Of a DNA stretch of 44,738 nucleotides, positions 1 to 44,738 are shown piece by piece; the stretch's first letter is position 1, and the number at the start of each line of letters is the position of its first letter. Origin of the DNA: a virus. Under the pieces are notes generated by a model. It made no database searches. It was given only the letters and a program-made list of their open reading frames with translations, and was not told the DNA's origin. Location: IMG/VR virus record IMGVR_UViG_3300009085_000009, positions 1 to 44,738 of that record, one strand, 5' to 3'. The translations under genes and the position numbers were made by a program.

Positions 1-123
1 CTTAACAAGGATATCCAGCCTCCTATCTACATCATCCACCACCTCACCCTTCAAATAATCAACCTCTATCAACCTACTCTTTATCATATCCAACAAAACA
101 TCATAACCTATATCTTTTATAAC
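1..123. repeat. Left copy of a 123-bp exact terminal direct repeat
   Basis: Bases 1-123 are identical to bases 44616-44738. The repeat lies inside a coding gene that continues in frame through the junction, which is what an assembled circular molecule gives when its ends overlap. A genuine short terminal redundancy cannot be excluded. The non-redundant length is 44,615 bases. Confidence 0.95.
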
Positions 124-222
124 ATCTTTTTTTATTAAACCATTTTCCTTTATAAACTTATCTTTTTTCAACCCTCCACCACAAACATAAGTATAATCAT
201 TGCATATATCATCTTTTGCCAT
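1..222 (-). CDS. Unknown small protein, N-terminal part (gene crosses the circular junction)
   Basis: The ATG at 222 is preceded by an AGAGGT Shine-Dalgarno sequence. The frame stays open to base 1 and continues through the repeat to the stop at 44514, giving a 107-residue protein once the ends are joined. The N-terminal part is basic and charged, beginning MAKDDICNDYTYVCGGG. I do not recognise a family. It lies just downstream of the gene at 262-525 and upstream of the Cys-rich gene at 44271-44501, apparently in the same leftward transcript. Confidence 0.8.
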   Translation of the reverse strand, partial: MAKDDICNDYTYVCGGGLKKDKFIKENGLIKKDVIKDIGYDVLLDMIKSRLIEVDYLKGEVVDDVDRRLDILVK

Positions 223-261
223 ATCATTTACCTCTTTTATTTTATATATAATAAATCTTTT

Positions 262-525
262 TTAATTCACTAACTCATAAACCTCTACTAGATTGTTATC
301 TTCCAATATATAAATCCTTAAATTATCAAAATCATTATTGTAAAGAAATGCATCACCACAAGCCATCTTTAATCTTAATTCTTTATTACCCTCCAAAATA
401 TCTTTTCTTTCTTTTAATAATTCTAATACACGGATTGCCTTATTAATCCCACCTACTCCAAACATTGAAATATTCTCAGTAGATCTTCCAATCCTAAAAC
501 ATCTATCTTTATATTTAAAAATCAT
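262..525 (-). CDS. Hypothetical protein, 87 residues
   Basis: An ATG start with AGAGGTGAT upstream gives a good ribosome site. The protein mixes a beta-type N-terminus (MIFKYKDRCFRIGRS) with a central charged helix and an acidic end. No family is recognised. It is the first gene after a 336-base stretch without genes and is followed at about 40 bases by the junction-spanning gene, so the two are probably cotranscribed leftward. Confidence 0.65.
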   Translation of the reverse strand: MIFKYKDRCFRIGRSTENISMFGVGGINKAIRVLELLKERKDILEGNKELRLKMACGDAFLYNNDFDNLRIYILEDNNLVEVYELVN

Positions 526-861
526 ATATCACCTCTTTTATTTACATCTATTATTATCAGGGTTTTTCCCCACCTATACATCTATAAAAAATTTAACCTA
601 ACTATCCACATACCCCCATCAACTAAACCCATCTTGCTACCTATAGTATCTATTCTTATCCATCAAACTACCTACCTATGCTATATATTCTTTATATGAG
701 AGATCATGCAACTTACCCCCGGCCTATAATACTTTGATCCCCTACTACCCCCTCCTTTGAAAACACCGGTAATTGTTATTACTGGCTATATAAAGTTAAG
801 CTATATCAATGAGTTACGTATACTAGCATATCATGCTACCAATATACTACTATATATAGTA
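526..861. other. 336-base gene-free region with clustered C-runs (G-runs on the transcribed-sense strand)
   Basis: No convincing gene is seen. The plus strand carries C-runs at 612-616, 716-720 and 733-755, unusual in this AT-rich genome; read leftward they are G-tracts such as GGAGGGGGTAGTAGGGG. Short dyads are present, for example TAGCAT/ATGCTA around 825-840. The region separates the gene at 862-1200 from the leftward genes below 525, so a late control region, packaging site or structured leader is possible. No clean -35/-10 pair was found. Confidence 0.4.
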
Positions 862-1200
862 TCAATCCTTAGATAAGGTATCTATCTTATCTATATTAGA
901 ATGCTTATTAGCTATAGCCTTCCTGTACTGCTTAATCCTCTTGATAGCAGCTCTAGCAACCATGACAAGAGCTGTTCTGCAAGCCGGGTTGATATAGTTA
1001 TCTCCTCTGCTGAAACCTATTGCATGATAGATACGTGCACGTGAGATGCCATAGTCTGCACACGCTGTTTGGATAATCCCCTTAACTCGTCTCATCTCAT
1101 CTAAGTCTTGATATAGTGACTTAACATATGATCTAAGTGATGTTGGTACTGAGTTAGTTGTCATGATATGTACTTGATTAGTATAAAGATTATGTAACAT
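862..1200 (-). CDS. Putative DNA-binding regulatory protein, 112 residues
   Basis: The protein is basic. A segment near residues 45-65 (ADYGISRARIYHAIGFSRG) has the look of a helix-turn-helix, followed by an Arg/Lys-rich helix. I do not recognise the family. The ATG at 1200 has no clear Shine-Dalgarno; an internal ATG at 1164 is the alternative start. It is expressed from the promoter at 1265-1293, which directly abuts the 11-base repeat array at 1300-1387, so it may bind that array and regulate itself, or act as a replication/partition factor. It lies just upstream of the leftward late-side genes, so a late activator role is also possible. Confidence 0.55.
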   Translation of the reverse strand: MLHNLYTNQVHIMTTNSVPTSLRSYVKSLYQDLDEMRRVKGIIQTACADYGISRARIYHAIGFSRGDNYINPACRTALVMVARAAIKRIKQYRKAIANKHSNIDKIDTLSKD

Positions 1201-1264
1201 TTATTAATAATAAGTAAGAGCGATGATGGATAGAAGGTGTTATTTGCACCTAGTGAACGACTGA

Positions 1265-1293
1265 AGTGTAGCATACTTTCTAGTAAAAGTCAA
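1265..1293 (-). promoter_or_regulatory. Leftward extended -10 sigma70 promoter
   Basis: Reading leftward there is TTGACT (1293-1288), a 17-base spacer and TACACT (1270-1265) preceded by TGC, an extended -10. It resembles the promoters at 1931 and 2767, which also have TTGAC, 17 bases and TGCTA. It reads into the gene at 862-1200. The DnaA-box-like TTATTCACA at 1297-1305 and the repeat array lie directly upstream of the -35. Confidence 0.6.
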
Positions 1294-1299
1294 TAGTTA

Positions 1300-1387
1300 T
1301 TCACAAGATATTAACAAGATATACACATGTTGTTAACAAGTTATTAACAAGTTACTAACAAGATATACACAATATACTCACATAATA
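1300..1387. repeat. Eight tandem 11-bp phased repeats (iteron/centromere-like array)
   Basis: Imperfect units start at 1300, 1311, 1322, 1333, 1344, 1355, 1366 and 1377, exactly 11 bases apart. The consensus is near TTAACAAGATA; the ACA core is kept in every unit. The strongest units, with TTAACAAG, are at 1311, 1333 and 1344. A perfect DnaA-box match, TTATTCACA, spans 1297-1305, and two near matches (ATATACACA) are at 1319-1327 and 1363-1371. An 11-base period places all sites on one DNA face. This suits an iteron origin, a ParR/parC-type centromere or a cooperative operator. Confidence 0.7.
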
Positions 1388-1425
1388 AATAGTTAATAGT
1401 CGTTAATATGTACTTAATCTTCATG

Positions 1426-1434
1426 TGATATAGT
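1426..1434 (+). promoter_or_regulatory. Possible extended -10 promoter for the lipoprotein gene
   Basis: TG-A-TATAGT at 1426-1434 matches an extended -10 element. There is no good -35 hexamer at the usual distance. It would start transcription near 1441, which supports the internal ATG at 1474 as the translation start. Confidence 0.35.
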
Positions 1435-1473
1435 ATGGATTATCACAAACTAATAACTATTGGAGAATATCTT

Positions 1474-1908
1474 ATGAAAAATAAACTACTATTAACAACT
1501 CTATCATTACTATTATTAAGCTGTATGTCGTCATATGGATTCAATGGTGTGCTACCATCTTCTGTTGTATGTTCTGGGCCACAACCTTGCGTAGGCGGGG
1601 ATCCTGACCTAATGATAGACGGATGGGTATTATCATCAGAAAGTGGATCATATATTAAACCTGGATCTTATAGTTTCACTGGCTCTTTGATAGCTGGTAA
1701 TCCAAACGACGGTCTATACAAGACTGTAGTCTTCAGATATCACATGGTTGATACAGATGGGTATAACTACTATGTGTCCTATCAAGCGGCTAATTGGATC
1801 ATACCAGTAAAGAAAGATAAGTACATAAAGGAAGGTGATTTAGCTAAATGTACCTCTACAACAGATATAACAGATTGCTATGTTGATGTTGTTGCTCCAA
1901 GAAAATAA
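1474..1908 (+). CDS. Putative secreted lipoprotein (moron candidate), 144 residues
   Basis: The start is the ATG at 1474, eight bases after GGAG; an upstream in-frame ATG at 1435 would precede the likely transcription start. The N-terminus MKNKLLLTTLSLLLLSC is a Sec signal with a lipobox-like LLSC, so C17 would carry the lipid. The mature protein has further Cys pairs (CSGPQPC near residue 33 and two more near the C-terminus) and looks beta-rich. It sits alone between two divergent control regions. Phage lipoproteins of this kind often block superinfection at the cell surface, but that role here is only inferred. Confidence 0.65.
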   Translation: MKNKLLLTTLSLLLLSCMSSYGFNGVLPSSVVCSGPQPCVGGDPDLMIDGWVLSSESGSYIKPGSYSFTGSLIAGNPNDGLYKTVVFRYHMVDTDGYNYYVSYQAANWIIPVKKDKYIKEGDLAKCTSTTDITDCYVDVVAPRK

Positions 1909-1930
1909 TTTAATAATATCAAAATAACTA

Positions 1931-1959
1931 TTGACACACTTATATATCCGTGCTACTAT
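1931..1959 (+). promoter_or_regulatory. Strong early promoter, extended -10, first of a related pair
   Basis: Perfect TTGACA at 1931-1936, a 17-base spacer, TG at 1951-1952 and TACTAT at 1954-1959. The upstream flank TAACTATTGACACAC is almost the same at 2761-2775 before the second promoter. It reads into a structured leader and then the genes at 2104 and 2369. Confidence 0.75.
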
Positions 1960-1967
1960 CTCATCAT

Positions 1968-2042
1968 AGTAAGACAATGTAGCAACTTACTAAGCTGAGA
2001 GTCAAAGCTATACAACTGGCTCAGAGTAACGACTTAATCGTT
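1968..2042 (+). ncRNA. Three-hairpin 5' leader RNA, copy 1 (put-like candidate)
   Basis: Starting nine bases after the -10 are three hairpins: AGTAAG (1968-1973) with CTTACT (1986-1991), CTGAG (1995-1999) with CTCAG (2020-2024), and AACGA (2028-2032) with TCGTT (2038-2042) closing a five-base loop. The leader at 2806-2878 has the same three hairpins in the same order with different paired bases, so the fold rather than the sequence appears conserved. HK022 put RNAs, which modify RNA polymerase for antitermination, are similarly placed at the 5' ends of early transcripts. Confidence 0.55.
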
Positions 2043-2103
2043 AATATAGTTAATGAATGAGTATTATACAATTAAAAGACAAAATACGGGTTGATATTCA
2101 AGA

Positions 2104-2304
2104 ATGAAAAAAGATAAAAAAACAATAGAAAAACTAGTTACAAATATAGTTTCATTTAGAAAGCGTGTACCGCATATTTGTACAGAATGTGGGAAACGCT
2201 TTCTAGCTTACTCTTGCGCACTTACTTGTAATAGTACTTGCCGATCAGCAAGAAGAAGACGAAAAAATAAAGAAAAACAAAGTTACGTGTCGAAAAAACA
2301 ATAA
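2104..2304 (+). CDS. Small basic zinc-finger-like protein, 66 residues
   Basis: The protein has CTEC near residues 26-29 and two further Cys (TCNSTC) near 41-46, spaced like a treble-clef or zinc-ribbon site. A strongly basic Arg/Lys tail follows (SARRRRKNKEK), which suggests nucleic acid binding. No family is recognised. It is the first gene after the three-hairpin leader. An inverted repeat spans its stop codon. Confidence 0.65.
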   Translation: MKKDKKTIEKLVTNIVSFRKRVPHICTECGKRFLAYSCALTCNSTCRSARRRRKNKEKQSYVSKKQ

Positions 2305-2317
2305 AAAATCGACACGT
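2285..2317 (+). terminator. Nine-bp inverted repeat across a stop codon
   Basis: ACGTGTCGA at 2285-2293 pairs perfectly with TCGACACGT at 2309-2317 around an A-rich 15-base loop. It overlaps the end of the preceding gene. No T-run follows, so it may stabilise mRNA, act as a protein site or be a weak terminator. ATGTCGA recurs at 2328-2334. Confidence 0.4.
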
Positions 2318-2368
2318 CATGGTCACATGTCGAAATCATAAATATATCGATAAAAGAGGTTGGAATAA

Positions 2369-2692
2369 ATGAAGAAATATAAAAGATATTTATGCTCATA
2401 CAAATGGTATGCTGGCAAAGATATGTGGGTCGTTAAAAGGTTTGATTTAATAGTTTATGCTCATAACAAAAAATTAATTTTAGACAGAATTTGTGTCATA
2501 TTTGATGAAATATTATGTGGAGAGGATAGGTTTAATTTTATAGGTAAGCTGGTAAGTTATGAAGTGCTAAAAATGAATGATGGAGACATGTATATGTTAC
2601 CAAAATACGATTTAGGTTATGGTAATTACAAATATATATATTATCATAATGACGGGAGCGAAACCACCTATCTTGGGGAAGTTTATTTATAG
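2369..2692 (+). CDS. Hypothetical early protein, 107 residues
   Basis: A Shine-Dalgarno AAGAGG precedes the ATG. The protein is rich in Tyr and Lys and looks beta-structured; it begins MKKYKRYLCSYKWYAGKDMW. It matches no family I can name. It is the second gene of the cluster behind the 1931 promoter. Confidence 0.65.
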   Translation: MKKYKRYLCSYKWYAGKDMWVVKRFDLIVYAHNKKLILDRICVIFDEILCGEDRFNFIGKLVSYEVLKMNDGDMYMLPKYDLGYGNYKYIYYHNDGSETTYLGEVYL

Positions 2693-2766
2693 AGCTATAA
2701 TATCGCTACTTCAACGATTAAATGCATAAGTAAAACAAAACAAATATAAAATAATTAAAATAACTA

Positions 2767-2795
2767 TTGACACACATAAGTAGGCGTGCTATAGT
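2767..2795 (+). promoter_or_regulatory. Strong early promoter, extended -10, second of a related pair
   Basis: Perfect TTGACA at 2767-2772, a 17-base spacer and TATAGT at 2790-2795 preceded by TGC. It is a close relative of the promoter at 1931 and drives the cluster from 3029 to 5915 through a leader of about 225 bases. Confidence 0.8.
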
Positions 2796-2805
2796 AACAT
2801 CAAAT

Positions 2806-2878
2806 GATAACAGAAGTTGATGTTATCAAGTGAACGCAAGACAACTATAAAATATTGCGAGAGTGGCGACTATATCGC
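2806..2878 (+). ncRNA. Three-hairpin 5' leader RNA, copy 2 (put-like candidate)
   Basis: Eleven bases after the -10 comes GATAAC (2806-2811) with GTTATC (2822-2827), then CGCAA (2835-2839) with TTGCG (2855-2859), then GCGA (2866-2869) with TCGC (2875-2878) closing loop CTATA. Order and spacing match copy 1, and hairpins 2 and 3 are joined by AGAGT here and AGT there. Nearly every stem pair differs from copy 1 while pairing is kept. The rest of the gap to 3029 holds only a possible 34-codon basic reading frame (2928-3032) without a ribosome site. Confidence 0.55.
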
Positions 2879-3028
2879 GAATAGTAACGCAAGGACGTAG
2901 GGAGCCAACCTGAAACCCACGCAAAAAATGATCCACCAGACAGCGGCCAATATAAGAAGAATAACAAATATAACAAGAAAAATAAACGGCCGCAACACTG
3001 GGATTAAAACTTTAACGAGGAAATATAA

Positions 3029-3241
3029 ATGAAAAATTATAATGTAGACAATTTTATCACCGAAGCTATGGAACGTCACGGTGCATTTTTTGCATTTAGC
3101 GACGAACAATTTAAACAACAAAAGAAGGAAGGTATAAATTATTCAAGTATGGGCGTTGGTTTAATCTGTCCGACAGAAAACGCAGATGCATTAGCAATTG
3201 AGCTAAAAAATCTGTCAAAGCAAAAGAGGAAATTAAAATGA
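3029..3241 (+). CDS. Hypothetical early protein, 70 residues
   Basis: ACGAGGAAATATAAATG gives a good ribosome site. The protein is small and mixed alpha/beta, with a basic C-terminus (LSKQKRKLK). Its TGA stop overlaps the next start in an ATGA, which implies translational coupling to the gene at 3238. Function unknown. Confidence 0.65.
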   Translation: MKNYNVDNFITEAMERHGAFFAFSDEQFKQQKKEGINYSSMGVGLICPTENADALAIELKNLSKQKRKLK

Positions 3242-3678
3242 ACACTAAAATACATTATGATAATGCAACATCTAAACAAAGACAATTTATTGAAAGAAAG
3301 ATCTACGAATCATTACATGCTCAAGGACCTCTTGTAGAAATGCTTTTACAAAAAGAAATATTTAGTCATGATGACATCATTAATTTATATACCAAAAGAT
3401 GCACATACTGCGGGCGCACTGTTTTTCCTGGAGTTGTAGAAAAATGTTGTGAATATGAGAGCGAAGAAAAATATACAATACAAACAGAACCACAGGAAAT
3501 TTTAGAATGGTACCTAGTCACTGATTCATGGATAGCTAAAAAAGTAATAGAATTAGGTGAACCCGTGTTATCCAATGATTACGACTATTGGTGGGGAAGA
3601 ACATGCAGCGGACAAGCTATTTTTCTTGATCCAACTTTTTGGATTATATATCAAGATTCTTTAAAACATATAGAATAG
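3238..3678 (+). CDS. Hypothetical early protein with a zinc-binding motif, 146 residues
   Basis: CTYCGR near residues 55-60 and a CC pair near residue 71 could form a zinc site in the middle of the protein. The C-terminal half is Trp- and Tyr-rich. It overlaps the previous gene by four bases and is followed at 11 bases by the next. No known family. Compact unknown genes of this kind in an early phage operon are often host-takeover or anti-defence proteins, which is only inference here. Confidence 0.7.
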   Translation: MNTKIHYDNATSKQRQFIERKIYESLHAQGPLVEMLLQKEIFSHDDIINLYTKRCTYCGRTVFPGVVEKCCEYESEEKYTIQTEPQEILEWYLVTDSWIAKKVIELGEPVLSNDYDYWWGRTCSGQAIFLDPTFWIIYQDSLKHIE

Positions 3679-3689
3679 GAGTATTAATC

Positions 3690-4268
3690 ATGAGCAGAGA
3701 GATAGTAAAAAGCATTAAACTTGACAAAAAAAATAGGCGAGTAATTTTGACAAGTCATTGCAATAATTGCATACCGAGAAAAGACAAAAAATGGGAGTGT
3801 ACGGGTTTATCGGAAATATGGCAGAGTAAAGGGCTAGATAGCTTAATTAAAGAAATTCTGTTTGAATTTTGGCAGGGAAATTTTAGTGGCTCATCCACAA
3901 CCTACGCTAAGAGTTTATGCTTTTTGGATAAAAAATCAATGCCACTATATTGTGCTTTCGAGTATGATGACCAAGAATTAGAGGTAGGTTTTCTAGATAA
4001 ACAAGTGAATCTTGCTAAGGAAATTTTAATGATAAATTATTGTCGGTACATGGAAAATAGAAGAAGTTCATTCGGTAAATTTATTTTACAATCGCGCAGT
4101 GTAATAAGCACAAAAGATAAATATTATTTAAAAAAATGTGGAAACAGAATATTTCTTACTGAATCAATAGAAAAAGCAAAAATTTTCAAAAATTCTATGG
4201 ACTTAAAAAAGTTTAATAATCAATTCGTGATAATAGATATTAATAATCAAAGTAAAAAGGAGAGCTAA
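3690..4268 (+). CDS. Hypothetical early protein, 192 residues
   Basis: The chosen ATG at 3690 follows AGGAG by eight bases; an in-frame ATG at 3639 lies inside the previous gene and lacks a ribosome site. The protein begins MSREIVKSIKLDKKNRR and has a CNNC pair near residue 25. It is basic overall. No recognised domain. Confidence 0.7.
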   Translation: MSREIVKSIKLDKKNRRVILTSHCNNCIPRKDKKWECTGLSEIWQSKGLDSLIKEILFEFWQGNFSGSSTTYAKSLCFLDKKSMPLYCAFEYDDQELEVGFLDKQVNLAKEILMINYCRYMENRRSSFGKFILQSRSVISTKDKYYLKKCGNRIFLTESIEKAKIFKNSMDLKKFNNQFVIIDINNQSKKES

Positions 4269-4270
4269 AA

Positions 4271-4393
4271 ATGAACAACTTTAAACAATTTATAAAACTT
4301 GTTTTAGAAAAATTAAAATCATCAAAAACAACGAAAGAGATTAAGCGGTTAGCTATTGATTTTGATGAATTTATTGATAAGATATTATTTTAA
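4271..4393 (+). CDS. Very small helical protein, 40 residues
   Basis: ATG at 4271 follows AAGGAG at a good distance and begins two bases after the previous stop. The peptide MNNFKQFIKLVLEKL continues as an amphipathic helix with an acidic end. The tight packing and ribosome site support a real gene. Function unknown. Confidence 0.55.
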   Translation: MNNFKQFIKLVLEKLKSSKTTKEIKRLAIDFDEFIDKILF

Positions 4394-4409
4394 AAAAAGG
4401 TATAATTAA

Positions 4410-4544
4410 ATGAAAAATACAACTCAATCTGAAGAAAATCAGAAAATAAAACAATTAATAAATTATATTGGCTGTTTAGCTATATTTTTTAGACAAAATC
4501 AAGAAAAAAAAGAACTTAACATTAAAGAGGATAAAATAATATGA
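4410..4544 (+). CDS. Very small protein, 44 residues
   Basis: ATG at 4410 is preceded by a weak AAGG. The peptide has a short hydrophobic core (INYIGCLAIFF) between charged ends. Its TGA overlaps the ATG of the following gene in an ATGA, as at other gene joints in this cluster, which favours translation. Function unknown. Confidence 0.5.
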   Translation: MKNTTQSEENQKIKQLINYIGCLAIFFRQNQEKKELNIKEDKII

Positions 4545-4804
4545 AACTTATAGATGTTTTTACGGAAATAAAAAACGTAGGCGAAGAGTTTATAAAATCA
4601 AAACAAGATAGTGATGAAGAAAAAGAACTATTATTTCATCTTACCAATTTATTATTAAACTCAATACCCGGAATATTTAAAGTTATTTTCCCGGATGATA
4701 GTGACTCTTCAAAAGAATTGGCTGAAGAACTTAGTAAAACATTTTGCAAGTATATGAATATTGCTATAGAAAAAAGAAGTCAAAATACAGACAAGATGAA
4801 ATGA
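4541..4804 (+). CDS. Hypothetical acidic helical protein, 87 residues
   Basis: It starts in an ATGA overlap with the preceding small gene. The protein is predicted to be mostly helical, with an acidic middle (PDDSDSSKELAEELSK). No recognised family. Small acidic early proteins can mimic DNA or block host enzymes; there is no direct evidence for that here. Confidence 0.65.
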   Translation: MKLIDVFTEIKNVGEEFIKSKQDSDEEKELLFHLTNLLLNSIPGIFKVIFPDDSDSSKELAEELSKTFCKYMNIAIEKRSQNTDKMK

Positions 4805-4844
4805 TTGGTATTTTTATAGATATTATAAACCAAAGGGGGATATT

Positions 4845-5669
4845 ATGACTAATGATTTGATAGAAAATTTTACAAGTGAAGATTTAATTTATGGTATGTA
4901 TGCATCGATTGACCAAAAATTAATAAAAGAACTGAGCGCTAAACATGGTTTTTGCACAGTACAAGAGTTAATGTATACTCATATAATTTCAAATTTTTTC
5001 GATGGACAAATGCAAACATATGATAAAAAAATAATTAGCGCAATAAAAAAATTTGATCTTTTTACTAAAGAATATAATATTAATTTGAAAAGTTACATGC
5101 CTTTTAATACAATAATAACATATAGCAAAGCATGTATTTTTTGGACGGCTATGAACAATAATAAAATACATTTTGTTTTAACTGATTTACATCAACCATA
5201 TGTTATTTTTAAAAATCACCCAAAAGAGCGACAAATTAAAAACGAACTTAAAAAAAATATTTTAACGAAACGTGATTTAAGCGAAAATTCCAGTCTATCA
5301 CCTAAAACCTATGTTGGATCTGAATTGAGATTTATTGCTAGATATTGGGATGTTCTAAAAAATACAGTAATATTTTGGGATGGAAACCCACTGAAACAAG
5401 TTAAACCACCATTTTTTGATGAAAATGAAATAAAAATATATGACGAAAAAACAGAACAAAAACAGGGTTTTTTGGTGAGTGAAATTGATAAAACATTAAC
5501 GGGAAGGCCATCTTTTTTTTGGAAAGAATACCAACAAAACTATAAATCAAAAGCACTTAAAGATAAATCAATACCAGCGTTAATTAAGCAAACGGTAGAA
5601 AAATCAAATTGTGATTCACATAATAAATCAGCTTTAATAGCAAATATTAATTTTAAATATAGCAAATAA
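4845..5669 (+). CDS. Hypothetical protein, 274 residues, largest gene of the early cluster
   Basis: The ATG at 4845 follows AGGGGG. The protein has no signal peptide or membrane segment. An aromatic block near residues 160-185 (SELRFIARYWDVLKNTVIFW, then DG and PPFF) looks like a conserved motif. I associate a similar arrangement with uncharacterised Legionella-type proteins, but cannot verify that. The last 60 residues are basic. Function unknown. Confidence 0.65.
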   Translation: MTNDLIENFTSEDLIYGMYASIDQKLIKELSAKHGFCTVQELMYTHIISNFFDGQMQTYDKKIISAIKKFDLFTKEYNINLKSYMPFNTIITYSKACIFWTAMNNNKIHFVLTDLHQPYVIFKNHPKERQIKNELKKNILTKRDLSENSSLSPKTYVGSELRFIARYWDVLKNTVIFWDGNPLKQVKPPFFDENEIKIYDEKTEQKQGFLVSEIDKTLTGRPSFFWKEYQQNYKSKALKDKSIPALIKQTVEKSNCDSHNKSALIANINFKYSK

Positions 5670-5681
5670 TTGGAGTAAAAA

Positions 5682-5915
5682 ATGGAAAAATTAAAACGAT
5701 ATGAAATAAATTTAAAAAAGTGTATTCATAAAAAAGAATGCGGTGGATGTGACAAATGGTCTTGGGTTGATATAGACGCCCCCAACAAAGAATTAGCAAA
5801 AGAATTAGCTCTTGATAAATTCTTAGAAATGGGATGCGGCAAAAACAATATCTCTGATTTACAAATTTATATTAGAGCTTCTAATTATAGATTAGAAGAA
5901 TGGGAAAGAAAATAA
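5682..5915 (+). CDS. Hypothetical Cys-containing protein, 77 residues
   Basis: GGAG precedes the ATG. Cys and His near the N-terminus (CIHKKECGGC) could bind a metal; the rest is an alpha/beta fold with two LAKELAL-type helical segments. It is the last gene of the rightward early cluster and faces the leftward replication operon. No terminator hairpin is obvious in the 113 bases before 6029. Confidence 0.65.
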   Translation: MEKLKRYEINLKKCIHKKECGGCDKWSWVDIDAPNKELAKELALDKFLEMGCGKNNISDLQIYIRASNYRLEEWERK

Positions 5916-6028
5916 TAAAATATATATGGATATTACACAGCCAAACTTGATTTAAAGCATCTTTACCTTAACATATATGTAATGTACCAATTAGTTTATA
6001 TCATGTAAAGAAAGCGTTTAAATTGCCT

Positions 6029-6240
6029 TTAAAGCATATCTTGCATTTTGAATGTCGTGTTTGTATGCTGAATTACAACATCATCCGGCCAATCAATAGA
6101 ACTACCTACATTTGATAAATACCACCTTTGCTGATAATGACATTTTTCTTCAAGTATTATAAAAAAACGCCACCTCTATTTGATTTCTTAAATTTTCTAG
6201 ACGAATTAAGTTTTATAGCTTTTCTAAAATTCATATTCAT
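6029..6240 (-). CDS. Small gene with a candidate programmed -1 frameshift (or homopolymer break)
   Basis: Reading leftward from ATG at 6240 or 6234, a basic reading frame (NFRKAIKLNSSRKFKK) ends at TAA 6159-6157. Immediately before that stop is the heptamer T TTT TTA (6166-6160) in the frame required for -1 slippage. The -1 frame then stays open for 43 residues (IILEEKCHYQQRWYL, then NVGSSIDWPDDVV) to TAA at 6031-6029. The joined protein is about 68-70 residues. Either this is programmed frameshifting, or the seven-T run has lost one base. The start overlaps the preceding gene. Confidence 0.55.
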
Positions 6241-6463
6241 AACCTTGTCTGCAATGTTTAACTTTAACCGGGTTGATATCTCTACCAATATATTCTATAA
6301 AACTTATATAATTTCTAAATAATTCCTCTTTAGATTTAATGAAAAAATTAGCATCTTTTTCATTATTAAATATATATATACATACATAACTACTTAAATA
6401 TAAATGATGCTCCACATGAAAAATATCATCATCTATTTTTATAAATTTAAAATAAGATATCAT
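6224..6463 (-). CDS. Hypothetical protein, 79 residues
   Basis: The ATG at 6463 overlaps the stop of the P-like gene in an ATGA, implying coupled translation. The protein is rich in Phe, Tyr and Ile and looks like a compact alpha/beta domain. Function unknown. The following frameshift-candidate gene starts inside its last codons. Confidence 0.65.
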   Translation of the reverse strand: MISYFKFIKIDDDIFHVEHHLYLSSYVCIYIFNNEKDANFFIKSKEELFRNYISFIEYIGRDINPVKVKHCRQGYEYEF

Positions 6464-7140
6464 GATATCTTATCAACCACCTTTTTAATACTCTTGTTTT
6501 CACATAGTATTTTAATATTATGCATTGTATTTTCAACATATTGATTAATTTTACATTCATTTTTAGACATATCAAACATTTCATATTCTAATTTAACTAT
6601 ATTACCTACACTTTCACCGAATCTATGCGCCATATAGGATATATACTCATTCCTAGTTTGATTTGTTTTTGTTGGAGATGGCAATTGTTTTTTATCTAAA
6701 TTATCTATTTTCTCACCCTTGACAACCTTGTCGCATAAAAACGCATAGTGCCTCTTGAATACCCTCTCTTCATCTTCCATAGTTGTTTTTCTTGATGTTG
6801 CAAATTTCCAAGCTATAGATATGGCTTGATGTGTAAATTCTCCGTTTCTAGCTGCTACAATAGCTTTATCAACGTCTATAAGCCCTTTTGCTAAGAATAC
6901 AAATCTTGTAGGCGTTGGTGGCGCTGAATATTGTCCTGTTGCATCTATACATATAGCACCAAGCCCCCTATTAATCTCTTCAATTGTTAGAGGAGAGATA
7001 AATTTACCCCAGAGCTCTTTTGATGTCTTTAAAAAATCAGCTGCGGTCCGTCCAGACGTCCATCTCTGACCAAATATTGCCTCCAACGTCTTGAATATTA
7101 TCGTTAATTTCTCGTTCAGATTTGATTCCGAAGACTTCAT
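6460..7140 (-). CDS. Lambda P-like replication protein (putative helicase loader)
   Basis: The sequence after the start contains FKTLEAIFGQRWTSG and then a segment ending SAPPTPTRFVFLAKG, which match the layout of lambda P-type proteins that deliver host DnaB helicase to the O-bound origin. I chose ATG 7140 because GAGG lies six bases upstream and because the residues between the upstream ATG at 7203 and this point show no family resemblance. The gene overlaps the end of the O-like gene by 104 bases. With the 7140 start the protein is 226 residues, near the 233 of lambda P. Confidence 0.75.
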   Translation of the reverse strand: MKSSESNLNEKLTIIFKTLEAIFGQRWTSGRTAADFLKTSKELWGKFISPLTIEEINRGLGAICIDATGQYSAPPTPTRFVFLAKGLIDVDKAIVAARNGEFTHQAISIAWKFATSRKTTMEDEERVFKRHYAFLCDKVVKGEKIDNLDKKQLPSPTKTNQTRNEYISYMAHRFGESVGNIVKLEYEMFDMSKNECKINQYVENTMHNIKILCENKSIKKVVDKIS

Positions 7141-7930
7141 TGAAGGCCTCATGATATCTGTCTGTAACTGTTTTGTATTGACCGCTATTGCTGCTACTTG
7201 CATTTTTTAAGTCCCTCATGTCTATATTTATAAATTGTTCAAATTCTTTATTTGCACCATAAAATCTCTGGGCTTGCATAACATACGGAGTACCAATATT
7301 TCCGTTTTTAGTTACCAAATCATGATAGTTTCTAGTTGCAGATATTAAAGCATCATAACTAATCCCTTCTTTTATTCTAGTTGACCATTGTTTATAAGCT
7401 GCCTTTTTGCTATTCGATCCATTCCTTTTTGGATAGAATGACCAAGCTGTTTCAAATTCTTCTGTAAAGGTGTCTAAATCGACACCTTTAACTTTTTTAC
7501 GAGAAACCGAAGGTTTCGATATATTATTTAGTTCATATGTTTTTAATTTAGTTATATTAGTATAGTTAGTGTCGCTGTCAGCTACTAGGTTGTCGCTATT
7601 AGCTACAAGGGTGTTGTCGCTGTCAGCTACTAGGTTGTCGCTATTAGCGTTACTTAGTACTATTGTATAAAGTGTTGAAATATTTTCTCCTTCATCATTC
7701 TTGCGTATTATTTTTGTTATAAATCCACGCTCCTCTAGCTTTTTAACGCTTCTTATAACGCTATCTTTAGACAATCCACACTCGTGTGACAAAGTTTTTA
7801 ATGACGGGAAACATCTCCCTTCTGCGTTTGAATGATGGCATAACCAAATAAAAACTATTTGCTCATAAGCTGGCAATCCTTTACACATATTTGCAGGGAA
7901 TACGCTAAACGAACCTTTTTCTAATAACAT
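7037..7930 (-). CDS. Lambda O-like replication initiator with internal origin
   Basis: The start is ATG 7930, five bases after GGAG; an upstream TTG at 7942 is unlikely. Residues about 20-95 form a winged helix-turn-helix of the type found in phage O and replication initiators (GRCFPSLKTLSHECGLSKDS, then VKKLEERGFI). A low-complexity linker of NSDNLVADSD repeats is encoded by the four iterons. The C-terminal domain, with FETAWSFYPKR and GTPYVMQAQRFYG, is typical of phage replication proteins. It would bind the iterons and recruit the P-like protein. Expression must pass the attenuator at 7945-8024. Confidence 0.8.
   Translation of the reverse strand: MLLEKGSFSVFPANMCKGLPAYEQIVFIWLCHHSNAEGRCFPSLKTLSHECGLSKDSVIRSVKKLEERGFITKIIRKNDEGENISTLYTIVLSNANSDNLVADSDNTLVANSDNLVADSDTNYTNITKLKTYELNNISKPSVSRKKVKGVDLDTFTEEFETAWSFYPKRNGSNSKKAAYKQWSTRIKEGISYDALISATRNYHDLVTKNGNIGTPYVMQAQRFYGANKEFEQFINIDMRDLKNASSSNSGQYKTVTDRYHEAFNEVFGIKSEREINDNIQDVGGNIWSEMDVWTDRS
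7505..7649. other. Probable replication origin: four iterons plus AT-rich block inside the O-like gene
   Basis: Four related units of about 19 bases begin at 7570, 7591, 7615 and 7636, 21, 24 and 21 bases apart. The consensus is TGTCGCTRTYAGCTACWAG, with a central dyad such as GCTGTCAGC. On the side downstream in the O gene lies an AT-rich block (7518-7569), preceded by a short hairpin (GAAACC/GGTTTC, 7503-7517). Lambda has the same arrangement: four iterons in the middle of O flanked by an AT-rich unwinding region. The position in the linker-coding part of O also agrees. Confidence 0.75.
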
Positions 7931-7944
7931 AAATTTCTCCAAAT

Positions 7945-8024
7945 AAAAAAGCTCTAATCAGATTGGACGTATTTAGTGGTAGGACTGCAAACAAGTTAGC
8001 AGCTCGCCCAATCTGATTAAAGCT
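7945..8024 (-). terminator. Strong intrinsic terminator/attenuator directly upstream of the O-like gene
   Basis: In leftward RNA, AGCUUUAAUCAGAUUGG (8024-8008) pairs with CCAAUCUGAUUAGAGCU (7966-7950), 17 base pairs with one U-G pair, then six U (7950-7945). The plus-strand RNA would have a C-A mismatch at that pair and no U-run, so the element acts leftward. It lies between a promoter near 8066 and the O start at 7930, and GGAG follows the U-run. The loop holds CTACCAC (7982-7976), complementary to GTGGTAG in the 5' leader (8051-8045), which would allow a pseudoknot or alternative fold. Confidence 0.8.
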
Positions 8025-8065
8025 CAGTCTTGTTTAATGTATGGCTACCACACCAATTTTTATCC

Positions 8066-8093
8066 ATCATACCACACTTTACATAAAAGTTAA
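8066..8093 (-). promoter_or_regulatory. Leftward extended -10 promoter for the O leader RNA
   Basis: TATGAT (8071-8066 leftward) is preceded by TGG, an extended -10. The best -35 is TTAACT (8093-8088) at 16 bases, a weak match. Transcription would start near 8059 and give an RNA of about 115 bases if it stopped at the attenuator. Confidence 0.5.
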
Positions 8094-8164
8094 ATAAATT
8101 CTTTAGTAATAATTAAGACTTAATGTTGGGGATAAAAAATATATTGTGCTAGCATAAACATCGA

Positions 8165-8434
8165 CTATGTTGGCTTAGTCATTTCTATTATTTTTTCAAT
8201 TAAATTGTTTAAATAAATAACAGCCTCATCTTCAGTTAAAAATGTTTCGTATAAGTTCCATTCTTTGTCGTAAAACTCAAGATAAATATGATACAAAAAA
8301 TAATACTTATTATCCTTTCCCCTCTTCTTTTCTTTATTTATTTTTGATCCAATAATTGGATTATGCTGTATATTAATTATTCTACCTACTTCTTTCATCT
8401 TTAAATACATACTATGAATCTCAATTTTATACAT
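8165..8434 (-). CDS. Hypothetical protein, 89 residues
   Basis: The protein is basic in the middle (KINKEKKRGKDNK) and has a C-terminal helix ending in LIEKIIEMTKPT. No known family. The DNA encoding its last ten residues is duplicated in degraded form at 8459-8492, so a paralogous gene end has been left between this gene and its upstream neighbour. Confidence 0.6.
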   Translation of the reverse strand: MYKIEIHSMYLKMKEVGRIINIQHNPIIGSKINKEKKRGKDNKYYFLYHIYLEFYDKEWNLYETFLTEDEAVIYLNNLIEKIIEMTKPT

Positions 8435-8458
8435 GTTATTAATTTGTGGTTATGCTAT

Positions 8459-8492
8459 CTTAGTCATTTCTGTTATTTTTTCAATTTAATTA
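8459..8492 (-). pseudogene. Remnant of a duplicated gene end
   Basis: The sequence CTTAGTCATTTCTGTTATTTTTTCAATT repeats 8173-8200 with one change (A to G). Read leftward it would encode EKITEMTK, close to the EKIIEMTK at the end of the gene at 8165. No start or full gene remains here, so it appears to be the tail of a lost paralogue. Confidence 0.5.
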
Positions 8493-8498
8493 AACAAA

Positions 8499-8957
8499 TT
8501 ATAATTTTCTTAATTTATTTAAATCAGAATAATGTCCTTCAGTTGAAAAATCGTATTCATGGATATTACCTATAATTTCATATTCCTCAGGCCAACTAGT
8601 CCAGTCGTCATGATGTCCAAAATGAGCGCCGTGCTTATCAAGAAAAAGGCAAATACTTCCATCATTATCCATTTCTCCAACAAATGTACCTATTACAAAT
8701 CTAGATACTGGAATAATATCTGTTACCACAACTAAACCATTATCTGAGTATTTACGCAAGCAATCAGATTCATATATTTTATTTCCATTTGAATCTAATA
8801 ATCCGATAAAAAAATCTACCTTATAATCCATATAAGTTTCGACAATTCCATTTATTATTAAATCTCCATCAGGATGTAAAGAAATAGTTATTTTATCACT
8901 TTCTTTCACAAATTTTTTATTTTTAACATCCCAAATTCTATATTCTAATTTTGACAT
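8499..8957 (-). CDS. YopX-family protein
   Basis: The start ATG 8957 follows GGAG; an in-frame upstream start at 8981 has no ribosome site. The layout is that of the YopX family common in phages: an N-terminal LEYRIWDVKNKKFV, a central FIGLLDSNGNKIYESDCL with the D-x-NG-K-IYE-D signature, and a C-terminal EEYEIIGNIHEYD. The family is widespread but its biochemical function is not established. It sits in the leftward early operon among other small accessory genes. Confidence 0.8.
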   Translation of the reverse strand: MSKLEYRIWDVKNKKFVKESDKITISLHPDGDLIINGIVETYMDYKVDFFIGLLDSNGNKIYESDCLRKYSDNGLVVVTDIIPVSRFVIGTFVGEMDNDGSICLFLDKHGAHFGHHDDWTSWPEEYEIIGNIHEYDFSTEGHYSDLNKLRKL

Positions 8958-9023
8958 AATTATAATTCTCCAATAAACCATCTATTTATAAAACACTGCT
9001 AAAATCTTTTGCTAATTCTATTT

Positions 9024-9272
9024 TTATTCCTCATAAATCTCAACGGCGCCATACTCTTCTAAAAGATCAATAATTTTTTTTGCATCATCAATTCCGCCAT
9101 CAAATAAACCCTTAAGGTATTCAATCCAGGCGTTGTTATAACTTTCAATTCTATATGGATAAGGTCTTCCTACCGGGTCACCAATTTTCTTTCTTAAAAT
9201 GAATTTTAGATTATCAGACAAAGCTACATCTTCTTTCTCGACAATTGGCCTACAATTTAAAGTCATACTCAT
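9024..9272 (-). CDS. Hypothetical protein, 82 residues
   Basis: The start is ATG 9272 after GAGGTG; an upstream GTG at 9278 is the alternative. The C-terminal half is helical and acidic, ending DLLEEYGAVEIYEE. No recognised family. It is separated from the upstream Cys-rich gene by only a few bases. Confidence 0.65.
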   Translation of the reverse strand: MSMTLNCRPIVEKEDVALSDNLKFILRKKIGDPVGRPYPYRIESYNNAWIEYLKGLFDGGIDDAKKIIDLLEEYGAVEIYEE

Positions 9273-9279
9273 AATCACC

Positions 9280-9498
9280 TCAATTTTTTTTCAAACAATA
9301 TTTGCAACCATCAAAATGACAAAAATCATCTATCCTGCAATCATGACATACAGTTAAATTTGGGCATACTTCTTGAACTATTTTATATACCTCGCCAGGC
9401 ATTAGAGCATATAGTTTGTTTAAAACAGAAGTTAATACTTTACTATTTTTATGTAAAATTATTGTACATTCATTACATTTTTCATCGCATAAAGTCAT
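9280..9498 (-). CDS. Cys-rich small protein, 72 residues
   Basis: Eight or nine Cys and several His are spread over the protein: CDEKCNEC at the start and, near the end, CPNLTVCHDCRIDDFCHF with GCKYC. This suggests two zinc sites. It could be a nucleic acid or protein-binding adaptor. No named family is recognised. Confidence 0.65.
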   Translation of the reverse strand: MTLCDEKCNECTIILHKNSKVLTSVLNKLYALMPGEVYKIVQEVCPNLTVCHDCRIDDFCHFDGCKYCLKKN

Positions 9499-9533
9499 AA
9501 ATACCCCGTTAATCTTTTAATTCTTAGTATTGA

Positions 9534-9740
9534 TTAGATTTGTATTTTTTTCATTTCATCAATTAAATAAACAAATAAATCTTCTTTATTCTTTTTTATC
9601 AAGAGTTCTACTTGTTGCTGGAACTTATAAAAACAAGCAAAATCCTTGAAAAATAATTTAAATTCCTCACCTAAAATTATTACAGTCGCTTTTTTTGTTT
9701 TGACGTTCCATGAAAAAGAAATGTTTTGATTAAAAGACAT
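9534..9740 (-). CDS. Hypothetical protein, 68 residues
   Basis: A small protein with a beta-type N-terminus (MSFNQNISFSWNVKTKKATV) followed by helices rich in Phe and Lys. It overlaps nothing and lies four bases from the DUF551-like gene upstream. Function unknown. Confidence 0.6.
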   Translation of the reverse strand: MSFNQNISFSWNVKTKKATVIILGEEFKLFFKDFACFYKFQQQVELLIKKNKEDLFVYLIDEMKKIQI

Positions 9741-9743
9741 GAT

Positions 9744-10127
9744 TTAATCTCTTTTTTTTACTTTTATATATTTACGAGATGTTTCTTCAAATGTCTTCGC
9801 GCAATCTCTAACCCAAGGAGTATCAAAATCAGCAGGCCCAGGCTCTACAAGCTCATCTTCAGGTAGATCAGGTATTGGCGCCCAGTATGAGACATAATTC
9901 CAGCGTAAATGGTGGTAGCATCCATACCTCCATCGGTCTGGGGCGGGGTAAGGCTTCCCATCATTATCACGATAACTCTTATCCTTTTCAAGTTGAGCAA
10001 CTAATACATTATGCATCCCCCGATGCTTCTTATCTCTGCCAATCCAGTTCCCACCGTTATAAATAACAAGAACATATTGTCCATATTCAGGAAGTTTATC
10101 TTTAACATTTATCCAGGTTTTATTCAT
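9744..10127 (-). CDS. DUF551-like protein, 127 residues
   Basis: The N-terminus TWINVKDKLPEYGQYVLVIY and the later VSYWAPIPDLPED are the two ends of the DUF551 pattern found in many phages of Gram-negative bacteria. An extra His/Trp-rich insert (RWRYGCYHHLRWN) lies between them. The C-terminal 35 residues are charged and outside the domain. Function of the family is unknown. Confidence 0.75.
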   Translation of the reverse strand: MNKTWINVKDKLPEYGQYVLVIYNGGNWIGRDKKHRGMHNVLVAQLEKDKSYRDNDGKPYPAPDRWRYGCYHHLRWNYVSYWAPIPDLPEDELVEPGPADFDTPWVRDCAKTFEETSRKYIKVKKRD

Positions 10128-10178
10128 ATTAATAATTCCCCATAGTAATATTACTCATTTTATTCTCCTAAATTAATT

Positions 10179-10433
10179 TTATTTAAAAAATTTCTTGAAA
10201 TCTTTTTCAACTCTTATTCTCTTCCCGCACCAAGGGCAAAAAACAAAACCACAATCTTTAACGCTATCTACATCATAATTATAATCTCCATTTGCAAAAT
10301 TAAATGAATGCCAGCATGATGTCAACCATTCGCTTGCAGTCAAGCCTTCCAATTTAATTTCAAAATACCATGTACATTTTTTACTTTCCGGCTGGATATT
10401 ATTGTTTTTAATTTTATTCTTGAAAATACTCAT
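10179..10433 (-). CDS. Small zinc-ribbon protein, 84 residues
   Basis: The C-terminal FCPWCGKRI is a zinc-knuckle half; an earlier C-x-F motif (DCGFVF) and a Cys near residue 41 could complete the site. The DNA-level ATG overlaps the stop of the upstream HTH gene. It probably belongs to the family of short phage zinc proteins with a final CPxCG. Role unknown. Confidence 0.65.
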   Translation of the reverse strand: MSIFKNKIKNNNIQPESKKCTWYFEIKLEGLTASEWLTSCWHSFNFANGDYNYDVDSVKDCGFVFCPWCGKRIRVEKDFKKFFK

Positions 10434-10612
10434 AACTTAATACCCCGTTCTTTAGCGCAATACATCATCCACCCAACAAATACATGATGAGGTTTAAACT
10501 TTCCAGTCTCCCATCTTGATAAAGTTGATATATTTACTCCTAACTTACAAGCAAATTCTTTTTGCGTTAGACCTAATGCTTTTCTTAGCTTCTTAATCTT
10601 TTTTGGTGTCAT
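10430..10612 (-). CDS. Cro-like XRE-family regulator, 60 residues
   Basis: The protein is one helix-turn-helix domain: KKLRKALGLTQKEFACKLG then VNISTLSRWETGK, the classic XRE pattern with Q at the start of helix 2. At 60 residues it is the size of Cro and lacks the dimerisation and autocleavage domain of CI. It is the first gene of the leftward operon from the promoter at 10648-10676. The palindromic operators in both divergent promoters are its obvious targets, so it probably represses both its own operon and the rightward operon. No partner repressor gene is seen nearby. Confidence 0.85.
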   Translation of the reverse strand: MTPKKIKKLRKALGLTQKEFACKLGVNISTLSRWETGKFKPHHVFVGWMMYCAKERGIKL

Positions 10613-10647
10613 AATCTATCCATCTAAATATATTGTATAATAAATAC

Positions 10648-10676
10648 ATAATAGCGCACATGCGTACATAAGTCAA
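10648..10676 (-). promoter_or_regulatory. Leftward early promoter PL
   Basis: Leftward TTGACT (10676-10671), a 17-base spacer and TATTAT (10653-10648). It drives the XRE gene and the operon behind it. The operator at 10652-10666 fills its spacer. Confidence 0.75.
10652..10666. promoter_or_regulatory. Operator copy 1, TAGCGCACATGCGTA
   Basis: Imperfect palindrome nearly identical to the copy at 10708-10722 (one base differs). It lies between -10 and -35 of PL, so a bound repressor would exclude RNA polymerase. Confidence 0.75.
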
Positions 10677-10699
10677 ATCAAAATATTTTAAAATAGTTG

Positions 10700-10728
10700 T
10701 TGACAAATAGCGCATATGCGTATATGAT
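10700..10728 (+). promoter_or_regulatory. Rightward early promoter PR
   Basis: Perfect TTGACA at 10700-10705, a 17-base spacer and TATGAT at 10723-10728. Transcription should start near 10735 and runs through a structured leader with a terminator before the gene at 11036. The second operator lies in its spacer. Confidence 0.8.
10708..10722. promoter_or_regulatory. Operator copy 2, TAGCGCATATGCGTA
   Basis: Palindrome with core CGCATATGCG in the spacer of PR. It matches copy 1 at 14 of 15 bases. The centres of the two copies are 56 bases apart, between divergent promoters. Confidence 0.75.
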
Positions 10729-10923
10729 AGCACTTAAGATTGATTAACATTATACGTTAGCATTACCAATCTTCACCGCGTTCGCCGTGATGGCAGCCGA
10801 GAGCGGCGGCAGTAGTAATTAGACGAGTTGAAATTTATGAGTCTAATATTAAGTTTACAATGCCAACATGCCCTGCGATAGATTCTTTTATGATTAGCTA
10901 CCGTAAAACATGAGAGGCATCTC

Positions 10924-10983
10924 ATGAGAAATTTATCAGTACTTCTTAGCGGAGGAGCAGGGCTCCTGTTTTTTGTAAAATAA
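10924..10983 (+). CDS. 19-residue hydrophobic leader peptide
   Basis: ATG at 10924 follows AGAGG by seven bases. The peptide is MRNLSVLLSGGAGLLFFVK, hydrophobic and Gly-rich with one positive charge at each end. Its start codon is in a hairpin stem and its ribosome site mostly in the hairpin's left arm and loop, while its codons run through the whole terminator and stop just after the T-run. Translation would therefore disrupt the terminator. It might be a regulatory leader peptide or a small membrane peptide similar to type I toxins. Confidence 0.5.
   Translation: MRNLSVLLSGGAGLLFFVK
10953..10974 (+). terminator. Intrinsic terminator in the PR leader
   Basis: AGGAGC (10953-10958) and GCTCCT (10962-10967) form a stem with a three-base loop, followed by G and six T (10969-10974). 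It precedes all protein genes of the rightward operon, so the operon needs antitermination or readthrough. Confidence 0.75.
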
Positions 10984-11035
10984 CCAAGAATGAAGTTTTT
11001 GCGTTTTATAAGTATATGTTTTTTGTGTTAGTAAA

Positions 11036-11293
11036 ATGGGGTATTTTAAAATGGTAAAAATTTTCACATGCGCTAGATGTGAATATATTTTTAGAGGAGA
11101 GAGAAAATGCCCTATGTGTGGCTATCCTGGATGTTATAGGGCAAGATATTTATATGGCAGTAGATGTTATTCTTACGAAAAAACACAACTAATGTGGATG
11201 GAAAAGAAGTTAGCATACTATAAACATTTATTGATTAACAAAATAGAGCGTTTAAACAAACAACAGCCGAGTAGCGGCGGCATTAATGAATAA
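11036..11293 (+). CDS. Small zinc-ribbon protein, 85 residues
   Basis: CARC and CPMCGYPGC in the first 35 residues make a four-Cys zinc ribbon, followed by a basic helical tail. The ATG at 11051 (residue 6) is an alternative start; neither has a strong Shine-Dalgarno. The last codons lie in the CAGCCGAG-AGCGGCGGCA repeat shared with the leader. It is the first full-size gene of the rightward operon, a place where antitermination or regulatory proteins are often found, but no function can be assigned. Confidence 0.65.
   Translation: MGYFKMVKIFTCARCEYIFRGERKCPMCGYPGCYRARYLYGSRCYSYEKTQLMWMEKKLAYYKHLLINKIERLNKQQPSSGGINE
11264..11282 (+). repeat. Second copy of a 19-bp GC-rich hairpin repeat
   Basis: CAGCCGAGTAGCGGCGGCA here matches CAGCCGAGAGCGGCGGCA at 10794-10811 except for one inserted base. 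Both form GCCG/CGGC hairpins, in leader sequence in one case and in the last codons of a gene in the other. Confidence 0.65.
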
Positions 11294-11335
11294 CCAAGCT
11301 TGATGTATGTGCGGTTAATGAAAAAATTTATGGCT

Positions 11336-11430
11336 ATTACCGGTTAGATAACAATTTGTTATAGCATAATATAAGGTTCGATTCCTGCTCCTCTGGTGAG
11401 GTTATGCTTTATATGGTATCTAACCGTAAT
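11336..11430 (+). ncRNA. Structured RNA element A
   Basis: An outer stem pairs ATTA and CGGTTAGATA (11336-11350, one C bulged) with TATCTAACCG and TAAT (11417-11430). Inside, AGCATAA (11363-11369) pairs with TTATGCT (11402-11408), and CCTC-TGGT-GAGG (11390-11401) makes a terminal hairpin. The inner loop contains TAAGGTTCGATTCCTGCTCCTCTGGT (11372-11397, shown here only as its core GGTTCGATTCC and CTCCTCTGGT), which is shared with element B at 16705. It has a tRNA T-arm look but is not a tRNA. It lies between two genes of the rightward operon. Confidence 0.6.
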
Positions 11431-11540
11431 CGTCATGAAAAAATAAATAACCAAGAATAAATCATTTTCGGTTATTGTTTTAACTTAATTATTAAGAATT
11501 AATTATCATTTAATTTTAAATTTAACATAGGAGAAAGGTT

Positions 11541-11771
11541 ATGGAACTTAAATTAAATATATCAACTGATACGGCGTATGCTTCTTTTGCTCCAGTTGCA
11601 ACAAGAACTTTTGGTCTTCTTGTAGAAGGAGACGAGAGAGAGCTTAGAAACGAATTGGCAAACTTTTTCGAAAAAAGAAAGATTTATGAAACACTAAAAG
11701 GAAAAGAATGGGTGGAAAAAGTTATCAACCAAAGTATAGGTCTATTTTATGAAGAGTCAGAGTCTAATTAA
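11541..11771 (+). CDS. Hypothetical protein, 76 residues
   Basis: A strong AGGAGAAAGG site precedes the ATG. The protein begins with a beta-type segment (MELKLNISTDTAYASFAPVA) and continues with an acidic helix. No family is recognised. It overlaps the next gene by 23 bases. About 110 bases separate it from structured RNA A. Confidence 0.65.
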   Translation: MELKLNISTDTAYASFAPVATRTFGLLVEGDERELRNELANFFEKRKIYETLKGKEWVEKVINQSIGLFYEESESN

Positions 11772-11982
11772 TCATACTATAAATACAATAGATAATATCT
11801 TTTTCAAAAAAGAGATAGTTAAGCCATCATGGTTACCGAAGCAACATGAATATTGTGCCTCGCATGGTCTTGATATTTATGCCCCGCTTAATGGCATTTG
11901 CTATTGCGGAGCAGAAATACCAGATAATGGCGAATCATTAATAACAAGTTGCAAAAACTGCCACAGGAGCTTTGTTGATTAA
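11749..11982 (+). CDS. Small zinc-binding protein, 77 residues
   Basis: The Cys/His pattern includes C near residue 36 with H39, GICYCGAEI near 50-58, and SCKNCHRSF near the end. This would suit one or two zinc sites. The start at 11749 lies inside the previous gene. No named family. It is one of several zinc proteins in this operon. Confidence 0.6.
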   Translation: MKSQSLINHTINTIDNIFFKKEIVKPSWLPKQHEYCASHGLDIYAPLNGICYCGAEIPDNGESLITSCKNCHRSFVD

Positions 11983-12001
11983 TACTTTTAAATGAGAGTT
12001 T

Positions 12002-12445
12002 ATGAAAATAGAAATTAAACCAAAATATGATGTTGGCCAAAATGTATATTTTATTAGCAGAAATGGCAATCTTTGCAATGGTAAAATTACTGATATATTA
12101 TCAAAAAAAGAAGATATAACTTATGCAGTTACAGATATGTGTAATCATGTTTCATTATTCGATGAAGAATTAATATTTAGCCGAAATATAGATGCCATTT
12201 TACATGCTAATTCATATTTAACAGCAGATGAGAATCAAATGATGCTAGATAAAATGAATTCAACAATTTCGGATAAAATAAAACATAAAGAAAATTGTTG
12301 CCAAAAAATTGACTTGGAAAACTTATTGTATAATAAAAATTATAGCAATGAAGAAAAACTGGAATATATAATAAAATATTTATATGAAAGACAACCTGTT
12401 ATAGACGATATAATAGAAGATTATAAAAGAAATAAATTAAAATAA
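12002..12445 (+). CDS. Hypothetical protein with an N-terminal beta-barrel-like domain, 147 residues
   Basis: Residues 1-55 (KPKYDVGQNVYFI, then GKITDI and ITYAV) have the look of a small SH3- or KOW-like barrel. The remainder is helical and charged. A GAG-type ribosome site lies upstream. It precedes the annealing protein at 11 bases and is probably cotranscribed. Function unknown. Confidence 0.65.
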   Translation: MKIEIKPKYDVGQNVYFISRNGNLCNGKITDILSKKEDITYAVTDMCNHVSLFDEELIFSRNIDAILHANSYLTADENQMMLDKMNSTISDKIKHKENCCQKIDLENLLYNKNYSNEEKLEYIIKYLYERQPVIDDIIEDYKRNKLK

Positions 12446-12456
12446 AGGAGAAAAAA

Positions 12457-13266
12457 ATGAGTAATGAATTAGTTAGTAGAAATAATTTCTCACTATCTGA
12501 ACTAGAAAAGATAGGTGAAACAATGTGTAAAAGCGGTTTGTTTTCAGACTTAAAGGCATCATCACAGGCTGTGGTTAAGATATTAGCTGGAAGAGAAATG
12601 GGCTTTGAGCCGTTTACGTCAATAAATGGAGTTCATATTATACAAGGTAAACCAGTTATATCTGCAAACCTTATGGCTTCAGCCTTAAAGAGAACTAATA
12701 AATATAATTACACAGTAACAAAGCATGACGACAATGAAGTTTCAATTGATTTTTTTGAATACAGAGAAGGTAAATATATTAAGATAGGAGCCTCAAGCTT
12801 TAATATGGGTGAAGCTCAAAAAGCTGGTTTATCATCCAGGGATAATTGGAGAAAATATCCGCGCAACATGTTGTTTGCTAGAGCAATGAGCAATGGTATT
12901 AAGTGGTATTGTCCAGACGTTTTAAATGGTAATACAGTATATACTCCAGATGAACTAGGCGCAACAGAAGACGAAGATGGCGGAATTATAGATATTACAC
13001 CACAGAAAATACAAATTGATTCTGAAAAAAAAGAAACACATAACTTAGTTGAGCAAGAAAAAAGCAAATTAGAAAGACAAGATGTTTTATTAAAAAACAT
13101 AAGGCAATATAAAACACTTGATTCTCTAGGTATATTTTATCGTGAAATAATGGACGAAGTAACAGCAATGAATGATACAGATTTTAAAAAGAAATTTAAT
13201 AATGAAGTAAAAAAATATAAAAAAGAATTGCAAGATGAAGTTGGAAAACAAGATATCAATCAATAA
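12457..13266 (+). CDS. Putative RecT-like single-strand annealing protein
   Basis: AGGAG precedes the ATG. The N-terminal half reads VVKILAGREMGFEPF, then HIIQGKPVISANLMASALKR, then a YPRNMLFARAMSNG block and YTPDELG. This is the pattern of a phage protein family usually annotated as RecT-type recombinase or annealing protein. At 269 residues the length fits. The C-terminal third is a charged coiled region. It is followed directly by SSB, as expected for a recombination pair. I see no exonuclease gene nearby, so the family assignment is likely but not certain. Confidence 0.65.
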   Translation: MSNELVSRNNFSLSELEKIGETMCKSGLFSDLKASSQAVVKILAGREMGFEPFTSINGVHIIQGKPVISANLMASALKRTNKYNYTVTKHDDNEVSIDFFEYREGKYIKIGASSFNMGEAQKAGLSSRDNWRKYPRNMLFARAMSNGIKWYCPDVLNGNTVYTPDELGATEDEDGGIIDITPQKIQIDSEKKETHNLVEQEKSKLERQDVLLKNIRQYKTLDSLGIFYREIMDEVTAMNDTDFKKKFNNEVKKYKKELQDEVGKQDINQ

Positions 13267-13269
13267 CTA

Positions 13270-13626
13270 ATGAGAAAATATATGAGCGATTTAAATAACT
13301 TTTTTGTTGGCGGGGAAATTATAGGTATAACTCATGACAACAAAGGATATGCAAGTATTAAAATAAAATCAAATAGAGAAACACAGTCAAAGAAAGAAGA
13401 TTTAATCATTCCAGTAGCTATTTGGGGTGAAAAGATTGGTCAAGCTCAAATTGGTGACTATGTTATAGCCCAAGGATATATCAATGCGCGAATGGTCCAA
13501 AGAAAAGATGGAAGCGGATCATTTCCATCTTTATCAATAGTTGCGTCATCTATAAGCATAATATCTTCTAATAAAGATAATATAGAAACTCAACAAACTT
13601 TCGGAGACGATGAAATACCTTTTTAA
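13270..13626 (+). CDS. ssb: Single-stranded DNA-binding protein
   Basis: The OB-fold pattern is visible: FFVGGEIIGITHDNKGY, LIIPVAIWGEKIGQAQIGDYV, then GYINARM. The C-terminus DDEIPF is the acidic tip by which SSB proteins bind partner proteins. At 118 residues it is a short phage form. ATG 13282 is an alternative start with a weak GAGA site. It follows the annealing protein within four bases. Eighteen more sense codons follow its TAA in frame, but the canonical tip shows the TAA is the true end. Confidence 0.85.
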   Translation: MRKYMSDLNNFFVGGEIIGITHDNKGYASIKIKSNRETQSKKEDLIIPVAIWGEKIGQAQIGDYVIAQGYINARMVQRKDGSGSFPSLSIVASSISIISSNKDNIETQQTFGDDEIPF

Positions 13627-13690
13627 TTAGAAGTATTCAAAGAAATATCAGGTATAGATGTTGCAAAAGAACTTTGTTTATAGGTGAGTT

Positions 13691-14137
13691 ATGAAAAATT
13701 TTGAACATTATGTTTGTACTTTTGAACAGGCAAAACAATTGAATGAACTTGGTGTAAAAAAAGAAAGTTGTTTCTACTGGACTGATGGGTTTAATAATTT
13801 ACCTGAAATTACACTTTTTGAAGTGGATAAATGTTATTCAGCATTTACAAGCCAGGATCTTTGCGAATTAATTGTTGAATATATAGACAAACATAATTTA
13901 TCAGAATATTGCGAATGTGAACTGGTAGATGAAGCAATCCACCTGGAAATACAACCTAAAGATAGAGAAAACAACATAGGATACCTGTTTTATAGTATTA
14001 GATTGGGAACAAGCGAATTCGATCCTTACGATGGAGATCACGTTTATATATTTGAATTATATGCTGAAACAGAAGCAATTGCTAGAGCAGAATTTTTAAT
14101 TTATTTGTTTAAAAATAAATGTACAAAAAATTTATAA
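13691..14137 (+). CDS. Hypothetical protein, 148 residues
   Basis: A GGTGAG site precedes the ATG. The protein is acidic, with Tyr and Phe in strands, and begins [21 protein letters not shown], a pattern that recurs in small phage and prophage proteins of unknown function. The C-terminal helix contains [10 protein letters not shown]. It lies between SSB and CsrA. Confidence 0.7.
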
Positions 14138-14154
14138 ATAATTGGAGAAGGATA

Positions 14155-14340
14155 ATGTTAATTTTAACGAGAAAACTAGGCGAGTCAATCATAATTGGTG
14201 ATAATGTTAGCATAACAGTTGTATCACACAAAGATGGTAATATAAAACTTGGCGTAGAAGCACCAAAAGAAATATCAGTTCACAGAGAAGAAATTTATTA
14301 TAAAATAAAAAATAATGAACATATCGAAAAAAAGGGGTAA
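14155..14340 (+). CDS. csrA: Phage-encoded CsrA (carbon storage regulator / RsmA-type RNA-binding protein)
   Basis: The start is ATG 14155 after GGAGAAGG; an upstream in-frame ATG at 14119 lies inside the previous gene. The 61-residue product begins [18 protein letters not shown] and has [12 protein letters not shown], with L4, R6 and R44, the residues that contact GGA motifs in RNA. This is the size of bacterial CsrA. CsrA dimers bind GGA in hairpin loops near ribosome sites and alter translation and mRNA stability. A phage copy could reprogramme the host or regulate its own GGA-rich leaders. Confidence 0.93.
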
Positions 14341-14342
14341 AT

Positions 14343-14732
14343 ATGGCTAAAATAGAAATATTATTGACAGATGGAAAATCAACGTTTTTTAAGGAAATAT
14401 TTAAAAAAGAAATTAAATCTTATAAAATAACACACGATGTTGCTGAAGCATTGTACAATATATTTTTAGATAATATAGGAGAAGAGCCTAAAGTAATTAT
14501 ACGAGATGACCTCAGCGAATATGCATCACATTGTATTGCCACAATGATGAGGTCTAAAAACGTGCCAGATTCAACGGTTATAACATTAAAAGCAGATAAG
14601 ATTTGTGGCGGCGTTATACTATGGTATGGCGAAGAAATGAAGGAAAAAGAAATGATAAACCCAATTAAAAAGTTATATATAATATTGAGAGCAAAATATA
14701 GGCAATTCAGAAGAAAAGACTGCGAAAAATGA
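14343..14732 (+). CDS. Hypothetical protein, 129 residues
   Basis: It starts two bases after csrA and is probably cotranscribed. The protein is alpha/beta with a helical, basic C-terminus (YIILRAKYRQFRRKDCEK). No family is recognised. Confidence 0.65.
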   Translation: MAKIEILLTDGKSTFFKEIFKKEIKSYKITHDVAEALYNIFLDNIGEEPKVIIRDDLSEYASHCIATMMRSKNVPDSTVITLKADKICGGVILWYGEEMKEKEMINPIKKLYIILRAKYRQFRRKDCEK

Positions 14733-14763
14733 CAGAAAATACAACTATATTGGAGCAAAGTAA

Positions 14764-15012
14764 ATGATAAAATATACATCAAAAATATCTAATAACTATA
14801 TAAATAAATTAAAAAACGATATAAATCAAACAAAACACATAACAGAATGTGCAATGATATATAATTCATGTTTGGATATTTGTATTAGAAATTGCGCTAC
14901 AATATCAGATATAATTTATATTTCAAAAATATTTTTAATAAAAACAGCAGACTTGATTTCTGAAAAAGGATATTGGACAAGTGATGTGTATAAAAAAACA
15001 AAGATACAATAA
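14764..15012 (+). CDS. Hypothetical helical protein, 82 residues
   Basis: TTGGAGC precedes the ATG. The protein is mostly helical, with three Cys in the middle (CAMIYNSCLDICIRNC). No recognised family. It lies in the distal part of the rightward operon. Confidence 0.6.
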   Translation: MIKYTSKISNNYINKLKNDINQTKHITECAMIYNSCLDICIRNCATISDIIYISKIFLIKTADLISEKGYWTSDVYKKTKIQ

Positions 15013-15022
15013 ATGGTGAACC

Positions 15023-15199
15023 ATGAAACAAAAAGAATTATTTTGTGGATTATGCAGAAAATATACACCACATAGAATATATAAAAATTTTACTGTAGCA
15101 GAACGAATAATAGGGGCTCTATTTACTTTTGGATTAAATGAGGTAATGGTTGAAACAACATATGAATGCTTAGTTTGTAGATATTATTGGATAGAATAA
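15023..15199 (+). CDS. Short zinc-ribbon protein, 58 residues
   Basis: The ATG at 15023 follows GGTGAACC. C8 and C11 (FCGLC) and C49 and C52 (ECLVC) form a four-Cys ribbon, with a short hydrophobic stretch between them (IIGALFTFGL). The stop lies in the convergent terminator hairpin. It is the last gene of the rightward operon. Confidence 0.65.
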   Translation: MKQKELFCGLCRKYTPHRIYKNFTVAERIIGALFTFGLNEVMVETTYECLVCRYYWIE

Positions 15200-15233
15200 T
15201 TTTATTATTTGCCAATAATATCTATTATTCTAT
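15191..15233. terminator. Convergent hairpin terminator between the rightward and late operons
   Basis: ATAGAATAAT (15191-15200) pairs perfectly with ATTATTCTAT (15224-15233). Inside, ATTATT and AATAAT (15204-15219) form a second stem around TGCC. The AT-rich hairpin covers the last codons of both converging genes and could stop transcription in both directions. Confidence 0.6.
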
Positions 15234-15480
15234 CTAAACGCTTATTAATTTTTTGCATTTCGAATAGCAAATCTTTTAATAACTCATTGTTACGCTCTTC
15301 ATCTTTCTCAAAAACATCTAATAAAGCATTCATTCTATCTTCTTCATTTTTCGAAGAGCAATCCATTTTCTTAGAAAATACTTTATAATATTTATAAATA
15401 GCGAATATTGCAGCAGAAATAGTTACACATCCGCTAAAAATTTCAGCAAATAATTCATTGTTTATTATGCTCATAAGCAC
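15205..15480 (-). CDS. Small membrane protein with coiled coil, 91 residues
   Basis: A transmembrane segment covers about residues 10-30 (AEIFSGCVTISAAIFAIY), followed by a charged coiled coil (NELLKDLLFEMQKINKRLDRI). That arrangement resembles an inner-membrane spanin or holin accessory, and it lies at the distal end of the late operon near the lysis genes. There is no lipoprotein partner in the usual nested position, so the spanin idea is weak. It overlaps the upstream membrane gene by 26 bases. Confidence 0.6.
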   Translation of the reverse strand: MLMSIINNELFAEIFSGCVTISAAIFAIYKYYKVFSKKMDCSSKNEEDRMNALLDVFEKDEERNNELLKDLLFEMQKINKRLDRIIDIIGK

Positions 15481-15952
15481 TCTCTGCTATATTAATTGAT
15501 TCTTTTAATCTTTTAATTTCAGCAGATAGTTCGCTGTTTTTTTTCTTTTCTGCAATATAATTTCTTATAACTTTTTTACTTAATATTTTCTCTTTTGTCA
15601 TTTCACAAATTCCCAGGCAGATTGATACAAACAAGCCTGCTGTACATACGTCAAAGCACATACTACTAATAACGTGATATAGTGGTGAAATGTGAACAAA
15701 TATATACATAATATATAATGCTAAAATCCCAAGAGATGAAACTAAAATAGATACTAACAACTTTCTGCTACAAAACATTAAAGCTTTCGTTTGTATAACC
15801 CTAACACCCCATAAGAAAACAACTGGAGTAGTTAATTTTGGTAATATGAATTGGTATTTTGGTAGTAATAAAATTATAAAAAAACAAGCAATTAATATTA
15901 AAAATGTTATATACAACATGGCTTCTGTAATTATATAATCACGACTTTTCAT
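15455..15952 (-). CDS. Multi-pass membrane protein, 165 residues
   Basis: About four transmembrane segments can be seen in the first 120 residues, including MLYITFLILIACFFIILLL, then a cytoplasmic charged coiled tail (EKKKNSELSAEIKRLKES). It is not similar to a holin family I know. It sits between the HAD protein and the small TM/coiled-coil protein, so the last two genes may form a membrane pair. Confidence 0.65.
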   Translation of the reverse strand: MKSRDYIITEAMLYITFLILIACFFIILLLPKYQFILPKLTTPVVFLWGVRVIQTKALMFCSRKLLVSILVSSLGILALYIMYIFVHISPLYHVISSMCFDVCTAGLFVSICLGICEMTKEKILSKKVIRNYIAEKKKNSELSAEIKRLKESINIAESAYEHNKQ

Positions 15953-15953
15953 A

Positions 15954-16583
15954 TCACATATCCTCGGTTATGAGATAGAATGGATTTGATAATTTAATTA
16001 TATTTTCTGAATATCCACCATTTAAATCTGTTTGCTGGTCTCCTATATTTATTAATATCCTTTTGTTATCACTATATATATATTTTCTTTGAGCTATTTT
16101 AAATTCCTGTATTGTTTTATAAATATCATTCTCTTTGTTTTGGCGAAGAATTAATTTATAATTATTATAACCAGCAAAAGAAAGACACTGCACGGTAGAG
16201 TCTCTATATTTTTCACGACGACTTGTTATGATATAGCAAGGAATATCTCTATTTTGGCAATATGTATAAAAATCTAAAACTGGTTTTAAAGATGGGAAAT
16301 TTATAGTATTTAAAGCTTTCTCAATAATAAAATCATTCCACCCCCAGTCCCATGACTGCATTAATGATAGTTCACTAATCAAAGTTTCATCCATATCAAA
16401 AACAATTACATCACCATATTTAAATTGATTATCAATAATGCTATAACATATTGAAATTTCATCAAGCAATTCCTCGTAATAATCTCCGCTATTAACATAT
16501 AATTGTAATTCTTGTTTAAATACATCGAGGTTTTTCGGTTCTGTATTTTTTACAAATAATTTTTTTATTTCATTAAAAATCAT
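15954..16583 (-). CDS. HAD-superfamily phosphatase, class B acid-phosphatase-like
   Basis: The four HAD motifs are present. Motif I is DMDET at residues 63-67, with D63 as nucleophile and D65 as acid/base. Motif II is T120-S121 in IITSRR. A Lys near 156 suits motif III, and GDQQTDL at 181-187 is motif IV. The DMDET form and the long cap between motifs I and II suit class B acid phosphatases or related 5'-nucleotidases. There is no signal peptide, so it should act in the cytoplasm on a nucleotide or small phosphate ester. It lies in the late operon after the holin. Confidence 0.8.
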   Translation of the reverse strand: MIFNEIKKLFVKNTEPKNLDVFKQELQLYVNSGDYYEELLDEISICYSIIDNQFKYGDVIVFDMDETLISELSLMQSWDWGWNDFIIEKALNTINFPSLKPVLDFYTYCQNRDIPCYIITSRREKYRDSTVQCLSFAGYNNYKLILRQNKENDIYKTIQEFKIAQRKYIYSDNKRILINIGDQQTDLNGGYSENIIKLSNPFYLITEDM

Positions 16584-16672
16584 ATTGACATTCTCTATTA
16601 AATATAGTATAAAAATAAATGTAAATCATACAACGAATATATAATTTACGCATTGAAAGTTATTTTCCTTTC

Positions 16673-16691
16673 GCTCAAGCGGTGTGTGAGC
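16673..16691. other. Hairpin in the holin-HAD intergenic region
   Basis: GCTCA (16673-16677) pairs with TGAGC (16687-16691) around nine bases. It lies between element B and the HAD start at 16583. The rest of the 173-base interval is AT-rich. Confidence 0.4.
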
Positions 16692-16704
16692 AATAACTAC
16701 CGTC

Positions 16705-16752
16705 GCGCTAAGGTTTGATCCTCCTCTGGTATTACAATACAAATCTTAGCGC
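16705..16752 (-). ncRNA. Structured element B, sharing its loop motif with element A
   Basis: GCGCTAAG (16705-16712) and CTTAGCGC (16745-16752) form a perfect eight-base stem. The loop, in leftward RNA, contains ACCAGAGGAGGATC and AACCTTA, which match the reverse complement of element A except for a few deleted bases and one substitution. It lies directly 3' of the holin gene in the late transcript. On the plus strand the right arm is followed by ATTTTTATTT, so it might stop rightward transcripts. A and B RNA loops are complementary over ten bases. Confidence 0.55.
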
Positions 16753-16756
16753 ATTT

Positions 16757-17158
16757 TTATTTCTTTCTTTTCTTATCAAAACTTCTTGCCCCAGTATAAC
16801 CCAAATATCCAGCGCCAAATAACCACCATAAATCATCTGGTATAGCTTTTAGCCAAGCATTAACTCCATTTATAATACCATTAGCCGTAGATGGACTCAT
16901 AACGCTTATTATACCCATGGGAATTGCAGCTAAGACCATTAAGTAAATAACATATAAAAAGCAAGGACGAGCCCTTGACGTCCATTTATCCTGACTTCTG
17001 GCTTCTTCTATAATTGTAGATACTGAAATTTCTAATTCCTTTAGCTGTCCATCTTGTTGAAGCTTTAATAATTCTAATTTAGCTTTCTCCGCCTCTGTTT
17101 TATCAGGAAAAATCTTGTCTAATATTTTACTACCTATATTCAATATTTCTGGTATCAT
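16757..17158 (-). CDS. Holin of the 3TM (GTA-holin-like) family
   Basis: The 133-residue protein has an amphipathic N-terminal region (ILDKIFPDKTEAEKAKLELL), a QDKWTSRARPCFLY junction, then hydrophobic segments near residues 68-90 and 105-122, and a basic KKRKK tail. This is the pattern of the 3TM holins found in alpha- and gammaproteobacterial phages. It would permeabilise the inner membrane so that the endolysin reaches the wall. It lies next to the VRR-NUC gene and the endolysin. Confidence 0.85.
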   Translation of the reverse strand: MIPEILNIGSKILDKIFPDKTEAEKAKLELLKLQQDGQLKELEISVSTIIEEARSQDKWTSRARPCFLYVIYLMVLAAIPMGIISVMSPSTANGIINGVNAWLKAIPDDLWWLFGAGYLGYTGARSFDKKRKK

Positions 17159-17161
17159 AAT

Positions 17162-17530
17162 TTACCTATAGTTATCTTCTATTATTTTACAAAATTCGTC
17201 AATACTTCTACAAATATAATAAAGGCACCCAGCGTCTTTGGATAATTGTTCAAAATTATTTTGCTCACCACTCTGTTTATTCTTTCCTGCTTTTAGTTCA
17301 ATCCAAACAACACTTTGTCCTTGCTTCGTTTTCTTTAAAATAAATAAATCAGAAATACCTCTTCTTACACCAATTTTTTTTTGAAACATAGCTCTTATAA
17401 TATTTACTTTAGCATTATCACTATATTTAATACCATGGTTTACCGCATAACAACATTTACTTATATCTGGATATTTCCAAGATAATAATTCTATTATAGA
17501 TATTTGCAAAGATGTTTCAGGATGCTTCAT
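17162..17530 (-). CDS. VRR-NUC domain nuclease, 122 residues
   Basis: The protein is a single VRR-NUC module of the PD-(D/E)XK superfamily: GVRRGISDLFI with D61, VVWIELKAGKNKQS with E78 and K80, and Q90 in SGEQ. Phage members are small stand-alone structure-specific nucleases or Holliday-junction resolvase-like enzymes. Here it lies between endolysin and holin in the late operon, so a role in resolving or trimming replicated DNA for packaging is likely. It overlaps the endolysin stop by 14 bases. Confidence 0.88.
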   Translation of the reverse strand: MKHPETSLQISIIELLSWKYPDISKCCYAVNHGIKYSDNAKVNIIRAMFQKKIGVRRGISDLFILKKTKQGQSVVWIELKAGKNKQSGEQNNFEQLSKDAGCLYYICRSIDEFCKIIEDNYR

Positions 17531-18059
17531 TTAAAATATATCTCTTGTAGTTTGAAACAAATTCTTCAACAGTTCCTTTTCCTAACTCGGTATTATAGTA
17601 TTTCTTCCAATAACAACCCAATCGATTTATATTCTTGGCATCATCAGGTAATACTTCTTTTACACGTAAATAATGAATTCTACACATTGCTGTAGAAAAA
17701 TATAGATTACCAATTAAATTACAGGCTAATAAATCTCTATCTTCTTTAGTATCACTTCCATTTAAAAAACAATCTAATGAACCACCAAAATATAAAGATG
17801 ATATTTTTTTAAATAAATCTTTTTTATAAGACAAACAATTAATTAAAATATCTTTAGCCGTAGCCAATTCCATTTGATAAATACCTAAACCACCAGCTGT
17901 CAATACTTTATTAAACCCAATTTGTTTTATATATGATCCGCAATGTGATTCTTGAGCAGCAGTACCGAGTATCAAATTAACTGCTGCCGGATAATTCAAT
18001 TCTAAATAATCAAGAACCTGGGTAATAACGAAATATTTTAATTGATTTATATCTATCAT
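17517..18059 (-). CDS. Endolysin, lysozyme/transglycosylase-like
   Basis: The segment LGTAAQESHCGSYI places a Glu (E37) like the catalytic residue of lysozyme-fold transglycosylases, and GGLGIYQME follows as in the same fold. The 180-residue protein has no signal peptide or cell-wall-binding repeat and would need the adjacent holin for export. Related stand-alone proteins occur in other podoviruses. The alternative, a virion-associated muramidase, is less likely because of the position next to the holin. Confidence 0.75.
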   Translation of the reverse strand: MIDINQLKYFVITQVLDYLELNYPAAVNLILGTAAQESHCGSYIKQIGFNKVLTAGGLGIYQMELATAKDILINCLSYKKDLFKKISSLYFGGSLDCFLNGSDTKEDRDLLACNLIGNLYFSTAMCRIHYLRVKEVLPDDAKNINRLGCYWKKYYNTELGKGTVEEFVSNYKRYILNEAS

Positions 18060-18084
18060 TGTTATTTTTGCGTTTTTTTATAAA

Positions 18085-18363
18085 TTATGATGGCCTATAA
18101 TCTTTATGTGATTGCACAATATTTCCTAATGTAACAACTTGCCCTTCAGTTAACGGAGTATTTAAAAAAATTAGTGAGCATGTTGTTTCATTGCATTGCA
18201 TATTACATTCAATGCTTAATCCGGCAAAAACATCTTGCACTAAAGTTTCAGTTTTCATGGGATTGTTAATATCGTAATGCCCATTATATTGAGCAAGATC
18301 CCCTTCTAATCCACTGTAAACTTCTCGCGAATAATTATATCTATATTCTATTGTATCAACCAT
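18085..18363 (-). CDS. Hypothetical protein, 92 residues
   Basis: It begins 8 bases inside the end of the large fibre gene and precedes the endolysin. The sequence is mixed, with Cys near the middle (ECNMQCNETTC), and ends VTLGNIVQSHKDYRPS. No family recognised. Its place suggests a fibre-associated or late accessory protein. Confidence 0.6.
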   Translation of the reverse strand: MVDTIEYRYNYSREVYSGLEGDLAQYNGHYDINNPMKTETLVQDVFAGLSIECNMQCNETTCSLIFLNTPLTEGQVVTLGNIVQSHKDYRPS

Positions 18364-21300
18364 ATATTTTTCTCCGATAATAAGTTAATTCGATATCAGT
18401 ATAACGTATTGTTCCACCGATTGTTTTGTGATCTACAAAAAAACCAAAAGAACCTTTGGCCATTGCTTGATTCAGCATCGATGCAACAACAGATAAATCT
18501 AGTACGTTCGTAAGCTTATCAAGTGTTCCAGTTAGGTCGTAAGTGGCTGTAGTATTAGCTTCGGCATAATGATTATATAGTTCGTTTGGCTCGCCATACT
18601 CACTATTTAAATCAATATTTTTTCCACTCCCATCGGTTCCTGTACCAGGATAACCACGCAAATAAAAACTAACTAGCGATTGAAAATCAGCAGGTATTTT
18701 ACACTCAAATCTTGCGCTGCCAGTACCGGAAATAGCGTTTACTCTATGATATCCGTAATTAGCATCATACTCTATCGTTGCATAATGAGTATGTTGCTCT
18801 AATAAGTCACCGTAAATTCTAAAATATCCACTACCTGCCGAATCTTTAACTTTTTCAATATAAATAACACTGCCCAAACCGGCAGACTTCATGTTATTTT
18901 GCGGTAAAATAACAATATCAGTACTTTGTGTAAAGGTTATTTGGCCTGTACCATCGCAAATAATTTTTCGTTTAAAACCGTTAGTTAAGTTTTTGGCCGT
19001 AGTCGCGATTGTAAAAGTAATAGCGCTTGAGCTTGTGAATCTTTCCACAATATCTGAAACTGAATTCTCATCTATTGTCGATGATGTTGTTGCATTATCT
19101 GTTATCTCATCATATTGATTAAGTAGTTTTGTTACATGTTTGTCGTCTAGTAAAGATTGCGCCAACATAAACGGACGATTATTATTTGTAATCACTCCAG
19201 AAACTGATTTGTTAGTAACAATCAGACTACCAGTACACAAATTAAATGATGTTGCCGCATTTAGATAATCAACTTTTCCGTCTACTTCACAGCGAAAGAA
19301 ATCGGTAGCAGCAGAAAGTCTTTTGATATTGCAATATATTCGAGCAAAATCTGCTGTAAATGCACCCGATGCATAATCATCAATATCAAAGTAATAATTA
19401 CCAGATAATGAGCCATTAGATATGTCAATATTACCAGCACCATTTTGGGCTTTTATCGCAACCTTTCCACCATCAATACTATTTGCAAAAACTGCCTGAG
19501 TAATAGTTTTAGCTTCGATAGAGCAATTATGCGTTGCGGAAGTTACAGCACTATCAACTATATCTATAGATTCAAGAGTTTTTATAAAAAATGATCCGGT
19601 ACTACTTAATGTCAATGTAGCAAAAGTGCCATTTCTACAAATAATTCCAGAATTAGTAGCTGAAGTAAGATTACCATTAAAATATGATTGTGATATATCG
19701 ATAATAATTCCATCACCTAAAGCATTAGTTCCAGTTAAATTATCAGTATAAGTGGTTGCACCTAAGCCCTTAATAACAACATTACCACCCAGTGCTTTCG
19801 CTAACACGTTAGCTTGCACTAATGTTTTAACTGATCTGCGTTCGTTTGATCCATCATTTGTATCATAACCATGATCGCCAACATAAATAATTTTTTGTTG
19901 TTTATTTAATATTATCTTACCGCCAGAGGACTCTAAAAATGTCGCTTCAGTATAATCGGCATCATCCGGTAGATAAATTGTTCCACCATTTGCGTAAACC
20001 CTACCTTTTACTTTTTTAGTTTTTACATTAACTATATTACCAGAACGGACTTCAAAAATATCGTAAGTAGAACTTGTCCCAACTATTTCATCTATATCAA
20101 TAAACATCGTAGTGCAAAAATTAGCATCAACGTCGATCTTTGAAGTAATGCGTTGACCCTCAATTCGGCAAGCAGTACCTGTAGAAAGATAGTATTGACA
20201 ATAAATACCTACAGCAGTCGAGGCATTAATAACATTGAAAACAAAATAATTGCTTCTAACAAGGGTATTAGAACCATTTATGTTTGTATATGGAGCTACA
20301 AAATTAATACCGAGTGGTAACGTTACATTAGTATAAGTAGCGCTATCTAAACATAATACAGTATATGGAGTTGATACCGTCGCGCCATAAGTAACCGCAT
20401 TAGCAATCGCAACAGTAGGTAGCGCATTTGCTTCCTCGATGTTTTTACCTTCTTTCAAATCATCTCCACCAGTACGAAAATAAGTAATTCTATTCTGATC
20501 TACGGCAGTTGACCCAGTTGCTGTTACAGTTAACTGACCAGAGGTTGGGTCAATGGCAATAGAAACACCTGATCCAGCAACCAACGCTTGTAGACCTAAA
20601 TTTCCAGAACTATTTACAATTGGGAAATAACCCAACTGTGAAATACCACTATATCCTATTTTAGATAAAAAATTAGCTTGTCCGAATTGAGAATTAATTA
20701 CTTTCGATGAATTGTCACCATTTGCCGGGGTATCACAAGTTGTCCATCTAGCTAGCGATGTTGATGTTCTTATCTTTGTATAGCTATAATTTATATCGCC
20801 ATTGTTGGTATCAGTACCGCTAATTCTATTTCCAATATAACCGTCAAGCGTAGCGTAATCGCCAACTGTAGTATTTGATGAAAAATCCTGTATTGAATCA
20901 ATTAATAATTTATTAATATTAATATCATCAATTCCATCTGATACAAACAATCCATTTTTTGATACGAATTCTTTATCATATTTTAATATACTTGTACCAA
21001 CATCATCTTTTGTAAAAGATTTACAATTAATTCCTTTGAAATAAATTATACTATTTGATTTACAAACAATATCACAATTTAATTCATTTACCCAGGCATT
21101 GGGGGCCCATATAGAAATACCTGATGGAATATTTAAAGCAGTAAATCCACTATATAACTCACTATCTAAAATTATTACAGTAGAATTACCACCTAAAGCA
21201 TTTGCATTAGTTAAACCCTGTTGAATTGTTGAGTTTGCTTTTACAGGACTTTTACCATCTAATAAATCATCACCATTTTTCCTCACGTAAATAGTTTTAT

Positions 21301-23035
21301 TTATATCAAATACAAATTGACCAATACTAGATAATATATTCCAATCTTCTACGGAAATAATATCAAGTTCCCTAACATTATTAAAATTATAATTTGGCGG
21401 ATCAGACAAAGTGTCAGTTCCACCAATTCTTTTACCTATAATAGCGCTATGCGTGCAAAAAGACTCGCTGGATGTATCTGATAAAAATTCATCAGAAACA
21501 TATGTCTCTAAATAACTTATATTTGAAGAACTAGTTCCACCTTTAACAAAAAGACCATCTTCAGATGTAAATAAATCACATTTTAAAATACTGCTACCAA
21601 CATTATCTTTTGTAAATGTTTTGCAATATATTTGCCGAAGAACAATAGAGCTATAACCATTTATTGATATATCAACCACTGCCGAATAAATAATTGCATT
21701 AGGACCATATATAGAAACATTTTCTGGTACATTTAATGATGCAAAAGTATTATATATTTCACTATCTAGTATCACGACAGTTGCATCTGCCCCTAATAAC
21801 GCAGCTTTAGCACAACCCTCTACAGGATCAGCCACAGCATATGTTGGACTTAAACCATCATTTGAATTATTTCCATTTTTTCTAACATATATAACTTTAT
21901 TTATATCATAATAAAGAGGAGAAATTATATCTACATTATTTATTTTATATGTTTGACCAGAAGGAACGTTAAAACTTCTTACATTAATTGGGGATAGATT
22001 GGTTAAATCGTCTCCCAATAAAGCATTATCTCCATATATGGTATAGTTAGTTCCATTCCAAAAAGCTTCTTGACCAGCCAAAAATGATTGACCAGTATTA
22101 GTCTTTGATGGATCATTATCTGTTACATTTTGACCAAAACTTAAAATCAATCCAGAATACACTTCATCCAAAGTTGGAAAATCAGAAGCAACATTAACCA
22201 CCCACGCTCTTTCTGGTAACTTCACATCTCTTCCATCTGATCTAAAGACAAAAGCCTTAAGAACACTATTATAATAATAAGATCCATCTTCAGTTGTAGG
22301 AGCAGATGATTGGGGACTTGTAATAACAGCCGTTGGATCTAACAGTCCATCTACTGTTAATTTACCGGTAAAGTACGCATTTGTTGCAGTGATATCACCA
22401 GTTCCCATATCTAGATCATCGCCTGCATTATGCGGTTTTATAGTCGTTCCTATTCTATCGAATAAATCAACAGAAGATGCAACACCCTCTATAACCTCAT
22501 GTTTTTGAATGACGCACTCTACTATACTATATTTTAAATCATCAGAATCATATGTTTCTAGAATACTTGTTATTCTAAATTGACCTCCATCAGTGTTTAT
22601 TGTGCTATAATCTAATTGTATTTCAGATATACTAGTATTTTGATTACCTAGTCCGCTATTTATATTAATAAATTTATATATATCAGATGGCAACAATACA
22701 TCATTAACCATAGCTTTACATAATAAAAAAGGATCTTGCGAAACTCTAATTACTCTATATGTATTTGCTTTTCTATATGAATAATTTTCTTCTTCATGCA
22801 ATGGTTTTATAGAAACAACAATACCTCTTATAAGATCAGATGGGGTGCATCGAGCGCAATAACATATTCCTGACTCGTCTCCAAATTCATCAGAATTATT
22901 TAAAGTTTTAACAATATCGTTTATATAGATAGGAGCAGAATCACTCGAAGGAACAACCATTTCTATAGTTGTTGCGCTAATTGAAGCGTTTATATTTGAT
23001 CTAATTGGTTTTATTCCAAATGGTTTGAAAGTCAT
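18356..23035 (-). CDS. Giant fibre/spike protein with decoration-like N-terminus and repeated beta-helix modules
   Basis: This 1559-residue protein is the largest in the genome. Residues about 30-180 resemble the head decoration protein at 35125: SAPIYINDIVK corresponds to TALYIGDFVK, GIVVSIKPL to GVVVGFLPN, and GQFRITSILE to GQLRILSISE. Beta-helix modules follow, beginning near 380 (VIYVRKNGNNSNDG), 580 (TIYVRKNGDDLLDG), 850 (ITYFRTGGDDLKEG) and 1060 (IIYVGDHGYDTNDG). Modules 1 and 2 are clear duplicates. The C-terminal part is beta-rich. It is a receptor-binding fibre or a capsid fibre. Confidence 0.75.
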   Translation of the reverse strand: MTFKPFGIKPIRSNINASISATTIEMVVPSSDSAPIYINDIVKTLNNSDEFGDESGICYCARCTPSDLIRGIVVSIKPLHEEENYSYRKANTYRVIRVSQDPFLLCKAMVNDVLLPSDIYKFININSGLGNQNTSISEIQLDYSTINTDGGQFRITSILETYDSDDLKYSIVECVIQKHEVIEGVASSVDLFDRIGTTIKPHNAGDDLDMGTGDITATNAYFTGKLTVDGLLDPTAVITSPQSSAPTTEDGSYYYNSVLKAFVFRSDGRDVKLPERAWVVNVASDFPTLDEVYSGLILSFGQNVTDNDPSKTNTGQSFLAGQEAFWNGTNYTIYGDNALLGDDLTNLSPINVRSFNVPSGQTYKINNVDIISPLYYDINKVIYVRKNGNNSNDGLSPTYAVADPVEGCAKAALLGADATVVILDSEIYNTFASLNVPENVSIYGPNAIIYSAVVDISINGYSSIVLRQIYCKTFTKDNVGSSILKCDLFTSEDGLFVKGGTSSSNISYLETYVSDEFLSDTSSESFCTHSAIIGKRIGGTDTLSDPPNYNFNNVRELDIISVEDWNILSSIGQFVFDINKTIYVRKNGDDLLDGKSPVKANSTIQQGLTNANALGGNSTVIILDSELYSGFTALNIPSGISIWAPNAWVNELNCDIVCKSNSIIYFKGINCKSFTKDDVGTSILKYDKEFVSKNGLFVSDGIDDININKLLIDSIQDFSSNTTVGDYATLDGYIGNRISGTDTNNGDINYSYTKIRTSTSLARWTTCDTPANGDNSSKVINSQFGQANFLSKIGYSGISQLGYFPIVNSSGNLGLQALVAGSGVSIAIDPTSGQLTVTATGSTAVDQNRITYFRTGGDDLKEGKNIEEANALPTVAIANAVTYGATVSTPYTVLCLDSATYTNVTLPLGINFVAPYTNINGSNTLVRSNYFVFNVINASTAVGIYCQYYLSTGTACRIEGQRITSKIDVDANFCTTMFIDIDEIVGTSSTYDIFEVRSGNIVNVKTKKVKGRVYANGGTIYLPDDADYTEATFLESSGGKIILNKQQKIIYVGDHGYDTNDGSNERRSVKTLVQANVLAKALGGNVVIKGLGATTYTDNLTGTNALGDGIIIDISQSYFNGNLTSATNSGIICRNGTFATLTLSSTGSFFIKTLESIDIVDSAVTSATHNCSIEAKTITQAVFANSIDGGKVAIKAQNGAGNIDISNGSLSGNYYFDIDDYASGAFTADFARIYCNIKRLSAATDFFRCEVDGKVDYLNAATSFNLCTGSLIVTNKSVSGVITNNNRPFMLAQSLLDDKHVTKLLNQYDEITDNATTSSTIDENSVSDIVERFTSSSAITFTIATTAKNLTNGFKRKIICDGTGQITFTQSTDIVILPQNNMKSAGLGSVIYIEKVKDSAGSGYFRIYGDLLEQHTHYATIEYDANYGYHRVNAISGTGSARFECKIPADFQSLVSFYLRGYPGTGTDGSGKNIDLNSEYGEPNELYNHYAEANTTATYDLTGTLDKLTNVLDLSVVASMLNQAMAKGSFGFFVDHKTIGGTIRYTDIELTYYRRKIYG

Positions 23036-23048
23036 GAATCACCTATAA

Positions 23049-23726
23049 TTATGGGTTATATGGCACAGTCGGCCACCCCGTTGTTATATCGTAAGATTGA
23101 ACGTCTGAAATTAATGTCAATGCCGAAATTGCCGCATAATGTGTAACATAAGGCTCTCTACACATTTCATATAATTCCATAATTAAATATGTTAAATCTG
23201 TTAAATTTATCTGAGTTAATATAATTGATTGATTATTGGCATCTAAAACTGAAAAATCTAAAGGAAAACCACCAGCATGGTCATAATATTGCATGGCATT
23301 ATATTTATATGCAAAAGAAACTGGATCTGACATATAAGTATTATCACCATCTCCTTTATCAAAAACTACATTTCCATACATTTTCTCATCCATTAGCGCT
23401 TTTAATTCATTAAATTTTTTAGTTTTAGCCTCAGCCAATGTTAGTGGAGTATCTAAAAATTCAGCATAAGCTAAATCATAATCATTCTTTTTTGATATAT
23501 AAGTATCACCATCTCCCCACGGATAACCTTCTGGGGCTTCAAATTGAGAATCACTAGTAAATACTCTATGATATTCACCCTGAACATATTCTCTATAAAT
23601 ATATGGAGATATTAAAGTATACAAAGGTTCTTGAGTAATCCACCAATCATACCTATATATACTTTCCGAACCAGTATTACCAATAAAAATTATATTATCT
23701 ATTTTGCTATGTCTAAAATTTGACAT
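23049..23726 (-). CDS. DUF4376-like tail fibre-associated protein, 225 residues
   Basis: The segment PLTLAEAKTKKFNELKALMD followed by a charged linker and a C-terminal domain with TQINLTDLTYLIMEL resembles DUF4376 proteins, which accompany phage fibres. It lies between two fibre genes. It may be a fibre subunit or a chaperone for fibre assembly. The N-terminal 80 residues are aromatic-rich and not recognised. Confidence 0.6.
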   Translation of the reverse strand: MSNFRHSKIDNIIFIGNTGSESIYRYDWWITQEPLYTLISPYIYREYVQGEYHRVFTSDSQFEAPEGYPWGDGDTYISKKNDYDLAYAEFLDTPLTLAEAKTKKFNELKALMDEKMYGNVVFDKGDGDNTYMSDPVSFAYKYNAMQYYDHAGGFPLDFSVLDANNQSIILTQINLTDLTYLIMELYEMCREPYVTHYAAISALTLISDVQSYDITTGWPTVPYNP

Positions 23727-23738
23727 TTATATAATCTC

Positions 23739-25241
23739 CTACAATTTAACTAAAAAATATTTAAATAATGTTGGTTGTATAGTATTGTGTTTGGCACTAT
23801 TACCACCAGCGGATATTGGAAATGCCGTACCACCATATCCGAAATGACCAGCACCAGATGATGAAAAAGTTGTTGTACCATTCCCCAAATAATTCCATCC
23901 ACCAGCACTCAAATCTACATAATCATGAGTATGCCACCCATTTTCATTAGAATTTAAAGCATGACCTTCTTCACCAACAAAATCACCAGCAGCTCTAGCC
24001 GTTAATCCAGTTCCGGTCCCAACAATTCCAATAACTCTACCGCAGAGAGGATATATTCTCATTGTTTTATTTGCATTCCAATCATTAAGGGCATTACCTG
24101 TTCTTCCACCACTTACTGGACATAAAGAATCATTATATTGAGCATACCAAAGCAAAAATAAGTTTTTAGCATCATTTGTAGCAAAATGAGCGCCTGATGT
24201 TGTAGATCCTATTGTCCACGAATCATTTGTAAAACATAACCAACCTGGTTGGTTTGGATTATCAGATATTTTATTGTCCCCAGTTGCAAATGTATGACTG
24301 GGTAATTCGCTATTTAAAACAAACCATAAAGAACTTCCTGATTTTAACGTATATGCCTCATAAGCAACATTCAATGTTAAAGAAGAATCACCATCTATAG
24401 TATCTGGTGAATTTGCATTAATAACAACGTTATGAGTTCCTAAATCAGCCCCTCCTTTTACATTAAAAGTAAAACCCTTTCCTAATGAAGCTATTGATGG
24501 TAATGTTAATGTAATTGCTCCAGCACTTGTATCACAATATATAGTTTTTCCATGATAGGATAAATCTAAAGTTTTATTAGTGGTTAAAGTAATTACTGAC
24601 CCTCTTTCTTGAGAAGCAACTATCCTCCATTGAGATCCATCGGCCAGTATTTCAATAAAATCCCCATAATCATAAAGTGTATAATTAGAAATACCATCAA
24701 TATATTGACCTGTTGGTGTTAAAAATTTTATATTATTTGATGAAAAATCTATCTTTTTTATACATATTTTAAATTTATTTGGAACATCATCGACATCAGG
24801 AAGAGTTATAAATAAAGTTGGTGGAGTGGCAACAGAAGCGGCATCAACCAACAATGTTTTTCCTCTATCACCCAAAACAACAGAATAATCATTATCTATA
24901 AAAACACCAACCGTAGTTGTTGAATTTAAATCATCTACTGTAGCTGTTAAACCATCAAAATTATAACTTGTATACGAAATTACATTATCTGCCGTATATC
25001 CTGGATCTCCATTAGCTTTTGTTACAACTATCTTATACGCTCCTTTTAACCAAATAAAAGCACTTCCAGCAGCGTCTAAAATAACAGGGTTAGGATTTTG
25101 CACTGTCGCACTATAATCAGTATAGGAGGCTTTTGGAGTAGAAGTTCCTGCTTCGTATGTATATACAAAACCACCAACATAAGGCTGACCATTGGCATCT
25201 ATAAATTGAATTTTTGGTGGAATCATTATTGAGGCTGTCAT
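23739..25241 (-). CDS. Tail fibre with P22-tailspike-type head-binding domain and tail-collar C-terminus
   Basis: Residues 1-105 (IPPKIQFIDANGQPYVGGFV, then YTDYSATVQNPNPVILDAAG) match the head-binding domain by which P22-like tailspikes attach to the tail hub. A beta-structured middle follows. The C-terminal 130 residues, with GRVIGIVGTGTGLTARAAGD, NENGWHTHDYV and a final NTIQPTLFKYFLVKL, form a phage tail-collar domain. It therefore joins a virion anchor to a receptor-binding tip. It stands directly downstream of the ejection genes. Confidence 0.85.
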   Translation of the reverse strand: MTASIMIPPKIQFIDANGQPYVGGFVYTYEAGTSTPKASYTDYSATVQNPNPVILDAAGSAFIWLKGAYKIVVTKANGDPGYTADNVISYTSYNFDGLTATVDDLNSTTTVGVFIDNDYSVVLGDRGKTLLVDAASVATPPTLFITLPDVDDVPNKFKICIKKIDFSSNNIKFLTPTGQYIDGISNYTLYDYGDFIEILADGSQWRIVASQERGSVITLTTNKTLDLSYHGKTIYCDTSAGAITLTLPSIASLGKGFTFNVKGGADLGTHNVVINANSPDTIDGDSSLTLNVAYEAYTLKSGSSLWFVLNSELPSHTFATGDNKISDNPNQPGWLCFTNDSWTIGSTTSGAHFATNDAKNLFLLWYAQYNDSLCPVSGGRTGNALNDWNANKTMRIYPLCGRVIGIVGTGTGLTARAAGDFVGEEGHALNSNENGWHTHDYVDLSAGGWNYLGNGTTTFSSSGAGHFGYGGTAFPISAGGNSAKHNTIQPTLFKYFLVKL

Positions 25242-25243
25242 AA

Positions 25244-27304
25244 CTATTTACTCTCCTCCGATGGTGATAATTGTTGAGTACCCAATCTAGATAACGGCAA
25301 TCCTAGACTTGAAGGTAATGTTTCATATGGAACATTACCAGTAACATATGCATCTATTAATTTTTTACTACCTAAAAATCTAGCTGCACCAGCCATCGGA
25401 ACCAATGCCGAAGCCATTGGTGATGTAGCATGTAGCATATGAGATGCCGGTATTCCTAATAAATATCCTATGTTTTTCATACCATGGAATACCTTCCATA
25501 TTTTTGATTTAGAACTATTTATCACCGGTCTTAATTGGTCTACCCTAGATGATAAATTATCAAATTCTTTTTTTAATTCAGGAGATAGCAAATTTTTTTC
25601 ATGTTCTGCCATAGTATTATAGCTATCTATTATTTTTTCAGCCCTGCTATCTAACTTCTCGTTTACATTATTCATCAATAATCGTGAAAATATTTTGTTT
25701 TTTGCTTCTTGAGGAAGTTGTTTTATAGCAGACTCATTTGTTGTATCAGATACTATTTTCTCTAGTTCAGTTCCAGTTAAATTAACTCGATCATCAATCA
25801 ACTTCTTTAATCCTATTTTCTCTGGATGTTTGAATGGTACAATTTTTTCATTATATTCTTTATTTAAATTTTTATATTTATTAAATATATTTTTATCACC
25901 TTCTTTAGCTAAACTATTTTCTAGATCGGTTTCCATTTGTTTAGCTAGACCAGAATATATTCTTGCTTCATTTAAATTACCTGCATCACCTAGTTCGCTT
26001 GCCAGTTCTTTATATTTGCGTATCGAATCTCTTACCGTTCCAATACTTGTTTCTTTAGGTAAAACATCGATTTTTGAAGCAATCTGTTCTCTAATTTTCT
26101 CAGGATATTTGTTTAATAACTCATCAATTTCACTTTCCTTTCCTAATAATTGTAATTTGTTTCTCATTGATTGCTCTAATATTCCACCAGCACCAATATC
26201 AATAGATTCCTTATCTTTATTTAATAATTGTTTGGCATAATACTTAGAATTACTGTTATCAAAAATCAATCTTTCAGAATTTATCTCATCAAACTTAGGT
26301 TCAAATTCCTTACTTACAATATCAACATGATTTTTTATATCATTTTGAATATTTTTCCTTGCTAATGCCGGATCTATTTCAGTTGGAATCTTTAAATCTG
26401 AATATACTTTACCGGCATCTGTCTCCAATCTCCCTAAAGCATCTAACTGTTTTTTGGCAACACCTGAAAATGGAATATATTTACCAACATTATGATAAAT
26501 ACTTTGCAACTTAGGTGCCTTTACTAAATCAGGAAATGATAAAACATCATCACCCAATGCTTTTAATGTTATATTTGCCTGTTCTGGTGTCCTAATTGTT
26601 CCACCAGTTTTTTGAGAAGCATTTTTATACATATTAACTAAACTTCTATAGGCTCCAGGAACAGCATCAATCAATCCTTTTGTTGCTACATTCAATGTGG
26701 CACCAAGTTTAGCCGCTGACATTAAATCTTCTGGGGTTGCGTTTTCTTTAGTCGCAGCCTCTTGGATAACCCCTGCCGCCGCACCCTGTGGAATTCGTGA
26801 CACAGCCCTTCCAGTTGCTCTTATTGCTAAATTAGCCAAAGGCGAACCAGTTCTTGCTAATGCTTCAGCTCCTTTAACTACTGCTCCCACTTCACCTCCA
26901 ACTGGTATTGCCAATGGAGCTAATGTAGCAGAAATATCAGCAATAGTTGGATAACGCGCTTGCGAAGTATCTCCCATTGGTATTTTTATCTGTTCTTTCC
27001 CTAGTGTTCTTGCCCCCAAATTATATAAATTTTGTATATCAGAAGCAACGCCAGATACAACAGATTGACCTATACCACTTAATCCTGGAACAGGACTACC
27101 TACAAAAGGAAGCATTCCAGATTTTAATTCACTACCTATGTCTTCAGCATATTTTTCCTGGAATGACTTTGGAGTTGATTCGGCACGAACATCCTCCTTT
27201 GCCTCTTCCGGCAAATTACTTTTATTGAACTCAGAAATTAAATCTCTCGATTCTTCCGGCTCTTTCTGTAATTCACTATATTCTGAAATTAGATCTCTAG
27301 CCAC
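25244..27304 (-). CDS. DNA ejection protein, P22 gp16-like
   Basis: The 686-residue protein has an N-terminus with repeated ARDLISEYSELQK-type segments, a glycine/alanine-rich amphipathic region near residues 130-230, and long charged helices in the C-terminal half. The size and position after two other ejection proteins match P22 gp16, which enters the host envelope with the DNA. The C-terminal hydrophobic stretches (MLHATSPMASALVPMAGAA) might contact membrane. Sequence similarity to gp16 itself is not obvious by eye. Confidence 0.65.
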   Translation of the reverse strand: MARDLISEYSELQKEPEESRDLISEFNKSNLPEEAKEDVRAESTPKSFQEKYAEDIGSELKSGMLPFVGSPVPGLSGIGQSVVSGVASDIQNLYNLGARTLGKEQIKIPMGDTSQARYPTIADISATLAPLAIPVGGEVGAVVKGAEALARTGSPLANLAIRATGRAVSRIPQGAAAGVIQEAATKENATPEDLMSAAKLGATLNVATKGLIDAVPGAYRSLVNMYKNASQKTGGTIRTPEQANITLKALGDDVLSFPDLVKAPKLQSIYHNVGKYIPFSGVAKKQLDALGRLETDAGKVYSDLKIPTEIDPALARKNIQNDIKNHVDIVSKEFEPKFDEINSERLIFDNSNSKYYAKQLLNKDKESIDIGAGGILEQSMRNKLQLLGKESEIDELLNKYPEKIREQIASKIDVLPKETSIGTVRDSIRKYKELASELGDAGNLNEARIYSGLAKQMETDLENSLAKEGDKNIFNKYKNLNKEYNEKIVPFKHPEKIGLKKLIDDRVNLTGTELEKIVSDTTNESAIKQLPQEAKNKIFSRLLMNNVNEKLDSRAEKIIDSYNTMAEHEKNLLSPELKKEFDNLSSRVDQLRPVINSSKSKIWKVFHGMKNIGYLLGIPASHMLHATSPMASALVPMAGAARFLGSKKLIDAYVTGNVPYETLPSSLGLPLSRLGTQQLSPSEESK

Positions 27305-28494
27305 TATTCTAACCCAATACGTTTTTTAACTTGATCTACAGTAATATTATATTTTTTTGCTGTATCCTCTAATTCTTTTTGAGTAACATTACCTAACGTT
27401 TTATGAGAAAAACCAGACTCACCCATCCCCTCTCCTTCTCCTTCTGATTTTTCACCACCAATATAATCATTAACAACACTTTTCCATTTATTAAGATTTT
27501 CTTTTATAGGTTTATTGTTATCACTAACAACAGGATAGTTATCATTATAAGTAGACCATAATTCATCAGCCACCTGAGGATCAGTTATTCCATTTCTTTT
27601 CAATTCATTATTGAACTTAACCTTCTCTTGAGCTAATCTTGCTCCCATTTCAATAGAATTAGAAACCTCTTTTCTAGCTTCATCAGTCAAACCCAATCCA
27701 ACAGTACTTTTATTTAAAGTTTGAAGTAAATTAATATTCATTCTTGATCCATTACGAACTAAGGCTTGTTGAAACAACTGTAATTGTGCTTGATATTTTT
27801 CAGCAGCACCATATGAGGCCCCACTTTGAGCAGTGGCAATTCTTTTCGCCAAACCACCAAGAGCGCTTTTATCTGTATCGGGAACATAAAAAGCACCTTT
27901 AAAATAATGAGGGACTTTCTCTGCAGCCGAATTAAACGAAGATAATGCCTGTAATGTTTTATTGGCCCCGTTAGCCAAAGCCCTATCATCAGTTTCCATC
28001 TTGCTCCAGTCTTTAGCTCTAGCCATTTCAGCCTGTTTTTCCTCTGGAGATAACATCATAGATTGAGCACTTTTTAAATACATTTGTCTCTCCATAGGAT
28101 CTGTAGTATTTTTAGCGTCTTCTAACAATTTTCCAAGAGGACTTTTTGCCTCAGCACCAGCCATTTGAGATTCTTTTGCCGCTCTAATTGCCTGAGCCAT
28201 CAATAATTGTTTATGAGCTGGATACAAAGATGTCTCACCACGAACCTTCTCGATATCAGCTTGCAGTTTTTCAATATCATATGGCATCATCTGCTGTTTC
28301 ATCTCCATTTCAGACTGCTTTAATCCCATTTCAGATTGACGCAAACCAGTTTCCGCTTTAGACGCCTGAATCTTTTCTTCGGCAATCTTTCTTTCTAATT
28401 GTCTTTGCTGCTCTTCATTTAATCCCTGCAAAAATGCCGTAGAAGGTTGCATTGGCATTTTAAAATAAGAAGCAATAGGTTGTGAATACGCCAT
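27304..28494 (-). CDS. DNA ejection protein, P22 gp20-like
   Basis: The protein is almost entirely helical, with Gln-, Glu- and Met-rich heptads in residues 25-80 (EEQQRQLERKIAEEKIQASK) and a second helical region near 200-300. It is the middle one of three consecutive ejection-type genes. P22 gp20 has the same position and coiled nature. The assignment rests on context and composition. Confidence 0.65.
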   Translation of the reverse strand: MAYSQPIASYFKMPMQPSTAFLQGLNEEQQRQLERKIAEEKIQASKAETGLRQSEMGLKQSEMEMKQQMMPYDIEKLQADIEKVRGETSLYPAHKQLLMAQAIRAAKESQMAGAEAKSPLGKLLEDAKNTTDPMERQMYLKSAQSMMLSPEEKQAEMARAKDWSKMETDDRALANGANKTLQALSSFNSAAEKVPHYFKGAFYVPDTDKSALGGLAKRIATAQSGASYGAAEKYQAQLQLFQQALVRNGSRMNINLLQTLNKSTVGLGLTDEARKEVSNSIEMGARLAQEKVKFNNELKRNGITDPQVADELWSTYNDNYPVVSDNNKPIKENLNKWKSVVNDYIGGEKSEGEGEGMGESGFSHKTLGNVTQKELEDTAKKYNITVDQVKKRIGLE

Positions 28495-28511
28495 AATTTA
28501 TCTACCAAATT

Positions 28512-29237
28512 TTATATAAACATTGCCAAACCAGCTAAACCACCAATAGCCGAACCCCATCCTGACGCTTTCTCAGCAGAAGCTTGAGCTTGCGCTTGAG
28601 ACTTAGCCAATTGAGCAGCCATCATCTCGCTTGCCAAATCTTTAAAAGTACTACTAATTTGCTGAGAATAATTGGCGCCAAGATTAGCCATAGTTGTGCC
28701 AGTTCCATATGACCTTTGGGCTGCTTGCTCAGATGCTTGCTGTCCCATTCCAGTCAATCCTTCCAATGCCTTTTGCCAACCACCATATTCTTGAGATGCT
28801 AAATTTTGAGCATATTTAGATAAAGCTTTTTGTTCAGCTCCGCTTCCCCTGGCCCCTGTTGCAGCAGCATTTTTTTGTGTTTGCAATAGCCCCTGATTAA
28901 GAGCAAATTGATAACCAGGAGACGTTTTAAAAGCCTCTAATGCAGCCTGCCTAGCTTGGGCGCCACCAAGTCCAAGTGAACCAAGGTAGGATTGCAATGA
29001 AGTTTCACCAGCTTCTCTGTATGGAGCGCCATAACCCTGAGCTTCAGCCAAATATTTTTCAAGATCAGATCTGCCCTGTGCCTCATGTCCTCTAATTTCT
29101 TGCTGAGACTGCTCCATATATTTTTTAAATTCATCCATAGCCCTATTATAATCTTTCCCATAATCGTTTGAAGAAAATAAAGAACCAATACTGCCGCCAA
29201 TTTTTGCAAAATCTGAAATATAATCAGTAAGAGCCAT
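28512..29237 (-). CDS. DNA ejection (transfer) protein, P22 gp7-like
   Basis: I take ATG 29237 as start because GGGTGAT precedes it; the upstream start at 29270 lies inside the previous gene. The sequence includes YGAPYREAGETSLQSYLGSL, SPGYQFALNQG and GARGSGAEQKALSKYAQNLA, typical of gp7-like DNA transfer proteins of podoviruses. A long Ala/Gln-rich coil ends in a Gly-rich hydrophobic tail (GWGSAIGGLAGLAMFI). It is packed in the head and ejected with the genome. Confidence 0.8.
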   Translation of the reverse strand: MALTDYISDFAKIGGSIGSLFSSNDYGKDYNRAMDEFKKYMEQSQQEIRGHEAQGRSDLEKYLAEAQGYGAPYREAGETSLQSYLGSLGLGGAQARQAALEAFKTSPGYQFALNQGLLQTQKNAAATGARGSGAEQKALSKYAQNLASQEYGGWQKALEGLTGMGQQASEQAAQRSYGTGTTMANLGANYSQQISSTFKDLASEMMAAQLAKSQAQAQASAEKASGWGSAIGGLAGLAMFI

Positions 29238-29253
29238 AAATATCACCCATATA

Positions 29254-29859
29254 TCAACTAAATTGTACAACTAAACATTCTTGAACAACATCATTTGCAG
29301 CGCCACCAATAGCTGTAAATTTCAAAATAACATCGTCACTTAAATCCTGACTTGATAAAACATAATTTGACTTTGCTACCAACAATGAATTACTTGTTAT
29401 CATTGTTGAACTAATTTTTTGAGAAACATTAGTTTCTTTTATCTTTACTATATTTGAATTAAACTCCCAACTGCCACCGTTAATCGCAAGAGAACCAGTG
29501 TCAAAAATCAAAAGAGAACCAAAATAAACTTTTATTTGTTTATTGTTAGCATTAGAAGCAAATGTTCCAAATGCTATTATCTCTAATATATTTGTAATAG
29601 AATCATTAGGTAATTTATAATTCATTAGTTCATTTTCAGAACCAGAGCTGAAATTACTTTTTTTATCAGTAACAATATAACTAATTGGAATAGTTGACTT
29701 ATATCCACCAGTTCTTTCCCACATAAAATAATTATATTGATATAAATTACTAGCAAATGTAATTAAATCTTTTTTTACATAATCTGTCAAAGCTTCTTGA
29801 GCTGATTCTTTTCTTAATTCAAGCAATCTAGGTGGCGGAGATATCGTTACATCAACCAT
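29254..29859 (-). CDS. Virion-associated protein of unknown role, 201 residues
   Basis: Its start overlaps the stop of the gp10-like gene. After an N-terminal helix, the protein is beta-rich with many Ser, Asn and Ile residues. It lies between the tail factors and ejection genes, so it is probably a tail or plug component. No family recognised. Confidence 0.65.
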   Translation of the reverse strand: MVDVTISPPPRLLELRKESAQEALTDYVKKDLITFASNLYQYNYFMWERTGGYKSTIPISYIVTDKKSNFSSGSENELMNYKLPNDSITNILEIIAFGTFASNANNKQIKVYFGSLLIFDTGSLAINGGSWEFNSNIVKIKETNVSQKISSTMITSNSLLVAKSNYVLSSQDLSDDVILKFTAIGGAANDVVQECLVVQFS

Positions 29860-31622
29860 TACTCAAATACCTCAATATCTGCAACGGCACCAAGCAAAAC
29901 ATTATATACCGGATCTGAACATCTTATTTTATATGTGAATTGTCTAGCTGTACCCAACCTAGCCCAAAGAGACCGTGTTTTATATTTACCAACATAACCT
30001 GACGATCTCCACATTTCACTTCCCCATGTTTTTCCTCCATCTCTAGATATTTGCAACATAATCTGAGGATGAGAACCCTGGCCAACTTGATCGGCAACGC
30101 CAGCTTCCATATCAACTCTTAAATAATTTATAGAAACAAATTTATCATCACTAGAAAAATGGGGAGGGATTCTCTCAAATATTATTTGTTCTACATCATC
30201 TTTTATAGTTTCTCTATCAAAAATAAATAATTTTCCACTCCTACTATCTCCTATAATATTCTTACCAAAGAAAACAGAATTAAATCTTCCCCTAAACATT
30301 CCTTCTCTTTTTTCAACGGCACTAGGAAATTCATTATATGCAATACTTTTCCACTCAGACCATAATCCAGTAGTTAAATCATAAACCCATGTTTTATCAA
30401 CCGAAGGAAATGTTAGATAATAAAAAATATGACCATTAATTTCAACTATATCACCATATGCATCACTGACTATCTCATATGTCCTTAACTCCATGTTTAA
30501 TGGTTCTGTAGAAATAATAGATGCAGAATAATTTTCTATTTTAATAACTACACGAGCACCATTTTTATTTCTTCCAAGCATAAAAATTATATTGAAAGAT
30601 CCAACTTGTATTGAATACGCCGCTTCACATCCATAGTTAATAACGAAATTTGACCTTCTCTGAAACGGAAAGGTTATTTCTGTTGCAGCGCCTACATTGT
30701 TAAATATCTCAATTGATTGTGTTTTTATTATATATACTTCCTGATCCATCGATACAGCACCAACAATATAATCAGCATAGACATTAGCAGCCGCATAATC
30801 CAACGGATCAACTGAATTGAAATCATTTATAGCAGTAATATAAAATCTATTAGAATTTGGCATTGGATAAATGCCATACCCATCTTGGACACATGGATAT
30901 ATTGGTGTATAAAACGCAGATTCAACAGTAACTACTATACTCCAATAATCTCCAAGTGTATGTCCGGTTTTAGAATTAAATGAAACCGACACTCCATTAG
31001 ATAATTTTTGTTTTAACATTGTTATAGCAACATTGCTAGCTTGCCATGTAACTCCATCATCTTCCGACCAAGTAAATGTATCCGTTGCCCCAACACTATC
31101 TATTTTAACTCTATAAACACGAGACAAATCCCCAATATATTTTCCATGAACTGTAAGATCGTCGATTCCTGTTCCATGAAATACTGGGTCATCAATTACA
31201 GATGAAGCATTTTGTATTTTAAAAAAAACACCTTCATCATATATATCGGTTTCTATTAATTGATAGACATATCCATTAACACCATCTGTTATTAAAATCT
31301 GATAATCATTATTTATTATCTTTACATTTCCAGTTGATGTTTCTAATGTACCTAATAATTCTTTAGTTAAATCTTCATAACACGCATAAAATTCATCATC
31401 AATAACAACATACAAAACATCATTTAATACCAACTGACCTCTAACGATATCATGAGAACTATCATCAATGAACACCTTTAATCCAGGTCTAGGATGTAAT
31501 GATGTCTTATATTTACCAAGTTGGTCTATTACAGTATACCAGTTTACACATGTTTGAGCATCCAATTGGGTTGCCGGCATATTATATGCACCACCTGCAA
31601 ACTGTAATTCAACTTTAGGCAT
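29859..31622 (-). CDS. Tail hub / packaged-DNA stabilisation protein, P22 gp10-like
   Basis: The N-terminus VELQFAGGAYNMPATQLDAQ, with TCVNWY and LHPRPGLKVF, is characteristic of the P22 gp10 family, which form the hexameric tail hub beneath the portal adaptor and keep packaged DNA in. The 587 residues and beta-propeller-like repeats fit. The start overlaps the end of the gp4-like gene. The sequence RQFTYKIRCSDPV near the C-terminus is also typical of the family. Confidence 0.85.
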   Translation of the reverse strand: MPKVELQFAGGAYNMPATQLDAQTCVNWYTVIDQLGKYKTSLHPRPGLKVFIDDSSHDIVRGQLVLNDVLYVVIDDEFYACYEDLTKELLGTLETSTGNVKIINNDYQILITDGVNGYVYQLIETDIYDEGVFFKIQNASSVIDDPVFHGTGIDDLTVHGKYIGDLSRVYRVKIDSVGATDTFTWSEDDGVTWQASNVAITMLKQKLSNGVSVSFNSKTGHTLGDYWSIVVTVESAFYTPIYPCVQDGYGIYPMPNSNRFYITAINDFNSVDPLDYAAANVYADYIVGAVSMDQEVYIIKTQSIEIFNNVGAATEITFPFQRRSNFVINYGCEAAYSIQVGSFNIIFMLGRNKNGARVVIKIENYSASIISTEPLNMELRTYEIVSDAYGDIVEINGHIFYYLTFPSVDKTWVYDLTTGLWSEWKSIAYNEFPSAVEKREGMFRGRFNSVFFGKNIIGDSRSGKLFIFDRETIKDDVEQIIFERIPPHFSSDDKFVSINYLRVDMEAGVADQVGQGSHPQIMLQISRDGGKTWGSEMWRSSGYVGKYKTRSLWARLGTARQFTYKIRCSDPVYNVLLGAVADIEVFE

Positions 31623-32571
31623 ATTTACTCTCCGGCTTAAAGTAAATAGAACCTAACTCAGCATCGAATGCTTTAGCATTCTCTAAAGATCCCTGTGCTA
31701 AAGCCGCCAAACTTTGGAAACCAGCATCTTTATGTTTCCCATAGGCTGGAGCAAGTCTAACAGCTAATCCAAAAACAATAGCTTCATGCCATTCTTGTGG
31801 AAATTCCGCTTCGTCAGCATTTGAATCAATATTATGAGCTCTTTGTCCAATTAATAATTTAACAACAGTACTGGAATCCATTGGAGCTGGCCAAACCCTA
31901 ATAATCATTTCATCTAACTGCTTATCAGGAAAGAATGCCACAGGAATAGATGTAGACGTTGATGAATCTTTATTTGGTATTCTTAAATATTCATCATAAG
32001 ACCACATACTTAACTGAACATCAATATTATCTCTCCTCCTAACTCCTTCATACACTATTAATGGGTTATCCAATTTTGTTGTATAACTGTAATTAACATT
32101 ACCTGCAGTTGCTTGAGAAGGAAGGGAATATCCTGCGTTAAAATTTACTTGGTTTCCAACTACTGATAAAACAGTTGCCCAGTAAATATCCTGACTATCT
32201 AAAATTATACCAATATAATCACCAGATGATATAGTAGATGCATCAGTTAAAATAACATAAACACTTCCTATTAACGCATCAGAAGATAAAGTACTAGAAT
32301 TATAACTTAAAGTAGCATGGTCATTAGATGTTAATGAAAGAGAATATGTATTTTGATATTTCTTAGTAAATAATATAGCAGTTTTCCTTAACCATAAATT
32401 ACAACCATAATTCATCCATGATTTAATCATCCTATTTAATAATCTTCCTGCAAACTCATAATTATCTGCATCCAGTTCAATATCTGGACCAAAAGTATTT
32501 AATTCATTGAAAGCATCCAGTATCAATTGATACTTCGTTGATTTGTATATAGTACTTGATGATATAGTCAT
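31615..32571 (-). CDS. Portal-proximal tail accessory factor, P22 gp4-like
   Basis: The N-terminal helical part (ILDAFNELNTFGPDIELDAD, then AGRLLNRMIKSWMNYGCNLW) matches head-to-tail connector proteins that bind under the portal in P22-like phages. At 318 residues it is longer than P22 gp4 but agrees with Bcep22-type homologues. It has a middle beta-rich insertion. It is followed directly by the gp10-like gene, the usual order. Confidence 0.75.
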   Translation of the reverse strand: MTISSSTIYKSTKYQLILDAFNELNTFGPDIELDADNYEFAGRLLNRMIKSWMNYGCNLWLRKTAILFTKKYQNTYSLSLTSNDHATLSYNSSTLSSDALIGSVYVILTDASTISSGDYIGIILDSQDIYWATVLSVVGNQVNFNAGYSLPSQATAGNVNYSYTTKLDNPLIVYEGVRRRDNIDVQLSMWSYDEYLRIPNKDSSTSTSIPVAFFPDKQLDEMIIRVWPAPMDSSTVVKLLIGQRAHNIDSNADEAEFPQEWHEAIVFGLAVRLAPAYGKHKDAGFQSLAALAQGSLENAKAFDAELGSIYFKPESKYA

Positions 32572-32582
32572 TTTTTACCATT

Positions 32583-32828
32583 TTATAAATCATCTGGTGT
32601 TATTTGTCTATTAATAAATATTGGTGCTCTATCTGGACGAGAAACAGGTACTCTTTGTGTATCGGCTATACCTTTTACAAAATCCTGAGGATTTCTTTCT
32701 TCAAAACAAGTAGAGCAAACAAACATATTATTCCATTGAAATCTACAGTCAGTATTTTTATATTTAAAACCACACATATCGCAAATTACATTGTTTGCGC
32801 CTTTTTTTAAATAATCCGCTCTTCCCAC
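32583..32828 (-). CDS. Small zinc-binding morphogenesis-region protein, 81 residues
   Basis: CDMCGFKY and CSTCFEERNPQDFVKG form a zinc-ribbon followed by PQDF and a VPVSRPD segment. I recognise this layout from conserved small genes between head and tail genes in podoviruses of Gram-negative hosts. Its role is unknown. It overlaps the upstream gene's stop by one base. Confidence 0.75.
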   Translation of the reverse strand: MGRADYLKKGANNVICDMCGFKYKNTDCRFQWNNMFVCSTCFEERNPQDFVKGIADTQRVPVSRPDRAPIFINRQITPDDL

Positions 32829-33235
32829 TATGGTCTACCAGGAATTGGATCTCTACTTTTTATATGTAAAATAATATAACCATACATATCATCTGTAAGA
32901 CCATTAGTAGTTAATAAAATACTTCCGGTTTTTCCAGCAACACCAGAATTAGAAACAAACCCATCTTTTGCTAATGTAACTTTAGAAAACTTGTCTTTCT
33001 CTAAAGTTAATAATGGAATATTCGATGATCCTTCCCAGAATAATTCACCTGAGAAACCATCTAAAGCATATTTTACTGTTGCTATTTTTTTATTAACACC
33101 AGTATTTAAATAAGCAGTAACATCAAAAATTTTTGCATCGACTAACTCATCAGAAGTGTCGCCAACTATATCTACTTTAATAATAGTTTCGACACTTCCG
33201 TCAAGTAATTTTGTAACTGTAAATGAACTTGCCAT
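32828..33235 (-). CDS. Conserved structural-region protein, 135 residues
   Basis: The sequence is beta-rich, with FTVTKLLDGSVETIIKVDIV at the start and GKTGSILLTTNGL near the end. Similar genes occur downstream of coat genes in podoviruses, where they may be minor head proteins. I cannot name a function. Confidence 0.65.
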   Translation of the reverse strand: MASSFTVTKLLDGSVETIIKVDIVGDTSDELVDAKIFDVTAYLNTGVNKKIATVKYALDGFSGELFWEGSSNIPLLTLEKDKFSKVTLAKDGFVSNSGVAGKTGSILLTTNGLTDDMYGYIILHIKSRDPIPGRP

Positions 33236-33258
33236 TTTTTATACTCTAAACGTATTCA

Positions 33259-34176
33259 TTAAACGTATGCGTTACCGATTTGTGTTCCAACCGATCCGCC
33301 AGTATTGTAACCATGACACATTAAATCCCAGTTTAACAAAGCAACACTACTTACAAATGTAGCACCAGAAGCAATTCTTAAATCTACTTCTTTTGCCATT
33401 CCAGTTGATGTCGCTTGTAATACTATAGCTGGTTTTGGAGTAGCATTTGTATTGTTAACATATACTTTTTGAAGCATAACATTAGTTAACGCAGTTGTTG
33501 CATTATTAATACTTCCTACCAAAAAATTACCAACAATATTAATATTAGTTACGGTAGCATTTGCAACACCAGTTAATTTAATGTTAGAATTTTTCTGTGT
33601 TCCAGCTTCATTTCCAGCAAAATATTTCCAACCATCAATTAACAAGCCAGTAGCACCAGCTGAAGCCACAACACAATCTGTAGTATCTATGCCTGTTCCA
33701 TCATAATATTCACCATTATAGATAGAACAATATGCACCAGTAATGCTAATTGGACCAGTTAAAGCATCTTTACTAGCACTAAATTTTGGATTAATTAATG
33801 TAACATTATCGGCAGTTACAGTAAGACTAGCGCCGACAACAGTACTAAAATCAACTTTTGCCTTAGACGTACCATGACCCAAAAATATTATAGTAACTCC
33901 AGCAACATTAATATTTAATCCAGCAACACCTATAACACTTTCAACATGTTGATCTGAGCAAATAATAACATCACCATTATTAGCAGAACATTTAGTTAAA
34001 GCATATACGATAGAGGCAAATGGATGAAGAAAATTACCTCTTTGGGAACTATAATTTGAACCATTAACAGAATTAACCCAAAAAGTATTTCCCTTGCCAT
34101 TTTGCAATATCTCAATCGGGAAATTACGAACATTAAGTCCATTCATAAATCCCTTATCATAATTTGAAGGATACAT
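33259..34176 (-). CDS. Right-handed beta-helix head fibre or decoration protein, 305 residues
   Basis: Residues 35-250 show short hydrophobic rungs such as DVIICSDQHVESV and GVTIIFLGHGTSK, with repeating Val/Ile/Asn pattern, as in parallel beta-helix virion proteins. It follows the coat gene directly. Similar proteins near coat genes in other phages are virion surface proteins. It may bind glycans on the host. Confidence 0.65.
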   Translation of the reverse strand: MYPSNYDKGFMNGLNVRNFPIEILQNGKGNTFWVNSVNGSNYSSQRGNFLHPFASIVYALTKCSANNGDVIICSDQHVESVIGVAGLNINVAGVTIIFLGHGTSKAKVDFSTVVGASLTVTADNVTLINPKFSASKDALTGPISITGAYCSIYNGEYYDGTGIDTTDCVVASAGATGLLIDGWKYFAGNEAGTQKNSNIKLTGVANATVTNINIVGNFLVGSINNATTALTNVMLQKVYVNNTNATPKPAIVLQATSTGMAKEVDLRIASGATFVSSVALLNWDLMCHGYNTGGSVGTQIGNAYV

Positions 34177-34196
34177 TTTTAATCACCTATTATTAA

Positions 34197-35111
34197 TTAA
34201 GCTCCAGTAGAACCATAAATACAACGAGGGTCTGTCCATCCAGCGCTAAACCTCATATAAGCTTTATATTTAAGGTTATCGGTGTCAAAATCATTATCAT
34301 CAGTAAATTGCAATGGTACACGATCAAAATAACGCAAACCAACCAGACAATCTGTAATAATAAACCAAGCTTTTGGATCAACTAAATAGTTGTTAACAAC
34401 AATACCACCAGGCAAAGCTCCAGTTTGAACCAAAGCGTTAATATCTCTATTTGCAGTTTCCGGTCTATTTTCATTTTTCAATATACGATTAGCTTCAAAC
34501 CATAATTGACGAGGAACAACTAATTTAATTCCATTTAATGAAATTAAATTTCCACGACTATCTGTATAACCACGGATATCAATAAGAGCCTGCTCAATAG
34601 CTGCCTCAGACAAATCAACAGAACCTAGTAAATTAGAGAAAACACCATCTTCTAATGGATGACTTGTGCTTAATAATGGTTGATTATCTCCGCCCAAATA
34701 TGCACCATCAGTAGCTCTATTTAAAACGTTAGCGCAAATTATTTCACGAGTACGCATGGCAGACATATTCAATGATACAGTATTTTTCTTTGCAGTATCT
34801 TTATATTGATTATCATCTATTGCTTCTCTGGAAATTACATAACCTAAAGAATAGGCAACGTTTGTATATCTCTTAATATAACCCTGCTTCATCGTGTCAT
34901 ATTGAGTAGCATCGCCTTCAGGCTTTCTTGGAAACAATCCAAAAGTCGTTAAAGCGACATCTTCCTCGTAATTCTTATCAGATTCGCTAATTTCAAAAAT
35001 CTGTTTCCACTGAGCACCAGAATCATATATTTTATATGATTGACCCCAAATTTCATTTAAACCAGGCCACAATAATTTAGCAATTGAACCTGTAGTAATA
35101 ACACCAGCCAT
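34197..35111 (-). CDS. Major capsid protein
   Basis: At 304 residues, with segments KQIFEISESDKNYEEDVALT, TTFGLFPRKPEGDATQYDTM, and LVVPRQLWFEANRIL, it resembles coat proteins of the Mu gpT-like branch of the HK97 fold used by Bcep22-type podoviruses. The C-terminus (DNLKYKAYMRFSAGWTDPR) is typical. It lies after scaffold and decoration genes in the canonical position. Confidence 0.85.
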   Translation of the reverse strand: MAGVITTGSIAKLLWPGLNEIWGQSYKIYDSGAQWKQIFEISESDKNYEEDVALTTFGLFPRKPEGDATQYDTMKQGYIKRYTNVAYSLGYVISREAIDDNQYKDTAKKNTVSLNMSAMRTREIICANVLNRATDGAYLGGDNQPLLSTSHPLEDGVFSNLLGSVDLSEAAIEQALIDIRGYTDSRGNLISLNGIKLVVPRQLWFEANRILKNENRPETANRDINALVQTGALPGGIVVNNYLVDPKAWFIITDCLVGLRYFDRVPLQFTDDNDFDTDNLKYKAYMRFSAGWTDPRCIYGSTGA

Positions 35112-35124
35112 AAAATTTTACCCC

Positions 35125-35694
35125 CTATACACCAGCTATTTGCTTGAATATATGTTCATTAATCATGCATATTAATTTACTGTAAGCTCCAGCACTATTA
35201 TTAACACGCTCCGATATAGATAAGATACGTAATTGACCATTTGTTGGACTTAATGAAGCATGATCTAATTGAGTTCCAGAAGTACCATAGAAAGTATTTC
35301 CAGCTGCATACAGGATATCTGCATTTTGCCCGACATCACCACTAACGACGGTGCCACTTGACTGAATCTCAAATAATGCATACGGATCATTACAAACAAA
35401 TACACTACGCAAAGTACTTGCCGGTCTATATTGTTTACTAAGATCATTTGGATTTGGTAAAAAACCCACCACGACACCTGCCAATACATCACCAGCAGCA
35501 GCAGCAGTTACAACAGGTAAATCTGCACCAACTTCATTGGCAGCACCATCTCCAGTAAGTTTTACAAAATCACCTATATATAATGCAGTAGCATCTGTAG
35601 CTAAAGCTACATATTGCTGAATTCTAGCATTATAAGGACTACCATAAAGGTGTCCAACTAAGCGTGCTCCGAACACGCTATTAACATTTGTCAT
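35125..35694 (-). CDS. Head decoration/stabilisation protein, 189 residues
   Basis: The sequence NARIQQYVALATDATALYIG, then AGVVVGFLPNPNDLSKQYRP, with VCNDPYALFEIQ and GQLRILSISE, is typical of a conserved protein encoded just before the coat gene in P22/Bcep22-like and marine podoviruses. It is beta-rich and probably decorates the capsid. The N-terminal region of the 1559-residue fibre is a paralogue, which suggests the fibre may also bind the capsid. Confidence 0.75.
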   Translation of the reverse strand: MTNVNSVFGARLVGHLYGSPYNARIQQYVALATDATALYIGDFVKLTGDGAANEVGADLPVVTAAAAGDVLAGVVVGFLPNPNDLSKQYRPASTLRSVFVCNDPYALFEIQSSGTVVSGDVGQNADILYAAGNTFYGTSGTQLDHASLSPTNGQLRILSISERVNNSAGAYSKLICMINEHIFKQIAGV

Positions 35695-35712
35695 AATTAA
35701 ACTCCAAAAAAA

Positions 35713-36279
35713 TTATTCATGAGAAATTTTTATTTCACCAGAAAAAGATGTATCATGAGATTGGTTGTCTTTAGATTTTGGAACGACACTCAATCCTTTT
35801 TCTGAATCATCTACCATTTTAAATTTCTTTCTTTGATCTTCTTTGTACCATTCCTTAGGAATTCTCATCAAATAGGCAATCATACCACCACCAACACTCT
35901 GTGATTTCGCCCTTTGTCTCCATAATGGATCTTGAGCACGAAGATCTATTTCTATAGTATTATTATCTCTATCGACAATTTCATAACCAGCTTCAATTAA
36001 ATTGGAAATATTATCACCAACATCATTGGCTATTCGATATTCATAATATGGATCTTTTGGAACTCTCATCAAGCTTCTTTGCTGTAAGAGTGGCGTTCTT
36101 TGTCGCCTTTGAGGAACATCTTTTTTTTGATGATTTGCTATTGATTTGGAAATTCTTTTCTTTTCATTAGCTTGCTGTTCGTTTACTTCAGCTTGCTGTT
36201 CGTTTACTTCTGTCTTATTGTTCATGATTTCACCTTTTTCATCATTTGTCAACATATTTTTATCTACTATATTATTCAT
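35713..36279 (-). CDS. Conserved head-region protein, 188 residues
   Basis: The core reads RQRTPLLQQRSLMRVPKDPY, then NLIEAGYEIVD and GGGMIAYLMRIPKEWYKEDQ. That pattern occurs in podovirus genes between scaffold and decoration protein. Function is unknown. The N-terminus carries two copies of EVNEQQA encoded by a perfect 21-base tandem repeat (36169-36210), so this region is variable. ATG at 36279 overlaps the scaffold stop; an ATG at about 36225 is an alternative start. Confidence 0.7.
   Translation of the reverse strand: MNNIVDKNMLTNDEKGEIMNNKTEVNEQQAEVNEQQANEKKRISKSIANHQKKDVPQRRQRTPLLQQRSLMRVPKDPYYEYRIANDVGDNISNLIEAGYEIVDRDNNTIEIDLRAQDPLWRQRAKSQSVGGGMIAYLMRIPKEWYKEDQRKKFKMVDDSEKGLSVVPKSKDNQSHDTSFSGEIKISHE
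36169..36210. repeat. Perfect 21-bp tandem duplication in a head-region gene
   Basis: Two adjoining identical copies start at 36169 and 36190. The frame is preserved and each encodes seven residues (EVNEQQA). It could expand or contract by slippage. Confidence 0.8.
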
Positions 36280-37196
36280 TTTTTAATTACCCCTGTCTTT
36301 ACGAGTTGTTGTAAATAAGCATCTACATTCATATTTGATGTTTTAGACATATCAATTATTATGGATCTCATTTCATAAGGTACATCATTCATGGTTATTT
36401 TTGATGTCTTAGATAATGAAGACGATCTGTTTTCACCATTTTTTATATTTACTGAAGATGCTCTATCTCTATTTTTGTTTTCAAATTTACCAGAGAATTG
36501 ATCCCTAACCGCTTTCTCAACATATTTCAACCGCTTCTCTTCTGTCCAATCAGGTTTTGATTGAGATAAATACGATTCTAAGTCAACTGCATATTTTGTC
36601 ATTTGGCGATCACGTCCAAACCAATCTTTATTTCTATCGCCAAAATCAGAAACAGCGGGAGAATATTTCTGAGTTTCCTCGACAAGTTGATTTGTTTTTA
36701 ATTTATCTTCTTTCAAAACACGAATAGCCTCTTCTTCTTTTGCTATTTCGGCATCAAACTTTTCAACATCTGGAATACTGCTTATCTCAATAGCAGCTTT
36801 TTTTTGATTTTTATAGAAATTAATTCTATCCTCGTGCATTTGCTCTTGTTGTTTTTTTGTTAAATTAGTCAAAAACTCAACATGATCTTTTAACTGCCTA
36901 ACAGCTCTACTACTTTCAGATAGGCTATCTATAAATTGTTTTTTCTCAAGAAATTCTTTTGGTCCACGGAAATCCTCTTCACTTCCCCTAAACTGTTCTT
37001 TAGGTCTCCATCCTTTTTTATAAGCCTCCAATTCTACTGGAGACAATGGCAAATCTTCTACCTGTTCTTGGGATTCTGTTTTACTAAAATCCTCAACCGT
37101 AGCATTTTCTTGAACATCACTATCATCAACAACATTTTCTTTTATATCTAAATTTTGATTTTCACTAACTTGAGAATTATTTATTGGATCAACCAT
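36276..37196 (-). CDS. Scaffolding protein
   Basis: I chose ATG 37196, which follows AGAGGTG and overlaps the GroES-like stop; ATG 37223 is an in-frame alternative. The protein is acidic at its N-terminus and helical with Glu/Lys/Gln coils in the middle (SSRAVRQLKDHVEFLTNL). The segment GWRPKEQFRGSEEDFRGPKE is typical of scaffolds in this phage group. The C-terminal helix-turn-helix-like basic end would bind coat. It precedes the head genes as expected. Confidence 0.75.
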   Translation of the reverse strand: MVDPINNSQVSENQNLDIKENVVDDSDVQENATVEDFSKTESQEQVEDLPLSPVELEAYKKGWRPKEQFRGSEEDFRGPKEFLEKKQFIDSLSESSRAVRQLKDHVEFLTNLTKKQQEQMHEDRINFYKNQKKAAIEISSIPDVEKFDAEIAKEEEAIRVLKEDKLKTNQLVEETQKYSPAVSDFGDRNKDWFGRDRQMTKYAVDLESYLSQSKPDWTEEKRLKYVEKAVRDQFSGKFENKNRDRASSVNIKNGENRSSSLSKTSKITMNDVPYEMRSIIIDMSKTSNMNVDAYLQQLVKTGVIKK

Positions 37197-37518
37197 TGGA
37201 CACCTCTTTTCTTTCAAATGCATAGATATCTACGTCATTTATAAATCTATATTGTTTGTCTGTTTCTTTATCGTTATACAGTATTCCAGAATGTTTTTTA
37301 AAAAAAACTTTGTCTCCAGATTTTGGATATTCAGCATCATCTAATTGTTTTACTTCACTAAATGCATAACTACCACACGATACAAGAACACCCTCTGATA
37401 CATTCATCTGGTCTCTTGACACCATTTCTGACGGCAAAACAATTCCACCATCTGTTTTATCTTTAGTTTTTTCGACCTCCACAATTAATGTAGTATCGAA
37501 TGGTTTTATTTTCATCAA
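37189..37518 (-). CDS. GroES-like co-chaperonin, 109 residues
   Basis: The sequence KIKPFDTTLIVEVEKTKDKT, then DGGIVLPSEM, then the mobile-loop-length region, and SGDKVFFKKHSGI to DVDIYAFE, follows GroES strand by strand: it keeps the initial KIKP, the GGI-LP and the GD-V-F--SG pattern. GroES caps GroEL; T4 gp31 is the classic phage substitute used to fold coat protein. Its position between portal and scaffold suggests it helps fold the coat or portal. It is about ten residues longer than bacterial GroES. Confidence 0.8.
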   Translation of the reverse strand: MMKIKPFDTTLIVEVEKTKDKTDGGIVLPSEMVSRDQMNVSEGVLVSCGSYAFSEVKQLDDAEYPKSGDKVFFKKHSGILYNDKETDKQYRFINDVDIYAFERKEVSNG

Positions 37519-37778
37519 TCACCTCGTTTGTTTATATTAAAAAAATCTTTATTTAAAATACTAAGTAACATATTTCTTTCTCCATACATAAATACCAATC
37601 TGCTTTTAAATTCATCATCATGCATATTTAAAGATGGAGATAGTAATTCTCTTTCTCTTAAATCATTTTGTTCTTTTATAAAATCAAATAACATTTTTGA
37701 AATAGGATGATCCAACCAAACTTTAAAATCTGATTCGTCAAGCATTTCAGTATAATTAATTTCATTCATATTATGCAT
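37515..37778 (-). CDS. Hypothetical small protein, 87 residues
   Basis: The start lies inside the end of the portal gene, and the stop overlaps the GroES-like start. It is predicted helical (SKMLFDFIKEQNDLRERELL). Similar short genes lie near portal genes in related phages. No function assigned. Confidence 0.65.
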   Translation of the reverse strand: MHNMNEINYTEMLDESDFKVWLDHPISKMLFDFIKEQNDLRERELLSPSLNMHDDEFKSRLVFMYGERNMLLSILNKDFFNINKRGD

Positions 37779-40122
37779 TTTCCTGTGGTAATCCAGCCGC
37801 CTCAGCTAATACTGGTGTAATATTTTGAGGTAACTGTGGTTGTTGCATTTGAGATTGTGGTTGAGGATTAATTTGCTCATGAGTTTTAGCTATTGATTCA
37901 TTAGTAATAGCCTGCATATTTTTAAATGTATTATATGGCCCAACAGGAATTCCTTGTTGTTGAGTAGAAGTTGTCATCGCTTCTTCATCTGCAACTGCTC
38001 TCTCAATATCCTCCCCAGGCTCTTCGTTATGTAATTGAGCTAATTGGATAACAGAATCAATTTTATCCTTAGCCAGCTTTCCGCCATAATGTAAATTTTT
38101 ACCTGATATCTCAACTTCTTTTAATCCTAATTCAGTAGCCTTTAGCTCTCTATCCATTAATTCACCAGCAGTTTTCATCTTTATATGCTGTATTTCAGCT
38201 TCAGTTTTCAATTGTTCTGGCGGAGGCGGTGCATTAGGATCTGGAAGAACAATATAATTATCGACATTTTTAACTTTTAATATTCTCAGATAATTTTTAT
38301 ATATTTCAACTTTATTTATTATTGGGTCTGATATCAATGCCAATAATGCTTGGGCTTGAGAAACACGTTGTACAGTTGATGATAATTTCGGATCCGCAAC
38401 TGGAAATATACCATAATCATTTATCAAATAATCGTCTCTAAATACCATTCCACTTTTTTCAGCATCAATAAATCTTTCTTGTTTATTAAGATATCTTTTA
38501 TTTATTTCAAATAGTTTTTGAAATTCCTTCTTTAAAGATTGATATATTCTACCGAGAACTGAACTATAAATTTTTTGAGATTCTTCAACCATAGCCATTG
38601 TTGTGGCTGCGGGTTGATTTGGGGGAGGATTATCACCAGACATCATATCCGTAATACTCGTTATTGTTTTTGTACTATCAACGAGATATTGCATTAAATT
38701 AAATAAAACAACAGATGGTTCCTTTATAGGTAGAGGAACTATATTTTGTGATAATACATTTCCAGCTACCGTTGGAACATGCTTCCATTCTCCTGGTTTA
38801 AATGTAAGATCTCCGGAATTAATACGAACTCCAGATCCAATAAATCCAGACTGCATATTTGATAATGTTCCAGCATCTATTAATTGATTAAGAGCTGTAT
38901 TAACCGTTTCGTTTGTTTCAAGAAGAAGCATACCGAAACCCAAACTATAATATGATCCACATGGATCAGGTATAAAATGATAATCTGTAAAATTATTTAT
39001 AGCATTTATTTTTATCATTTCTCCATTTGAGTTATAATCAAACGAATCTTCATTATACCTAGCTGATATTCTTAATAGTTTTCTAGAAGATCTATGAATT
39101 GTTATTATGTATGGCTCCTGGTAATTATCTCCATCTAAATCAAGCCAACCGTGTATTTCAGCTCGTTCATGGTCCAAATCATATAATGATTGATTTTTAT
39201 AATCATCATTATTTGAATAAATCTGAACTGGCTGTGTTGTTAATTTTCCTTCAATATTTATACCATCATTATTAGGCTCCATATATGATTGACACAAATC
39301 TTTTAGATCATATTCTATATATAAACCTGCCTTCATATTTTCAATTAAATCATTGGAGGATACAAATTGAATATGAGTGATCCGTCTAGCTGACTCCAAG
39401 GAAGAAACATTCGCATTAATTATAATCTCATCTGGAAGGCATAACATTGTATCTGGCTGACCAATAATAGGATTGAAAAAACTCTTTCTAAATACAACAC
39501 CCATCATTGGCAATATCATTAATGCACGATCAGTATCCCACAACCAATGATCTGATTGACCTAATAATTGATATGACATATGAGCACTTAATCTAGACGC
39601 CCTATCATCTATTGTATGCATATCATCATCTGGAACCATAACCCTAACTTCTACAACTCTATCATTTTTTACTATTTCTGGAATAACTCGAGCATTAAAA
39701 TGCATGCATGCGCTTGTTATAAGAGGATATTTTATATTTGCAGAGTCTTTCCATGGAGTATTTTTTGATTTAATCGTTGTTTTAACCAGATCGAAAGCCT
39801 TTTTCATTTTCTCTTCCCAATCTCTTCGGCTTTCTTTATCTGCATCTAACCCACTTAAGCAAATATCAACAATTTTAGTTCTTTGTTGTTCATCTAAATC
39901 CTCAGCAATATTATCCATTTCCATATACTTTCTAAGCAATTTAGGAACTCTTAGTTTTTTAATAATAGTTTCTGGATTTTCCAATTGATTCAATTGATCT
40001 AAAGAAAAAGTATCTTGATTATTACTATCATCATCTGAATCATTATCTTCTATATTCTCATTATCTTCTATATCTTGATTATTTTGTTCATTTTCTGAAT
40101 CAACATCTGCGTATTCTGGCAT
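37771..40122 (-). CDS. Portal protein, P22-like
   Basis: At 783 residues it is near the 725 of P22 gp1. The body contains SRRDWEEKMKKAFDLVKTTI, SANIKYPLITSACMHFNARV, and PDEIIINANVSSLESARRIT, all of the type seen in large podovirus portals. The N-terminal 35 residues are highly acidic, and the C-terminus is a helix rich in Gln and Pro, consistent with the barrel. It follows the large terminase gene by one base. The portal forms the dodecameric DNA entry channel. Confidence 0.88.
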   Translation of the reverse strand: MPEYADVDSENEQNNQDIEDNENIEDNDSDDDSNNQDTFSLDQLNQLENPETIIKKLRVPKLLRKYMEMDNIAEDLDEQQRTKIVDICLSGLDADKESRRDWEEKMKKAFDLVKTTIKSKNTPWKDSANIKYPLITSACMHFNARVIPEIVKNDRVVEVRVMVPDDDMHTIDDRASRLSAHMSYQLLGQSDHWLWDTDRALMILPMMGVVFRKSFFNPIIGQPDTMLCLPDEIIINANVSSLESARRITHIQFVSSNDLIENMKAGLYIEYDLKDLCQSYMEPNNDGINIEGKLTTQPVQIYSNNDDYKNQSLYDLDHERAEIHGWLDLDGDNYQEPYIITIHRSSRKLLRISARYNEDSFDYNSNGEMIKINAINNFTDYHFIPDPCGSYYSLGFGMLLLETNETVNTALNQLIDAGTLSNMQSGFIGSGVRINSGDLTFKPGEWKHVPTVAGNVLSQNIVPLPIKEPSVVLFNLMQYLVDSTKTITSITDMMSGDNPPPNQPAATTMAMVEESQKIYSSVLGRIYQSLKKEFQKLFEINKRYLNKQERFIDAEKSGMVFRDDYLINDYGIFPVADPKLSSTVQRVSQAQALLALISDPIINKVEIYKNYLRILKVKNVDNYIVLPDPNAPPPPEQLKTEAEIQHIKMKTAGELMDRELKATELGLKEVEISGKNLHYGGKLAKDKIDSVIQLAQLHNEEPGEDIERAVADEEAMTTSTQQQGIPVGPYNTFKNMQAITNESIAKTHEQINPQPQSQMQQPQLPQNITPVLAEAAGLPQENA

Positions 40123-40123
40123 A

Positions 40124-41722
40124 TTAATACCCCGTTATTTGTGAACGATGACCTTCATCGTATGTATATTGTTTTGTCGATGATCTAGAATAAAAGAAAT
40201 CTTCATCATCACATATTTTCATTGTAGCATACTGATCTGCATCTGCTATGTCGCTATAGGGATGTATTTTATTTGGAACATCTAAATATTTTTCATCACC
40301 TATAACCTTTAGTCTTCTATAATGGTATTCTCCAATAAGAGCCTCTCTCAATATTGGACATCCTTTTCTAGAAACTATATAAAAAGGTTTTCCTTTATAA
40401 AGTCTAGTCAAGGCATTGCTAATACAACTAATTCTCGGTTCTATTCTATTAGACCTACATGGCTCGCTTTCTATTCCACATTTTTCAAGCTGAGATGCAC
40501 CATCACATGTATCTGCTTGATCGTGACAACTTATTATCATAAATCCTTTACAATATGTATTTAAAAATGGTTTTACCGCTCCTTCACATAGCGACTCAAC
40601 CGACTCGCAATCACCTATAAATTCTTTTATTGCCTTAACTTGACCTTTTGAAAATTGTTTTACAATACATGTTGGACATACTGTACCAAAATCCCATCCC
40701 AAATATATAGGTTCACATGGATCAAGACCTATATCATCAACACTATGTAAATCATCATTATAATCAGCATAAACAGGTTTTCCATCTACAACTGTTCCAT
40801 ATTTTCCTTGAGCATATACTTTAATGAATTCCTCTCCTCGAGGAATCATATCTAGATAATAATCATCACTTACAAACATCAAATTATCTGCATCTTCATT
40901 TATAACCCATTTTTTATCTTTATTTTTTATTAATGCCGGAGGTTGATGATATACTTTAGTTTTATTTGGTGGTTCCTTATCTATATCAGCAATCCAATGT
41001 TTATCTTTAGGAGGATTGGTATCTGCCAATAATCTTGGTATATATGGTTGCCATTTTCTAAAAATTTTATCTCTTTCATATTTTGAAACATTTGTATATT
41101 TCTCATCGAATTGCTGAATAAAATTTATCTTTGGTGGATATCTACCTATTCTTGATTGTATAGTATCATAAATTAATTTTGGTATATGACGTAACTCATT
41201 AAAATATACACTAGTTAATTCTAGAGAATCTAACTTTCTAATATCATCAAGTTTATCTAATGCTAAAAAAATTATATCCAAGCATATCAATCCATTACTA
41301 TCTTTAAATTGATATTGAAATGTTAGTTGTGGTTTAGTTCTTACATATGGTTTAGGCAATCCTTCTGTCCAATAATTCCATGTATTTAATGTGGTTGTTT
41401 CTAGTTGCCCAGCGGTATTTCTAACAATAGCCCATTTACTTCTTCTAACACCATCATCACAAAATGGCATTTCAGCAGCATCTCTTAGTATACAAGCAAC
41501 ACATCCGCTAGTTTTTCCACTACCATATGGTCCCATTATTATTTTCTTACTTATATCAGCGTCATTTATAAAATCAAATAGAGAAGGAACATATTCGGGA
41601 TCATACTGAGGATTTTCCCTACTAAGTATCTTTAAAAATCCATAATCACTCATTTCCACATCTATTTTTTCGGCGTTTCTCATCTCGCTAGTTAGTTTTG
41701 CCACACGCATTGCGTATTTCAT
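40124..41722 (-). CDS. Terminase large subunit
   Basis: Walker A is GPYGSGKT at residues 64-71. A Walker B-like VYFNE is near 172-176. LLADTNPPKDKHW near 231 is the coupling motif region. The nuclease domain starts YLGWDFGTVCPT with D344, followed by Asp residues near 397 (CHDQAD) and 503 (SDIADADQY). The 532 residues fit. The start overlaps the small-terminase stop in an ATGA. The enzyme drives headful or sequence-specific DNA packaging through the portal. Confidence 0.93.
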   Translation of the reverse strand: MKYAMRVAKLTSEMRNAEKIDVEMSDYGFLKILSRENPQYDPEYVPSLFDFINDADISKKIIMGPYGSGKTSGCVACILRDAAEMPFCDDGVRRSKWAIVRNTAGQLETTTLNTWNYWTEGLPKPYVRTKPQLTFQYQFKDSNGLICLDIIFLALDKLDDIRKLDSLELTSVYFNELRHIPKLIYDTIQSRIGRYPPKINFIQQFDEKYTNVSKYERDKIFRKWQPYIPRLLADTNPPKDKHWIADIDKEPPNKTKVYHQPPALIKNKDKKWVINEDADNLMFVSDDYYLDMIPRGEEFIKVYAQGKYGTVVDGKPVYADYNDDLHSVDDIGLDPCEPIYLGWDFGTVCPTCIVKQFSKGQVKAIKEFIGDCESVESLCEGAVKPFLNTYCKGFMIISCHDQADTCDGASQLEKCGIESEPCRSNRIEPRISCISNALTRLYKGKPFYIVSRKGCPILREALIGEYHYRRLKVIGDEKYLDVPNKIHPYSDIADADQYATMKICDDEDFFYSRSSTKQYTYDEGHRSQITGY

Positions 41723-42633
41723 TCTACCTCAGAATCAACATCGTCTTCTTTATCTTCGAATTTATCTTCGAAACCCGGCATTCCCTTTCTAATAGATTGT
41801 CTTTTTTTCTCATTCATGGCTTTTTTTCTATCTGCAGCAACTTTTTTCTTTAATTGCGCCTCAAAACCCTCATCTACTGGTATACTTTGGAGGTTATCCA
41901 AATCTTTACTTTGAGAATCATTTTTCTTTTTAGGAACCATACGATGTTGTTTACACGTCATCTTTCCATTTAGTATTTTATCTTGAGCAAATATAGCTTC
42001 TGCTGCTGCCTCCGCAATCTGCATATGACGTTTAATATATTCTTTTTCTAATTCGCCCTCTGCATGAGTCATTTCACCAGAAGAAACCTTCTTATCTATA
42101 TCTATTAGAGCCAATTGAGGCTGAACTATAGTTAGTTCATTAATAGTGGCATGATAACTAAGTGACTTCATCATATGACCATATCCTTCAGGAGCCATAA
42201 AACCATTAGCTAGCTTTTTATCTAATGTATTAATTTTTTCCTGGAGATTACCTCGATACTCATCAAGATTTTCCGTAAATCTTTCGCTTGGTTTGTCACC
42301 CCATCCATATGCATTTTTCATTGTCGCATACCACGGTATGGCGGCAAACTTATCATTCTTATCCATTACTGCTATTCTAGCCCTCTTAACCCACCAGGCT
42401 TGAGATAACGTAGTGGCCATTTCCATTAATTCAGCAAAATCAGGATATGTTTTTATAAATTCAGATAATTTTCTTATAGGAATTCCCAATTCAGCTGCTA
42501 TTTCAACTTTTAGATATCCATCTTTTGCCAAATCTAATATTCTTTGACCTTTTTCAGATAAAATAGATACTGGATCATATTTTTTGGCAATACTCGACTC
42601 TTCCTTAACAGGAAAATCACTTTGATAACTCAT
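41719..42633 (-). CDS. Putative terminase small subunit
   Basis: It lies directly upstream of the large subunit with a four-base overlap. Residues about 25-70 (SEKGQRILDLAKDGYLKVEI, then GIPIRKLSEFIK) have a helix-turn-helix pattern suitable for binding a packaging site. The middle is helical and the last 100 residues are basic then acidic. It is large for a small subunit (304 residues). The assignment depends mainly on position and HTH. Confidence 0.65.
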   Translation of the reverse strand: MSYQSDFPVKEESSIAKKYDPVSILSEKGQRILDLAKDGYLKVEIAAELGIPIRKLSEFIKTYPDFAELMEMATTLSQAWWVKRARIAVMDKNDKFAAIPWYATMKNAYGWGDKPSERFTENLDEYRGNLQEKINTLDKKLANGFMAPEGYGHMMKSLSYHATINELTIVQPQLALIDIDKKVSSGEMTHAEGELEKEYIKRHMQIAEAAAEAIFAQDKILNGKMTCKQHRMVPKKKNDSQSKDLDNLQSIPVDEGFEAQLKKKVAADRKKAMNEKKRQSIRKGMPGFEDKFEDKEDDVDSEVE

Positions 42634-42644
42634 TTATTACCTCA

Positions 42645-42932
42645 TTATGGCTGTTGTTTATATATACCGCCTTTAATTTGCTCACCTTTTTTAGGCATAG
42701 GGCGACTTTTCTCTGTTTTGCCTGTTTTGCCCATTTTTTTACTTGATCTTTTACACTTCTTCTGTTTCATATTATCCTCTATTATAGGTTTAATAATGAT
42801 TTTACGTCTTTCATTTGGATAAAAAGTAATATTTATTACTTTACCAAATTTTGTTATATCTCCCACACAAACTTCATATCTATTAGGATCATCAAATAAA
42901 TTACCGCATGGTTGATAATATTTTCTAACCAT
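42645..42932 (-). CDS. Hypothetical basic protein, 95 residues
   Basis: The N-terminal half (YYQPCGNLFDDPNRYEVCVG) looks like a small beta domain; the C-terminal half is strongly basic (KQKKCKRSSKKMGKTGKTEK). It could bind nucleic acid. It lies between the DUF3008-like gene and the small terminase gene. No known family. Confidence 0.6.
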   Translation of the reverse strand: MVRKYYQPCGNLFDDPNRYEVCVGDITKFGKVINITFYPNERRKIIIKPIIEDNMKQKKCKRSSKKMGKTGKTEKSRPMPKKGEQIKGGIYKQQP

Positions 42933-42933
42933 A

Positions 42934-43107
42934 TTATTTTTTCTTTTTCTTCTTTTTTAATGGTAATCCTTTTTCTTTTGTTGCAGCAAAGTCATGCAAC
43001 TGTTTTTTAGTCATCTTCTTCAATCCCTTATTTCTGGAATATAATTCAGATGGTTCATGTTCGGCTATAGCAATGGCACGTCTTTGTTTCTTACTTACTG
43101 CTGGCAT
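42934..43107 (-). CDS. DUF3008-like small basic protein, 57 residues
   Basis: The sequence MPAVSKKQRRAIAIAEHEP followed by LKKMTKKQLHDFAATKEKGLP is the DUF3008 pattern common in phages, ending in a run of seven Lys. Function is unknown; members are small and abundant near head genes. It starts just after the 43109 gene. Confidence 0.75.
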   Translation of the reverse strand: MPAVSKKQRRAIAIAEHEPSELYSRNKGLKKMTKKQLHDFAATKEKGLPLKKKKKKK

Positions 43108-43108
43108 A

Positions 43109-43336
43109 TTATTTACCCCTCTTATTTCTATTTAATTTTTTCTCCATCTTCTTTAATGCAGGATAATATCCTTTAAACTCATCCTCATGATTTCCAGCTA
43201 TAATATTCTGGACTTTCTGATTTGGAGTATGTTCTTTCTCAACTTCCCTACCTTCCTTGCTTCCCTTACTCTTTGGTTTATAGAAAGTAACATTCTTCAA
43301 TGTAATTGTTTTCTTCTTTTTCATAACCAATCTCAT
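43109..43336 (-). CDS. Hypothetical basic protein, 75 residues
   Basis: The protein is rich in Lys and Glu with a start MRLVMKKKKTITLKNVTFY; ATG at about 43324 is an alternative start. The end NRNKRGK is basic. No recognised family. It is part of the set of small basic genes before the terminases. Confidence 0.55.
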   Translation of the reverse strand: MRLVMKKKKTITLKNVTFYKPKSKGSKEGREVEKEHTPNQKVQNIIAGNHEDEFKGYYPALKKMEKKLNRNKRGK

Positions 43337-43579
43337 TTAATTAATAAATTTAATACGTTTAACTATCTCATATTCAAGACAATCTTTTTTCCTAAATACT
43401 ACATATGAAATATTATCTACCACCCCCCATCCATCTACCATATCGCCAACAAGAACATTATCATCAATATTAGTTCTATATAACTGTTCATAAACACAAT
43501 CAGTGCAAGATGCCCTATGTTTTTTTATATATTCATGAGCTTCATCAATTGTTGGAAAACACAAATTTTCATTTATCAA
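43337..43579 (-). CDS. Hypothetical protein, 80 residues
   Basis: The start overlaps the stop of the upstream gene in an ATGA. The N-terminal CFPTIDEAHEYIKKH and CTDC suggest a possible partial metal site. The rest is beta-type. Function unknown. Confidence 0.6.
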   Translation of the reverse strand: MINENLCFPTIDEAHEYIKKHRASCTDCVYEQLYRTNIDDNVLVGDMVDGWGVVDNISYVVFRKKDCLEYEIVKRIKFIN

Positions 43580-43947
43580 TATTGACCACCATTTTTATTT
43601 AAAATATCGCAAATTTTTCTTTTATGTTTACGCCAAACCAATGACTCATTGCTTAATTCATCAATTTTTAATGAATGATTTTTTAAATATAGTTCTGCTG
43701 CCTTCTTAAAAATATTATCAGTCATATAACCAGCTTTTTCACCACATTGATACCAAATTTCCTCAGCTCTATTTTCCAATAAATATTTATCCCCAGAAAA
43801 GTATGAAGGTGCATATACAAATTTATCTCCACTTTCATCCTCTATTGCCAACAATACCTCTATATCTGTTTTTATACTTTCATTATATTTATCAGGATTA
43901 CTAATTTTTTCTAAAATATTGTTGTTATTATAAAAATCATTAGACAT
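43576..43947 (-). CDS. Hypothetical protein, 123 residues
   Basis: It follows the small basic gene at 43952. The protein is acidic in its first half and contains YAPSYFSGDKYLLENRAEEI and a Trp/Cys segment (WYQCGEKAGY). No recognised family. It overlaps the next gene by four bases. Confidence 0.6.
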   Translation of the reverse strand: MSNDFYNNNNILEKISNPDKYNESIKTDIEVLLAIEDESGDKFVYAPSYFSGDKYLLENRAEEIWYQCGEKAGYMTDNIFKKAAELYLKNHSLKIDELSNESLVWRKHKRKICDILNKNGGQY

Positions 43948-43951
43948 GATA

Positions 43952-44119
43952 TTACCCCTTAACTCTCTTCAATCTAGGATTGGCCTTCTTAGCCTTAGCA
44001 CTGGCAGATCTTGTCTTAGATGCCAATATAGCACCAGCCCTTTCTTTACTAACACCCATCTTGCTAGCTATCTTACTTTGCACTGCCTTAAACCCTGGAT
44101 GTTTATTTGATTTAGCCAT
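43952..44119 (-). CDS. Conserved small basic head-region protein, 55 residues
   Basis: The sequence MAKSNKHPGFKAVQSKIASK continues GVSKERAGAILASKTRSAS, a layout I recognise from small basic proteins in many phages near terminase genes. The C-terminus is rich in Lys and Arg. The ATG follows AGAGGG. Function unknown, probably nucleic acid or virion associated. Confidence 0.75.
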   Translation of the reverse strand: MAKSNKHPGFKAVQSKIASKMGVSKERAGAILASKTRSASAKAKKANPRLKRVKG

Positions 44120-44168
44120 AATAAAACCCTCTATCTATAAAAATTTGACTATCAATATAAAATATGTC

Positions 44169-44174
44169 ATTATA
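44169..44174 (-). promoter_or_regulatory. Possible late promoter -10, TATAAT
   Basis: Read leftward, a perfect TATAAT (44174-44169) lies about 50 bases upstream of the ATG at 44119 and just after the terminator at 44205. No -35 is seen at 17 bases, so an activator might be needed. A small hairpin (TCGC/GCGA) is directly upstream. Confidence 0.35.
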
Positions 44175-44204
44175 TTCCCTTCGCTGTATAGGCGAGGTTA
44201 AATT

Positions 44205-44270
44205 AAAAAACACGACAAACAAGGCTCTTATTTCATTATTATTTACTCAATGATCTAAGGGCCTTTTTGT
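44205..44270 (-). terminator. Terminator between the Cys-rich gene and the head genes
   Basis: Leftward, ACAAAAAGGC (44270-44261) pairs with GCCTTGTTTGT (44225-44215) with one mismatch, followed by GTTTTTTAA (44210-44203). The arrangement is also T-rich on the other strand. It separates the upstream small genes from the terminase/head operon. Confidence 0.6.
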
Positions 44271-44501
44271 TTATTCTCCCTTATCAAATCCAGTATATTT
44301 AGCTCCATCACACGACCTCTTTAAATCATCATAACAATAAAATGCCGGACTACCATCTACACATCTATATTTCTCACACCAATTATAATCTTTAGTAGGA
44401 CTACAACGTCTTCTACCAAAATCATCAAAAGCACAGCACAATCCATTTCCAGGTAAAAAAAATACACAACATTTACAAGCTCCACTATCTTCTTGTTTCA
44501 T
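44271..44501 (-). CDS. Cys-rich small protein, 76 residues
   Basis: There are about ten Cys, including CKCCVFFLPGNGLCC near the start and CEKYRC and CYDDLKRSC later, suggesting several metal sites or disulfides. No signal peptide is present. It lies just downstream of the junction-spanning gene and ends at the terminator. Function unknown. Confidence 0.6.
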   Translation of the reverse strand: MKQEDSGACKCCVFFLPGNGLCCAFDDFGRRRCSPTKDYNWCEKYRCVDGSPAFYCYDDLKRSCDGAKYTGFDKGE

Positions 44502-44513
44502 ATATCACCCTAC

Positions 44514-44738
44514 CTACTTTATATACAATAAAGCTTTCTTAATAGCCTCATCCCTATTCCCTCCATTACATTCATAATAACATCTAACCAACTCCATAAA
44601 TCCTGGTAACATTAACTTAACAAGGATATCCAGCCTCCTATCTACATCATCCACCACCTCACCCTTCAAATAATCAACCTCTATCAACCTACTCTTTATC
44701 ATATCCAACAAAACATCATAACCTATATCTTTTATAAC
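44514..44738 (-). CDS. Unknown small protein, C-terminal part (gene crosses the circular junction)
   Basis: This is the C-terminal part of the 107-residue protein that starts at base 222. Translating only this end would suggest a false start at an internal TTG near 44711. The predicted protein is helical and charged. No recognised domain. Confidence 0.8.
   Translation of the reverse strand, partial: VIKDIGYDVLLDMIKSRLIEVDYLKGEVVDDVDRRLDILVKLMLPGFMELVRCYYECNGGNRDEAIKKALLYIK
44616..44738. repeat. Right copy of the 123-bp terminal direct repeat
   Basis: Exact copy of bases 1-123. See the left copy for the interpretation as a circular-assembly overlap or terminal redundancy. Confidence 0.95.

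Follow-up and report, generated by a model that had tools for sequence, protein, structure and literature searches.

Two tandem phage leaders with three hairpins each are probably an orphan, cis-acting RNA

A virus of bacteria carries two closely related promoters, P1 and P2, each followed by a leader that is predicted to fold into three hairpins, and the two leaders, L1 and L2, have changed in sequence with their pairing kept. Comparison of the two copies makes it very likely that this structured, duplicated leader is real, and L1 and L2 are probably an orphan, cis-acting leader RNA. The RNA is not described in Rfam 15. When the whole window (IMG/VR record IMGVR_UViG_3300009085_000009, 44,738 nt) was searched against Rfam, no match reached the gathering score (families including EAR and C4 antisense RNA), and a search of 1200-12000 with E up to 5 returned only chance-like matches outside the leaders.

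The first and last 123 nt of the record are identical (1-123 and 44616-44738), so it is probably a complete genome, circular or terminally redundant. Its GC content is 31.7%. Terminase, portal and capsid belong to the late genes, which are read leftward from about 1.2 kb, across the junction of the ends, as far as 15 kb. An HTH repressor of 60 aa is encoded together with an O-like initiator and a P-like loader in a leftward operon (10.6-6.2 kb), and a rightward operon at 10.7-15 kb encodes RecT, an SSB-like protein and CsrA. The lineage is podovirus-like, and the closest relatives found have a portal of up to ~41% and a capsid of up to ~56% identity. A separate rightward block at 1.9-5.9 kb, predicted from its promoters to be driven by P1 and P2, consists of small genes that are mostly orphan.

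The two promoters were predicted from sequence as sigma70-type and match the consensus at 10 (P1) and 11 (P2) of 12 positions. An earlier note on this DNA had described them as close relatives, which was borne out: they have the same -35, the same 17-bp spacing and the common core TTGACACACnTAnnTAnnCGTGCTA, of which the window holds two copies against 0.01 expected. Start sites and transcription were taken from the consensus only, with +1 set seven bases after the -10, and we infer that P1 and P2 are early promoters. Upstream lies the 13-mer AATAACTATTGAC, which occurs without mismatch exactly three times in the window, at P1, P2 and a third promoter of the family, P3 (Table 1). The P3 leader was considered as a member of the L1/L2 group and rejected, as it has only the promoter in common with them. 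P3 directly follows a 22/11-bp iteron-like array of TATTAACAAGA units (1298-1382), and its leader carries CGCTCTTACTTATT at 1222-1209, resembling the start of lambda boxA. P3-like promoters with the arrangement AATAACTATTGACTTTT-N5-AAAGTATGCTA and, within the spacer, the inverted repeat ACTTT/AAAGT were also seen at eight or more loci of other phage groups. These groups have no proteins in common with this phage, and in several of them the first downstream gene looks like a small terminase-type protein.

Table 1. Positions of predicted promoters, leaders, hairpins and selected genes in the window
Feature	Position	Strand	Description
P1 promoter	1931-1959	+	TTGACA-17-TACTAT, TG two bases 5' of -10
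P2 promoter	2767-2795	+	TTGACA-17-TATAGT, TG two bases 5' of -10
P3 promoter	1265-1301	-	third member of the family, AATAACTATTGACT-17-TACACT, pointing leftward to the late operon
Leader L1	1966-2050	+	predicted +1 to end of homology with L2
Leader L2	2802-2886	+	predicted +1 to end of homology with L1
L1 hairpin 1	1967-1992	+	TAGTAAG (1967-1973) / CTTACTA (1986-1992), loop 12
L2 hairpin 1	2805-2828	+	TGATAACA (2805-2812) / TGTTATCA (2821-2828), loop 8
L1 hairpin 2 (corrected)	1999-2022	+	GAGTCA (1999-2004) / TGGCTC (2017-2022), loop with CTATACAA (2008-2015)
L2 hairpin 2	2835-2859	+	CGCAA (2835-2839) / TTGCG (2855-2859), loop with CTATAAAA (2845-2852)
L1 hairpin 3	2027-2043	+	TAACGA (2027-2032), loop CTTAA, TCGTTA (2038-2043); preceded by AGAG linker 2023-2026
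L2 hairpin 3	2864-2880	+	TGGCGA (2864-2869), loop CTATA, TCGCGA (2875-2880), one G.G mismatch; preceded by AGAG 2860-2863
L1 tail	2045-2050	+	TATAGT, by sequence complementary to GCTATA in the loop of hairpin 2 (2007-2012)
First gene 3' of L1	2104-2304	+	66-aa protein, Cys pairs and C-terminal Arg-rich stretch SARRRRKNKEKQ
First gene 3' of L2	3029-3241	+	70-aa DUF7659 protein (PF24692)
CsrA homologue	14119-14340		PF02599, E 2e-24

Homology between the P1 and P2 cassettes runs from 5' of the -35 to about 6 bases beyond hairpin 3 and then ends; the next 60 nt 3' of the leaders gave no alignment above shuffles. None of 5000 shuffles matched the alignment of the 3' parts of the leaders, from after hairpin 1 to about 2052 and 2889. 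Taken by itself, hairpin 1 aligned no better than chance (1422 of 5000 shuffles were as good), although its flanks do align. Both leaders have the same layout, in which hairpin 1, with 7-8 Watson-Crick pairs, starts at predicted +2 (L1) or +4 (L2) and is followed by AAG and a few bases, hairpin 2, AGAG and hairpin 3, the linkers between the three hairpins being 6 nt and 4 nt. The single-stranded motifs AAG-UGA, CUAUAnAA in loop 2 and AGAG are conserved. L1 and L2 follow one another on the same strand at a distance of 836 bp and end 54 nt (L1) and 142 nt (L2) before the first start codon, so they do not overlap the ribosome-binding site. No reading frame common to both leaders was seen by eye, and a 26-codon frame in L2 is absent from L1.

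Hairpin 1 is as the earlier note had drawn it (AGTAAG/CTTACT versus GATAAC/GTTATC), with a pairing probability of at least 0.99 in L1 and 0.92 in L2. For hairpin 2, the stem proposed in L2 (CGCAA/TTGCG) was kept, whereas that proposed in L1 (CTGAG/CTCAG) had a pairing probability of 0 and was replaced by the stable stem GAGTCA/TGGCTC, which has a probability of 0.93 and the same anchors as the L2 stem. The pairing probability of hairpin 2 in L2 is only 0.14-0.17, because a fold that is better by about 0.7 kcal/mol, consisting of ACTAT (2844-2848)/ATAGT (2881-2885) and TTGCGA/TCGCGA, competes with it. In L1, the inner helix of this alternative fold is unavailable, but the outer helix can form there too (GCUAUA 2007-2012/UAUAGU 2045-2050), so that loop 2 and the tail may form a pseudoknot or an alternative helix, or act as a switch. 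The chance level of this loop 2/tail helix in shuffles was 0.18 in L1, which is weak, and 0.02 in L2. Hairpin 3 with its five-base loop also agrees with the earlier description, its core being conserved sequence with one covarying pair and one mismatch in L2. It is the most conserved of the three hairpins (15 nt; pentaloop CUUAA or CUAUA), and CGACU..AUCG is conserved within it.

Pair changes between L1 and L2 were counted by hand from the sequences. Overall, nine pairs were changed on both sides with pairing kept and one was broken, confirming that changes in both arms have preserved the stems. Two-sided changes affect all five shared pairs of hairpin 2 (G-C/C-G, A-U/G-C, G-C/C-G, U-G/A-U and C-G/A-U) and three of the seven pairs of hairpin 1, in which none is broken. 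Among the six pairs of hairpin 3, one is changed on both sides, one is broken (A-U vs G.G) and the others are invariant. Consensus folding of an anchor-guided L1/L2 alignment recovered all three hairpins.

In mononucleotide shuffles with fixed anchors, the chance of the stem was 0.0014 (L1) and 0.0003 (L2) for hairpin 1, and 0.002 (L1) and 0.0046 (L2) for hairpin 2. Considering that the anchors were picked after looking, these values are optimistic, and a promoter-wide control was therefore added, which covered 599 strong promoters on both strands of ~3.2 Mb DNA, nearly all phage. In 11 of them the start carried a hairpin with 7 or more Watson-Crick pairs; 8 of these also had a second hairpin and 4 also a third. 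Two of these four were L1 and L2 themselves, and one other was an (AT)n repeat. When the AGAG linker and the upstream promoter were included in the descriptor, only L1 and L2 matched. The folding energies of the single sequences stand out only mildly (L1, z -1.6; L2, z -2.8) and would not be convincing alone.

Homologues of the leaders were searched for widely. None was found in 2.9 million viral contigs (IMG/VR) with four DNA patterns, or in 50,697 phage records and 72,556 plasmids by DNA blast, and in 399 genomes the leader pattern occurred at the control rate only. Searches seeded by the DUF7659 protein, the promoter core or TerL gave no leader homologue. The promoter spacing motif matched promoters without the leader, and in a CACAC..GTGCTA promoter search the three-hairpin descriptor found nothing. 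Matches to the hairpin 3 motif and to the loop-plus-hairpin 3 motif were rejected as chance. The portal and capsid searches gave structural relatives only, and the compared parts of their records lack the cassette; since these nearest records are fragments, the absence is weak evidence. The known copies are two, in one genome. Covarying homologues in related phages had been proposed as a check on an antiterminator function, and finding none neither confirms nor kills that idea.

Downstream of the leaders, a simple scan of the + strand found no intrinsic terminator before 7465-7490, where the sole convincing + strand intrinsic terminator lies, past the operon end. A looser hairpin scan of the + strand to 6300 gave weak, unconvincing hairpins within genes (3058-3083, 3592-3633 and 5466-5509). 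In base composition (C over G bubble) the stretch after L2 is not unusual and gives no sign of a Rho site, a kind of site that cannot be judged from sequence. Two further structures were observed in this block. At 2928-3008, directly before the first gene after L2, a GC-rich stem TGATCC..CAG..GCGGCC / GGCCGC..CTGGGATT encloses an A-rich loop of 39 nt with AATATAACA repeats, and the region including it (2881-3028) has a folding z of -2.6. At 2288-2333, after the first P1 gene, CGTGTCG..CGACACG and TCGACACGT..ACATGTCGA use a common arm and thus form mutually exclusive hairpins, of which the second is terminator-like on the minus strand.

For the function of the leaders, we tentatively put forward the following mechanism. 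P1-L1 and P2-L2 would be two copies of one promoter-plus-leader cassette, whose RNA would start at the transcription start, fold into three hairpins joined by the conserved single-stranded motifs and act in cis as RNA, the same partner recognising it at both transcripts. This partner would most likely be the RNA polymerase that has just made the leader, alone or with host factors, and the elongation complex would become resistant to pausing and termination in the manner of HK022 put, through an unrelated RNA. By analogy, this put-like mode of action is the leading mechanism, possible but unproven. The loop and linker motifs were kept while hairpin 1 lost alignable identity, which argues for specific recognition and not only for a stable 5' end. 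Counting against an action on polymerase are the restriction to two copies in one genome, the lack of a homologue in the searches, of a convincing intrinsic terminator before 7465 in the hairpin scans and of a put match, and the tandem order. If the first copy made polymerase processive, the second, 836 bp away, would be redundant. Tandem leaders suit a once-per-mRNA function better than antitermination, and protection of the mRNA and binding of a protein therefore stay close as rivals. It is rather unlikely that the leaders are a new RNA family acting on its own transcribing polymerase, by way of processivity or antitermination, and unrelated to put in sequence and architecture.

In E. coli, the ompA 5' hairpin shields its mRNA from 5'-end-dependent decay. 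By analogy, the leader may be a 5'-terminal structure for mRNA stabilisation or processing, with hairpin 1 blocking pyrophosphate removal and 5'-end-dependent decay, which we regard as possible though somewhat unlikely. It would account for a hairpin 1 of 7-8 Watson-Crick pairs that lies, in L1 and L2 alike, 1-3 nt from the predicted start, that keeps its pairing without alignable sequence, and whose like, with at least 7 pairs at the start, occurs in only 11 of 599 strong promoters. However, it leaves unexplained the covariation of hairpin 2, as well as hairpin 3 and the motifs CUAUAnAA, AGAG and CGACU..AUCG, which are conserved to a sharp end. Alternatively, an RNA-binding protein of the phage or its host may bind the leader, in a nut-like way or as another regulator, with hairpin 3, the most conserved one with ~5 pairs and a 5-nt loop, as a boxB-like handle; the product of the first gene downstream of L1 is a small protein with Cys pairs and an Arg-rich tail. 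We consider such a site unlikely. No boxA (YGCTCTTWA, at most one mismatch) was present in 1966-2052 or 2802-2889, which disfavours a nut site. For the 66-aa Cys-rich protein, the only family match is weak, to an HNH endonuclease, and there is no link to N. The N family had no match among the early proteins (N proteins are short and divergent and may escape search), and the proteins searched included no recognisable homologue of N, Nun or Q. Recognition by CsrA is disfavoured because neither leader (1966-2050 and 2802-2886) contains GGA, though the phage encodes CsrA.

Two further accounts were also weighed. The promoter segment may have been duplicated recently, with a functionless leader RNA whose hairpins are residue plus AT-rich self-complementarity. 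The modest single-sequence folding z and the commonness of hairpins at 31.7% GC fit this account, but hairpin 1 has diverged beyond alignment and is still perfectly paired in both copies, all five shared pairs of hairpin 2 were changed on both sides, and the chance per stem at fixed anchors is 0.0003-0.005, making it improbable. It is very improbable that a regulator of P1/P2 uses the inverted repeats as DNA operators. Palindromic operators are common at phage promoters, and the PR region of this phage has them (AGCGCAYATGCGTA at 10653 and 10709); however, the arms of hairpins 1 and 2 differ between the copies, so that one protein could not read both, and neither P1 nor P2 contains the PR operator motif.

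The PR transcript at 10736 had also been said to begin with a hairpin. The hairpin exists but is not special: the 78-nt PR leader has a folding z of -0.72, and a fold as good as that of its first 31 nt is reached by 46% of genome windows. With folding at chance level, the PR leader was rejected as a third member beside L1 and L2. Within the PR transcript (10853-10975), an intrinsic terminator AGGAGCAGGGCTCCTGTTTTTT lies at 10953-10967, 5' of the first gene, and GCCCTGC upstream can pair with GCAGGGC and break it; to judge from these sequences, the terminator is possibly an attenuator. A strong intergenic hairpin at 11330-11438 (z -3.3) has a tRNA-T-arm-like GGTTCGATTCC in its top, and its CCTGCTCCTC is complementary to GAGGAGCAGG at the PR terminator. 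Three 36-nt direct repeats with AATAACCAAG, at 10975, 11285 and 11442, lie between early PR-operon genes.

Among known systems, lambdoid nut sites resemble L1 and L2 in their early leader position and in a small hairpin with a 5-nt loop, whereas L1 and L2 lack boxA, have extra hairpins and belong to a phage in which no N homologue was recognised. Stabiliser hairpins of the E. coli ompA type are likewise stable, lie a few nucleotides from the 5' end and keep shape rather than sequence. L1 and L2 have such a hairpin within a few nucleotides of the transcript 5' end, as judged from promoter geometry only, but add two hairpins and conserved loop motifs.

Among phage RNAs that render polymerase resistant to termination with no dedicated protein, put is the best studied; it is known from enterobacterial phages (HK022, and also HK639, HK75 and relatives). 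HK022 put RNA is ~73 nt long, consists of two stems split by a single bifurcation nucleotide and docks on the beta' zinc-binding domain; putL lies directly 3' of an early promoter, and a dedicated phage protein is not needed (PMC9378689). We built a put covariance model from nine RNAs (HK022 putL and putR, HK639, phiEt88, UPF_BP1, CobraSix, S9-5, PDP110P2 and PdC23), which scored HK022 putL at 92, HK639 at 90.2 and HK022 putR at 47.6 bits, all three being in the model. It had no match in the whole window up to E 10, and with filters off the best score in 1900-3050 was 2.2 bits (E about 1-10). A partial alignment of L2 hairpin 2 to put stem I was rejected, as its 0.7 bits are at chance level and it is absent in L1. 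Model and architecture (three hairpins, 6- and 4-nt linkers, no put invariants) thus exclude the leaders from the put family. Of the functional RNA proposed earlier, a structured RNA kept under sequence change at the 5' ends stands, whereas the kinship with HK022 put does not. None of the put pattern GAACG..GTCGG..GGCGGG..CAAT occurs in L1 or L2, and the HK022 copies lie on divergent PL and PR transcripts with terminators downstream (annotated in HK639), whereas L1 and L2 are in tandem on one strand. The likeness is that of a structured RNA of ~70-75 nt, in two related copies per phage, directly 3' of a promoter that is here taken to be early, and by this analogy the leaders, though not put, could act in a put-like way. 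If they are a second, unrelated solution of this kind, such RNAs can evolve repeatedly; even if they protect mRNA, two diverged copies with kept pairing offer a ready-made test of a leader RNA.
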